Of a stretch of DNA of 64,000 bases, positions 1-64,000 are shown piece by piece. The stretch covers positions 23,693,141-23,757,140 of the forward strand of contig CP136065.1 of NCBI GenBank assembly GCA_032622095.1, read 5' to 3'. Origin of the DNA: Siphonodentalium dalli. Taxonomy: Eukaryota; Mollusca; Scaphopoda; Gadilida; Siphonodentaliidae. The notes beneath the pieces are model-generated. The model made no database searches. It had not been told where the DNA came from and saw only the letters and a list, made by a program, of their open reading frames with translations. The translations under genes were made by a program, and so were the position numbers. Every line of letters begins with the position of its first letter. Positions within the stretch are counted from its first letter, which is position 1.

Positions 1-291
1 CAAACATTAAGTGGGACTTTAATGTTCCATGCTGGTGATAGATCGAAACCGGACTTTCCTAAAGTCTTTCTGTGGCACATACACTCGATATATAAAATAC
101 TTTATGTATTTACCGACATATGCTGAGCATTATTCATCATTTCATATATTCTAGGCCGCCATGTGGCTTTAGCATTGAATAATTTTTAGATGACAATTTT
201 GCTTATGTAGTCACATCCACGAATGTTGCATCCAAATGGTGAACATGCAACACCATCTTCATTAGAGAACACACAGTTATAATGCATGCGC

Positions 292-772
292 TTAAAGGTA
301 CGGTTGGCCTTGGCGGTGGGTATCCTGTGAAAATATTTCCACCCGTCAAAAACCGCCACAAACAGAAAGAACATCAAAATGTAGACAGACTTTGTCCGTA
401 TATAAATAAGAAATATCGCATAAACAGCATGTTATTCTCATATGTTTAACCATTGTTATGTAAACAAAAGCATAAAAAGTTACTTTTCTGGTGTTTGTTT
501 ATATTATGATGGTAAACATAAAGAGCGTTCTTTGTTGGTGAATTCCTGATATGGAACTAATAAAGAGCGTTTATGCCATTTGTGTGTGATTAGCCAATAG
601 CATTGTGCTGTCATCTGTAACCCAATCAGACTCTTGCTTAGGTAAAATATAGTAGGTATTTATGATAGCATGCTGTTTACGCGATGGTCATGGTATATAT
701 GAACGAAACTGTATTCGTTTTAATGTTTTTCTGTTTACGGTGTTTGTAACAAATATGAATATTTTCGACAAG
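292..772 (+). mobile_element. TTAA-ended ~500-bp MITE, copy A (3' end missing)
   Basis: Starts TTAAAGGTACGGTTGG and matches copies at 31394, 46932 and 54634 almost to its end, stopping at TTTTCGACAA just before the expected right terminal inverted repeat. Intact copies start TTAAAGRYACGG and end with the inverse. TTAA termini are typical of piggyBac-type elements (family knowledge). No transposase is encoded, so it is non-autonomous. It carries two AAAGAGCGTT motifs about 45 bp apart. What removed the right end is not clear. Confidence 0.75.
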
Positions 773-860
773 TTCAATTGCCATTACTCAGCAAACATGA
801 CGGTTCGGGGCGAAACCTACCGGTCGCATTATGGCACATGTCGGCAGTGCTGGCATAGGT

Positions 861-1217
861 ATGCCAGCAGTAAGCCGGTGCCGCCCGGTACAGTCAACCT
901 AGTGGCAGCATAATGGCAAATATCTCATGCATGCAGTAGGTACGGCGATATTTTGGTAGGAAACCGACAAGCTGACACGAAACTCGTGTTATTTCAGTGT
1001 AAATCATCATGGTGTAATGCTATTTGACATATTTGGAAAGTATCTCTTTTAACAGTCTTGAATAGTTTATATGTATGCATTTTCTGGAATGTAATAATGT
1101 GATAGCAGTCTGTACCGGCTGCTGTGCCGCTATCGCCATGCCGTGAAATTTGCCAGCAGCCAGTCGGCACCGACCGGTACAAACAACCTAGTGGCAACAT
1201 AATGGTAAATAAATCAC
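861..1217. repeat. Two related ~60-bp segments (direct repeat)
   Basis: Segments at about 861-921 and 1150-1217 both read as CCAGCAG, a CGGTGCC-like stretch, CCGGTACA, then CAACCTAGTGGCARCATAATGG. The block is more GC-rich than its surroundings. No gene is recognised; probably an old dispersed element. Confidence 0.5.
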
Positions 1218-1494
1218 GCAGGTACCTGCCATTTACACTGTTAAAATTGTTTCTATAATTTTTAAGTGTTTGAAGGAATATTCAGCACTTTCCTCCATAA
1301 AATTACGGAAGCCGGTTCACTTTATAATAGTAATTTAAATAAATTCACAGGAATTGGTTTCGTTTCTCTACTGTCCGTCCTTTGGGGACGCAACTTAGTC
1401 CGATGTTGTATTCCTACATGTTTTAGTCTATTTAAACAAAATGGATATTTAGTGCCATGGGATCCTGTTCACTTGCGATTATAATGTCCGTACT

Positions 1495-1745
1495 TCTTTT
1501 TTGTGGAGTTATCCCCTTTTTTCGAATTAGACATTTATCGCAACGTGCAAACTTTTGTCCGAGCTTGTAGTCCTACACTTTCCGGTCAATTATTTTGAAA
1601 TTTGGCACATATATTTACCACTATGCGATTATGTACACCTGTGACTATGTACTCGATCCTACTTTTTTAGTTATACCCCTTTTTCGACTTAGATATTTTT
1701 CGCAACATGGGTAAATTTCCGTCGGAGCAGGGATGACCAAAATAT
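1495..1745. repeat. Divergent ~165-bp direct repeat
   Basis: Two copies of a segment with GTTATMCCC, CTTTTTTCGA and TTAGA, then a CGCAAC box, at about 1508 and 1670. It resembles the degenerate dispersed repeats elsewhere in the window. No coding potential is seen. Confidence 0.4.
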
Positions 1746-1858
1746 TTTGACACTCATGCCAATATATATACGACTCAGGTTACCTTCGCGTCGATTATAG
1801 AATACAAATCCGCACTTGTCAGGAATTGAACCAGCATCGCCATCGCTTGACATCTTGT

Positions 1859-1937
1859 AGAAGTATATTGGGCTGTGTACTTTACTGACGAAGCGGCGAG
1901 AAGTATATTGGGCTGTGTAGTTTACTCACGAAGCGGT
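1859..1937. repeat. 41-bp tandem duplication
   Basis: Two adjacent copies of AGAAGTATATTGGGCTGTGT followed by AKTTTACTSACGAAGCGG, differing at a few positions. It lies directly upstream of the dispersed repeat at 1973. Confidence 0.7.
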
Positions 1938-1972
1938 CGGATGGGGGAGGGGAGCCATATCAGTTAAAGACA

Positions 1973-2340
1973 TATTATGTACTTGTTCGGCTGCTTGAAA
2001 CTGATGAGTTAGTGTTTAGGCGCTATGCCAACTGGAGGAATGTAACATTCTACTAACATCGCCAGAAATCTGAAGCAAATCGACCATACCACTCCATAGA
2101 AAACATCGGTCTGAACTACGCTCAATTGTAAATATTTACTACTCGATTCGGGACGCATCTAACGGCGATAAACTAACGAAATCCATTTTGCCATCGAGAG
2201 TTGCTGCATTTAATTAATATATAAGAATGACAGCGTGTGTTGTCAATTTGGATATAATATTTGTAAAAATAACTATTTTAAACAATATTTTTCTCCGTTT
2301 CTATTTGATCACCCTACCGGAGTGTTTCACACCACTTTAA
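1973..2340 (+). mobile_element. TTAA-ended ~370-bp dispersed element, copy 1
   Basis: Runs from TTAAAGACATATTATG to CACCACTTTAA. A nearly identical copy lies at 6242-6617, and both copies begin and end exactly at TTAA. The inverted match is short (TTAAAG/CTTTAA). There is no ORF. I interpret it as a non-autonomous TTAA-targeting element. Confidence 0.75.
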
Positions 2341-2877
2341 CGAACGCCCCTACTAATGAACCTTTAGAATAAGACACATAATTGTCAGTGGTTTGATTAT
2401 TTGAGCGTGGGTGGTTTTCTCACGGAGTTCTAACAGGAATTACTAACGGCGTACAAACTGAGACATACAACCGGATGGTAGAGATGAACCAATTTTGCTC
2501 GGATAATTTAATTCCGAGCCATCAGTTCCACAGTGCCGGCTTTCGGATGAACAGTTCGACGATCGATACCTTCCTTGCGAAATGTACAAGCAATTTTACA
2601 TTACAGTTGTAAAAGTCCCGAGGGGTTACCATGTGATATCAAATTAGGCGTGCTGCCAGTTTTCTAAACCAAGAGAACTCGCGGGGCTCCCATTGGACCA
2701 GAACTTCCGTTTACCATTAAAACCTCGCGTCACGTTTCTGCGGAGGGATTCTTTTGATTAGAAGAAGAGATGTAGACTCAAATCAATCTGATGATTAGGA
2801 GAACTGGAATGTGTGTTGAATGAAAAGCAGCACCGTTAATTGACCTGCGACAAGTCGTTCAGATTGTGGTCTCCATT

Positions 2878-3145
2878 TTAAATTTTTCTATACTGAATGG
2901 ATTCCCCCAGTCTGTTAAAAAGTGTATATATAGGAATGGTCTATTATTTATTTGGAGGGATGTTAAGGTGATACAATCAGACGACAGATAAAAAAAAGTG
3001 CAGAAGGAGCCCTATTTATTGACGGAAATATTTAGATAATAAGTTCAAAAAAGGACATACATGTATATGATCGTTTGTTGAACTTATTATCTGAACATTT
3101 CTAATGGGATAACTACTCATCAATGATGCTTTAGTATAGAAAGGG
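2878..3145 (+). mobile_element. TTAA-ended ~240-270-bp MITE with CTTTCTATACTAA ends
   Basis: Aligned by eye with the intact copy at 11184-11420: TTTCTATACT at the left, then CCCCCAGTCTGTTAAAA, CAGACGACA and a palindrome built on AGATAATAAGTT, ending TTTAGTATAGAAAGGG next to TTAA. Its right end runs straight into the 68-bp satellite, whose unit is this element's right end. Confidence 0.65.
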
Positions 3146-3759
3146 TTAAACTTATTATCTGAACATTTCATATGGGATAACTACTCATCAATGATGCTTT
3201 AGTATAGAAAGGGTTAAACTTATTATCTGAACAGTTCCTATGGTATAACTACTCATCAATGATGCTTTAGTGTAGAAAGGGTTAAACTTATTATCTGAAC
3301 ATTTCCTAAGGGATAACTACTCATCAATGATGCTTTAGTATAGAAAGGGTTAAACTTATTATCTGAACAGTTCCTATGGTATAACTACTCATCAATGATG
3401 CTTTAGTATAGAAAGGGTTAAACTTATTATCTGAACAGTTCCTAAGGGATAACTACTCATCAATGATGCTTTAGTATAGAAAGGGTTAAACTTATTATCT
3501 GAACAGTTCCTATGGGATAACTACTCATCAATAATGCTTTAGTGTAGAAAGGGTTAAACTTAGTATCTGAACATTTCTAATGGGATAACTACTCATCAAT
3601 GATGCTTTAGTGTAGCAAGTGTTAAACTTATTATCTGAACATTTCTAATGGGATAACTACTCATCAATGATGCTTTAGTGTAGAAAGTGTTAAACTTATT
3701 ATCTGAACAGTTCCTATGGGATAACTACTCATCAATAATGCTTTAGTGTAGAAAGTGTT
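3081..3759 (+). repeat. 68-bp satellite (~10 units) derived from a MITE end
   Basis: Units begin AACTTATTATCTGAACA and end TTTAGTATAGAAAGGGTTAA. Unit starts at 3081, 3149, 3217 and 3285 are exactly 68 bp apart, and the series continues to ~3757. Units vary at a few sites (ATTTCTAATGG or AGTTCCTATGG; AAAGGG or AAAGTG). The same sequence occurs once as the right end of the MITE at 11184-11420, so the array is a tandem amplification of that terminus. Confidence 0.9.
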
Positions 3760-3762
3760 GGA

Positions 3763-3903
3763 TTAGATACGGGCGGCGGCGTTGGCGGTGGGTTAAAGAT
3801 ACGGGCGGCGTTGGCGGTGAGTATGTTAAAGATACGGGCGGCGTTGGCGGTGGACCCCGTATGTTAAAGATACGGGCGGCGTTGGCGGTGGGTATGCTGT
3901 TAA
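3763..3903 (+). repeat. Array of ~4 MITE terminal repeats (33-37 bp)
   Basis: TTAAAGATACGGGCGGCG is repeated at 3793, 3826 and 3863 after a degenerate first unit at 3763. Each is followed by TTGGCGGTG. This is the left terminus of the ~500-bp MITE (best match 54634), repeated without the body of the element, immediately after the 68-bp satellite. Confidence 0.85.
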
Positions 3904-4971
3904 GGAGACACGAACCTCGCGGGGCAGACCAAATTCCCATAACTTCCTAACTATTTTACACCAACACTGGAGCTCTCCATTAACAACTCCGGGAGAATAC
4001 ATATCTTAGTATGTTCTGTAATAAGTCAACTTTCCACTACATTAGGTGAGTGGCAGACAACTCAACAGTGATAATGGAATGACACTACTAGTGTTCCCAC
4101 TAGACAGAAATACCACGATGCCTTAATTTGGGCGATTACGGTGCTAAGTGATATCATGTTGATTATATTACGGGGAAATTGTGAAGATAATGTAAATATC
4201 TTATATAAATTATATTTAAACAAGTTAAGCAGTTGATTAATCGTGAATGGTCTCATGTTTCGATAACAACATTTTCGTGAAATAGACAATGTACAGCTAA
4301 CATTTTAAGGTGTCAAATCTATACGGGAAATCTTTAAATTAATCTTTATTCAGACCTAAAAAAAACAGTTTTTTTCTTTTCTTTTTCAGACTCAGATATC
4401 GGGCAATTGATTTATTAAAAAAGCTCAGCTCTTTGTAAAAACATTAACTGTGATGTTATTCAAAAAACTTACTGAAGCAGTCACAATTCAGTTTCCATTA
4501 TTTGACAAGCAGTAGACACTTCATTTAATCATACACCCGACTACATGTATAGTGTGGGAGGAATGAACAAAAATGCTTGAATGTTTTTAGCAGAAATGCC
4601 GAAAGTTGCTTTAACAATATTGAATAATACTCTCTATAATTTGTTCGAAGTTCGCTTTGAATTGAAATTCGCATGCACAAGGCCAAATAATTGCCACACG
4701 ACTTATGCAATTAAACGGTAATGAATATAGACAACTATGTTTCAAGTGAAGAATATCCACCACAGAAGGAGAGACATTTATTCTGTTCGTGATTTACATT
4801 TGGTTATCTCAGACCCAACGTTTGGTGTTCAAGAAACAATTCTTATAAGAAATATTTATTATTATTCTCGAATATAGTTGACCGTATTCACCTGGTAATG
4901 GCCTAATAAGTACATATTATTATAGATTGAATATCGACCATGTACATTGAGAATAACAATCAATTATATTA

Positions 4972-5399
4972 TAGATAGATAGATAGATAGATATATTTAT
5001 TGCAATACACCAATTTATGACAGTTGTACAATTGAAAATAATGAACAATAGATCATATATATATCATAAACAACATAATAACAACATAATATAACTCACT
5101 TCTAATATTGATGACACCTTTGCAAGTGTCAACTACTAATGAGCTGTTTTCTCCTAATGAAGAATAACCGGATCATGTTGCACATATAAGCAGTTATTTT
5201 CCCATGCTTGTTTTTCATGATATTTAAAAATTCGTTCGCTTCGTTCATCTTGTCAAAATTCGGTTCGTTTCTTTCAATAGTTTCGAACAAATTATGTCTG
5301 AGATCCTTATAGGCATCGCATTCCATGACAAAATGTATCTCCGTTTCAATTCTATTCTGTTTGCATACAGGGCATATACGCTATTCTAATTGTGTCTTA
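4972..5399 (-). mobile_element. LINE 3' fragment with (TATC)n tail
   Basis: On the minus strand an open frame ending at 5129 contains RICPVCKQ, ETEIHFVMEC and YKDLRHNLFETIER. This gives C-x2-C-x9-H-x4-C, the zinc-knuckle pattern found at the C terminus of CR1/Jockey-type reverse transcriptases. Downstream is a 3' UTR, then GCAATAAATATATC running into a (TATC)n microsatellite at 4972-4993, taken as the element's 3' tail. It is strongly 5'-truncated, with a stop just upstream of the knuckle. The fragment at 48840-49500 has the same design. Confidence 0.7.
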
Positions 5400-5891
5400 C
5401 AATATTATATTAAAGATGGATTATATCTCCATATAACAATTTTGAAATAGTTTCGTGTATATAAAATGATAAATATGAATAGAAGACCCATGTCCGGAAT
5501 CGCTTCTGTCTATTAATATTGATTTTATTGCGAATATTTTATTATATTTACACACTAAGTGTTGTCATCACTAAATCCAGCATTCTGATTGGTCGGCGCC
5601 CACGTGGCTAGTTGTAGTTATTTCTCGGTGAATGCGCAACGCCTCATAACACCAAGCTAATAACACCATCGATACGTCATTAGGTTTGGAAAGACGAACG
5701 CGTAATGTTTTGGGCGCATTTGGACTCGCGCAGGATTGACTTAATACATCATCGGGTTTCAATATGAAGATAAATTGTTCCTATTAACTTTTGGCAAGGG
5801 TGCTATTGGGTATTTTGGGCTGATCTTGTCACGATACACTTTTCGATTTAAATATATTTACAAAAGTGGCTTTCTCGCTAAATGTATATAA

Positions 5892-6025
5892 ATATAAGGA
5901 TTAACTGTCATGTGGACTATTTTTATGGAGATGTAACGGTGAGGTAAGTGGTCATAACTTATGACTACTTACCTCACCGTTACATCTCCATAAAAACAGT
6001 CCACATGACAGTTAATCCTTATATA
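5892..6025. mobile_element. Foldback element, ~65-bp arms
   Basis: The left arm ATATAAGGATTAACTGTCAT returns in inverse at ATGACAGTTAATCCTTATAT. The two arms meet near GTCATAACTTATGAC with hardly any loop and only a few mismatches. It contains TTAACTGTCATGTGGAC as an inverted end, so it may be another TTAA-ended MITE. Confidence 0.75.
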
Positions 6026-6241
6026 AAAATGAGATGATTATGTAGGACACTTTATTGTTATATGTGGTTGTTTGTATTATTTTATTACATAGTTATAAGC
6101 GATAATGAGTCTAATTAACGTTTATATTTTGACAAAATTATACAATTAAATTTCTCGTCTCTGTTAACAGTAACCAATATTGTTCGTTAGCTAAACAACC
6201 ACACGTTTTTAGACCATAATGTATTCGAAATATAATCAATA

Positions 6242-6617
6242 TTAAAGACATATTATGTACTTGTTCGGCTGCGTGAAACTGATGAGTTAGTATTCAGGCG
6301 CTGTGCCAACTGGAGGAATGTAACATTCTACTAACATCGCCAGAAATCTGAAGCAAATCGACCATACCACTCCATAGAAAACATCGGTCTGAACTATGCT
6401 CAATTGTAAATATTTACTACTCGATTCGGGACGCATCTAACGGCGATAAACTAACGAAATCTATTTTGCCATCGAGAGTTGCTGCATTTAATTAATATAT
6501 AAGAATGACAGCGTGTGTTGTCAATTTGGATATAATATTAGTAAAAATAACAATTTTAAACCATATTTTCTCCGTTTCTATTTGATCACCCTACCGGAGT
6601 GTTTCACATCACTTTAA
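6242..6617 (+). mobile_element. TTAA-ended ~376-bp dispersed element, copy 2
   Basis: Second copy of the element at 1973-2340, same orientation, with only scattered differences such as GTGTTTAGG versus GTATTCAGG. It sits just inside the inferred first intron of the minus-strand glutamate-receptor gene. Confidence 0.75.
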
Positions 6618-6740
6618 TCAACAGAAGCAGTTCCGGTCAGGGGTCTTCGATTGATATCGAGTATTTTATTCCCCGGTAACTATCTAACACATGTTTACAA
6701 AAGATAGACCATCTTTAAATGAACTGAATAATGAACTTAC

Positions 6741-6825
6741 CTATGTTGTATTTATAGGGGTAACGTGAATTCGCTGTTCTAACTAAAAGTAGCAACATGG
6801 CAACAAAGGATAGAGTGCCTTCCAT
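6741..6825 (-). CDS. Signal-peptide exon of a putative ionotropic glutamate receptor (gene 1)
   Basis: On the minus strand an ATG at 6825 in context TGTAACATGG opens 28 codons plus one base, then a donor G|GTAAGT at 6741/6740. The peptide begins MEGTLSFVAMLLLLVRTANS, a good secretory signal with likely cleavage after TANS, and continues RYPYKYNI. Length, phase and the closing Ile-Gly match exon 1 of gene 2 at 22588, where Ile-Pro-Ile-Gly leads into AIFD, the conserved start of the glutamate-receptor amino-terminal domain. The product would be a membrane receptor whose amino-terminal domain lies outside the cell. No second exon was found to the left, so the identity rests on this structural parallel; another secreted or membrane protein is possible. 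Confidence 0.5.
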
Positions 6826-8197
6826 GTTACACAAGTCAACGGGTCCGAGCGTCAAAGAAATTGTGTAAGAACTTCCGATATCACTGACATTCAAACAATA
6901 ACACGTGATATATTGAAGTATCACTCGCACGACATTTAAAAGTCATATCCAGAAACATCCCGTGCGGTAACCAGTGAGACATAATATCCGCTGACGTCCT
7001 ATAAAATGAAATAAAATCCGATTTGGAGAAAGAGCAACTTAAGGTTCCATAAACGGCTGAAAACGAACGCCGTTCCGTGAATTCGACTTAACGAATGCGC
7101 TACAGTTCAAAGATACTAGGAAGCAGTAAAATCAATTGTAATTGATGTCTTGATGCGATCGACGGGGAGTTCCTCATATCGGCTTCCTGATATGTATATA
7201 GATTAGACTGCCGTGTCCGTGGTTCTCTGGCAGCATCGATGTATAGCTATAATGTCTGTCCCATAAGCGACTCCGGACGCCATGTAATATCCTATCCGAC
7301 CCCAATTTCAATTCTCATTCCATCTGTCACAGACTCGCAGATCTCCCTCTATCCTTGTTCGATTTCGGCTCGGCCGTCGCGCCCCTCTCCGCGATTTAAG
7401 GATTATTTCTGGGTCAACTTTGATCACAGACTAGAACCTAAAGTATTCTAAATTAGTTCCTGCCACCATAACTCTGCGTGTCTGAATCCCAATTTCTATT
7501 CTAACGATAGTGGATTTCCATCCTGCAAAACAAACAGAGCTATCAATATTTCAATTATTTTCTCGCCGTCGGAAGAACTTGGCGGTTTTACATAACATGA
7601 GTAAATTCCGATCTGTTTGTTGAAAAATCAATTTAGCGTTTTGGGAATTGATTTCGACCACTATATCAAATTGGGTTAGTGTATTTACTGGAAATCCGAT
7701 ACAACTGTCGACAGCGCCGCACGAACATAAATTCATTCCGCGGGGTTTCGGGGTTCTGACTGTTGTTCCTGTCTCACACTCAGAAATAATTTTCTTCCGT
7801 GTTACGTGTTATATTGCTCTATGTTTTTAAATGTTAACCCAAAGTAAATCACACGTTTGCGTTTACCGTAATTGAAACAACCTTTACTATATTATTAAAA
7901 TTAATTTATTCCCGGTGCTGTAAATCTATAGACTAATTTGCCACACAAAACGAGAAATTCTGAAAGACAGAATGAATTAAAACTTTCTGAATGCCGCAGT
8001 AGCCGAAAACCCGAGTTTAAATTTTTTTTTAAAGTTAAGCTCACAGCTCTATTGAACATAAGTGCTAAATTTTAATCATGAGTTCACACATCCTCTCGGC
8101 TAATCATATTTAGGAAGTTCCATCGGATTATGCACTTAGGCCTCAGCTACTATTGGAGAACAACATGAGATTGAAGTTCCCCAGTTGAAGTTTTTTT
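6826..8197. other. Upstream region of gene 1; no gene supported
   Basis: Presumed 5' flank of the minus-strand exon at 6741. It is CpG-richer than most of the window around 7000-7400. No TATA box or initiator could be assigned with confidence. Short open frames at 7239-7451 and 7551-7830 lack recognisable motifs and oppose each other. Confidence 0.3.
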
Positions 8198-8310
8198 TGT
8201 TTTTGTTTTTAAACATATTTTATTTGTTCATAAATTAAATTAGTTTATGAAAAAAGGGATTGGAGGACAAGTGCTAAATAACTTAGAATACCCTCCTCTC
8301 AGTTGAAGTT
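8198..8310 (-). mobile_element. LINE-A 3' tail, 5'-truncated
   Basis: Read on the minus strand it has GAGGGTATTCTAAG, a small hairpin (AAGT/ACTT pairing), TTGTCCTCCAATCCC, then AATAAAATATGTTTAAA. It matches the tail at 42463-42560 closely. No coding part is left. Confidence 0.6.
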
Positions 8311-9162
8311 GGTGATGTTCACCCATTAGTCTCCTCGATTATGCATTTTATCTTGAGCAAATTAGGGGAGATAGAAACTGAACAGAATGGAAAAATTAAC
8401 TAAAACAATATTTATTGAAAACTATAGATACTTCCAGAAGTATAAGCAGAACTAGGTCTCCAGATGGTGAATTTGGTGAAGCTAGCCCCCCTAGCATAAC
8501 TAAATTCACCCTCTGTGGACCTCATTCTGCAACTGTGAGACACACTATAACCTGGCACTTCTCCTCCTTCCATAGGTGTACATGATACTAGTGCGTATCT
8601 ATTGGTTGAGGGGTGAACTTCTCGGATATACCTGTTGTACGAACAGAATGACGAAAGCGTTTGGAGGTCAGATAACAACTTTGTTCTCAGCAGCTCGTGA
8701 AGCTAAGAGAATATTGACGCTGATAGCTTGAATGCTAGTAACTTGGAACCCTAGCTGCTGGTATATGGTTTCCTCTGCGCGGGCATCATATTTGGCAGTT
8801 GCCTATCCGACATCAGCAACCTCCAAATTATGCAATATGTAACTATATGGTACTATATGGTACTTTTATGTGCCGCGAAAAGACTTATGCAAGCTATAAT
8901 CTACCGTCTCAAGAAAAAGTTAGCCATTTTTTCTTCAGCATGTAAAATATCCATAGCTATACTTTATATATACGCTTTATAGTTAGCGACCAACAAGTCA
9001 CGGTATAGGAATCATGTGTGGTCAACATTATTAACCATTTCTTCACTAAATGGATTTTCAAAAGTATGCATTGAAAGGGTTACATATATTATATTCGTCG
9101 GGGTGGATGTTCAGCAAATACAATCATATGTCAGATAATAGAGAATGTAGAAGGATTCATAT

Positions 9163-9280
9163 TCATTGGTGGGGGATGTTCAGATAATAAGATCAACACA
9201 CGCCCTGTTAAATTTATTACCTGAACATTTCCTAAGGGACAACTACTCATCAGTGAGTATTTAGTATAGGCAGGGGTAAC
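9163..9280 (+). mobile_element. Partial MITE of the CTTTCTATACTAA family
   Basis: Contains TTCAGATAATAAGATCAACA, TTATTACCTGAACATTTCC, ACTACTCATCAGTGA and TTTAGTATAGG, the right half of the element seen whole at 11184-11420, more diverged. It runs directly into a 35-bp tandem array. Confidence 0.55.
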
Positions 9281-9515
9281 AATGCATCTTGGAGCTATGA
9301 TTTTAGGGGTAACAATGCATCTTGGAGCTCTGATTTTAGAGGGGTAACAATGCATCTTGGAGCTCTGATTTTAGAGGGGTAACAATGCATCTTGGAGCTC
9401 TGATTTTAGAGGGGTAACAATGCATCTTGGAGCTCTGATTTTAGAGGGGTAACAATGCATCTTGGAGCTCTGATTTTAGAGGGGTAACAATGCATCTTGG
9501 AGCTATGATTTTGGA
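9273..9515 (+). repeat. 35-bp tandem repeat, 7 units
   Basis: Unit GGGGTAACAATGCATCTTGG AGCTCTGATTTTAGA with starts at 9273, 9306, 9341, 9376, 9411, 9446 and 9481. The first and last units carry AGCTATG in place of AGCTCTG. The array starts at the end of a MITE fragment. Confidence 0.9.
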
Positions 9516-10595
9516 TCATAAATGTATAACGATGCCGCATCCGATTTGATATAAAACTTCAATTCGAACGTTTTCTAAAGACAATATCAGAATAACATTT
9601 ATTCCTTATATTTGCACCCAACTGACAACATAAAAGGAAATCTAGTACCCATGTTTAACGACATTCTGGTAGTGCGTTGTAAGTTGCTTCCATACATTAA
9701 TAGCAACCACCAAGGGTGCTTATACCTAAGGCAGGTGAATGACGTCATATAATTTTTTTCTATATCCATCAGTGATTTTTCAAGATCGCGGGTATAGATT
9801 CTGGAGAAATTGTCACGTCACTTCCGGCTAGCAACCGTGTTGAGATTGTAAAAAAAACGCGGAATTGGAAATGAAGCATCGCGGTAGAAATGAATGTACC
9901 TACTTGACAATTTACGAAGAATTCACCTGTGATTTAAGTCTATTAATTTCATTTAGACCAATTTCGTTGGTCAGCTTAATGAAAACGAAAAATGAAGAAG
10001 TCATGACGATAATCCAGACAATATTTTACAATCCACGACACGTCTTGTCAATTTGGCATGTCGTCTCCGTCGTGACCACTGCATGATGTTACGTAAATTA
10101 TTCTTAGCGTTATGTCGCCGTAAAAATGCAAATTTGAGGCACATCATGATTGTGTTGTTGCTCCACTACGTGTCACGTACAGTCGCTGTCGAACTTGAAT
10201 GGAGGACGTTGGTTGGTTAAAATCATGCCATGTGACGTCGATAGCAACTTGTCATATTGTATGGACTCAAATTGCAACGCGATACCAGAATATCGTTCAA
10301 AACAAAACAAAATTGATTTCGTTGCATTCCATGGAGTATGGATACAATTTGGTCTGACATGTCAAACAAACTGACATCCATACTTCATGGAACGCAAGCA
10401 AATCAACATCCATTTGTTAATGGAAGTAAATGGGGCGTGACGTCACATGACGTGATATAAACAAATCAACACCATGCATTCAAGTGGCAGAATGCTGTGA
10501 AGGTGCAAGTATATTACCATGACTGTCAGGACTTAGAGGCACCGCAATGTTCCATGTTTTGTTGTGTCCAAGAGATTGTGTATCCGTCTCTTACA
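9516..10595. other. No gene supported; one imperfect inverted repeat
   Basis: Around 10322-10398 a ~21-bp arm TGCATTCCATGGAGTATGG is followed after ~35 bp by its imperfect inverse ATCCATACTTCATGG. A CRE-like TGACGTCA is at about 10440. Short open frames have no recognisable motif. Confidence 0.4.
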
Positions 10596-10748
10596 GGGTG
10601 ACTGATATATTTATTGTTCATTTTGAGAGATGTTGTATCCATAATGCGGGGTGAATGATATATTTATTGTTCATTTTGAGAGATGTTGTATCCATAATGT
10701 ATCCATAATGCGGGGTGAATATATGATATATTTATTGTTCATTTTGTG
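10596..10748 (+). repeat. 52-bp tandem repeat, 3 units
   Basis: Units starting near 10596, 10648 and 10712 share GGGTGAATGATATATTTATT and GTTCATTTTGAGAGATGTTG. The last spacing is 64 bp because GTATCCATAAT is duplicated inside it. Confidence 0.85.
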
Positions 10749-11183
10749 CAATATCTACAAGGTAATGTCAATCGTGAGTGTTCATATAAACGTGTACTGG
10801 TAACTTTGTGTATGTTCTTTGCAATTGTATACTGATTCGAAAAAAATAAAACCATTTCTGTACAAATTTTGTCTTGGTCAAACCTTAGTTTAACAAAAGT
10901 GGCTTCCTATTATAAAATAATAAGGTAGTTGTCGCAAAAGTTGATACTTTGTGGCTTGAAGTTGGAATGTATATCGAGTAGTTCATACATACATTGCCGT
11001 CAAAATTAATGTTGTGCTTGCATCATTGATTACCATAGATTTAATTATAGAAGCAAAGTTCTCATTTCGTCCAGTCAATGTTAGTTTCTGTCCCTGCGTA
11101 GCTGTGATATGGGCAATGTTATGGACATTATTCTTGCAGTAGGGATGTAAGGGATTTGAGACATGATAGTCATCGTCCACTGT

Positions 11184-11420
11184 TTAACTCCTTCTATACT
11201 AAGTGGACTCTCCCAGTCAGTTAAAAGTGTACATCGGGATGGTCTAATAATGATCTGCAGGGATGTACTGGTAATATAAGCAGACGACACAAATACAAGT
11301 ACAGAAGGAGTGTGAGAGAAATGTTTAGATAATAAGTTCAACAAACGAACTAACTTATTATCTGAACATTTCCTATTAGATAACTACTCAACAATGATGA
11401 TTTAGTATAGAAAGGGTTAA
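11184..11420 (+). mobile_element. Intact 237-bp TTAA-ended MITE
   Basis: Left end TTAACTCCTTCTATACTAAG; right end is the inverse, TTTAGTATAGAAAGGGTTAA. The consensus end is TTAACYCYTTCTATACTAA. An internal palindrome is formed by TTTAGATAATAAGTT and AACTTATTATCTGAAC. There is no ORF. It is the reference copy for the 68-bp satellite at 3081. Confidence 0.8.
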
Positions 11421-11430
11421 CAGGCTACTC

Positions 11431-11440
11431 TCTCTCTCTC

Positions 11441-11480
<40 letters not shown>
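11431..11480. repeat. (CT)n microsatellite
   Basis: About 50 bp of CT with one interruption, between the MITE and the palindrome. Confidence 0.95.
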
Positions 11481-11483
<3 letters not shown>

Positions 11484-11496
11484 TCAGTTGCTACCA

Positions 11497-11713
11497 TACA
11501 GTAATGCTCTAATTAATCGACTCCTTAACCACAGCATAATTATGGGTAACTTTTCAGGATTTGGTCGGAAATATGGCTTGTTGCCATTCATCGGAAAGCT
11601 CTCCCCGAGAGCTTTCCGATGAATGGCAACAAGCCATATTTCCGACCAAATCCTGAAAAGTTACCCATAATTATGCTGTGGTTAAGGAGTCGATTAATTA
11701 GAGCATTACTGTA
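11497..11713. repeat. Perfect palindrome, 107-bp arms, 3-bp spacer
   Basis: The left arm 11497-11603 (starting TACAGTAATGCTCTAATTAA) is the exact reverse complement of 11607-11713. The spacer is CCC at 11604-11606. No mismatch was found on reading both arms. The right arm abuts a LINE C-terminal coding relic. It could be a very young inverted duplication or a foldback artefact of sequencing or assembly. Confidence 0.9.
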
Positions 11714-11739
11714 GGTGCTAACTGTTTATCATAATTATA

Positions 11740-11985
11740 TTTCGCTTAGTTCATGTTTCTCATGTGGATATCCCTTTGAGGACGCGTATCATTTCTTATG
11801 TCGATGTCCGTTGTATATCGAAATTAAAATGTCCAAGCGGCTCAAATTATACAAGTCAAATGTTTTCGTTTTTTCTAACAAGGACTTACTTTTTGGTATA
11901 TCATGCTATAGTAATGAACGAAATATTAATCTTGTTGAGATCGTTCAATTCTATATATCTGCATCTGGTCATTTCCTAGATTAAT
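11740..11985 (+). mobile_element. LINE reverse-transcriptase C-terminal relic
   Basis: An open frame reads CFSCGYPFEDAYHFLCRCPL (C-x2-C-x8-H-x4-C), then a hydrophobic-basic tail ending in VEIVQFYISASGHFLD and a stop. This is the usual end of CR1/Jockey-like ORF2. Everything upstream is lost at the palindrome. The following ~300 bp, with ACTATTATCAACACC repeats, may be its 3' UTR. Confidence 0.65.
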
Positions 11986-12612
11986 TTCTATAATTCTAGG
12001 CGCGCTTGTATATCCGTATCCATTTAACAACACGCTGCAACATGACCAATATGACTATTATCAACACCACTATTATCAACACCAATGTTATCACCACGTC
12101 TTCCATACCTTTAACCCATCTCGTAACAATGTGTGCTTTATTCCGAACCAGGGAAGAGGAACCTCTGCTAAGTTTTGCAAATTGTTTTCTAATCCGCTCT
12201 GCACCATATATATATGCGTCAAATTCATATATTATCGTTTGGCGTTTCTGTAATGCATACATCTATACTTTGGGGCATAATACATATGTTTAACGTTAGT
12301 GTTTGTGGTCATTATGATGAGGTCCATTCGTAGTTCTAAAGTTATTCGAACACTGGACCAGTATCACTTGACCAGCATGCATGGGCATGTGCCCTGTGTG
12401 TGAACACAACCATTTTTTGATGGGTTGATTGTTTCTGATTATTTTACTGCTCATTCAAGCATGAAGCCACTCACCGCACTCTCGACCATAAGCTACATAT
12501 ACACGGTGGGGAATCACGTGGTTTCGAGGTTGGTGAGTACCACGTATTAAAAATGTGCAAACGCACAAAAACATAATATATGAGGAACTGACACAAACAT
12601 TTTGACTGTTAC

Positions 12613-12849
12613 GAGCATATGCTAGTTTATTTTAAAAACAAGTTGAATCCTTATTTGTTCGGAAATATTCAGTAGTTTTCTATAACATTCTGACCAAAGT
12701 TGCCAGTCGGAGGTTAGTAGAATACACAAGTCCATACATCTAGGAGAATCCTTCGACTGACATCCTTGGTCAGAATGTTAGACAAACAACTGTGAGTTTG
12801 GACACAAATAAGGTATCAGATTATGTGAAACATAGTATAGCATATGCTC
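12613..12849. mobile_element. 237-bp foldback MITE
   Basis: Ends GAGCATATGCTA and TAGCATATGCTC are inverse. Inside, CCTTATTTGT pairs with ACAAATAAGG, and AACATTCTGACCAA (near 12684) pairs with TTGGTCAGAATGTT. The whole element can fold into one interrupted hairpin. No ORF. Confidence 0.7.
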
Positions 12850-14170
12850 ATATCTGCAAAAATACTATGTAATATATATAATTATCATCTTTTAATACCT
12901 TTTTTCCTATTTCAGGTCGCGTTTTCAATCGCTTCGGCCATTTTGAATGCGTGATACTCATCAACTAGAAACCAAGTGAATGTGACGTAATTCCGTGATA
13001 TAAAATGGACTATTCTTCAAACATTTCAGTACATTCTGGCGCTTACAGAGAAAGATATACTCAAAAATATCAGCATTTACTTTTTAGGTTTTTTATTTCA
13101 AATGGCTTCCGAAAATATATGCTCGCAGTCTTATTGCAAGATGACATAGGACTCCAATCGCCTAGTCTTTTCTGAGAAAAAAAAGAATGCGTGATTTTTG
13201 TGTTGTTTTTTGGAGCGGTAACAAACCGGAAATATGCTGTCATAGCGGAGATGAGATTCAGCAACTCGATTGTGGATTTTTTCATCTCGGCTTCAACGAT
13301 CACTAATGGCTCTTCCTACGTTGATGTTTTATTAATGCCCCAAATCCCTCTCAGAGGTATGGAACCTCGCACAGTCTCGCGATCCGCGAGAACAGTATTG
13401 ATTTTATGCCTGCATACTGTTGTCTCGTAAATTATTGTAAACTGTGAATAAGGCTTGCTAATTCCAACATTTAGATGATTTCCGGGAGAAATTGGCCTGC
13501 GATCGCTGTCTGCCGCTACACTGCAAACAAATCCAGATTAATGAGACCATTACGGAGGCTTAACCCTGACACGGCCGCGTCGACTCGGCTGTCGAAGTGT
13601 TAATGCAAGTATTAATGAGACTTAACCGTGTCATCTATACGGATGTTAAACAGAACTCATATGTTTTGAATACCTCATATCTCGTCCCAAAAAATATGAA
13701 ACTAATTTACCTATATATATTACTTTTGAATAAACTTAAAAGTGCTTCCGGAATTTCAATTTGTTATGTGGCAATCATCTCACACATGGACTAACCTCCC
13801 CTACAAACATGCACGTTCTTATTAATTATCCGTACTGTCTTCCAGAGCGCTACAAGAAACCAAAATCGAGTACATGACTGTCTACCATTATATTTTACTG
13901 CCGAACATACCCTAATATAGATTATATATTAGCACTCGCTAATCGTACCAAACATTCGTAATGTAGTGACATTGTAATAAACACAAATTCCCACAACCTC
14001 TGAAAGACAAAACAAATTATTTATCTCGAAACTGATCACCATGTAAATACGTTTATACCGTCATCTTGATTACACGTGTGCTATTATAAGGTTTCATAAG
14101 TTGTAAAAACGTTTGCCCAATCCATGTTGTATATTATGCAAATAAAATATGTTTCAAGTCATGGACGTTA
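12850..14170. other. No gene supported
   Basis: Opposed short frames at 13070-13303 and 13191-13430 show no family features. At 13510-13640 there are early degenerate copies of the GAGACCATTACGG and CGCGTCGA phrases found in the tandem repeat that follows. Confidence 0.3.
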
Positions 14171-14575
14171 AAGTGTTAAAGGTCGGGTGATATCAATGAG
14201 TCAGTCCTATGAGTGTTAAACAAATCCATACGGACGTTAACCTTGTCACGACCGCGTCGAATCGAATGTTAACGTGTTAAGTGTCACGTGACATCAATGA
14301 ATAAATCCTGTCCTAATAGTTTTAATGAGACCACCACGAAGACGTAACCCTGCAACGACGGCGTCGAACCGACTGATAAAGTGTTAAATATCACGTGACA
14401 TCAATGAATAAATCCTGTCCTAATAGTTTTAATGAGACCACCACGAAGACGTAACCCTGCAACGACGGCGTCGAACCGACTGATAAAGCGTTAAATGTCA
14501 CGTGATATCAATCAGTGAGCCATGTCCTATCAGTGCTGAGCAAATCCAGAAAAATGAGACCATTGCAGAGGCTTA
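14171..14575 (+). repeat. ~107-bp tandem repeat (about 4 units)
   Basis: The TCACGTG box recurs at 14284, 14391 and 14498 (exactly 107 bp apart), with an older TCGGGTG version at 14183. Each unit holds ACATCAATGAATAAATCCTG, TTTTAATGAGACC, ACGGCGTCGAACCGACTG and AAGTGTTAAA. Units 2 and 3 are nearly identical. The CACGTG palindrome is an E-box core. Confidence 0.85.
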
Positions 14576-15423
14576 ATCCTGATTATAGTCCTCACTTTAT
14601 AACACTTTATCTTTTGAAGGTAGATTTTTGATATAGTCACCGTTTAAGTCACACATCAAAGGGTGCCTAGGTTCGATCTCGTTCAGCCGAAGTACAGCAT
14701 TATATATACACCACCAGAAATACATACACAACATAACTACAACTCATTTGGTTGACGTGAAGATAGTTTTTAAAAATCGGTAATAGCTTCCAAAGGCAGT
14801 ATTCGTTTCACCAAATACATATGGCCACCGACAAGCCCAAGAATGTGTATCTGAAAAGAGTATTGTCGTTTCAGATATTTCAGCTAACCCCAAATGGTAA
14901 TATCTTGGCCGATGATCGAATGAAGTTTGCTTCTCTATTTTAGGGATCGACTTCAGTCTTAGATTATAGGTCACGTCACCATGGCCTAGCCCCATATGGA
15001 CATATATAACAACGGAACCATGAACCACATTGATATTAACGTATTGCTCTATAGGGCTCAAGATAATTGGTAACTGAAATATAACTTGATTTCATATTCT
15101 AAACAAGATCCACGTGGTTTCTGCAATCTGTTATTCTGAAAAGATTTCAAATTGAAACTCTTCATTTTAATTGAAAGCATTGTGATTATTAATCACTTGG
15201 GCCATGCATGCGTTATTGATATCGAGAATGTGTAGTAACGTCCAGTCATGAGGATTTAACACGGAGCATAGAAAATCATGAAAACGTACAACTAGTAAAT
15301 TCGTGGTTTAAAATCGAATGAAGCATCTTTATCATTATATGTTCCAAGCTCTTCACTTGTAACTGGATCTGTTGGCTCGTTTTTTAACACACTTCTTTGA
15401 TAACATCATATAATCACACCTGG
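14576..15423. other. No gene supported
   Basis: The longest frame is 14744-15061 (minus strand, 105 codons from its first Met). Its translation shows no recognisable domain and no homologue in the window. Treated as chance or relic. Confidence 0.3.
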
Positions 15424-15801
15424 TTATCCCTTTCATGGCGGGAGCTGCGCTGGCGCAACATTAAAGACCCTGTGCCAATGCATTCTCTTATATATGCGAG
15501 TCGACTATAGGTCGTCTTGCATATATAAGAGAATACATTGGCCTAACAATTGTTTATCAATTTTTCTTACATTCTTTAACAATTTTGATAGTTTTTTTTA
15601 TTATATTCTTTAACAATTTTGTTATCATTTTTTTCTTCTTACATTTTTTGACAATTGTATAAGAAATAATATATAATTTGTTAGGCCAATGCATTCTCTT
15701 ATATATGCGAGGCGACCTATGGTCGACTCGCATGTATAAGAGAATGCATTGGCACAGAGTTTTCGCAATAATTCAGGAAGCTCCTGTCATGGAAGAGTTA
15801 A
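15424..15801. mobile_element. Twin-hairpin MITE, copy 1
   Basis: Terminal inverted repeats CTTTCATGGCGGGAGC and its inverse (AGCTCCTGTCATGGAAG, next to TTAA at 15798) enclose two separate hairpins at 15474-15542 and 15683-15753. Each hairpin pairs CAATGCATTCTCTTATATAT with its inverse around a short GTCGAC...GTCG loop. The middle is AT-rich. Related copies: 27709, 29239, 30208. No ORF. Confidence 0.85.
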
Positions 15802-15811
15802 GAGGTCCTGC

Positions 15812-16268
15812 TAATTTCTACGATATTAGTGGGTCCTGCTGAAGTGATATGATTTCTACGATATTAGAGGGTCCTGCTGAAGTGATATGATTTCTACGAT
15901 ATTAGTGGGTCCTGCTGAAGTGATATGATTTCTACGATAATAGTGGGTCCCGCTGAAGTGATATGATTTCTACGATATTAGTGGGTCCTGCTGAAGTGAT
16001 ATGATTTCTACGATAATAGTGGGTCCCGCTGAAGTGATATGATTTCTACGATAATAGTGGGTCCCGCTGAAGTGATATGATTTCTACGATAATAGTGGGT
16101 CCCGCTGAAGTGATATGATTTCTACGATATTAGTGGGTCTCGCTGAAGTGATATGATTTCTACGATATTAGTGGGTCTCGCTGAAGTGATATGATTTCTA
16201 CGATATTAGTGGGTCCTGCTGAAGTGATATGATTTCTACGATATTAGTGGGTCCTGCTGAAGTGATAA
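15812..16268 (+). repeat. 38-bp tandem repeat, ~12 units
   Basis: Unit GAAGTGATATGATTTCTACG ATATTAGTGGGTCCTGCT. Variants are ATATTAG/ATAATAG and TCCTGCT/TCCCGCT/TCTCGCT. It starts 10 bp after the twin-hairpin MITE. Confidence 0.95.
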
Positions 16269-16274
16269 GATGAA

Positions 16275-16400
16275 TTGAATGCTTTATTGCGAAGACACAA
16301 ATTAATGAGTAACATGCAAAACACATATACGATATTTTATATACAATATGTACACAATGAAAATGAGACCCCTCCCAACAAACGTGTTGTTTTTTTTTCC
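16275..16400 (-). mobile_element. Possible LINE-B 3' tail
   Basis: On the minus strand this ends TGTGTCTTCGCAATAAAGCA. The GCAATAAA close to the end resembles the 3' ends of the (TATC)n-tailed LINE fragments at 4972 and 48840. No coding relic was recognised upstream (16400-16890). Confidence 0.35.
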
Positions 16401-16897
16401 TTGTTCCTTATTTTGTTCTTTTAAAAATCGTGTGTGTATATAAGTTATATTCTTCTTATGTTTTCCATGTCCTTTTGACTATCAGTTTGAATGTTTGACC
16501 ATGCAATGAGCTAATTCAGCTGCCTTCCACAAGGTATACAATTAGTCGCAATTAAGAGACTTCTCAAAAGGCATTTTTTTGAAAAATAGAGAGTTGTTTC
16601 AAACGAGAGATATTTTCTATTGACAAGAGCCTATGAAACTTTTCGCGCGAAGGATTTTCCCAGTAATATTTTTGGGATATAGCTAGTAGGCCAAAGCGAT
16701 GCTATAACAAAAGTATCGTTATATTTCCTAAAGTTGTCATTTTACGGTGTGTTATTGATCTGAACAAATGAAGGAAATGCCATTTTGTGTAGAAAACATT
16801 CAAAACATACATACTGTGAACTAGTTTATTAATGGCACTCTTGGTTGAAGCAAACGGACAATTCAAACCAGGCTATGCATATCGTTTTTCAAACACC

Positions 16898-18126
16898 AGA
16901 ACAGCCATGATTAAAACAGTATAAAACAGAACAGCCATGATTAAAACAGTATAAAACAGAACAGCCATGATTAAAACAGTATAAAACAGAACAGCCATGA
17001 TTAAAACAGTATAAAACAAGAACAGCCATGATTAAAACAGTATAAAATAGAACAGCCATGATTAAAACAGTATAAAATAGAACAGCCATGATTAAAACAG
17101 TATAAAACAGAACAGCCATGATTAAAACAGTATAAAACAGAACAGCCATGATTAAAACAGTATAAAATAGAACAGCCATGATTAAAACAGTATAAAACAA
17201 GAACAGCCATGATTAAAACAGTATAAAATAGAACAGCCATGATTAAAACAGTATAAAATAGAACAGCCATGATTAAAACAGTATAAAATAGAACAGCCAT
17301 GATTAAAACAGTATAAAACAAGAACAGCCATGATTAAAACAGTATAAAACAAGAACAGCCATGATTAAAACAGTATAAAACAGAACAGCCATGATTAAAA
17401 CAGTATAAAATAGAACAGCCATGATTAAAACAGTATAAAACAAGAACAGCCATGATTAAAACAGTATAAAATAGAACAGCCATGATTAAAACAGTATAAA
17501 ACAAGAACAGCCATGATTAAAACAGTATAAAATAGAACAGCCATGATTAAAACAGTATAAAATAGAACAGCCATGATTAAAACAGTATAAAATAGAACAG
17601 CCATGATTAAAACAGTATAAAACAAGAACAGCCATGATTAAAACAGTATAAAACAAGAACAGCCATGATTAAAACAGTATAAAACAGAACAGCCATGATT
17701 AAAACAGTATAAAATAGAACAGCCATGATTAAAACAGTATAAAACAAGAACAGCCATGATTAAAACAGTATAAAACAGAACAGCCATGATTAAAACAGTA
17801 TAAAACAGAACAGCCATGATTAAAACAGTATAAAACAAGAACAGCCATGATTAAAACAGTATAAAATAGAACAGCCATGATTAAAACAGTATAAAATAGA
17901 ACAGCCATGATTAAAACAGTATAAAACAGAACAGCCATGATTAAAACAGTATAAAACAGAACAGCCATGATTAAAACAGTATAAAACAAGAACAGCCATG
18001 ATTAAAACAGTATAAAATAGAACAGCCATGATTAAAACAGTATAAAATAGAACAGCCATGATTAAAACAGTATAAAACAGAACAGCCATGATTAAAACAG
18101 TATAAACAGAACAGCCATGATTAAAA
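16898..18126 (+). repeat. 30/31-bp minisatellite, ~40 units
   Basis: Unit ACAGCCATGATTAAAACAGT ATAAAACAGA. Three variants occur: ...AACAGA (30 bp), ...AATAGA (30 bp) and ...AACAAGA (31 bp). Because 30 is a multiple of 3, the minus strand reads as long decapeptide repeats (YTVLIMAVLF); these are not genes. Variant order shows a higher-order structure (see findings). Confidence 0.97.
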
Positions 18127-21100
18127 TGTGTTGTTTACGAATGTTTCATACAGACACTGGCTTTTCTCTCAAATCGTTCGTATTATTCAAACATCGCAAA
18201 ATCACAACTTTAGACAAATTATGGTACATGCAGGTTCTTAACTTGACATCAGCATGTTGCCCCGCCAGCATCATAGCTAATTAGCAGGACTCACCAGCAT
18301 CATATCAAATTAGCTGGACCACTTAATCGGGTGTGGTAACATGCCCTCTATCTCATTATGTTTACTGATCTTGGCAACGCCATTTTACAAGAGTAAGAAA
18401 CAAATCTGGAAACATCATTTCTGCAGCTACAAGACTGAAAAAGCAGAATTGCTGTACATATAACAAGTCTGAAAGCATCAAACAAATCGGGAAACGTCAT
18501 TATTGCGCATAATAAAAGCCTGCATGGAAGCATAATAGCTTAAGATATTTTCCATACTTTAGTATTGATTGTTCGCTATGACATGCTTGAAGTTTGCGCC
18601 CTCGCAGACATTCATACAGTCTACTTATTTGATAATGTGATTACTCCAGGGACTGTTGGAACATAAGTGTTGTCTACACATTTCATATCCTGAATGTCGT
18701 TTTGCCTTTTCCCCAACTTTGAAACACAATGGGTGATTGTATTTATGTCAAAAATATGACATTACTTGATATAATAAAGGTATGAATACATTTATATTAT
18801 ATACGACTAGAGTTTTCACAAATGTTAAATGTATATTTATAGAAGATAACGAAACTTGAGATATTCGTAAAATTCGCTCTTCAGTTAGTAAAGGTGGCCA
18901 TTTTGGAAATAATTGCAAAGTTAACCGCCGATCGGTAGAATATTACAAATGTCCCTTTCTTCAATAAAATTAAGGGAAAAAAGGATAAGTTTATCTAAAT
19001 CTTATGTTTTAATTTTGTTATTAAAGACACGTGGCAGTTTGCGAGCGTTTGTTTCACTTATGTGTGAACAATTGAAAAAGCTGGAAAATGACTGTGACCA
19101 TTGCATGTATTTTTCAGAGCGTATGAAGCCGGTATATCAATAGTTCGTGTATTTTTAATCTATCGTATACCCATAAGTTACACCAAACTCATATCCATAT
19201 TTTTTTAAATAAACCAGTGGATAAACAAGGTAATATTGTAAAAAAAATCGCCTATATAAAAATAACCATACAACAACATTATTAAAAGCATGAATCAATG
19301 CAAATATCTAAAATAATATACATCCACATTATATCCATGAAAAGTGTCATTTTACATGTAGGAGATGACCTTTTGAAGTTATGTACATATATGTCGTTAC
19401 ACTCACCAACCATTCGGCGACATATATGTCGTTCTACCCGCCAAGGGTGGTTGTGTTATAAATGAAGTCCTTGTGCGTAGGAATAAAAACATGGGCCCCG
19501 TGTGTACTATTTAAAACGTCACTCCTCCATAATGGTGTAAATGGCAATGCAATGCAGGACGAAACGCATGTTTTAATAAACGGTAGTACTATCGTTTGTC
19601 CGATCCTTTTCAAGTTGCAAATGACAATTGTGAGAGCTCGATTTTAACTTCCAGTCAGTCATCGGAAAGAATCAACGTTTTTTAACGCAACTCGTCCAAA
19701 AATAGGTCAAGCAGTTGTGCTCTTTCTGTACCCATTACTTCATAGATAGGCTCGTCAGACCATCTCTATGTAGAAGTAGAAGTGGAAATTACCAGTAAGA
19801 GTTAAGATGTACATTGAGATTAAATGTGCTCATTAAATAAAAATTCATAATATAACACCATTTAAATCTCAGTTATTGGTTACGTATAGACACTTTTATA
19901 ATGAAGTGAAGATGTATGAATTCTCAGTATGAGTTAAATAAGCAGTAATATCCTCACATCTAAACTTACAGGTAAATCATCAAAAACAATTAGTTCCTTC
20001 GCGTTCAAATATGTGGCGTTATGGAGACTCATACCCAACATTCAAATTAAGCCCGGTAATGCTACGATTTCGTCACGTTCGGTGATCAAAATATTTAGAT
20101 AAGTACATACTTAACATGCCACAGAACGACTTAACTACTTTCAACGTTTTGCACAGCCGTATGATAAACGCTTTATTTCCACTATATATGTGGGGAAGAA
20201 ACTAACCAAGAACGTGTTTTGTTCTTATATTGGAGACATTTGATATGTTTTGTCTAACACTTCGAGAAGTCATGGAATACAGACATATTCCCGATATATT
20301 AGTATGTCACATATCTATCGGTCTGTGTTCATTTCCAGAATGTGATAGCAAACAATTGCGTATGTTAGTTTGAGGTTTAAAGATGATATATATATGAGTC
20401 AGATTAACAGATGTCATTGATTAATAAGGCGGCACTTCGTCTAATTTAATGAAATTATCAAGCTTATAATATATTTTAAATGACGAATTTTGATCGAAAC
20501 TTACAAACCACTGACTCATAATTGTGGAGATTACCGCGCGAACAGCTAAAATTATTTAATGCGATGATCTGGGAGAAAATTCGTACATCGAATTTTAGAT
20601 ATTTTCACGAATCCATGATTGTCTTTGAATGTCAAAAACGGGGCAACTCCGATGGAGACAACTGAAGCTACTCTGGCCAAATAGCACGAAAACCGAGAGA
20701 ACATTTAAGCGTACGGTACTTACCGTAGACTATATCAGTATTAGTAACGACAGAGAACGAACATTATTATTGTTTGATAATTATGTATTTGTTCATGGTG
20801 CATTTTGTAATACTTATCCCACCTGTCCCCATGTTTATAATGTGTATAACTATATACCATGTACATATGTTAAATGTCTCAATACTCGTGTTGTATTTTG
20901 AGTGAAGAGAAATAAACAATTTAATTTCGTATAAGTATGCGCAAATATCACAATATATGCCACACATCATTTAGACTGAGTCCATTATTAGTTGTACAAT
21001 ATTCCTAGGAAATTTGTTGGGTCTACATCCCGAATTGGAGCTTTTCTATAAAGGATAAGTCGTCAATGTATTAGTGAGATTCCACCTGTAACCATTGTAC

Positions 21101-21932
21101 GGACCATTGGGTTTTTATATATGTATCATTGGTAACTGTGTATTACGTAGATATGTTACTTGTAATATATGTGAACGACGAAACACAAGTTTCAATAAAA
21201 CATTAAAGCAATGCAATTGTTGAATTATTGACTGAAAACGGTTATGTATGTCTCAACAACCGTTGGGTGTAGGCCGTTATGCGATATTAATTTAATCCAG
21301 CATGGATTTTTTCATGTTTTATTATCAGATGATATGACCATAAAAAAGCTTTAAAAATATGTTCTAGCTACGATTGTATCACAAACTTTGTCAGCTAATC
21401 CAAAACACACCAATTTGGACATTTATAAATGCTCATGTCTGTATAGAAACAGTAACACCTGTTATTAAAAGGTTTAGGTCAACATGACATTCCTGCACAA
21501 GCACGCAATTAGCAAAATGTAAAAAAATAATTAGAATTACCCCCTTTATCTACAAGTATACATATAGCCCCACTCGCACAAGTCAATGGCTTATACACGG
21601 GCGTGTATACTCACGTGATGTTAGTGTTACGATCACTCGCATAATAACTAGTTTTATGGGAAAACTAAGTATTACCCACTTATACTACAATCATCTTTAT
21701 CACAATAACTTTTATGAGCAAATAACATATGATTCAAACTACACCATGAGTTCACCAATACAGACGCCTATACGATGATATCCCCATGGCAATGTCGCCG
21801 ATAGTCTGAACAGCACGCACGCGTGGGCTTCTTCGCTTCAGAACAGATGTCGGATCGGCCATGATGGCTCGTCCGGTCGCGTTTGCTACATTCGTCATCC
21901 CCGACTGAGATGTCAAAATGTGTTAAATAATC
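18127..21932. other. AT-rich intergenic stretch between the two receptor genes; no gene supported
   Basis: I see no recognisable coding sequence. Small features: ACATATATGTCGTT occurs twice (about 19388 and 19420), and TATA-rich runs occur near 18780. Short frames at 18949, 19462 and 20629 lack family features. Confidence 0.35.
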
Positions 21933-22587
21933 ATGGTCTCCGTGGCAAGGATCGATAAGGCTCGGTCCAAATGGAGTTACTCAGGAATCCGCGCGGGGGC
22001 TTCCCCATTAGCATTTCCGACTGCAATTACCACGGCCAAAATACCGAGTATTTATATTCTTCAACACGAATTACCAGATAGCTCGTATACATGGAGTACA
22101 GACAGCTCTACAATGACTGAAATCGCCTCCAGTTACAGCAATTTCGTTAGCATTGATCGGCTCACGGTGAAGTGACTTGTATGAGCATTTAGTGAAGTTG
22201 GGATAATCTGATCGCGTTGTGTTCTACCGAGGCACAGTATTTTGTAATAATATAATTTGTAGAGGCTCACTGGCAGCTTCCTCGATAAGCGCTTAATGAA
22301 ATTCCGTATTCCGGCTCGCGAATTTTTCTCATCTTAGAGAAATTGATTTTATGTGTGGAGCTACAACTCTATTACGATGACTTGTAGAGAAAGTTGAACT
22401 AGACTGTCATTACTATATTTCATATTCTGTTGTGTTCCACCAAATTGTTATTGAATCGGTCTTCTTCGACCTCTTGTGACGTGTTTAAATATGTTTATGT
22501 CTATGTTGCATTGCATCTTGAGACCTTCTGGCGCTGGAAGATGCAACACGTGATATTATTGTGAATAGTGCTGACAATATAAACAAG
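21933..22587 (+). promoter_or_regulatory. Presumed 5' flank / 5' UTR of receptor gene 2
   Basis: Lies directly before the start codon at 22588 and is locally CpG-richer (21810-22050) than the AT-rich neighbourhood. No TATA box or initiator was assigned. An open frame at 21933-22175 has no recognisable domain. Assignment as promoter is by position only. Confidence 0.3.
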
Positions 22588-22672
22588 ATGGAAGTCATCT
22601 GCATGTTGTTCTGCGTCACGACATCTTACCACGTGGTATCCAGTTCCGTGATACACCATGATATTCCTATCG
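22588..22672 (+). CDS. Putative ionotropic glutamate receptor, exon 1 (signal peptide)
   Basis: ATG at 22588 in a good context (AACAAGATGG) opens 28 codons plus one base before a consensus donor CG|GTAAGTAA. The peptide begins MEVICMLFCVTTSYHVVSSS, a plausible secretory signal, and ends HHDIPI. The split codon G|GT joins to the exon at 58459 to give IPIGAIFD, the conserved entry into the amino-terminal (clamshell) domain of AMPA/kainate-type receptors. The product would be a glutamate-gated cation channel subunit in the cell membrane. Exon length and phase equal those of the minus-strand exon at 6741, suggesting divergent paralogues. The signal peptide is less hydrophobic than typical, so experimental transcripts would matter. 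Confidence 0.6.
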
Positions 22673-23819
22673 GTAAGTAATTCAAAAAAGCATTTACCAC
22701 GTTAATTATATGCTTGTTGCGGAATTGTCATTGAGTTGCATGTATATAACTTTTTCGAACGAACGTAATTAATGTCATTTAAAAAAAAATGCCCAACCGG
22801 ATTTCACACCACAGAAGTACGATTTCTGTGTTATGTCCTTGCATGCCTATCCTGCTGGAATTTATACACTGGAATACATGGACTTGCAAAAGATGGAATT
22901 TGCTGTATTTATGTGTTTTTTGTTTTGTTCTGTTAAATTTTATGTTGTCATTCATCTCTCGTATTGAATGTTGATGTCAAATCGGTTGGAACATGTTTAA
23001 CTAATGTTATTTACATTTGTTTCTAAAATTACTTTTCTTGCATTATGGTGTCGCAGACATGACATGTTTCAGTTTTGGTAGCCATGGTATTTTTTTTTTT
23101 AAAGAAAACAAATCATCCATAAACAAATGTACATCTTCAAACTTGAGAAACTTCGACTCAAAAGCAGCAGTCTTACTGAAGACATCCATGAAAATCACCG
23201 AAGGGCAAACAACAGGTGATCATGTGGTGTCTAAGAAGGCACATATCACTTTCTGTTGGTCTGTCCGAGATACTATAAAATCAGGAATGGGTGTGTCATG
23301 TCATTAGAAACTTCATACACGACCAGTATCATATTTACGAATGAGTCGAATTGTTTTCCACTACAACATCATTAAAGCAACCGAAACTTCTATCACTAGG
23401 AACGTTCGGTTTTAATCTTCTGTCACATAGAATAGAATCGATACTAAATCAATTTGTGGCCATATACGAACAATGTGTTAACCAAGTAGCACAGTTGCCT
23501 AATTCGGTGGATGTCGGTTAATTGTCAACCGTTCCATTATCTTATACTAAAATGTAAAGAAAGATATTGTTCATATTGTCTATAAACAAACAGCAGTGGT
23601 ATGTGTAGTTCACTATCTGTTTCACTCTTCCTTTCCTCACAGCTGATTCATACCTTTCTGTGACGTGTTATTTTCTCGTCATTTTCCACCAACCTGTTAT
23701 CTACAACATGTTATATTCATCTCGGCCTCGCGGAGAGTAGAAAAATTGGATCATATACGGCCGATATGAACTTATTTTGATTGAAATAACTACATATATA
23801 ACTTATGTTTCGTTGAAAA
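22673..23819. other. Intronic stretch with no gene supported
   Basis: AT-rich. Frames at 22789 and 23017 show no recognisable motifs. Confidence 0.35.
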
Positions 23820-24299
23820 GTTAGGTCCAAATAAAACTTATTTCACACCTAAATAAAAGGTCGACCGATCACAGTGTCCCCCGCGTGGCAAGTCCCCCGC
23901 ATCGGCTTTGTTAAAGAAATTTAATAAAATGTTGAAATTTTCTAAGTCGAAAGGGTTAACAATTCCGTAAAAAAAATAAAACTCAACCTGTATCTTGATA
24001 TGACTGATCCACATACAAAATGTATTTGCAATTAAAGGATCCAAACTTGAGATATCATCCGGAAACCGAAAAAGTAAGACATTTTCTAAGTAATTAAAAG
24101 GTGGAAAAAGGGAAATAACTCCATAAAAGAACATCGGATCAAACCCAAAATTGCACCTGTGTTCTTGGTTGAGACACCTACATACAAAGTTTCAATCAAA
24201 TCGGATGATCATTACTGGAGTTATAATTCCGGACGGACGGGACGGACGCACACACGGACGGGCTGATTACAATAGTCCCCCAAAAATATTTGTTTCGGA
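23820..24299 (+). repeat. Divergent ~180-bp mollusc-type repeat
   Basis: Two related segments with AAGGGTTAACAATTCCGTAA or AAGGGAAATAACTCCATAAA, then CACCTGT, a TGATCCACATACAAA-like box and AATCGGATGATC. It ends in GGACGGACGGGACGGACGC. Such repeats are common in mollusc genomes in my experience. Non-coding. Confidence 0.5.
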
Positions 24300-24301
24300 G
24301 G

Positions 24302-27300
24302 ACTATAACTTCACCAGGAGCTTATTTCAGTACCATGAAATAACTTCACCATGAGCTTATTTCAGTCCCATGAAATAACTTCACCATGAGCTTATTTCAG
24401 TCTCATGAAATAACTTCACCATGAGCTTGTTTCAGTCCCATGAAATAACTTCACCATGAGCTTATATCATTCCCATGAAATAACTTCACCATGAGCTCAT
24501 TTCAGTCCCATGAAATAACTTCACCATGAGCTTATATCATTCCCATGAAATAACTTCACCATGAGCTCATTTCAGTCCCATGAAATAACTTCACCCTGAG
24601 CTTATATCATTCCCATGAAATAACTTCACCATGAGCTCATTTCAGTCCCATGAAATAACTTCACCATGAGCTTATATCATTCCCATGAAATAACTTCACC
24701 ATGAGCTCATTTCAGTCCCATGAAATAACTCCACCATGAGCTCATTTCAGTCCCATGAAATAACTTCACCATGAGCTTATTTCAGTACCATGAAATAACT
24801 TCACCATGAGCTTATTTCAGTCTCATGAAATAACTTCACCATGAGCTTATTTCAATCGCATGATATAACTTCACTATGAGCTTATTTCAGTCCCGTGAAA
24901 TAACTTCACCGTGAGCTTATTTCAGTCCCATGAAATAACTTCAATATGAGCTTATTTCAGTCCCATGAAATAACTTCACTATGAGCTTATTTCAGTCCCG
25001 TGAAATAACTTCACCATGAGCTTATTTCAGTCCCATGAAATAACTTCACCATGAGCTTATTTCAGTCCCATGAAATAACTTCACTATGAGCTTATTTTAG
25101 TCCCATGAAATAACTTCACCATGAGCTTATTTCAGTCCCATGAAATAACTTCACCATGAGCTTATTTCAGTCCCATGAAATAACTTCACTATGAGCTTAT
25201 TTCAGTCCCGTGAAATAACTTCACCCTGAGCTTATTTCAGTCCCATGAAATAACTTCACCATGAGCTTATTTCAGTCCCATGAAATAACTTCACTATGAG
25301 CTTATTTCAGTCCCATGAAATAACTTCACCATGAGCTTATTTCAGTCCCATGAAATAACTTCACCATGAGCTTATTTCAGTCCCATAAAATAACTTCACC
25401 ATGAGCTTACTTCAGTCCCATGATATAACTTCACTATGAGCTTATTTCAGTCCCATGAAATAACTTCACCACGAGCTTATTTCAGTCGCATGATATAACT
25501 TCACTATGAGCTTATTTCAGTCCCGTGAAATAACTTCACCGTGAGCTTATTTCAGTCCCATGAAATAACTTCAATATGAGCTTATTTCAGTCCCATGAAA
25601 TAACTTCACTATGAGCTTATTTCAGTCCCGTGAAATAACTTCACCATGAGCTTATTTCAGTCCCATGAAATAACTTCACCATGAGCTTATTTCAGTCCCA
25701 TGAAATAACTTCACTATGAGCTTATTTCAGTCCCATGAAATAACTTCACCATGAGCTTATTTCAGTCCCATGAAATAACTTCACCATGAGCTTATTTCAG
25801 TCCCATGAAATAACTTCACTATGAGCTTATTTCAGTCCCGTGAAATAACTTCACCCTGAGCTTATTTCAGTCCCATGAAATAACTTCACCATGAGCTTAT
25901 TTCAGTCCCATGAAATAACTTCACTATGAGCTTATTTCAGTCCCATGAAATAACTTCACCGTGAGCTTATTTCAGTCCCATGAAATAACTTCACCATGAG
26001 CTTATTTCAGTCCCATGAAATAACTTCACCATGAGCTTACTTCAGTCCCATGATATAACTTCACTATGAGCTTATTTCAGTCCCATGAAATAACTTCACC
26101 ACGAGCTTATTTCAGTCCCATGATATAACTTCAATATCAGCTTATTTCAGTCCCATGATATAACTTCACTGTGAGCTTATTTCAGTCCCATGAAATAACT
26201 TCACCACGAGCTTATTTCAGTCCCATGATATAACTTCAATATGAGCTTATTTCAGTCCCATGATATAACTTCAATATGAGCTTATTTCAGTCCCATGATA
26301 TAACTTCACCATGAGCTTATTTCAGTCCCGTGAAATAACTTCACCGTGAGCTTATTTCAGTCCCATGAAATAACTTCAATATGAGCTTATTTCAGTCCCA
26401 TGAAATAACTTCACTATGAGCTTATTTCAGTCCCGTGAAATAACTTCACCATGAGCTTATTTCAGTCCCATGAAATAACTTCACCATGAGCTTATTTCAG
26501 TCCCATGAAATAACTTCACTATGAGCTTATTTCAGTCCCATGAAATAACTTCACCATGAGCTTATTTCAGTCCCATGAAATAACTTCACCATGAGCTTAT
26601 TTCAGTCCCATGAAATAACTTCACTATGAGCTTATTTCAGTCCCGTGAAATAACTTCACCCTGAGCTTATTTCAGTCCCATGAAATAACTTCACCATGAG
26701 CTTATTTCAGTCCCATGAAATAACTTCACTATGAGCTTATTTCAGTCCCATAAAATAACTTCACCGTGAGCTTATTTCAGTCCCATGAAATAACTTCACC
26801 ATGAGCTTATTTCAGTCCCATGAAATAACTTCACCATGAGCTTACTTCAGTCCCATGATATAACTTCACTATGAGCTTATTTCAGTCCCATGAAATAACT
26901 TCACCACGAGCTTATTTCAGTCCCATGATATAACTTCAATATCAGCTTATTTCAGTCCCATGATATAACTTCACTGTGAGCTTATTTCAGTCCCATGAAA
27001 TAACTTCACCACGAGCTTATTTCAGTCCCATGATATAACTTCAATATGAGCTTATTTCAGTCCCATGATATAACTTCAATATGAGCTTATTTCAGTCCCA
27101 TGATATAACTTCACCATGAGCTTATTTCAGTCCCGTGAAATAACTTCACCATGAGCTTATTTCAGTCCCATGAAATAACTTCACTATGAGCTTATTTCAG
27201 TCCCATGAAATAACTTCAATATGAGCTTATTTCAGTCCCATGAAATAACTTCAATATGAGCTTATTTCAGTCCCATGAAATAACTTCACTATGAGCTTAT

Positions 27301-27303
27301 TTC
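24302..27303 (+). repeat. 35-bp minisatellite, ~86 units (3 kb)
   Basis: Unit TGAAATAACTTCACCATGAG CTTATTTCAGTCCCA. The first ~430 bp alternate two versions (TTATATCATTCCC and CTCATTTCAGTCCC), making 70-bp dimers. Further on, point variants (CGTG, CTATG, CAATATG, CACGAG, GATATAAC) mark blocks of 18 and 23 units. It starts at the end of the preceding GGACGG repeat and ends sharply at 27303. Confidence 0.97.
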
Positions 27304-27708
27304 CGCGAGAACAGACTGACACAGACGATGAAAAGCTAACGTCGTACATACATTCGATCATAGATTTGTATATTTTAATGTGTGCCGAAATAAGGTGACA
27401 GGACTAAAGCATATGTGAATTCATACATTGAAAACATCGTACCATCATATCTGTTCCGCTGGACACACGTGGACATGCCGAATGGTTACATTCCAACACC
27501 ATGTTGTCGAGCCATGTGTATGTTGTATATATACTTTCATGTTTCATCATCTCCTGTTGTAAATATTATTCTATGTATTTCAATGGGATGAGAGTAAAAA
27601 ACATTAAAATATTGTATGCACGTGTTGTTTGATCCAATTTCAGAATGTCAATATTCATTCAAAGGTAAGAACAAAATACATCCGATAACCCTTTACCCAA
27701 CAGAAGGG

Positions 27709-27939
27709 CCCTGTGCCAATGCATTCTCTTATATATGCGAGTCGACCATAGGTCGCCTCGCATATATAAGAGAATGCATTGGCTTAACACATTAAAAATT
27801 ATAAAATTGTTAAAGAATGTAAGAAAAAATGGTAAAAAGTGTTTTAAAAAGATTTTTGTTAGGCCTATGCATTCTCTTATATATGCGAGGCGACCTATGG
27901 TCGACTCGCATATATAAGAGAATGCATTGACACAGGGCA
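27709..27939. mobile_element. Twin-hairpin MITE, copy 2 (outer ends missing)
   Basis: Two hairpins at about 27716-27782 and 27870-27932, each made from CAATGCATTCTCTTATATAT and its inverse. The loops are GTCGACCATAGGTCG and CGACCTATGGTCG. The outer GGCGGGAGC-type ends are absent. Confidence 0.8.
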
Positions 27940-29238
27940 TAACTGTAACTATCACAATGTGGTCAAGGAGCCGGTTCCAATGATATCCATATTTGTATGG
28001 TTCTATTGAGACAGACCGAAGATATTTTAGGCTGTTCAAGCTTTATTTGGCCGGTTTTGGCCGTTTTGTTGGGTAAAGGGATAAGATAAAAAGGTAACAT
28101 CGTTGGAAGCAGTTTGGAAAGAATAAGAATTTCACAAATTCATTTTCAACGTTGCGATTTTCACAATGAACACCCTTGAGATAGGAATTGTTCTGTTCCG
28201 GGTTACTGTTCCCATGGAAGAGTTTCACTCACACTTAAAGGTCTCATGACATAAGTTCTGGGTGAATGTGCCTTCAATGCATTTAATGCATACATGTATA
28301 TTAATATTACATATTACTATATGTTATATAATTATGAACCTGTTAAGTGTGCTTTTGTCATGTATTTTGTATATCTCACATACCATATTTATTAAGATTT
28401 TAAAGAATTTAATTGAGATCTGGATATATTGTGTACCCTAAGCATTTGTTTCATATGTAATATAACCAAGATAATCGCTTGTGGTTAACAATTTATTTCA
28501 GCGCAATTTCAGCGCACGTCAACGCAGTAGTGTGGTAGGAAGGGTGGCTTCAATTCAGTGCACAGTTCAATTCTTTCTTTCGATGAGCAATATTTACCCC
28601 TAACTCCAAATAGATGATTACATGATTGTGTTCAGGAGCACAACAATTGCGACTGTTTCGTCTTCTCTGGGGCCAATAGCTTTGTATGCAACATTAATCG
28701 AGCGGTCTAAATGTGAGACCAGATGAACATGTATGTTACTTGAATGCTTGTATATTATCAGACTCTACACAGAATGGATGTTAACGAGATCAATAATGGC
28801 GGCGTCAATGAACATTCTGGTTAGGATCCTATAATTCCATTTTAATTAACTACTGGTCCTACCTAACACTAGAAACTTGATGTATGGCTGGGCACATTCT
28901 TTCTCGACGAGGACTAGTGCCATCTTACAAACTTTACGAGTATCCGATAACGCCCGTTTTGAATTAGATCTCCAATATTCGTGCATCACGAGTTCACGTG
29001 TTTTTTGTTGTTGTGATTTGTAAAAAAAAAAAAAAAAATCCTGGAAAAAAAGGAACCAACAAGCCCTGGCCATATATTCAGCCAAACAAAATTTCATAAA
29101 AGTACTGGCAGTGTAATAGAATTATGTTAACTGCCAAAAGTTGGCTAGATTAAAAATGCTTTAAAATCCTCAATCTGCAAATGACTGTGAGAGTCCTTAC
29201 AACTGCTCTGGTGAATCTGCAGATGAAATGAGTGCTAC
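27940..29238. other. No gene supported
   Basis: Plain AT-rich intron sequence. A 16-base A run lies at about 29023. The minus-strand frame 27659-28039 is built largely from the hairpin MITE. Confidence 0.4.
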
Positions 29239-29597
29239 TTAATCATTTTATGACGTGAGCTGCTCTGGCGCAACATTAAAGATCCTGTCGCCTCGCATAT
29301 AAAAGAGAATGCAGTGGCCTAACACATTTTATATTATTTTTTATAATTTAAACAAAATGTAAGACTTGAAAATGATAAAAAATAAAATTTAAATAATGTA
29401 AGAAATAATGATAAAAAGTGACAAAAATTTATAAAAATTGTTAAAGGATGTAAGAAAAATTTATAGTAAAAAATTGTTAGGCCAAGCATTCTATTTATAT
29501 GCGAGGCGACCTATGATCGATTCGCATATATAAGAGAATGCATTGTCACAGGGTCTTTAATGTTGCGCCATTGCAGCTCCTGTCACGAAATGGTTAA
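29239..29597. mobile_element. Twin-hairpin MITE, copy 3 (one hairpin arm lost)
   Basis: TTAA at both ends (29239, 29594). Terminal GAGCTGCTCTGGCGCAACAT is inverse to ATGTTGCGCCATTGCAGCTC. The left hairpin has lost its first arm; the right hairpin (29482-29556) is complete. AT-rich centre. Confidence 0.8.
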
Positions 29598-29821
29598 AAA
29601 CCCAACACCGTGGCTATGACATCATTGGATTGGCGGGATATTTGGTTGAGCATATATTGTGTTGAGTATAAAAGGAGATGGTCCCATAAATGACCGGATT
29701 TAGCGTACAATACCCCTTTAATATTGTATCACGTTGAAGAATAAAAAGAATCATTTTGCCCAACCAGTATCGTAACAATTTAGCCAATTTATTGCCAACA
29801 TATCAGGAATAGACCAACAAG

Positions 29822-29879
29822 AAACGCTCTTTATTGTTAACATATCAATGAATAGACTAACAAGAAACGCTCTTTATTG
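29822..29879. repeat. Paired AACGCTCTTTAT module
   Basis: Two AAACGCTCTTTATT motifs ~44 bp apart with CATATCA between. The same pair occurs inside the ~500-bp MITEs (inverse), upstream of both nanos genes (36054, 43144) and, decayed, at 47730. Confidence 0.7.
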
Positions 29880-29944
29880 TTCCATGTCGAAGAGATGTGA
29901 ATTCTATCACATGAGGTTTATTATGTGCCATAAAGAGTCCGTGT

Positions 29945-30165
29945 AACAACATTTAGCGTATGTACCGACCTATGTTGATCCCTGGGTTAGCGTATGTACC
30001 GACCTATGTTGATCCCTGGATTAGCGTATGTACCGACCTATGTTGATCCCTGGAACCGGACCGCGATGTAACAACATTTAGCGTATGTATACCGACCTAT
30101 GTTGATCCCTGGGTTAGCGTATGTACCGACCTATGTTGATCCCTGGAACCGGATCGTGATGTAAC
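29945..30165 (+). repeat. 34-bp tandem repeat, 5 units in two groups
   Basis: TTAGCGTATGTACCGACCTA TGTTGATCCCTGG starts near 29954, 29988, 30022, 30079 and 30115. The sequence AACCGGAYCGYGATGTAACA follows each group (3 then 2 units), so the group as a whole was duplicated too. Confidence 0.9.
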
Positions 30166-30207
30166 AATAGCGAGCATGATTTGGACCTTCAAACCGCCAA
30201 GTGGCGT

Positions 30208-30470
30208 CAACTCTTTCATGGCGGGAGCTGCGCTGGTGCAGCATTAAAAACCATGTGCCGGTGCATTATCTTATATATGCGAGTCTTCCATAGGTAGTCT
30301 CGCATATATAAGAGAATGCACTAGCTTACAATGATGTCAAGGTAAATATTGTTAGGCCATTGCATTCTCTTATATATGTGAGGCTCCCTGTGGGAGACTC
30401 GCATTTTAAGAGACTGCATTGCACAGGGTTTTCGCTAAATTTCGGGAAGCTCACGTCATGGAAGTGTTAA
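30208..30470. mobile_element. Twin-hairpin MITE, copy 4
   Basis: CTTTCATGGCGGGAGCTGCG at the left, the inverse GAAGCTCACGTCATGGAAG then TTAA at the right. Hairpins at about 30257-30331 and 30357-30430. The inner spacer is much shorter than in copies 1 to 3. Confidence 0.8.
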
Positions 30471-30919
30471 CCATAGATGACAAAGGCTCCAGCCTCCAGA
30501 GAACTTGGCTGTTTATATTACGGTCTGATTTGCCGTCCGCCGATCAGACTATTAGTTCCGGCCAGTCAGTCCTACAGACGATAACGTAGTCCACACAATG
30601 ACTCCACTAAGTGCGTGGTCAAGATTCTTACGTTGCATTATTGCGACTGAAAGTGACACGTGTCTTCTATTAGAGTTTAATGACATCGGGCTAGTGGTGA
30701 AATTTTGACCCGAACACTTCCATGTAGAGACAACAGACTTTCTAATCCACATGCATACATACTGATCTTCTGATCCACTTGCATTACATACTGATCTTCG
30801 ATGCGTTACAAATGTGAATATGCCTACTCGAATCTAAAACATGTAAATAATGGGGGGGGGGGGGGAATACGTGAATGTACATTACATAGAAGATAATGCA
30901 TGCATTGAATTGTTGTTCT

Positions 30920-31085
30920 GGTTTAAACAATATTTAATTCTACCCTCAAAGAACATATATAATATTTTTTACAAAATTATACAAATGTTCATTTATGACA
31001 TGATTTAGAATAGATGAGGGTGAAGAGGATTTAACAACAAGCGAGTCATCGCTTATGTTGAGTTATCTCCTCACAAAAGAACAAA
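30920..31085 (-). mobile_element. LINE-A 3' tail
   Basis: Minus strand: GAGATAACTC, hairpin AAGCG-loop-CGCTT (31039-31054), TTGTTAAATCC, and the terminal AAATATTGTTTAAACC. It belongs to the family of tails at 33366, 34661, 35294, 41594 and 47695. The coding part is absent. Confidence 0.6.
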
Positions 31086-31217
31086 ACATGGAGTATATAA
31101 GAAGATCGGAGGGTAAGAGGCCAAGTTGAAGAGTACGGGATATGAATGACAGGATATGTATAACATGATAACGATGAATTAATAAGTGTAGACAATTGAT
31201 GAATCTGCTGGGTTCAG

Positions 31218-31243
31218 AGAGACAGAGAGCGAGATACAGAGAG

Positions 31244-31296
<53 letters not shown>

Positions 31297-31330
31297 AAGA
31301 AGAGAGAGATAGATAGATAGAGAAAGGGAG
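31218..31330. repeat. (GA)n microsatellite with GATA run
   Basis: About 100 bp of AG-rich simple repeat. It accounts for the Ser-Leu-rich minus-strand frame across it. Confidence 0.95.
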
Positions 31331-31393
31331 AGATTGTGTGTTACAACTGTCGTGTGTTCATGAATATTTAACGCATCTTTTTCACTGTTAAGT

Positions 31394-31853
31394 TTAAAGA
31401 CACGGTTGGTCTTGGCGGTGGGTATCCTGTGAAAATATCTCCATCCGTCAAAAAAAGCCACAAACAGAAAAATGTAGATAGACTTTGTCCGTATACAAAT
31501 AAGAAATATCGCATAAACAGTATGTTGTGGTCATATTTTTGTCCATTGTTATGTAAAGAAAAGCGTAAAAAGTTACTTTTCTGGTGTTTGTTTATATTAT
31601 GATGGTAAACATAAAGAGCGTTCTTTGTTGGTGAATACCTGATATGGAACTAATAAAGAGCGTTTATGCCATTTGTGTGTGATTAGCCAGTAGCATTGTG
31701 CTGTCTTCTGTAACACAATCAGGCTCTTGCTTAGGTATAATATAGTAGGTCTTTATGATAACATGCTGTTTACGCGATGGTCATGGTATATATGAACGGA
31801 ATTGTATGCGTTTTACTGTTTTTTTCGACAATTAAGGCCACACGTGCCTTTAA
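31394..31853 (+). mobile_element. TTAA-ended ~500-bp MITE, copy B
   Basis: TTAAAGACACGGTTGGTCTT at the left, the inverse AAGGCCACACGTGCCTTTAA at the right. It lacks ~40 bp near the right end relative to copy C. Contains the paired AAAGAGCGTT motifs. Confidence 0.85.
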
Positions 31854-32289
31854 TGTTCTTTTCGTTTTTAAATTATTGGGAATACTAATGACTGATGGAA
31901 ATTCACTGAATCAAATTGTTGTTCTTTAGATGACTACTGACTGTCATTGACTAACTTTTTTGTATATAAATTCCCATAACTGAATACATATATAAGTTTG
32001 AATTCTACCTATCCCGCACATTACAAGATTAATAATCAAATTAGAAAATAATGAGATGACTTTAAAAAAAATGCCATAAATTTGGCTTGTCTTGAAAATC
32101 CTCACTTCACGTCACTTTCATTCTTCGTGCACCCATTTCATCTTAGCTATCGCTTTTTTGTTAAAATTTAAACAGAGCATATATTTATGAAAGTGTCAAT
32201 TACACTGTAGCTCAACTTGGGGAGGCGTTAATTTTATGCTGAGGAGTCAATAGAATGATAAAGAAGGAAAGTCAAAACATTTCAGTAAA

Positions 32290-33062
32290 TGGATTGTATT
32301 GTGTAAAAGAAATTCATTTCATTTCAAACATTTCTCCACTAAATGTGGATTCGAATGTGAAATACAAGATGGGTCCAGGCGCCCATGTTTTTTAAACAAA
32401 TTTAGGAAGAATTGGACAGTTTCCATCGAGAGGTAACATAAAAGAACCATGTGAAGTTTGGATGAGGGATGTGGCACATAGGGTGCGCCAAAGGATTTAC
32501 AGATTAAATCGAAGATGGCCGCTGGCGACCATATTTTTAACGAAATTCGGAAAATATAGTGAGATCCCATCTAAAGGTCACCTTGAAGATCCTTATGAAG
32601 TTTGGTGACGATCGGATGAGGGATGTGGCCTGTAGGTTGTGCCGAAGGATTTAGTCATGCAAAGAGTAAAATCCAAGATAGCCGCTGGCAGCAAAGTTTT
32701 CAACGAATTTCTTAAATAATCAATGGATCCCATCTAGAGGTCACCACGAAGATCCGTTTGAAGTTTGATGACGATCGGATGATGGATGTGGCTTGCAGGG
32801 TGTGCCAAAGGATTTAGTCATGCAAAGAGTAAAAGATATGAAATCAAAATGGATGCTGGCGGCCATGTGTTTTAACGAATTTCGGGGGGGGGACGATGGC
32901 TCCCATCCAGGAGTCATCCCGAAGATCCATATGAAGTTTGGTGACGATCGGATGAGGGGTGCGTGCTGTAGGGTGAGACAAAGGGAATTGTTGATGGACG
33001 CACACACGCGCGGACGACGGACACAAACCCACGACAATTGCTCAAACTTTACAAACTAAAGT
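32290..33062 (+). repeat. ~160-bp divergent tandem repeat, 4 units
   Basis: GATGAGGGATGTGGC-type boxes at 32461, 32615, 32779 and 32951, each followed by GTGCCAAAGGATTTA and GATGGCCGCTGGCGGCCAT. It ends GGACGCACACACGCGCGGAC. An inverted relative is at 58830-59900. Short frames on both strands here are shadows of the repeat. Confidence 0.75.
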
Positions 33063-33365
33063 TGAGCTAATAACATGATCCGATCCTTATTCCATTCATT
33101 AAACCCATTAAATAATAATGATATACAACGGTCGTTCTATAACAGGAAATAGTGCCAGGTGTACCCAAATATATTATTGTAGCGCAAACTTGACCGTTGA
33201 CATCCGGTGTGTCTTATGTTTACATTCCGTACGCTATGGATGAGGAATGGAGAACAATTGGTCTTTGACTGATATTGATATCGTTTGAAAAGTTATTTCA
33301 TTAGATTTACGCCATAAATACGTCAAAAGGTCTTATTTTTCTGGTACTATTCGTTGCGCGGTGTT

Positions 33366-34660
33366 GGTTTAAACAATATTTTATTTGAACTAAACAGAAC
33401 AGAATTACAAACAATAAATACATGACATATAATTTTAAAGTGTTCAAAAGAGGATTCGGCAACAAGCTTGTGGACTTTTGTTAAGTCCTATCATCAGAAA
33501 GGTGTTGTGTCTATATGGGGTGGGGACTTCTCGTTTAATGCCTCAGGGGCTCTATCTTAAAGGGGGCTTCGCGGATGAATATCGATAGGTTCGTAAGGCT
33601 TTCCTATTGCTTGTTTTGAACAGGCTGTTCAGTTTCAATGAATTGGGTCGGGTGTAATAATTTGGTTTAATGTATTTTTTCCTGAGATCAGTAACTTTGG
33701 TGCACTTCAAAAATAATGTGATATTCGTCTCCAAGGCCATTGTTACATAATTTACACTTTCTATCTTCGTGAGCTTGTCCAACACAGGAGCCTGTCTCGA
33801 TTGGAAGTCGGTGATTCCTAGTACGGAATTTCATCAGGCGTGAAACGACATTATGGTTGATGTGTGAAAGATATATTTCTCTGCCAAAGTCTGGCTTAAT
33901 TATTCTGTAAAGGGCCATCTTATTTGAATTCGCTATGCTTGCTGTCCATTCCTGTATGTATACGTCAGAGAGCCTGCGTTTCACCGCCGCGTTAAAAATA
34001 TCACGAGAGTGTATACTTTGGTTGAGCCAGTAGTACGATAGTCCCAAATGATCTAGTATGGTGTGTATGTTTTTTAACCATGCATTGGTTGGCTGTTTAC
34101 TGAGTGGGGGGGTGATACATACAGGTATATAATCTTAAAGGGATTCTCTCAGGTCCCGTCGTCACCAGCCTACCCCAAAACGTCAGAGTTCTAAGTTTTA
34201 TTTTCATCGATATTGGGAATATTCCCAACTCGCCGTACAGAAAGGGGGCGGGCGTGGTCTTCTTAAGGCCGAGTAAGAATTTTAGGAACCATAGTTCAAG
34301 TTTCTCGAAAGATGAAATATTTTCGCATCCCCAAATCTCGGATCCGTAGGTCATTATAGGCACTATGGCTTTTTCATATATGTCAATTACGCAGTCAGTT
34401 GTCATTTTATATTTCCTTACTCTACTAATGAGTGTATACATTGCTTTTAATTGCATCTTTACAACGCATATTCCTTTCTCGGCTATAATCGCCAGATTTC
34501 TTGAACCATGTTCCGAGGTATTTGTGTAATTGTCCACGATTTCAATGTTGCCCCCGTTTATTGAATAGGTTGGCATGCGTTTTTTCTTCTTGCGTCCGCC
34601 AAAAATCATTATCTTTGTTTTCGATAAGTGAATTTCAATTTCCACTGGTTACAGTATCTT
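33366..34660 (-). mobile_element. LINE-A 3' half: reverse-transcriptase C terminus and 3' UTR
   Basis: Minus strand: a frame to 34097 begins within the RT domain (IHLSKTKIMIFGGRKK, which follows the YADD box in relatives). It continues through IVPIMTYGSEIWGCE and LKFLLGLKKTTP, typical of CR1/Jockey-like ORF2. After a frame break, 34047-33688 reads RNHRLPIETG and CKLCNNGLGDEYHIIFE, a zinc knuckle whose last Cys is missing. The 3' UTR ends AAATATTGTTTAAACC at 33366. It is 5'-truncated where another LINE tail enters at 34661. Non-functional. Confidence 0.8.
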
Positions 34661-34880
34661 AGTGTAAACAATATTTAATTTTCGAACAGAACATTTAACA
34701 CATACAAACAAATTGACATAATATACAACACATGTTCAAAAACGGGGATTAGACAACAAGCCTGAAAGGCTTTTATCAAGTCTTTTCCTCGGAATAAAAA
34801 GTTTACCCTTGGTATCAGAATAGATACCATATAGGGTAAATTTAGCAGACGGGATATCATGTTAGATCCGAAAAAAATAT
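34661..34880 (-). mobile_element. LINE-A 3' tail inserted in another LINE
   Basis: Minus strand: AAGACTTGATAAAAGCCTTT, hairpin AAGCC-TTTCA-GGCTT, TTGTCTAATCCCC, then TTAAATATTGTTTACAC at 34661. It interrupts the LINE to its left right after CACTGGTTACAGTATCTT. Its own upstream limit (to the right) is unclear. Confidence 0.6.
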
Positions 34881-35207
34881 TGTTCTGGGAGGGGGTAGAG
34901 GGGTAGAGTTGTATACCATACATCAGCCAAATTGAAAGATGGGAGTGAAGCGAAGTACCGTATATATTTTTTTGTTACACAACTTTGATATTTAAAACAT
35001 ATACTATTTACGAACCATGGAAAATTCAAAATCAAATCGAATCGAAACGCATCGCGGCCCACATGGAGGAAATGCGAAAGAACAGAGTCAACCTACTTGT
35101 AATATTAATTAATATTAAGATAATTGGTTAAAATAATTGGTTAGAAGCGTACTTTAGCATTATTTGATGAAACAATGACTCAATTGCATGGAGAGTGGCC
35201 CAGTGAC

Positions 35208-35293
35208 ACGGAGAACGCATATTCCTTTCTCGGCTATAATCGCCAGATTTCTTGAACCATTTTCCGAGGTATTTGTGTAATTATCCACGATTT
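35208..35293 (-). mobile_element. Left part of a LINE-A copy split by the nanos block
   Basis: Matches RT sequence at 34463-34545 nearly base for base (ACGCATATTCCTTTCTCGGC onward) and ends with TAATTATCCACGATTT (35278-35293). The sequence resumes at 39614, 4.3 kb away, with the same 16 bases (one mismatch). Confidence 0.75.
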
Positions 35294-35485
35294 GGTGTAA
35301 ACAATATTTATTCCCAATACAAAACAAGATGAATATTTAACAAAAATGCTAATGGATGGGGTTGGGTGATTGGAAAGGGATGAGACAACAAGCCTATTGT
35401 GGCTTTTTTGTAAGTCCTCTCCCAGATCGCTTAAATTTTCCGAACTACATAGGGCCGTTCGGGCGTGTCAGACGGGAATTTTTCT
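35294..35485 (-). mobile_element. LINE-A 3' tail at the edge of nanos block 1
   Basis: On the minus strand: AGAAAAATTCCCGTCTGACA, hairpin AAGCC-ACAATA-GGCTT, then the terminal AATAAATATTGTTTACACC. It is almost identical to the last 190 bp of the element ending at 41594. The LINE 3' end abuts the 16-bp repeat at 35278, as expected for target-primed insertion. The other side is fused to the nanos block. Confidence 0.75.
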
Positions 35486-36053
35486 GAAATATTCAGAGCA
35501 GTCATGGAACTGTATCAGCGCATAAATTGACAAGAGGTGTCTTATGTATAACTTGTCAATGTGATTTTATGTTCTTTTGTTCAAACAAAATATTGTTTAC
35601 ACGAAAAACAAACGAATTATGTTTACATGGCTTGATTTCCAGTAAACATGTTGATGACTACGATAACTCGCTATTTCCGAGTTACATGTTATCTAAAATC
35701 AGCTTTAAATGTATATATAGATATATACAATTTTGCGTGATTTTGTCCTGATGTTACAACAAATAATCAAAACAAAACATTCCTGAACCATCACAAATCC
35801 GGCAACAAAATGACTTCCCATGTACATGTAACAGTTACAACACAGTGCGAACAATAATAATGCCGGTGCGCCAATTCAAAAACGAGTAAGGCAATTGATT
35901 GCACGTGGGGCAGCATAATAAACAATTGTGGTGAAAAATGTCCATTTGAACCTTCACAAAGAGTCATCTGTATTTAGAAATGGTGAGCAATATACAGGTT
36001 TTACATAGTGTGAACAAATTACAACTTTCTAATTTTTCGCGAAAGATTAAACC

Positions 36054-36110
36054 AAACGCTCTTTATTTTTAACATATCATGAATAATTCTAACAATAAAC
36101 GCTCTTTATT
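36054..36110. repeat. Paired AACGCTCTTTAT module upstream of nanos copy 1
   Basis: AAACGCTCTTTATT twice with AACATATCA between, as in the ~500-bp MITEs. About 1.3 kb before the start codon. Its match in block 2 is at 43144-43191, with 10 bp less spacing. Confidence 0.6.
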
Positions 36111-37285
36111 ATTGGATACTTCTAAATTATATGACGTAAACACGCCTTTCGATGGCGTATAAAGTCCATATCAACGTTTTTAACGAGTTAATCCAATATT
36201 TGATTATCACAGCACATGCAAAATTGTTTTATTATGTATACAATAGATTATTCCAGTTTCTGAATAGATGAGATGTAAATTTAAAATCTCGAGAGAAAAC
36301 ATGCTTACGCCTTAACATCAACATAGCTAGTGTGCGGTCAGACACACCCCCCCTTGCACTGCGCGATCTATCGTACTTTATTAACATTCTGTATTCTGTA
36401 TATATTTTTAAGCTTCGTGATAAATCCCCACATGTGTTTGTCACGATACCAAGTCCGACAATTCTCCCAAATCTTCTAAATGTTTGTGGCGTCGGAATGT
36501 ATAGACAGAAGACATAGCCTGTTACAAAGCCCAAAAAAAGTAAATATGAAATTACGGAGAGTTTCAGTGCATTTTCAGTTTGTATGCGCAACAGTCTTTT
36601 TTTTTTTTGCATCCATGCGTTAAGTCGTACCGCAGTTGAAGTAGTGATTCGTGGCCAGGCATCTGCAGAAAGTTCACAAATACAACCTCTAACATGAGTA
36701 ACAGGTCAGATTGTACACAAAAAATACAATCATTATATTTTAGTTATACCATTAAAAAGTCAATCACTAGTAAATCAGAGAATGACTGTTTAATGAAGAC
36801 CTGACAAAATATTTTAATGACACGGATTTCATTTTAAATTTAACGATATTTGACACTGTGCCATAATATAACGTAAAAATGCATTGGAAAAAGTTAGATT
36901 TAATAGCATATATCTTTATTATTATACAAGTTATGCGTGTACATGAATGTATGTAATAACATATCGCAAATTGTACCAAAAAGATGAATAAAGATTCGGG
37001 GCCAGGTGCTCGAAAACATCCAAGAATATCCCCCCCTCCCTTGTGTCAAACCGTTGTCACTTAGATCAAAGTAATAAAACACCGCTCGAGTGAGAACTGT
37101 GAACTCCCAAAGAGTGATAACGAACGACGCCGAAAATTGCGAAGTGGCTGTCAAAACATCTCGTTTGACCTGGGTCCACAGTCGGCGTTCTTGTCAATTC
37201 AATACAATTTTATGTTTTCACAAGGTCAAAGGAATACCGCATCGTGGCTACGCCCATGACAAGCGTGAAATAATTCTACCCACCC

Positions 37286-37327
37286 TTTAAATACCTGGAC
37301 TGAGGTGAAAAAAATTATATCAGTTTT
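37286..37327 (+). promoter_or_regulatory. nanos: Candidate core promoter of nanos copy 1
   Basis: TTTAAATA at 37286-37293 is followed 34 bp later by an initiator-like TCAGTTTT (37320-37327), about 60 bp before the ATG. Spacing is slightly long for TATA-initiator pairs. The arrangement is unchanged in copy 2 (44377 and 44411). Confidence 0.4.
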
Positions 37328-37383
37328 CATACTCCTTAGAATCTGTACTAAATCGTGTGAACTCTAAATTGTTAATTAAAACA

Positions 37384-38019
37384 ATGGCCGGAAAGAATTA
37401 CTCGCCGTGGGACGATTATTTCGGTTTTAAGCACCTTATGTTCGATTCGAGAGATAGCGACGACGAAATGTTTGGTCGTGATTCAGACATACCAACCGAC
37501 GAAAAGAGCGAATCAGATGTTGCTGCCGCTTTAGAAAAGTTGCAAGCTAGTGTCGCATATCATGACACTTTGGACAAACTTGCTACATTATCAGTGTCAC
37601 CTCGCCAACGTGAACCAATGTATTTACCAGTGTCAACTCGTCACCACGAACCAATGTCTATAGCAACATCAACTCGTCTTCGTGAACCAATGTGCTTACC
37701 AGTTTCACCTCGCCATCATGAACCAATGCGCGTAGCAGCATCACTTCCCCATCATGAACCAAAGTATGTACCAATTCCACCTCGACATACAACGATGACT
37801 CGACCTCATCTGGCTCTTTCGCCAACCTCCAGGATTGACATTCTATGTGTGTTCTGTCGCAAGAACGGAGAGACGGAAGAATTCTACACGGCCCACAAGT
37901 TAAAGGACTCAAAGGGCAAAGTTCACTGCCCTGTGCTGAGGAAATATGTGTGCCCGAAATGTGGTGCGACCGGTGATGGAGCCCATACGATCGGACACTG
38001 CCCAGATAGACGACAATAA
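37384..38019 (+). CDS. nanos: Nanos RNA-binding translational repressor, copy 1 (intronless)
   Basis: 211 codons from ATG in a strong context (AACAATGG); an upstream GTG is not used. Residues 1-20 (MAGKNYSPWDDYFGFKHLMF) resemble the NOT1-interacting motif (W-x-DY) by which Nanos recruits the CCR4-NOT deadenylase. Residues 21-60 are acidic. Residues ~71-130 are five or six 12-residue repeats of the type VSPRHHEPM. Residues 155-206 form the Nanos zinc finger: C155, C158, H171, C182 then C190, C193, H201, C206 (C-x2-C-x12-H-x10-C, C-x2-C-x7-H-x4-C). All metal ligands are present, with KYVCPKCGATGDGAHTIGHC as signature. Nanos acts with Pumilio on target mRNAs, mainly in germline and stem cells. 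The frame is intact. Confidence 0.95.
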   Translation: MAGKNYSPWDDYFGFKHLMFDSRDSDDEMFGRDSDIPTDEKSESDVAAALEKLQASVAYHDTLDKLATLSVSPRQREPMYLPVSTRHHEPMSIATSTRLREPMCLPVSPRHHEPMRVAASLPHHEPKYVPIPPRHTTMTRPHLALSPTSRIDILCVFCRKNGETEEFYTAHKLKDSKGKVHCPVLRKYVCPKCGATGDGAHTIGHCPDRRQ

Positions 38020-38054
38020 AGGAACACCGGGTGATCATCGTGTACATTATACCA

Positions 38055-38190
38055 TGACGTTATTTGTGCTATGTTTGTGATAACAATCACATTATTTGTG
38101 CTAACATTGGTGATAACCAGTTTATATCACAATGTGTCTTTTCGTCCATGCCACATATACAGGTGTCTTTTCGTCCATGCCACATATATA
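38055..38190 (+). repeat. Tandem duplications in the nanos 3' UTR
   Basis: Two modules are each duplicated: ATTATTTGTGCTA plus TTGGTGATAAC (~37 bp, 38055-38120) and GTGTCTTTTCGTCCATGCCA plus CATATA (~29 bp, 38132-38190). Both duplications recur in copy 2 (45146-45281), so they predate the block duplication. Confidence 0.7.
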
Positions 38191-38641
38191 GGTCTACGTG
38201 CATAAAAATACCCTGTTTGATTTCATATTCCAAATTACTATGGTTATAAGTACATCGGCAAAAAAGACCTGGGACGCCTTTGGGTGACTCCTTCCGCCTT
38301 TCGATTGTTTTTCTGCGAAGGAGTCCACAACACAGGGGCGCGTCCACGTCTGTGCCAATTTAGGCACATTAATTAACGCCACATAGTTAGCCTTGATATA
38401 GTAAGTTCATGAACCTTTTGACAAATAGCCATCAATTTGTTCATTTTGTAGACATGCAGCGAAAATATTGGAAACTTCGTTTTTAATATAAACAAATCAC
38501 TGCATTCATCATAGAAAATACTGTTTTAGTAACTTGATAAATGCGTTTTCATTTGACATTTTCGCCTTAAGTATTTCATGTTTTGACCGTTTTGAATAAC
38601 GATAGTGCTTGTGTGTGGCAATGGTTTCTAGATTAACACCC

Positions 38642-38693
38642 TGTATATATGTTATTTGTTCTATGTTTTGTATATATCCTTGTATAAAATAAA
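38642..38693 (+). promoter_or_regulatory. nanos: Two Pumilio-type sites and poly(A) signal, nanos copy 1
   Basis: UGUAUAUA (consensus UGUANAUA) at 38642-38649 and 38669-38676, then AATAAA at 38688-38693. This implies a ~690-nt 3' UTR. The spacing is preserved in copy 2. Suggests Pumilio control of nanos mRNA; inferred from motif and position. Confidence 0.65.
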
Positions 38694-39613
38694 CTTATTT
38701 TATTTGGTATATTCGGTCTCTTTGTCGATATAAAATAGTTAAACGTATCATACCGGTAAATGTCCCAATAGGGTAACTAGAACATGGGTTATGGAAATTA
38801 GGACAAACAATGGCAACATTGGTCTTGATGCCATTAAAAGAACAGTATTTGTGTTGGTTTAAGCGATAGAGGAATCTAAACCTGGGGCCAAACCCCAGGC
38901 CTTTAACGATTCTGGTGCAATACAGAGGCTATTTGTATATTCCCTTTACCCAAGAATATTAGTTTCGAACCATTGAGCCTATCCATCGGGATTTTAATGG
39001 TCAGGTGCAGTTTTAGCCAAGAACCCAAAAGTCAAAACACCACACGACGAAGTGCGTTAATCTGTGTTACCATTATTATCCAATAATCTACCCGGTGTTC
39101 ATTCATGACCGACCAAATAATAATGTTATAGGGTTTGTTCAGAACCAAAATTTGGCTTTAAATACTGCCTAAACTGCATGCGACCAATTTTGTATTACGG
39201 AATTTTATGCTTTTATTTCCTTGAAATTTGTCATTATATATTTTTTTCTTGATGTGCATGTTCACATATATAATTACACCTCACACTCTGTAATTTCTGG
39301 TCTTCTCAATAAATTCTGACATGCTCTTCTGTGTCCCTGCCTCGCCTCCAGTTTTCATTTCTTGTTTCTATGGATCTTGTTCTGCCTCACTACCATTTGC
39401 TCCTACTAGCAATCAAGTAGGACCGTGTCATTGTCAAGGGAGATGGCTTCAAATAAACGAAGGGCGTATTGCTTAATCCCATGTTTCTTGTGCTAAATTT
39501 GTATCTATATTGTAATTATATATTTGAATGTCCACAGAGGGAAAATAAATACCGTTTAAACTAATATTGATATAAGGCTAATCTGAAAAGAAACATAAGT
39601 AACACAAATGCAG

Positions 39614-39930
39614 TAATTGTCCACGATTTCAATGTTGCCAAAAATCTTTATCTTTGTTTTCGATAAGTTAACTTTCAATTTCCACTGGTTACAGTATCTT
39701 GAAAAGGTACACAATGATGTTTGCAGCTCTGATTCCGTATTTGCCAAGATGACTGTATCATCAGCGTAAATTAAGAGAAACAGTTTAGTGTATATATTTA
39801 TAGCAGTATCGGTAAACGTTGTATAATCAATCCCGCTGCAGCTATGTGATTTCATGTAACCCTCAGTTCATTGCGATAGAGGACGAATAAAATGGGGGAG
39901 AGGCCATCACCTTGATTTACGTCTGGAAGG
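39614..39930 (-). mobile_element. Right part of the split LINE-A copy (RT domain)
   Basis: Minus strand: QGDGLSPILFVLY, then LIYADDTVILANTE (the catalytic YADD box of the polymerase) and LKVNLSKTKIKIFG, followed by NIEIVDNY. Frame breaks and a ~45-bp deletion show it is dead. It continues the LINE that stops at 35293. TAATTGTCCACGATTT occupies 39614-39629. Confidence 0.8.
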
Positions 39931-39959
39931 GAGTGGAGCGAGGCAGTCATCATTTGCTT

Positions 39960-40323
39960 TGTCTGTATTAGTTCCTCTCTGTCAGACGTTAACACGAGTG
40001 AGTTGTGTGGTCGTGTCTTCGGGTGCAGCTGCCCTCGTGTTAATGCCGGCGAGTGAGACGGTTTTGGATTAGGCTCAGGACGGATTATGGAGCTAATCCC
40101 CGACGCCGCGTTGGCTGCAATGCAAAGAAGTCAGATAGTTGACTCTGTTAGTTGGAATCTCCAAGCTAACAGGGGCTATTTGGTTCTTTGCATTGAATTC
40201 CGGACAGAGGATGCTGGTATCCAGATGTCTTCTGCCCGGGACGGGAACGCCGAGACATGCCGTAACTTGAAGAAGGGGCCTCCAAAAAGAAAAACACCAG
40301 CCAAACCAACCAGTATGGGATAA
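39960..40323 (+). other. Unrecognised GC-richer open frame
   Basis: Frame 40087-40323 (78 codons) reads MELIPDAALAAMQRSQIVDS and ends in a basic stretch (KKGPPKRKTPAKP). It lies just before a LINE C-terminal fragment in the same orientation, so it may be a scrap of a retroelement ORF1. No domain recognised. Confidence 0.3.
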
Positions 40324-40342
40324 TTGTCCTAATTATCTCAGC

Positions 40343-41594
40343 AATGATATAGAGAAAATACAATTTGAAATGGCAAGGATCGTTACTGGAGCGACGAACA
40401 GCGCCAGTAAAGAGAGCCTACTATTAAGATACTGGTTGGGAGACCCTGGCATCAAGGAGGAAAAAACAAAAGCTTATACAATTCCATAAAATAGTTAATA
40501 GTACAGCACCCGTGTACCTACGAAATTATATTTGTCACTCTGAAAACCAAACCGGTTATAATCTTAGACATCATGCAATACGACTACCATTGGACGCCAC
40601 AAAGGATATTTATAAAGATACATTTTTACCCTCTACAATAAGCGATTGGAATAGACTGCCAGAGTGTGTAAAAAATTGTACCAACCTGGACAAGGTTAAA
40701 GAGTCACTTGCTGACGATCGTATATACACACATCCATACTACTATCATTGCCATAGTCGCAAATCCCAAGTATACTACACACGATTGAGACTGAAATGTA
40801 GTAATTTGAACTTCGACCTCATGACCAATTTTGTTAGGCTCGACCCATATTGTGCATGCGGTGCTGTTGAAACAGCCCATCATTACCTGTTAGAATGCCA
40901 TTTATACCAGGCATAAAGATTGGAATTGCTATCATCTCTACCAAACATAATATTATCAGAAAGAACCCTACTCGAGGGTTCACCCGAAAGTTCCATTAGG
41001 GAAAATCATAGTATTTTCGAGGCCGCACAAAGATACATAATTAGTACAAAACGATTCTAAACGTAATACTATGTCACATGTCTTCTGCAATTGAGTCATA
41101 TATAAAGTCATACATAATGTCATAATTCGGAAAGCCTGACTGCCCAGCTAACTCATGTAGTCTCTGTACGCCAAGTTATACACAATTGACATATAATTAT
41201 ACAGCCGAATGTTAAACTACCCCGCCCCCATTGACCATCCTATCTTTCTGACCTTTCTTAAACCTAACTACTCTCCTTTCGTCCCATTGGTTACCTTTAA
41301 TTCCCTAATCACACCCCACTCCAGTTCTTATCTTATCTCTTGTTATCTGTTGTTGAGTGCGATCTATATCAAAATAACCAATAAGTTATTTAAAGTACAA
41401 ACCAGAAAAATTCCCGTCTGACACGCCCGAACGGCCTCATGTAGTTCGGAAAATTTAAGCGATCTGGGAGAGGACTTACAAAAAAGCCACAATAGGCTTG
41501 TTGTCTCATCCCTTTCCAATCACCCATACTCATCCATTAGCATTTTTGTAAAATATTCATCTAGTTTTGTATTGGGAATAAATATTGTTTACAC
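40343..41594 (+). mobile_element. LINE 3' fragment: RT C terminus, zinc knuckle, 3' UTR
   Basis: 40343-40500 gives EKIQFEMARIVTGAT, then a frameshift into KLIQFHKIVNSTAPVYLRNY. The frame 40512-40916 continues with TFLPSTISDWNRLPE, RLRLKCSNLNFDL and CACGAVETAHHYLLEC. These are hallmarks of the C terminus of CR1/Jockey-like ORF2. The 3' UTR runs to 41594 with hairpin AAGCC-ACAATA-GGCTT (41484-41499) and terminal AATAAATATTGTTTACACC. 5'-truncated and frameshifted. Confidence 0.85.
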
Positions 41595-41595
41595 C

Positions 41596-42394
41596 AAACG
41601 GAGGAGGGACGCCGCCAGACGGGCGAAATGGATGAAGATGGGGGTGGCGTTGATCTGCCGGTCACCCCTCCCCGTGTGGTTCAGCCGACGTCCGCTGTCA
41701 CAGCCGGTGGGTCGGAGTTGTCTGAGAGACGCCCAGACGACCGACCCGTCTGGAGACAGGCGACATCAGACCAGCTAGCAGGGACTCCGTGGATCTGCCG
41801 GAGGTCCCTGCTGTTGTCACGGAGACTGCTGAGGTCATCACACCAGCAGTACCATGTGCCAGTGCCGAAGCCAGAGGAGACAGGGACGCGGACACCACCC
41901 CCGGTGTTCCTGCCGCTGACTTCGGGGTGGAGATGGACACGTCGACACATTGGACACCGGAATACCATCACAGCCCGGTGTCCCCCATCTCCACCAGCAT
42001 CATCAACAACAACAACAGCTACAACACCAGCAGTAAATCCACCTACTCCGTCAGTTCGGATGCTGAACAACATGAGATGGAGATCATGCTCTTTGCGACA
42101 AAGTACGTCGCCGAACAGACAAGAATGACAGCAGCACTTATGGCTTACATCGATTCCAAGTGTCAGCGATCTCAAAGACCAACAACAACCGAGCGAAAAA
42201 AAAAATCAAGAACAAAGTACAAGAAATAAAGAAAACAAATAATATGCCTAGATAAATTTTTTCACGATTCACTGATATCTCATCACCATCACATCACCTC
42301 CAAGTGGGTTGTATGAGAGGGGTTTCAAATCTTCCCTGGGCCCAGTCCCAAAATCCCCAATAAATAAACCTTGTTTTACGCCAATCAAGCTATC
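41596..42394 (+). pseudogene. GC-rich frameshifted ORF with poly(A) signal (possible retroelement ORF1)
   Basis: Begins right after the LINE end. The ATG at 41628 opens MDEDGGGVDLPVTPPRVV. A frame change around 41725-41780 is needed to continue in the frame reading SVDLPEVPAVVTETAEV, EYHHSPVSPISTS and a basic end (RKKKSRTKYKK) with stop at 42227. AATAAA follows at 42359. High GC and CpG against an AT-rich background suggest a recent arrival or a different source. Product not recognised; it could be a retroelement ORF1 or a retrocopy of a cellular gene. Confidence 0.45.
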
Positions 42395-42462
42395 GAAATA
42401 TTCAGAGCAGTCATGGAACTGTATCAGTGCATAAATTGAGGTGTCTTATGTATAACTTGTCA

Positions 42463-42560
42463 GGGAGAGGAGGGTATTCTAAGTGATTTAGCACTTGTCC
42501 TCCAATCCCTTTTGTCATAAACTAATTTAATTTATGAACAAATAAAATATGTTTAAACAA
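42463..42560 (+). mobile_element. 98-bp LINE-A tail inserted in block 2
   Basis: Interrupts ACTTGTCA/ATGTGATT, which is continuous in block 1 at about 35547. Contains hairpin AAGTG-ATTTAG-CACTT (42481-42496), TGTCCTCCAATCCC and AATAAAATATGTTTAAACA. Target-site duplication is minimal or absent. Confidence 0.8.
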
Positions 42561-42779
42561 ATGTGATTTTATGTTCTTTTGTTCAAACAAAATATTGTTT
42601 ACACGAAAAACAAACGAATTATGTTTACATGGCTTGATTTCCAGTAAACATGTTGATGACTACGATAACTCGCTATTTCCGAGTTACATGTTATCTAAAA
42701 TCAGCTTTAAATGTATAAATGTATATATAGATATATACAATTTTGCGTGATTTTGTCCTGATGTTACAACAAATAATCA

Positions 42780-42847
42780 TATATTTCTACATGTATATTA
42801 TGTTTATGTCATATGTTTGATTTTTTGAAACAAATATTGTTTACACC
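42780..42847 (+). mobile_element. ~67-bp LINE-A tail with 12-bp target-site duplication
   Basis: AACAAATAATCA at 42768-42779 and 42848-42859 flanks an insert ending CAAATATTGTTTACACC. Block 1 has the empty site, one AACAAATAATCA at 35758-35769. This fixes the LINE 3' end at ...TTTACACC. Confidence 0.9.
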
Positions 42848-43143
42848 AACAAATAATCAAAAGAAAACATTCCTGAACCATCACAAATCCGGCAATAAAA
42901 TGACTTCCCATGTACATGTAACAGTTACAACACAGTGCGAACAATAATAATGCCGGTGCGCCAATTCAAAAACGAGTAAGGCAATTGATTGCACGTGGGG
43001 CAGCATAATAAACAATTGTAGTGAAAAATGTCCATTTGAACCTTCACAAGGAGTCATCTGTATTTAGAAATGATGAGCAATATACAGGTTTTACATAGTG
43101 TGAACAAATTACAACTTTCTAATTTTTCGCGAAAGATTAAGCC

Positions 43144-43191
43144 AAACGCTCTTTATTTTTAGCATATCATGAATAATAAACGCTCTTTATT
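43144..43191. repeat. Paired AACGCTCTTTAT module upstream of nanos copy 2
   Basis: Same pair as at 36054 with 10 bp lost between the two motifs. Confidence 0.6.
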
Positions 43192-44376
43192 ATTGGATAC
43201 TTCTAAGTTATATGACGTAAACACGCCTTTCGATGGCATATAAAGTCCATATCAACGTTTTTAACGAGTTAATCCAATATTTGATTCACACAACACATGC
43301 AATTGTTTTATTAGCTATACAATAGATTATTCCATTTTCTGAATAGTTGAGATGTAAATTTAAAATCTCGAGAGAAAACATGCTTACGCCTTAACATCAA
43401 CATAGATAGTGTGCGGTCAGACACAAACACCCCACTTGCACTGCGCGATCTATCGTACTTTATTAACATTCTGTATTCTATATATATTTTTAAGCTTCGT
43501 GATAAATCCCCATATGTGTTTGTCACGATACCAAGTCCGACAATTCTCCCAAATCTTCTAAATGTTTGTGGCGTCGGAATGTATAGACAGAAGACATAGC
43601 CTCTTACAAAGCCCAAAAAAAGTTAATATGAAATTACGGAGAGTTTCAGTGCATTTTCAGTTTGTATGCGCAAGTTCGCAACAGTCTTTTGTTTGCATCC
43701 ATGCGTTAAGTCGTACCGCAGTTGAAGTAGTGATTCGGGGCCAGGCTTCTGCAGAAAGTTCACAAATACAACCTCTAACATGAGTAACAGGTCAGATTGT
43801 ACACAAAAAATACAATCATTATATTTTAGTTATACCATTAAAAAGTCAATCACTAGTAAATCAGAGAATGACTGTTTAATGATGACCTGACAAAATATTT
43901 TAATGACACGGATTTCATTTTAAATTTAACGATATTTGACACTGTGCCATAATATAACGTAAAAATGCGTTGGAAAAAGTTAGATTTAATAGCATATATC
44001 TTTATTATTATACAAGTTATGCATGTACATGAATGTATGTAATAACATATCGCAAATTGTACCAAAAAGATGAATAAATTATTAAAAAGATTCGGGGCAA
44101 GGTGCTCGAACACATCCAAGAATCTTCCCCCTCCCTTGTGTCAAACCGTTGTCACTTCAAAGTACTAAAACACCGCTCGAGTGAGAACTGTGAACTCCCA
44201 AAGAGTGATAACGAACGACGCCGAAAATTGCGAAGTGGCTGTCAAAACATCTCGTTTGACCTGGGTCCACAGTCGGCGTTCTTGTCAATTCAATACCATT
44301 TGATGTTTTCACAAGGTCAAAAGAATACCGCATCGTGGCTACGCCCATGACAAGCGTGAAATAATTCTACCCACCC

Positions 44377-44418
44377 TTTAAATACCTGGACTGAGGTGAA
44401 AAAAATTATATCAGTTTT
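44377..44418 (+). promoter_or_regulatory. nanos: Candidate core promoter of nanos copy 2
   Basis: TTTAAATA at 44377-44384 and TCAGTTTT at 44411-44418, as in copy 1. The ~200 bp upstream (CTCGAGTGAGAACTGTGAAC and following) are also well conserved between copies. Confidence 0.4.
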
Positions 44419-44474
44419 CATACTCCTTAGAATCTGTACTAAATCGTGTGAACTCTAAATTGTTAATTAAAACA

Positions 44475-45110
44475 ATGGCCGGAAAGAATTACTCGCCGTG
44501 GGACGATTATTTCGGTTTTAAGCACCTTATGTTCGATTCGAGAGATAGCGACGACGAAATGTTTGGTCGTGATTCAGACATACCAACCGACGAAAAGAGC
44601 GAATCGGATGTTGCTGCCGCTTTAGAAAAGTTGCAAGCTAGTGTCGCATATCATGACACTTTGGACAAACTTGCTACATTATCAGTGTCGCCTCGCCAAC
44701 GTGAACCAATGTATTTACCAGTGTCAACTCGTGACCACGAACCAATGTCCATAGCAACATCAACTAGTCTTCGTGAACCAATGTGCTTACCAGTTTCACC
44801 TCGCCATCATGAACCAATGCACGTAGCAGCATCACTTCCCCATCGTGAACCAAAGTATGTACCAATTCCACCTCGACATACAACGATGACTCGACCTCAT
44901 CTGGCTCTTTCGCCAACCTCCAGGATTGACATTCTATGTGTGTTCTGTCGCAAGAACGGAGAAACGGAAGAATTCTACACGGCCCACAAGTTAAAGGACT
45001 CAAAGGGCAAAGTTCACTGCCCTGTGCTGAGGAAATATGTGTGCCCGAAATGTGGTGCGACCGGTGATGGAGCCCATACGATCGGACACTGCCCAGATAG
45101 ACGACAATAA
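44475..45110 (+). CDS. nanos: Nanos RNA-binding translational repressor, copy 2 (intronless)
   Basis: Same 211-residue layout as copy 1: NOT1-motif-like N terminus, acidic stretch, 12-residue repeat linker, full CCHC-CCHC zinc finger. By eye it differs at 8 coding bases: 4 silent and 4 replacements (H87D, R98S, R116H, H124R), all four inside the repeat linker. The N-terminal motif and zinc finger are unchanged in protein sequence. Both copies therefore look functional or very recently functional. It has its own promoter sequence and 3' UTR, so separate expression is possible. Confidence 0.95.
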   Translation: MAGKNYSPWDDYFGFKHLMFDSRDSDDEMFGRDSDIPTDEKSESDVAAALEKLQASVAYHDTLDKLATLSVSPRQREPMYLPVSTRDHEPMSIATSTSLREPMCLPVSPRHHEPMHVAASLPHREPKYVPIPPRHTTMTRPHLALSPTSRIDILCVFCRKNGETEEFYTAHKLKDSKGKVHCPVLRKYVCPKCGATGDGAHTIGHCPDRRQ

Positions 45111-45735
45111 AGGAACACCGAGTGATCATCGTGTACATTATACCATGACGTTATTTGTGCTATGTTTGTGATAACCATCACATTATTTGTGCTAACATTG
45201 GTGATAACCAGTTTATATCACAATGTGTCTTTTCGTCCATGCCACATATACAGGTGTCTTTTCGTCCATGCCACATATATGGGTCTACGTGCATAAAAAT
45301 ACCCTGTTTGATTTCATATTCCAAATTACTATGGTTATAAGTACATCGGCAAACAAGATCTGGGACGCCTTTGGGTGACTCCTTCCGCCTTTCGATTGTT
45401 TTTCTGCGAAGGAGTCCACAACACAGGGGTGCGTCCACGTATGTGCCAATTTAGGCACATTAATTAACGCCACATAGTTAGCCTTGATATAGTAAGTTCA
45501 TCTGAACCTTTTGACAAATAGCCATCAATTTGTTCATTTTGTAGACATGCAGCGAAAATATTGGAAACTTATTTTTTAATATAAACAAATCACTGCATTC
45601 ATCATAGAAAATACTGTTTTAGTAACTTGATAAATGCGTTTTCATTTGACATTTTCGCCTTCAGTATTTCTTGTTTTGACCGATTTTGAATAACGATAGT
45701 GCTTGTGTGTGGCAATGGTTTCTAGATTAACACCC

Positions 45736-45787
45736 TGTATATATGTTATTTGTTCTATGTTTTGTATATATCCTTGTATAAAATAAA
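45736..45787 (+). promoter_or_regulatory. nanos: Two Pumilio-type sites and poly(A) signal, nanos copy 2
   Basis: TGTATATA at 45736-45743 and 45763-45770; AATAAA at 45782-45787. Same spacing as copy 1. Confidence 0.65.
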
Positions 45788-46721
45788 GTTATTTCATTTG
45801 GTATATTCGGTCTCTTTGTCGATATAAAATAGTTAAACGTATCATACAGGTAAATGTCCCAATATGGTAACTAGAACATGGGTTATGGAAATTCGGACAA
45901 ACAATGGCAACATTGGTCTTGATGCCGCTAAAAGAACAGTATTTGTGTTGGTTTAGGCGATAGAGGAATCTAAACCTGGGGCCAAACCCCAGGCCCTTAA
46001 CGATTCTGGTGCAATGCAGCGGCTATTTGTATATTCCCTTTACCCAAGAATATTAGTTTCGAACCATTGAGCCTATCCATCGGAATTTTAATGGTCAGGT
46101 GCAGTTTTAGCCAAGAACCCAAAAGTCAAAACACAACACGACGAAGTGCGTTAATTTGTGTTACCATTATTATCCAATAATCTACCCGGTGTTCATTCAT
46201 GACCGACCAAATAATAATGCTATATGGTTTGTTCAGAACCAAAATTTGGCTTTAAATACTGCCTAAACTGCATGCGACCAATTTTGTATTACGGAATTTT
46301 ATGCTTTTATTTCCTTGAAATTTGTTATTATATTTTTTTTCTTTGAATTTAATTATTATGCATGTTCACATATATAATTACACCTCACACTCTGTACTTT
46401 CTGGTCTTCTCATTAAATTCTGACATGCTCTTCTGTCTCCATGCCTCGCCTCCAGTTTTCATTTCTTGTTTTATATGGATCTTGTTCTGCCTCACTACCA
46501 TTTATTTGCTCCTACTAGCAATCAAGTAGGACCGTGTCATTGTCAAGGGAGATGGCTTCAAATAAACGAAGGGCGTATTGCTTAATCCCATGTTTCTTGT
46601 GCTAAATTTGTTTCTATATTGTAATTATATATTTGAATGTCCACAGAGGGAAAATAAATACCGTTTAAACTAATATTGATATAAGGCTAATCTGAAAAGA
46701 AACAGAAGTAACACAAATGCA

Positions 46722-47695
46722 GACATATCTCACAGATCACTTCAGGTGACGCGGCTAGATTCCATTTGCATGAACCGCTTTTTCTCCTCCGTGGTCGTGA
46801 CACATTCGTGCAAGTGAATTCCCCACTGAACGGATGTTGTTGTGTTATTTTGTATCGAATGTATGTTGTGTCAAACCTCTCGCCCTCTCTCTCTCTCTCT
46901 CTCTCGTTCATTCTCTCTCTCACCCTCACCCTTAAAGACACGGTTGGCCTTGGCGGTGGGTATCCTGTGAAAATACCTCCACCCGTCAAAAACCGCCACA
47001 AACAGAAAGAACATCAAAATGTAGATAGACTTTATCCGTATACAAATAAGAAATATCGCATAAACGGTATGTTATGGTCATATTTTTGACCATTGTTATG
47101 TAAAGTAAAAGCGTAAAAAGTTAGTTTTCTGGTGTTTGTTTATATTATGATGGTAAGCATAAAGAGCGTTCTTTGTTGGTGAATACCTGATATGGAACTA
47201 ATAAAGAGCGTTTATGCCATTTGTATGTGATTAGCCAGTAGCATTGTGCTATCTTCTGTAACACAATCAGGCTCTTGCTTAGGTAAAATATAGTAGGTCT
47301 TTATGATAACATGCTGTTTACGCGATGGTCATGGTATATATGAACGGAACTGTATGCGTTTTACTGTTTTTATGTTTACGGTGTTTGGAACAAATATGAA
47401 TATTTTCGACAATTAAGGCCGCACGTGCCTTTAACTTCCGTATATATTACAATGTTATACCCGTATCTCAATCCTAAACATGTAATAACATTCCAGTCAA
47501 ACAAAACTATATATCCCGTCTGCTTTACCTCAAGTGATATTTCTGTCACTTGAGGTAACATTTATTACACGAGAGAGGACTTTAAAAAAGCATTTTGCTT
47601 GTTGTCCAATCCTCTTCATAAATCTCTATGTGTCTACATGTATATTGTGTCTGTGTTATATGTTTGATTTAAAAAAAATAAATATTGTTTACACC
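46722..47695 (+). mobile_element. LINE-A 3' insertion with 12-bp target-site duplication, carrying a MITE
   Basis: AACACAAATGCA at 46710-46721 is repeated at 47696-47707, right after the canonical LINE end AAATATTGTTTACACC. Hairpin AAGCA-TTT-TGCTT is at 47588-47600. The 974-bp insert holds a (CT)n run (46886-46920), the complete MITE C, and a 13-bp stem TTACCTCAAGTGA with its inverse at 47526-47558. No RT coding is visible. Confidence 0.75.
46932..47434 (+). mobile_element. TTAA-ended ~500-bp MITE, copy C (complete)
   Basis: TTAAAGACACGGTTGGCCTT at the left and the inverse AAGGCCGCACGTGCCTTTAA at the right. 503 bp. Contains the paired AAAGAGCGTT motifs. Nested in a LINE insertion, so it is younger than that insertion. 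Confidence 0.9.
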
Positions 47696-47707
47696 AACAC
47701 AAATGCA

Positions 47708-48839
47708 TTAGATACTTTTAATTTACACAAAATGGCTCTTTATTTTACCATATCTGGTAAAAACCACGAACGCTTTTTCTGTCACACATTGTAGACAGGG
47801 GGATCCATCGTTGCTGTCTCTGAGACGATAATTTCCTTCAATTTTTGAGACATAAGTCGGCCGAAAATAAATATAACATGTATTTATCTGCATAGTTTGA
47901 TTGGTGGAACGCGATAATCAGACGACGCTGGTTGGATTCCCATGGACAGCGTGGCTTCTACAGTAGCACAATATCCTAGTAAGACTAGAAATGGCAAGAA
48001 ATATCGTCAAATAAATTAGGGAATGCATTTTTGTTGCCAGAATCATGATACAAACAATTATCAGAAAAGACAAGACATGCACCTCTATAGAACTGTGTTT
48101 TGTATTGTATGGCAACGAAGGAGACGCTTTATTTTGTTCAAGGCATGTATTCAATGATACATTCTACAAAGCTGTATGGAATTTAAAGATGCAAAACCAG
48201 TTTACGCCCCTCCAAAATTACTATTTAGGCGGCTTCTGTGGTAAAACTATTCGATTCGAGTCGAGGAATCCACACATCAAAGCTTAAAGTAATCAGATTT
48301 CGATCTTTAAAATCTGTTATTTTTCACCGCATCGACTATTTGGCGGCCTGGCAGATATTCGAATGACCTTCTTCAAGAAATGCGCAGACGCCGCCGCGAG
48401 AGTTCGGCAGATCATTTCAATTCTTTAATCTCGATAAACCAATATACATGGCATTTGGGATACATAAATATAAATACAAATAAATGACAAAAGCATGCAA
48501 TGTCATGGCGATCAATGCTATCGCAAATTAACTTCGAAATATAACACGATGATAAGTAACGTCAGCAACAATAAATAAGTTAACTTGTGATAGTTGACGT
48601 GCGGATACATAATATATCCTTATTAACGAATCGGTAAGCATATGTTTAGTCATGCAAATAGACATGTCATATAACAGCATGCCGGTTACTGGATGTGTTT
48701 GTTTACATTTGTGACGGCATATGTGGGCAATCCACTAAAATGGGCATCACCATATATACACATGTAGTTGCAAAGCACACTCGCTCGTCGTACAAACCGT
48801 CAAGAACAAAACGTTACTGTAGGACTTTTTCGGCAAATA
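47708..48839. other. No gene supported
   Basis: Begins with a decayed AACGCTCTTTAT module (GGCTCTTTATTTTACCATAT at ~47733). Frames at 47918-48154 and 48045-48287 oppose each other and lack motifs. Confidence 0.35.
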
Positions 48840-49500
48840 TGATAGATAGATAGATAGATATTTATTGCGCGACCACAAACAAATACATTTGGGTATGGCA
48901 ATATACATGTACATGTACACATACAGAGAATAAAGAAAACAAACATATAACATGGTATGGTAATCAATGGGTAATATACAAGCATAAATTCTGAAATATA
49001 AAGTTCTTGTCTAGCATTGGCCCGTTATTGTCACATTATTCGCGTCTTAAATAAGAAGCTGTCTGAATATAATTACTGAGGGCCCTATTACAAAGTCTAT
49101 CATCAACTGCAAAAATTATACGTAGTTTGGCGCTAGCGTCAAGTTCCATGAAATTTGTTGTAATTTGTTCCATTGTTTCATATAGCAATATCCGTTGGAT
49201 ATTATATCGAGGACAGTGTAATATAAAATGTTCCTCGTCCTCAACGACGCCTGTATGACACTGTTTACATACACAGTCCGGTATGAGGGTAATAGGCTTA
49301 GTGTACCGGCCGCGTTCAATTTCTAGATTATGACAGCTGGTCACTAATTTAGAAATCACTTTACGGCCACCTCGCGGTAAATTTCTGAGGTAATTTGATA
49401 GCTCGTATGTGTCAGCCGGTTTTAATTTGGATATGAATTTTACCTTACTATTCTCAGTGGGTTTTCCAAAAATATCACTGATATCGTGTTATCGTTGTGA
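48840..49500 (-). mobile_element. LINE 3' fragment with (TATC)n tail
   Basis: Minus strand: a frame across 49036-49359 and upstream reads SNYLRNLPRGGRKVISKLV, then NLEIERGRYTKPITLIPDCV and CKQCHTGVVEDEEHFILHC (C-x2-C-x9-H-x4-C). This is the C terminus of a CR1/Jockey-like ORF2. The 3' UTR ends in GCAATAAATATC followed by the (TATC)n run at 48842-48862, the same design as 4972-5399. Confidence 0.8.
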
Positions 49501-50097
49501 GTATTTATTGGTAATACACTCGAACGGGCGAACGAATTGCCGGAGCTCTTTACTATGCGCCGTGAACATACGACGGTGTAGGGTGCATACAAACATCCGA
49601 AACGCTGAACATGTTTGTATCTCAGAAGAGTCATGTTATATGAATAGTTCCTGAATAAGCGAATTGTTCATAAGAAATCTATTAAAATACAAAGAAACAG
49701 AAGGATATAGCCGTGAAAACGGTAACACTCATCAATGTAAATTAAATAAGAAATTGAATTGGTATGAACCTATAATTTATCTCGACATGCGTGACTCCAA
49801 TCATTCATCAGCATACGTCAAGAAGCCCCACATTGTAGGTAGAATTAGAGTCATTAGAGTCCACCGGGCGATGATTGATAGTTATATCGAACGCACCCAA
49901 ATAATAGACCAAATTGGGCGACTCCAGGCGCGGGCGAAGCTGATCTCCCGCTCCTTAAAGTGTATGTAGAATGATACATGGTTCCATGGGTCTGGTGAAT
50001 AAATTGCATTAGTGATTGTTCGCTCCGTCAGTTTGGCTATCGACCTTATTTGATCTCCAAGAAACCAGACTTCCGAGCAATTAGGCAGTTCTTCTCC
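49501..50097 (+). other. Unrecognised open frames
   Basis: Frame 49664-49969 (101 codons) contains YEPIIYLDMRDSNHSSAY and a basic, Arg/Ile-rich end. No family recognised and no second copy seen. Possibly a relic. Confidence 0.25.
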
Positions 50098-50641
50098 TGT
50101 GTATTACAATTACGACTTTTGGGTCTGTACAACTCTATTAGCACTAATTCAGCACGACATATTCTTCATGGACTGATCGTGATAATCGATTTCAGAAAAC
50201 ATTCTTCCCCTTCCCGAACTTGAATTGTTGAAATTAACGTTTCTAAAGCCGTGACATTTATATCTCGGTCCAACGCCCATAACAATCTTAAGCCGTGACA
50301 TTTATATATCGGTCCAACGTCCATAACAATATATTAATCTTAATTTAACGACAGCATCGTGGGCATAGGGCCAACGTAACAATGTAACGAACATATATGG
50401 TTTAAAGTCACACATACGGTTTGTATAGACCCCCACCCAAAAAATAAGTACAATTTGGAGATACGACTTTAACACCAAGGCTGCGTTGAGCTAACATACC
50501 AGTAATCAAAATAGCAAGCTTAATAATAAGATGTACTTGTTATATAATACAAACATCTCTCTATCTCTCTCTCCCTCTCTCTCCATATCTCACTATCTCC
50601 CTATCTCTCTGTCTCCCTACCTATCTCCCTCTCCCTCTCTA

Positions 50642-50677
<36 letters not shown>

Positions 50678-50965
50678 CTCTCCCCTCTCTCGCTTTATTT
50701 GGGTGAGCGCAAGCCACTCAGGTAAATTGCCTGTAAAATGGCAGCAGACAACTCGGTATTGCTCGTTAGTATTGCATGTGGTTATTCCAGGAAACGTATG
50801 AAAATTCAATTTGAGTATGATGTGAATAACTGACAAGATTATTGACTTCCATGGTGGACTGGAAGCTAACTGTTACAATTACGAATTTTGGGCTTAGACA
50901 ACTCTATTAGCACTAATTCAGTATGACGTATTCTTCACGGACTGATGGCGATAATCGTTGTTGCG
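50098..50965. repeat. ~100-bp direct repeat pair, 43-bp tandem pair and (CT)n run
   Basis: CAACTCTATTAGCACTAATT and GGACTGAT..CGATAATCG occur at about 50098-50200 and again at 50871-50965. AAGCCGTGACATTTATAT with GGTCCAACG is duplicated at 50247-50332. CT-rich simple sequence fills 50563-50690. Confidence 0.7.
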
Positions 50966-51718
50966 TTAAATTGTTGCAGTTAACGTTATGAATTCCGCGG
51001 AAATTTATATATCGACCAAAAGATGCACAGGACAACACACCACCTCAAATTAAATGAGTAAAAATAGGGACCACTCTTTCTTTCATACACACTATCAAAA
51101 TATCTCTCCCTCTCTCTTCCTCTCACTCCCCCTCTCTCTCTGTACCATCCTGCATAGCATATTACTCATGAATATATTCCCCTTTCCTTATTCATTCCTA
51201 TATCCTTCTGCCTCCATACTTAACATATAGTATTATATACTTGCATGCATAATTATTACGTGCGCTCCGCGTGTATACTAATGTATAGATTCTTGTTTCG
51301 CCTGGGCGCATGGGTGTTTTATTTATAGAATGGGAATTTTTGGGAGGATTAAAAGTCGAACTGCGACCGGAGGCCGAGTCCGGTAAAAGGTGTAGTTGGG
51401 AATTTCAATTTCGTTTATTGTCGTTAATTTAAGATAATTTGTAAGTCTTGTATTTCAACTTTTATAGACATTTTTCGTTCTGCAGCCCATTGGGGGTTGT
51501 GGTCGGAGACGGCCGAGTCGGCCGCCGGTTCGTTAATTAGGTGCTGGTTGCTATTGTTATTTTAACGGAATTCTGAGTTGGTATTTTCGCAAAACCAATA
51601 TATGTTATATTTTATAATTACAATCATGGGTATATAATATATGATCTTGAGCACGTTACCATTTCTGACATTGGTTTTCTTGTATACAATATATACACAA
51701 TTATTTCATAAACCTTTA

Positions 51719-52559
51719 TTATTTCCCGAACACGTCCAATGCTGGGCCCTGTACTATAGATTTCCAATAGCCGTGTTTGAACACGTGGACAACGTTCATC
51801 GGCAATTTCCTAGTCTTGTAAAGCGAGACTTGTGTTCTATAGTACTCGAGCAATTGTATTCTTGTAAATTCCTTGCATTGTATGTTGGAATTTAACAATA
51901 GGCGATTACCCTTTTTCACACCATACATCGTTGTGAACTGACTTATATAATATTCTCGGAGAGCCATTCTGTAACTGGGATTCATTTCAGCAGCAAGCTG
52001 CTCGGTTTTTGGGGTGAATGGTGTGTTCCAATGCTGCATCTTTTTGTTATTCTATAGTACTCGAATTGTCTATCTTGGGGAAAAACAAGAACTCGCTTGA
52101 CGGGCTGATAAATTACCAACTTAGGGAGTTCCATAGTACAGAAATAACACAGTCTCGGGTAGAACACGGTGTTAAAATTACAAGTATACGAGGCTGAATT
52201 AGTGGTTGTCACCGCAATGAAACTCGTGCGAATGTCGATATGTCGGATTATCGCTTGGTGTATTGCGCACTCATGCATTAACCCTTTGTCGTCGTGCGAA
52301 GTTTCACGGGGTCAGTAGAATCGATGTCATATTGGGATGATGGGTTCAAATTACGCATGGGCTTATATAGATATACTTTGAGACGGGGTTCATAAACAAA
52401 GACAAATTGGCTTTGATAAATAAGGGTTTCCACATAAATTATGTTGTGACAGGGCCGATTCTCACCAAAATACTCAACAATTGGGAATTTCAGCAGGGAC
52501 GTGTCGATGGGTGTTGGCGCATCACAATAATCTTCGTCCCAAAGTTCGTGATGATTGAA
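51719..52559 (-). pseudogene. Decayed coding region of unknown family
   Basis: Minus strand: a 93-codon stop-free stretch (52559 to the stop at 52278) reads WDEDYCDAPTPIDTSLLKFP, then FVFVYEPRLKVYLYKPMRNL. Next, in shifted frames, FYPRLCYFCTMELPKLVIYQ, VLVFPQDRQFEYYR, WNTPFTPKTEQLAAEMNPSY, LLEYYRTQVSLYKTRK and VVHVFKHGYWKSIVQ. Some segments look like internal repeats (TLIYQ...LYKP, TVFYP...IYQP). The natural residue mix suggests a real former gene broken by frameshifts. I do not recognise the family. Confidence 0.4.
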
Positions 52560-53534
52560 TTATGGAGTTAAATGGCAATTAGTTGAGAAGTTTCGATCGG
52601 TTGGAGTTGTTGGGTTGGAGATTTCTAACAGTTGGAAATCTTGAGTAACCATTGCAGACTTTCAACCGAATGGGGTGCAAATATAGTTTTCCGGACTCGG
52701 AAATAATATCTGGTTCAGGGATGGAGGTGCACTCGGGCAGCAGAGACGCTATACGTGAATGTTACCTCGATGCCATGGTAGAAAATGGCACTGAATTTGA
52801 TAATTAAGACTGGAGAATAGATTGTAATCATTACAATGGCTAAATTTTCCAGCTAATATAACTGCAAATTATACTTTATACCACCAGTATGATGTTTTCC
52901 TACATTCAGTGTAATTTTGGTTGTTAAATCTAAGTTTCTCCTTAAACAAAAAGTTACACCGACCCTTTGCAAAATATACTTGAAATATATATTTGCAACC
53001 TTTTAACTTGGAAATATTTTTTATCAAATCTGTTATCTCCGACAATTCAGTTTGTTTTCAATTACATTCTACATCTACCATATAATCACCATGTGTAGGT
53101 TTTTTTCCCTGTCGGTGGGGTTTATGAAAAGCTGTATATATAGTCTTCTATGATGTAGATCAAGAAAACATCTACCTCTTATAAAGAGCGTTTTCACTTA
53201 TGATCTTTTGTACTCGTGTTCAGCGTAAAATGATGTAAGCATTTGTGTAGTAGCTATAACAGAGGCGGGGCAAGCTGACCGCCATAGGACATGTGGGTTC
53301 ATATATGAATAGTTGGGTGGGGTGTCACATTATACGTACATTGAATTCCCTATATTCCGCTCTAATACGCAATCAATGTGGGATAAAACATAGATGTACC
53401 TTTATCCATCAACTAAACACTCGCCAACTGACTCAAATATATATAGGCATTACTATATCCCATTTATGTATAATATTATAGTAAGTTCCCTTTACCCATT
53501 AACAAGCGTTCGCCTCCACGCGCAGCAAACGGAG

Positions 53535-53692
53535 ATCCATAGTACTGGATTGTGTCTGTTCTTGTAAATGACGGGGAATCGCACACACTTGTAAATTACC
53601 GTATCCATAGTATTCGACACGTTGTCCACGTGTTCAAACACGGCTATTGGAAATCTATAGTACAGGCCCCTGGCGTAACTACATAACTGAAT
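53535..53692 (+). pseudogene. Inverted partial copy of the unknown coding region
   Basis: Plus strand: an open frame to a stop at ~53690 reads YWIVSVLVNDGESHTLVNYR, then VVHVFKHGYWKSIVQAPGVT. The segment VVHVFKHGYWKSIVQ and ~57 bp of DNA match 51741-51797 on the opposite strand. Confidence 0.5.
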
Positions 53693-53717
53693 GCTTAACT
53701 CAATAATGAATTAATCA

Positions 53718-54430
53718 CAATCATCATCACCATAACCGTCATCATTGATAGATGATGATGATGATCATCATCATCTTCATCATCATCAACACCATAACCG
53801 TCATCATTGATATGATGATGATGATGATCATCATCATCATCATCATCATCATCATAACCGTCATCATTGATATGATGATGATGATGATCGTCATCATCAG
53901 CATCATCATCATCTTCGTCGTCATCGTCACCAGCATCATCATCATCATCATCATCATCAACACCATAACCGTAATCATTGATATGATGATGATGATCATC
54001 ATCATCATCATCATCATCTTCGTCGTCGTCATCAGCATCATCATCATCATCGTCATCTTCGTCGTCGTCATCATCATCATCATCATCATCACCATCAGCA
54101 ATCATCATCCTCACCGCCACCAATGGTATCATCAGCACCGTCGTCATCATCTTCATCGTCATCATCATCTTCGTTGTCGTCATCATCACCATCACTGCAA
54201 TCACCATCAGCAACCATCCTCACCACCACCATTGGTATCATCATCAGCATCGTCCATTAGCCATCTTCATTATCGACATCCGTCATCATCATCATTATCA
54301 CCACCGTAGTCATCGTCGTCATCATCATCATCACCGCGATGATGCAATCATCATAATAATCGATATACTCGCCACCATGATCATTATCGTCTTCATTTTC
54401 ATCATCATCATCGTCGTCGTTATTATTATC
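53718..54430. repeat. (ATC)n compound microsatellite, ~700 bp
   Basis: ATC/GAT trinucleotides with phrases such as ACCATAACCGTCATCATTGA repeated about every 60-90 bp and ATGATGATG switching to CATCATCAT, giving local inverted symmetry. Long Asp, His, Met or Ile runs in all frames are artefacts of the repeat. Confidence 0.97.
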
Positions 54431-54633
54431 ACCATCACAGTCGTTACGTGTGGATATCTTTCAGTCCTACTACTGCACCTTTATATGACATAATGATTGA
54501 TAATCTGCATAACTGCACTCAGTGCCGTTGAATGACGCTAAATGAAGAGCGGTGTCTTTATTTTGTCTTAACTTTTACATTTATCAGACAACGAGGCATT
54601 TAGATATCATAATTTAAATATATTTTACTATCT

Positions 54634-55160
54634 TTAAAGATACGGGCGGCGTTGGTGGTGGGTATGTTGTTAAAATAGTCACATTCGTCAAAAACCGCCA
54701 TAAACAGAATAATAGTAAAATATAGACATACCTTGTTCTTATACCAATCAGAAATATGGCATAAACAGTATGTTATTGTCAAATGTTTTTTCTTTGTTAT
54801 GTAAACAAAAGCAAAAAACGTTACATAACCTGGCTTTTGTTTAGATCCGGATATGGTAAACATAAAGAGCGTTATTTGTTACTGTTTTCCTGATATGGGA
54901 ATAATAAAGAACGTTTATATCATTTGTGTGTGATTAACCAATAGAATTGCGCTGTGTTATGTAAACAGAAGCAAAACTTCTGTCACACGAGCAGGCTCTT
55001 GTTTACCTACACCATCGTACGTCTTGGCGACAATATACTATTTACGCGCTGATTATGTTTGGCATATGAACAAAACTATATATATTTTAATATACCTTCT
55101 GTTGGTGGCGATTTGAACAAATATGAATATTTCTGCAACGAGCGCCGCCCGTGCCTTTAA
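54634..55160 (+). mobile_element. TTAA-ended ~500-bp MITE, copy D (complete, diverged)
   Basis: TTAAAGATACGGGCGGCG at the left, the inverse CGCCGCCCGTGCCTTTAA at the right. The best terminal repeats of the family, and the version amplified at 3763-3903. Paired AAAGAGCGTT-type motifs present. Confidence 0.9.
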
Positions 55161-56339
55161 CTAACATATATTACGTTTTATATTAAATAAGCTGTATAAC
55201 CTTTTTTCCATGTCATATATATGTGATTGTGTCTAAATTTGCGGGACACTAGACTTCCACTCCATATAATCTATTCTGTGCACATGATTTACTGCACAAT
55301 TTATATAATAATATGGTTATCGGACATTATAACACCATATATGGCACTTATAATATTGTAAAGGCCTGGCCTTTATGACTATATAATTTCTCCAAACCAT
55401 TCATATCATAAAACTATTTGGTATTCTACACCATTCTCAATCTCATCGTATTCAGAAGTTTCACCTTACAAATGTCTCATCACAACATACGTAATAAGTC
55501 ACAAATCACTAGGTCATAACTTACCACAGTCTCTTTAATTATTCACTATATCGTGCTCTTCATATTTGCAAAGTGTCATTTATACTAAAGCGCTAATTAT
55601 GCATCTATTGTTAAATCTTTCATTTCAAAATTTGGCATTTTCGCTTCTTTATGGGCGCAGCCATTTTTGCGTAGTCCTACGCTGGTATAAACATCTTTGC
55701 GTAATCAGCCTAAACTACATATTAACTCAAATAAAAATGTGTCCACCACAATTATGCATAATTATGAATTATTATGTACTTATTTATAAAATATTACAAA
55801 TTTTTCATAAATATCTTGTGTTTAATACGCTAATTATGCGAAAACGTAATTGGCACTATTTCTTCTACCAGATTCTGGTTGCGGAGCTGCTGGCCAATCG
55901 TTGAGGGTTAACGATTAGGCGGCCAATCATTGTGCCAGTTTGCTCCACCACCAAAATATGGTAGAGGATTTAAGAATATATAGATAGGCATCATTGAGAA
56001 CAATATTCTGTCGCTTCATTCAAAATTTGTTGCTGTTCATTCTGCTGCTAGGTATTTGGTAACATGGGTTATATGACTTATTATGTTTTTCAGGCAATTA
56101 TTTCTAAGTTGTTACTAAATGCTATTTAATTACTTAAAGTAATATCTAACTTTTGTAATAAGTAATTTAACTTTTAGTGGTTAAAACAATAGTGTTTCTT
56201 TTACTATTTCCAAATGGCTCTTGATGTTGCTCATTACTAATTTGTTCAATGGCTTAAATTATGAGATGTCTTGGTTGTATTTGTGCAAGTGCTGTAAGTA
56301 GCCATGCACTATTACTGTCATATATGACAGAATCCTTCC
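55161..56339. other. AT-rich stretch, no gene supported
   Basis: The frame 55566-55904 is composed of AT-rich codons and shows no domain. Nothing else seen. Confidence 0.4.
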
Positions 56340-56790
56340 ATGATGGGAATTTTCAGTGAGAGCCTGAAGTGGCATGCTGAATTAAGTGGTATGTGCTCAG
56401 CTGAGTTTGCTCGAAGAAGCCTAGTTAGGACAATGCATGAAGTGGTTAGATCCTCGAAGCTGAGAGCCATTTAATTCAACTATCACTGAAATTTGGCCTG
56501 AAGAGGCAATTAATATTTCTATTATCCCATGGGAAATTAGGCATTGAAGCCATACTAGCCTGAAGAGGCATGTAATAAGTTTAGGTTGTATCTAACTATT
56601 TAGCCACTTGAAATGAGCACTCATCTTTATCTTTGTCATAGCCTGAAGTGGCACATGACTTAGAAATTTATCAACCATAATAAATAAATATTCTTCTAAT
56701 AAATAAAGTAAGTCATTTAAGTTACTTACAGTTAATTGGAGGGCAGAATCCTGAAATAAAACTTACCTTGGCCACTTGGTTTTATTTCAG
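56340..56790. repeat. Dispersed short motif AGCCTGAAGWGGCA and a 12-bp hairpin
   Basis: AGCCTGAAGTGGCA or TGGCCTGAAGAGGCA-like boxes near 56362, 56498, 56550 and 56641. GCC and GGC in each can pair as a tiny hairpin. At 56749-56790 CTGAAATAAAAC pairs with GTTTTATTTCAG. Confidence 0.5.
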
Positions 56791-57175
56791 CCATTGTGTA
56801 TTATTTCATATTCTCACATCAATATATATCATAGTTCCATTCATTGGAAAATGGTAACTCAATCATTGATCAAATTCGTGTCTTATTCACAATCACAAAA
56901 TAGTGATAATATATCAAGCACTTTAAGTGTTCATACATTTCATAGTGCACATCTTAATTCATATTCATCTAGTCTTAGCAAGTAATTGATGCTAAGATGT
57001 TCAGTTCATGGTATTAATAATATTTTTGGACTTAGCCTGTAAATTCTGCTAAGTTATCTTCTCCATATTTAAATGGAGATTTATTCTTATTTCACACAAA
57101 TAGTCTGTGTGAACTTTTGCCTGTGTGGACCGTAGCCTTCGTGGAAGTAGTTATTCATAAGTTTAAATTAGATTG

Positions 57176-57377
57176 GGGCCTGTGTGGGTGTAAATTTTAC
57201 TAAGTCCAATCATGGTGTGATATTTGGTTGTGTCCAAAGGTTACACTTTGATTGACTAATTACTAACAAGTTTATATTATATTGGGACCTGGTGGGGTGT
57301 AATTTTACTAAGTGCAATCATGATGTGATATTTGGTTGTGCCCAACTGTTACACTTTGATTGGCTAAATATTGATAT
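57176..57377 (+). repeat. ~120-bp tandem duplication
   Basis: Two copies of TTGGGRCCTGKKKGGGTGTA, ATTTTACTAAGTSCAATCAT, then GGTTGTG and TTACACTTTGATTG. Followed at 57500-57610 by short AT repeats (ATTTAAAGTAAATAC). Confidence 0.8.
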
Positions 57378-58234
57378 TCACAGACAAACAAAGTGAAAAT
57401 AACTGTGTCTCTGTTATGTGTTGTATATGTACAAATGTTGTGATAATTATTGTCACCAATTACTTCAATCTTCATAGTTTTCTATTGGCAAGTAATAAAT
57501 GCCAATGTTTCAAATACTTTAAATATTCATATATTTAAATAAATTCTCATATTTAAAGTAAATACATTAAATAGTCATATTTAAAGTAAATACTTTAAAT
57601 AGTTAAATTTAAAGTCAATCTTTAATATATGTATCTGACTTAGATCATTTTTCAGTTACCTAATTTCTATTCTTAATAAATATTTCTAAGTCAAACATGT
57701 GAACACCAAAAATAAATCACTTATATAAAATACATATGTATAAATGAACGTTTCATTCAACTTGTACTGAGCCAGTGTCTTCATTTCTCTTACACATAGA
57801 TGTATATATGATATTGGAAAAATAAATTCGTGTTCGTGTATTTCACAACATTTGCAGAGATCATACAAATGTACAAGTCTCAGATACTATACTCAAGCTA
57901 TGGAGCTATCACACTGAATAGAAACTATAGGGTGAACCAAAATTAACTCATAATACGTTGTAAGGTTTGCAATACAAATAATGTGTGTTGCTAACCTACT
58001 CGTCGCCCGTGGATAACTCTGTTCGCGTTTTCTCTCTCACGATAACACCTTGATAAAATGATCGATTTTCAACTCGTATTCTGAGTTATTCGAATTTAAA
58101 ATTTGAACTCGAGTTCAATGCAATAAGTTTTAAAAACTGGAATTCGTCTGCATGCATATACCTTTCTGGTATACACGGGCTACTGTTGTGTTGTTGCTTA
58201 TTGTTCACATCAATCTAATTCAGACTAATTGTTG

Positions 58235-58458
58235 CATTTGCATGAGTTTCATGTGCTATATATATTCATTCACCAATCGTATTAGGTCAGTTTCAGGGGC
58301 TATATTCGATCCTCGATCGCTTATTATCCGTTTCATGTTCTATATATGTTCGTACACCGATCGCTCCCTGTCCGTTGCATGTGCTATATTCAATCATCGG
58401 TCGCTTTTTAGCCATTTCAGGTGCTATATTCAATCATCGGTCGTTTTATCCGTTTCAG
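58235..58458 (+). repeat. Iterated copies of a splice acceptor plus exon start
   Basis: Five upstream units of 38-44 bp repeat the boundary of the following exon: GCTATAT starts at 58255, 58299, 58339, 58383 and 58423 before the real one at 58461. Units carry TTTCAG or decayed TTTCAT, then GGTGCTATATTC and a CATCGGTCG-like sequence. Units at 58299 and 58423 retain CAG before the exon-like part. The apparent 156-codon frame from 58152 is this repeat plus the exon. Confidence 0.8.
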
Positions 58459-58614
58459 GTGCTATATTCGACCATCGGTCTCAAGCTCTCGTTGAAGCCT
58501 TCCGTTATGCAATGATGATACACAATAAAAATGAGACGATACAGAGGTCGCGAATCGCTTATGACCCAGTTAATGTCACTGACGTCCGAAACGGGTTCAA
58601 CCTCACCTCAACCA
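58459..58614 (+). CDS. Putative ionotropic glutamate receptor, exon 2 (start of amino-terminal domain)
   Basis: 156-nt exon between TTTATCCGTTTCAG and GTAAGT, phase 1 on both sides. Joined to the G left over from exon 1 it reads (G)AIFDHRSQALVEAFRYAMM, then IHNKNETIQRSRIAYDPV and NVTDVRNGFNLTST. GAIFD, AFRYA and N-x-N-x-T are the usual first motifs of the kainate/AMPA-type amino-terminal domain, where the chain normally continues towards a conserved Cys. Extracellular part of a glutamate-gated channel. N-x-T sequons are present (NET, NVT, NLT). No following exon was found before 64000. An IR25a-like receptor is a possible alternative. Confidence 0.7.
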
Positions 58615-58829
58615 GTAAGTGACTATTATTTAGCGGTGGACCCCACACCATCATTAAACAGTCTCATCTGCATCTAATACACGCCTATGTATGCTGAAAA
58701 TAAGTTGGGAAATTTATTGTATTTGTTGCACAGAATACGTCAGTTTTCAAGTATTCCACTGATTTGCGTGTATTTTCGCGATGCATGTGTCATATACATG
58801 ATGTTGATCTCAAGAATCTCAAGTATTCT

Positions 58830-59900
58830 TCATTAGCTCAACTTTAAGAAGTCAAGCTTGAGCTATTGTTATGGGTTGGCATCCGTCGCATGTGTGCGTC
58901 CGTCAACAAATTACTTTGACTCACCGGCAGGCCGCATCCCTCGTCCGATCACCACCAAACTTCATATGGATACTCGGGGTGACCTCTAGATGGAGCCACC
59001 GATTTTTACCGAAATTCGATAAAAATATGACCGCCAGCAGCCATTTTGGATTTCAGATTTGAATCCATGGGCACACTATGCAGCCCGTATTTATTGGAGA
59101 AATGTTTTGAAAAAATACAGGCATGTTTAGGATCAACTGTAGATGAGAGGCATCGATTTTGTTTATTTTCTATGAAAAACATCGTCGCCGAATTGCGTTG
59201 AAGGACATGGCCGTCAGCGGTCATCTTTTATTTTACTCTTTGTTGACTAAATCCTTTAGCACACCCTACATGCCACATCCCTCATCCGATCGTCACCAAT
59301 CTTCATATGCATCTTATGGGTGACATCTAGATGGAATCGATTTTTTTTCGAAATTCGTTAAAAACATGGCCGCCAGCAGCCATTTTGCATATCAAATTTG
59401 AATCCATCGGCACACCCTGCAGCCCGTATATATCGGAGAAATGTTTTGAAATTTTATAGGCATTATTATGATCTCCTATAGATGGGAGCTATCTAATTTG
59501 AACGTTTTCCGATTAAAAATATGGCCGTCGGCCGGCCTTCTTGTATTTTACTCTTTGGGTGACTAATTCCTTTGGCACACCCTACAGACCAGATCCATCG
59601 CCCTATCATCAACACATTTTAAAAGGCTCACCAAAGTGACCCCTAGATGGGTATATTGATTCCCCCCCCCCCCCCCGAAATTTGTTGAAATGCAAGTGGT
59701 AATCTTGGATTTTGCTCTTTGTACTGTATGAATAACTCCTTTAGCACACCCTTCAGACCACATCCTTCATGCAATTGTCTCCAAACTTCATATGGGTCTT
59801 ACGAGTGACAACTAGATAAGAGCCATGCATCCCCCTCCTAATTTATTCAAAAACATGGCCGCCAGTGGCCATCTTTTATTTTAGTCTTTGCATGCCCATA
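58830..59900 (-). repeat. ~160-bp divergent repeat, inverted relative of 32290-33062
   Basis: Starts (plus strand) TTAGCTCAACTTTAAG and GTGTGCGTCCGTCAAC. Units then carry CACATCCCTCATCCGATCGT, CCAAACTTCATATGG, TAGATGG and ATGGCCGCCAGCAGCCATTT. A C-run lies at 59657-59672. Non-coding. Confidence 0.75.
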
Positions 59901-59904
59901 TAAA

Positions 59905-60160
59905 AATTTACCCGGGTAAAACTGGGGGTTTATCCGGTTTAATCCATGGTAAACCCCGGTTCACCAGGGTAAAATAATATTCTACCCAGGTAAACCCCAA
60001 TTAAAAAGTCATTATACCGGGGGTTAATCCAGGTATATAAAACCAATATCGAGATTTACCCGGGTGTCTTATCCATTTGGTAGGGATTTACCCAGGTGTT
60101 TCTCCATCTCATGGTATACCCAGGTGTTTATCCATCTCATGATATACCGGGGTGTTTTAC
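59905..60160 (+). repeat. Degenerate TTTACCCGGGTAAA repeats and ~30-bp tandem
   Basis: Many TTTACCCRGGTAAA-like palindromes, then about four ~30-bp units of ACCCAGGTGTTTATCCATCT CATGGTAT type. Confidence 0.75.
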
Positions 60161-61029
60161 TGTCCATTATGGGAAAAAAGTTACCAACAGGAGCGAACTT
60201 GAATATGTATTTTCGACCAAGCCTTGGTGCTCAACCCTTAAATTACAACAACATATTTCACATGTATAGTTTGGATTACCATTACATTAATTAATTAATA
60301 CCAGGTGTAGATCCACCGTTTTTCTTACGAGTCACTTAGCCAGTTTGATGCAAATTAAAGTGAGAACATGTTGTCATATGTATACAAATGTATATATTTT
60401 TTGTGAAGTTACAATACCACATTTTAGGGCAAAATTGCTCCTTCCAAAATGGCCGCCAAAATGGCAGCTGGAAGTGGAAATTGTTATGTTTTCTCCCACC
60501 GATATCTTCTAGATAAGTTAATTATGTATGTGACTGGTTCATAGTTGGGACTATTATTATTATTATTATTATTGTTTTTTTCATGTTAACTGATTATTGA
60601 AGCAATAAAATATGACATTCTTGTGGTCCCAGCCCTTCCGGTCCCTCAAATATTAAATTGTTTACAGAACGTGGTATAAAATTTAACCAAAAATCACCAT
60701 TGTGATTCTATTCATTGTTCAACAAGAAATGAACAGAACTGTGCAACGTAACTGAGGCATACCATTATCTATAAATATTTTAACTCAATTTAATAAAAAT
60801 TGTCACTTTGTCCCCAACTGGCTGCAAAAATGGCAACAAAAAATTTAAAAAAAGGCAAATATTGCGACATCATGCTATGTAATCGCTTACAAGTTGTGAT
60901 TAGGGAATAAAATGGACTATTCTATCTTGCATATATTAAATACTAACATTTGTATGCGGACAAATATGAAGTGAATATGTATGCAGGGAGTTACTATGTG
61001 ATCATAAAAACAAGGAATTGTTATATATG
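60161..61029. other. No gene supported
   Basis: Contains an (ATT)n run at ~60545-60573 and AAAATGGCCGCC-type repeat scraps near 60440. Confidence 0.4.
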
Positions 61030-61680
61030 ATACTAGAAGGTGACCCGACTTCGTCCGGACTTTGACCTTGAATTGTCCATTTTGAAGGTCAAGGTCAAGT
61101 GGGGTCACGATTTGACCAGTCCAAAAACACTGCCCGGACAAAAGTACCCGACAAACGTGCCCGTCGAAATCCATCCGGTTTTACCCGATTTGACCTTGAA
61201 TTGATCATTTTGAAGGTCAAGGTCTGGTCGGGGTCACGATTGGACCCGTCCAAAACAATCAGTGGACAAAAGTAACCCCACGTATCAAATTTCGTCGAAA
61301 TCCCATCAAAATTGGCGATTTGACCTTGAAGTTACCCGATTTCAAGGTCAAGGTCACGTCGCACGGGCAAATGAATATGCTTATGAGACTCGCCATAAGA
61401 AAGTACCCCCACATACCAAGTTTCGTCGAAATCCCGTGATATTCGGGAGTTTGACCTTGAAATGACCCGATTTCAAGGTCAAGGTCATGTCGCACGGACA
61501 AATTAATATGCCTATATTCGTCCCCGGCCGAAAATACTGCCACATACCAAGTTTCATCGAAATCGGGTGGGCCTTTTTCGAGTTCATCGCGAACACACAG
61601 ACACACAGACACACAGACACACAGACAGACACACAGACACACAGATCTTCCAAAATATATAATAGATGGTGTTATCATAG
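61030..61680. repeat. ~130-bp repeat with inverted TGACCTTGA / TCAAGGTCA pairs, plus (CACAGA)n
   Basis: Four units: TGACCTTGAA at 61063, 61191, 61321 and 61452, each followed 15-25 bp later by TCAAGGTC (twice as TCAAGGTCAAGGTCA). Each unit has CATACCAAGTTTCGTCGAAA-like sequence. A (CACAGA)n microsatellite (61591-61645) ends it. The half-sites match monomeric nuclear-receptor sites (ERR, FTZ-F1/SF-1 type). Confidence 0.8.
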
Positions 61681-61689
61681 GCCTATAGA

Positions 61690-64000
61690 GTAATTCCCTA
61701 TATACCTATGCACCTCACGGTAGCAGGGTAATGTCGCCCTTGACCTTAATAAATGGTATACTCGTAGGGCGCGCATCTATAATCTCAAATCGACTCCATT
61801 CTACCCGTATGTGCAATTTGACATATATATCAAGATGTTCCACCCATTTTGGTGTTCTATAAACCACCAGAAAAAGGCCCGTTAATTAGTTGAATATAAC
61901 GTGACTGCAAATTATGTGGTGAAGGTCGAGTATAGCTCTTGTGACATTACCCCTCTACCGCACCTCACCTGTGACCACATATTCACCTCCTGTTGTTATA
62001 TTTGACGATTTCGATGTCAAGCTTGTGATAGAAAAATCAGATTTGTTCTTGTAATGTCAGTAGTTACACTAATAACAATTAACTAAGGTGCATCAGAATT
62101 GTTAGCATCATGTATATAAGACATAAGGTTATTCATCAGCCACAGCTCGTAAGCGATTAAATGGCATGCTAGGGAAAAATTCACCGTTTTCCATATATTG
62201 GCCGCCATTTTGAGACAAAATGACAAATTTCTTTCCGCGTTGTGTAAAATCGAATTTTTGAGGGCTCTGAAGGGGCTGGGACCCAAATGAATGGCAAATT
62301 TCATTGCTCGATGATCATTAACTTGAACAATACAAAACAAAGTCCTTATTCTGAACCAATTCCATAGAGCAGAAACTAATCTACAAGATATTAGTGTAAA
62401 AACGTCAAAATTTCCGGCAGCCATTTTGGCGGCAATTTTGCCTTAAAATGTGGCAATACATCTTAGCTTCACACAAGTATATACATTTGTATACACAAGA
62501 CAAGATGTTTTCACTATAATATGCATCGAATTGACTTAGGGACTCGACTGGGAAAAAGCGGCAGCCATATTGGACGCCATCTTGCCTGGTGTCTACACGG
62601 ACACTTTTCGCATTGACATTGCTTACAAGTTGAGTGACTTAAAATGAGTCGGGAGCTATATTATATTAGACCCTAAATGAACAGAAAAATATTAGGGCAT
62701 AGAATTACAGTTTGTAACCTTTAATCTTCGAGATTTCGTTCCGTTTCGTTCGGCAAACTAAATATATTCTTCCAACGTGAAATGAGCGCAAAAGAGTTAG
62801 CGTGTATTTTATGGTAATTTTGTCGCAAATTAACATGGACTGACAACAGAAAATGATCGACTAGATACAAATCGGATATTTTGTGAATTAAATACAAGAT
62901 TCAACGATTTTATTCATATGGATGTTCGCATAATATCGAAAGAAAAGTCTTGTCAAAATTATTTAAATTTCCAATTTGAGGACCAGGAAACGGACTGAAT
63001 ATGACAGTACCAGTACCGGTACTCAATGGCTATTATGGCACGAATGAAAACCACTGGGTCACTCATTACTGATATGCAACTGAGAAGTTTGATCTACAGG
63101 CTTCAGATCAGTACTAGTACCTGTACTCTAGGACTACAACTGTACTGTGTAAATTAATAGTATTAATTAGCCAATCGACTTGGAATTTGGAAACTTAAAG
63201 CGATGATCCTTCGCATCACAACAACAAAGAAATAAGAGTGTCTGGAAGAGTATATGTATACTGTTTTAAAATTATATTGTCTTCATGCCAGAGACTTTTG
63301 GCTCCCAGCTTCGAGGTTTGACATTACGCAAATTGCTGCAGCGGTTGGAACAGAAGAAGAATATTGTGATATAAAATGTTATGTTGTATGTAAATTCAGT
63401 TCCACTGGTACTGTGCATTAACTGAGCGCATTTGGCAGTGATATGTCACTAACGTATCGGTAGGGCCCAACATCATTTGTGCTACTACATCTGTCAGGAT
63501 CCTGCAGTGAAACCATATACAGATTCCCGGCAGTGGACAACAGATGTCAACAATACAAATTTGTTTTATCAAGTTCTAGCCTTGAAGTAGTCATCAAAAT
63601 TGCAAATTAAAACACATTGTCAATGAATATTAGTATTTATTACTGCATGCAGTTGGCAAGATTCTGAGAAGTCACATTTATCCGAAAGCCAAGAGGTAGG
63701 CCTACATGTAGCAGTAATTACGCAATTGCATCAAGATGGAACACCTCAACCTGTGATACTGAACAGTCAAAATAATGGGACAGATGAACGCTGGACTCAA
63801 CATAAAAACTACTAGTACATGTATATTCATACAGCATATGGAAAGTTCAAAGATTTTGACAGCACTTTGATTCCATAAGAGGATCCACATGTACTGTACC
63901 ACCTCTGGATGATGTATGCTGTGCACATTACAATGAAGTTTACAATGAAGTTTACAATGAAGTTAACACTTCATGTTATAATAGTTTGACTGTTAGCGTG
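61690..64000. other. No gene supported
   Basis: Repeat scraps (GCCATTTTGGCGGC near 62420, GCCATATTGGACGCCATCTT near 62563), short GTACCAGTACCGGTACT palindromes near 63005, and a 13-bp triplication TTTACAATGAAG at about 63930-63963. Frames at 62083-62424 and 63702-63926 lack motifs. No further receptor exon was recognised. Confidence 0.4.

What the first reader, a model, noticed from the sequence alone, without database searches (positions are those of the whole stretch)
35278..39629. nanos block 1 sits inside a LINE, flanked by a 16-bp target-site-like repeat and led by a LINE 3' tail
A LINE reading frame is broken after TAATTATCCACGATTT (35278-35293) and resumes with TAATTGTCCACGATTT (39614-39629). 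Between lie a 192-bp LINE tail, ending exactly at its canonical ...TTTACACC next to the repeat, and the 4.1-kb nanos block. This is the layout of target-primed reverse transcription that started on a LINE RNA and then acquired 4.1 kb of neighbouring sequence (template switch, antisense read-through RNA, or repair synthesis). It would be a LINE-mediated duplication of an entire gene with promoter and 3' flank, which differs from an ordinary retrocopy.
Basis: partly seen in the sequence, partly recalled or inferred. Interest (0 to 1): 0.8.

Follow-up and report, generated by a model that had tools for sequence, protein, structure and literature searches.

The report
LINE-started local copy of nanos
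A jumping gene that was inserting itself just upstream of a nanos germ-cell gene seems to have led the repair machinery into copying the whole neighbouring gene, leaving two intact nanos genes side by side in a genome that carries nanos in very many copies.

Summary
One minus-strand LINE copy (the host) is split at 35293/39614 by a 4,320-bp insert with 16-bp flanking repeats (one mismatch). The insert is a 5'-truncated tail (T, about 192 bp) of another LINE family, then a 4,127-bp nanos block, 97.7% identical to block 2.

New: block 1 does not start at random. Its first ~20 bp, and the left edge of block 2 (42395), lie inside the same host LINE, 356 bp beyond the insertion point. Both blocks share the host-LINE/nanos-flank joint (42414|42415), and at block 2 the host LINE runs across 42395 without a break. 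So block 2 is the donor, block 1 the copy, and the template was local.

Best reading: target-primed reverse transcription of T, whose cDNA end then switched to the adjacent locus, copied 4.1 kb by repair synthesis and was joined to the other target end. Chief rival: a tandem duplication plus a separate LINE insertion with a 356-bp deletion. An RNA template is less likely. DNA versus RNA template and one versus two events are inferred, not shown.

Outside the finding: this 2.2-Gb animal genome holds at least 150 open nanos zinc-finger loci, 126 of them in three tandem arrays.

The parts
33499..34660 (-). host LINE, copy A (3' part of an RT-encoding LINE, frame decayed)
   Evidence: 93-95% to L042, L045, L050 in one piece; family carries RVT_1, E 1.3e-33 on L042
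34661..35213 (-). element X, a dispersed element with a LINE-like 3' end at its left, inserted in the host and flanked by a 198-bp host duplication (34463-34660 / 35214-35293+39630-39700)
   Evidence: 39 other genome matches to 34673-35213, 11 of them over the whole query; L084 matches 34659-35214, so both ends are real; host copies A and B share a TG insertion and one further base
35214..35293 (-). host LINE, left piece of copy B
35278..35293 (.). left 16-bp target repeat TAATTATCCACGATTT
35294..35485 (-). T: 5'-truncated LINE tail, 3' end at 35294; 35486 is a G shared with the next part
   Evidence: 39 other genome matches listed; 5 substitutions of 192 from the majority of 20 other copies, which themselves have 0-6
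35486..39613 (+). block 1, copy of 42395-46722 (35486 is the shared G)
   Evidence: 97.7% to block 2, 4013/4106
35486..35505 (-). about 20 bp of host LINE at the start of block 1 (h1801-1820)
   Evidence: same letters as 42395-42414, which match L042 h1801-1820
37384..38019 (+). nanos gene, copy 1, intact 211-aa frame
   Evidence: PF05741 E 7.6e-24
39614..39629 (.). right 16-bp target repeat TAATTGTCCACGATTT
39614..39921 (-). host LINE, middle piece of copy B, lacking 48 bp
39922..42367 (+). Y: another element (39922-40301 + about 41598-42367) broken by a T-family LINE (about 40302-41597); 13-bp target repeat 39909-39921 / 42368-42380, one mismatch; strand from its frames, not tested
   Evidence: L070 1501-1892 (93%) and 1896-2526 (68%, to 42265); L002; repeat
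42368..42414 (-). host LINE, right end of copy B, running across the donor start 42395
   Evidence: 100% to L042, L045, L050 and 98% to L043, L057 over 47 bp
42395..46722 (+). block 2, the donor; has two stretches absent from block 1 (98 bp at 42463, 80 bp at 42767)
44475..45110 (+). nanos gene, copy 2, intact 211-aa frame
   Evidence: PF05741 E 7.9e-24

Best explanation
A T-family LINE nicked the host LINE upstream of nanos at ...CCACGATTT and began target-primed reverse transcription (inferred from the tail, the TTT target and the flanking repeat). After about 192 bases the cDNA 3' end left its RNA and paired, with at most one base of microhomology, at host position h1801, 356 bp further on in the same LINE copy: on the sister chromatid, the homologue, or the same duplex. 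Repair synthesis (synthesis-dependent strand annealing or microhomology-mediated break-induced replication) copied from there through the whole nanos gene to 46722 (4.1 kb). The new end was then joined to the other target end, whose staggered cut gave the 16-bp repeat. Shown: the parts, their order, the joints, the donor and its direction. Inferred: that it was a single event and that the template was DNA.
For: The split host LINE is continuous in other copies. The tail family's target signature: flush 9-13 bp repeats in 12 of 15 testable loci, left flank TTT in 14 of 19. The donor edge 42395 lies inside the host LINE, and both blocks share the joint 42414|42415. Host copies A and B are one LINE copy by shared changes. 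Among the 40 scored candidates of a genome search, only block 2 matches block 1 along its length. An RNA-derived copy landing within a few kb of its own donor in a 2.2-Gb genome would be very unlikely by chance (inference). Ages fit one event: T has 5/192 substitutions; the blocks differ by 2.3%, up to 4% in some stretches. An independent duplication joint would fall 7-20 bp from the T joint with a chance of about 0.1-1%.
Against: The 16-bp repeat is longer than all 12 flush repeats measured for T-family copies (9-13 bp). T's 5 substitutions are somewhat more than expected from half the mean block divergence (P about 0.07 at 1.1%, 0.34 at 2%). No second example of T followed by copied neighbouring DNA was seen among the 19 other T loci, though only about 3 kb of each was read and not every joint was inspected. 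No outgroup or empty-site individual was available. Published proximal repair duplications reach only 619 bp in human (PMC2671141, abstract and passages).
Confidence: 0.6

Rival explanations
1. Two separate events: an ordinary tandem duplication (unit 39614-46722, joint 39613|39614), and a T-family LINE insertion in the left copy of the host LINE that removed h1445-1800. The 16-bp repeat is then just leftover LINE.
For: Explains every joint with known processes and needs no template switch. The 16-bp length is outside the 9-13 bp range measured; 3 of 15 testable T copies have no flush repeat, so insertions without one occur.
Against: The two joints would have to fall 16 bp apart by chance with the right polarity, about 0.1-1% depending on the span allowed.
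Confidence: 0.24
2. RNA template: the reverse transcriptase jumped from T RNA to a long antisense nanos transcript reading into the host LINE, or (twin priming) the right target end primed on a long sense transcript.
For: Template switching to RNA is proposed for L1 chimeras (PMC13174262, abstract and passages). The nanos frame has no visible intron, so introns cannot decide.
Against: Nanos lies antisense to T, whereas that paper expects switched RNAs in LINE sense and opposite orientation only from twin priming. I saw no poly(A) at either joint by eye. The copy includes 1.9 kb upstream and 1.6 kb downstream of the frame, and landed in its own donor locus.
Confidence: 0.1
3. Assembly artefact: two haplotypes of one nanos locus laid in tandem.
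For: 2.3% divergence is within the range of allelic differences in some marine animals (recalled).
Against: Precise nested joints with target repeats, no N in the window, and block-specific insertions; a haplotype fold would not join T to h1801.
Confidence: 0.03

Closest known systems
[quoted passage not shown] 2009, PMC2671141; abstract and passages read)
   Same: Copy of nearby DNA (<5 kb) pasted inside a repeat copy, microhomology common, sometimes a 4-21 bp target repeat; assigned by the authors to synthesis-dependent strand annealing
   Different: There at most 619 bp for proximal events, and none of 39 inspected proximal cases had a poly(A/T) trace of retrotransposition; here 4.1 kb with a whole gene and a LINE tail as the leading end
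L1-bridged tandem duplication between sister chromatids in tumours (PMC7058536; passages read)
   Same: LINE cDNA joined to DNA of the same chromosome in direct orientation, short L1, endonuclease motif
   Different: There 22.6 Mb, somatic, with the L1 at the duplication boundary; here 4 kb, germ line, with the LINE at the outer left joint and none at the duplication joint 39613|39614
L1 chimeras by RNA template switching or 5' transduction (PMC13174262; abstract and passages read)
   Same: Non-LINE sequence fused to the 5' end of a LINE, flanked by target repeats
   Different: There RNA sequences, mostly in LINE sense; here the gene is antisense to the LINE and comes with long flanks from the adjacent locus

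Membership tests
LINE insertion by target-primed reverse transcription | 3' end of a LINE flush with the target, 5' truncated | tested here: met
   T starts at 35294, same 3' end as other copies
LINE insertion by target-primed reverse transcription | short target repeat at both ends of the insert | tested here: met
   16 bp, one mismatch; longer than the 9-13 bp of 12 other copies
LINE insertion by target-primed reverse transcription | insert consists of LINE sequence only | tested here: not met
   4.1 kb of nanos locus between T and the right repeat
Repair-mediated proximal duplication | donor within 5 kb on the same chromosome | tested here: met
   donor starts 2.8 kb from 39614 today, 356 bp in host LINE terms
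Repair-mediated proximal duplication | no trace of retrotransposition in the insert | tested here: not met
   LINE tail leads the insert
Processed retrocopy | mRNA extent, poly(A) | tested here: not met
   1.9 and 1.6 kb beyond the frame included, no poly(A) seen at the joint
Processed retrocopy | introns lost | not testable with these tools
   frame is open without interruption in both copies; no transcript data
Simple tandem duplication | end of one unit joined directly to start of the next, inner sequence kept | tested here: inconclusive
   joint 39613|39614 has that form, but h1445-1800 is replaced by T in the left copy

The most novel reading that the evidence does not exclude
Aborted LINE insertions seed tandem gene pairs in this genome: a LINE cDNA end primes repair copying of the adjacent gene, the direct pair then expands by unequal exchange, and this fed the amplification of nanos into arrays. 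(Against: the one array unit read shows no such LINE tail motif.)
Probability: 0.1. Interest if true: 0.85.

Novelty: new variant of a known kind. Interest (0 to 1): 0.55.

Why it matters
If a single event, it shows at base resolution how a LINE can duplicate a whole gene with its flanks, in direct orientation and ready for expansion by unequal exchange, without an mRNA intermediate. It joins two known processes (LINE target priming and repair copying of nearby DNA) in a germ line. The gene is nanos, a germ-cell regulator usually thought of as present in few copies (recalled), and this genome carries at least 150 open nanos zinc-finger loci, so the birth of new copies is a live question here.

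Tried and rejected
Chance repeat: rejected, since the two 16-mers are the same stretch of one LINE. Block 1 as source of block 2: rejected, since the host LINE is continuous across 42395 (42368-42414) but is replaced by T left of 35486. Block 2 itself inserted with a target repeat: no shared 6-mer between the two short edge stretches compared, 51 and 75 bases. Third copy as donor: the only further long DNA relative listed is a broken relic on contig 4 (C4:124834147-124835593, 75-82%); chunk alignment found similarity to block 2 only at 44856-45045 and 45483-46060, so neither block edge is there. Using that relic, 4 differences are derived in block 1, 11 in block 2 and 1 unclear, of 738 positions compared; P of 4 against 11 is 0.12, so it says nothing firm. 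Dating T against the blocks did not separate one event from two; the 20 comparison copies were the best matches of the search or in the window, so they lean young. Target-repeat control: a search from one shifted position per locus gave scores of 4-10; L072's own score (10) equals its control and L006, L074 and L081 do not exceed theirs, so the 12 flush repeats rest also on their lying at the LINE's 5' end. L057 lacks a stretch near the 48-bp gap, but with other end points. A LINE tail motif was sought in the one contig-1 array unit read and not found. My notes give X as 34673-35213 with a 210-bp duplication; the correct values are 34661-35213 and 198 bp.
Full report
Place. It is an animal genome by its genes (nanos, LINEs; inference); I could not name the species. 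Window coordinates are used; h means the position in locus L042, a copy of the host LINE.

Observation. The two 16-mers are there, with one mismatch. Removing one of them and the insert gives a LINE stretch that aligns as one piece to 19 of 27 loci compared and, over a shorter stretch across the joint, to 3 more; 2 match in two pieces and 3 on one side only. The family carries a reverse transcriptase (RVT_1, E 1.3e-33 on L042). The LINE is on the minus strand, so its 3' side is to the left.

The tail. Of the 39 other listed matches of the 35100-35477 query, 37 begin at 35287-35293 (the other two at 35277 and 35286), and all run to the end of the query. In the seven copies read first (L002-L008) the tail is the same up to ...TTTTTCTG or a near variant; six continue into the same LINE body, and L008 ends there with a 12-bp target repeat. 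In the window it switches at 35486/35487 to AAATATTCAGAG..., with one shared G. Of 19 other copies, 12 have a repeat of 9-13 bp flush with the LINE's 5' end (one, L007, with a mismatch), 3 have none (L006, L074, L081), and 4 run past the reference used for the 5' end (L002, L004, L073, L075); L079 and L080 share their flank and are probably one event. Fourteen of 19 left flanks end in TTT. The block 1 site (CGATTT) fits this; its 16-bp repeat is longer than the 12. I call T a LINE from its shared 3' end, variable 5' truncation and target repeats; the frame of the T-family copy in the window (40428-40916) had no Pfam match.

The blocks. 35486-39613 and 42395-46722 match at 4013 of 4106 ungapped positions, with identity from 95.9 to 99.5% by 300-column stretches. 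Block 2 has an extra 98 bp (93 bp of it also at 8208-8300, 98%) and an extra 80 bp that looks like a short LINE tail. Both nanos frames are intact: 211 aa, zf-nanos E 7.6e-24 and 7.9e-24. Eight codons differ, four silent and four not.

The key point. L042 matches the window in four pieces: h406-1564 to 33499-34660, h1367-1444 to 35214-35293, h1501-1786 to 39637-39921, and h1774-1820 to 42368-42414; the four other host copies tried in that call (L043, L045, L050, L057) show the same four. The last piece crosses the left edge of block 2 (42395 = h1801). So block 2 begins inside the host LINE, block 1 carries the same 20 bp of LINE and the same joint to nanos flank, and the insertion point (h1444) is 356 bp away in the same LINE copy. 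That it is the same copy is supported by a two-letter insertion (TG) shared by the two host duplicates, whose G is absent from 24 of 24 other copies and T from 23 of 24, and by one further base seen in 0 of 24. Since the host LINE is continuous at block 2 and cut at block 1, block 2 is the donor.

Nested history. Into the host LINE went X (34661-35213), a dispersed element with 39 other listed matches, 11 over the whole query, and with the same two ends in the one other copy checked (L084); it is flanked by a 198-bp duplication of the host. Also Y (39922-42367), with a 13-bp repeat, itself broken by a T-family LINE; and T + block 1. X and T + block 1 both left extra host or neighbour sequence behind, on very different scales. 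The relative order of Y and block 1 cannot be read from the sequence.

Mechanism. The cDNA strand of T is the window's plus strand, growing to the right from the nick. It continues with plus-strand nanos sequence. The template for that part was therefore minus-strand DNA or an antisense RNA; with twin priming a sense RNA is possible from the other end. A local DNA template explains why the copy sits in its own donor locus and why it includes 1.9 kb before and 1.6 kb after the frame. The model is the strand-annealing repair proposed for human proximal duplications (PMC2671141: abstract and passages), with a LINE cDNA as the searching end. The tumour study PMC7058536 (passages) shows that LINE cDNA can bridge sister chromatids, but there the LINE marks the duplication boundary; here the duplication joint 39613|39614 has no LINE, so two joints must be explained. 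That is why I keep a two-event rival at 0.24.

How strong is the link between T and the duplication? [quoted passage not shown] Against that stands the somewhat long repeat. I put one event with a DNA template at 0.6; the number is a judgement.

Outside the finding: nanos copy number. A whole-genome search for zf-nanos scored 150 of 349 candidates; all 150 pass the curated cut-off, and none of the listed rows has a stop inside (its 14 control genomes gave 0). By my count of those rows, 52 lie in contig 1:103.256-103.394 Mb, 46 of 51 spacings being 2508-2530 bp; one unit was read and closes at 2520 bp. Fifty-six lie in contig 1:129.378-129.733 Mb, 34 of 55 spacings being 2988-3010 bp, and 18 in contig 4:127.867-128.151 Mb. 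The three array proteins read have the finger pattern but different N-termini. The window pair is distant from them: beyond the pair the best listed matches are 70-71% over residues 120-209 on contig 5, 69% for the relic, and 42-61% for the other finger matches listed; the list is cut. Paper searches for such an expansion: six terms, 0 papers; four terms, 4 papers, 3 listed, listing only; nanos gene with retrotransposon and duplication, 1 paper, listing only; broader, 15 of 308 listed, listing only. None of the listed titles or abstract starts describes it; this does not show that it is unpublished.

Limits. No relatives of this genome are held, so no outgroup, empty site or population test was possible. 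Genome counts are lower bounds, since only the best candidates are scored. The genome-wide uniqueness of the right flank 46723-46930 and of the T-block 1 joint was asked for but did not complete.

Noticed in passing
whole genome; window pair at 37384-38019 and 44475-45110; arrays on contig 1:103.26-103.39 and 129.38-129.73 Mb, contig 4:127.87-128.15 Mb: nanos is hugely amplified: 150 of 349 candidates scored, all over the zf-nanos cut-off and open, 126 of them in three tandem arrays with periods of about 2.5, 3.0 and 5.3/7.4 kb. Possibly more interesting than the finding itself.
   Followed up: partly
34463-34660 / 35214-35293 + 39630-39700: Element X (34661-35213) is flanked by a 198-bp duplication of its target, far longer than usual for such insertions.
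   Followed up: partly
L039, contig 4:124834147-124835593: Broken nanos relic with 3' flank similarity to the blocks, one finger cysteine replaced, interrupted by a LINE-like tail.
   Followed up: partly
39922-39960; contig 4:127.888-127.923 Mb: The first bases of element Y match four places inside the contig 4 nanos array; the array unit may contain this element.
   Followed up: no
36654-36992: A dispersed repeat of about 340 bp present in both blocks; it makes up most of the 40 scored genome matches of block 1.
   Followed up: no
24287-27303 and 16892-18126: Long tandem arrays with about 35- and 30-bp periods, seen in the self-comparison.
   Followed up: no
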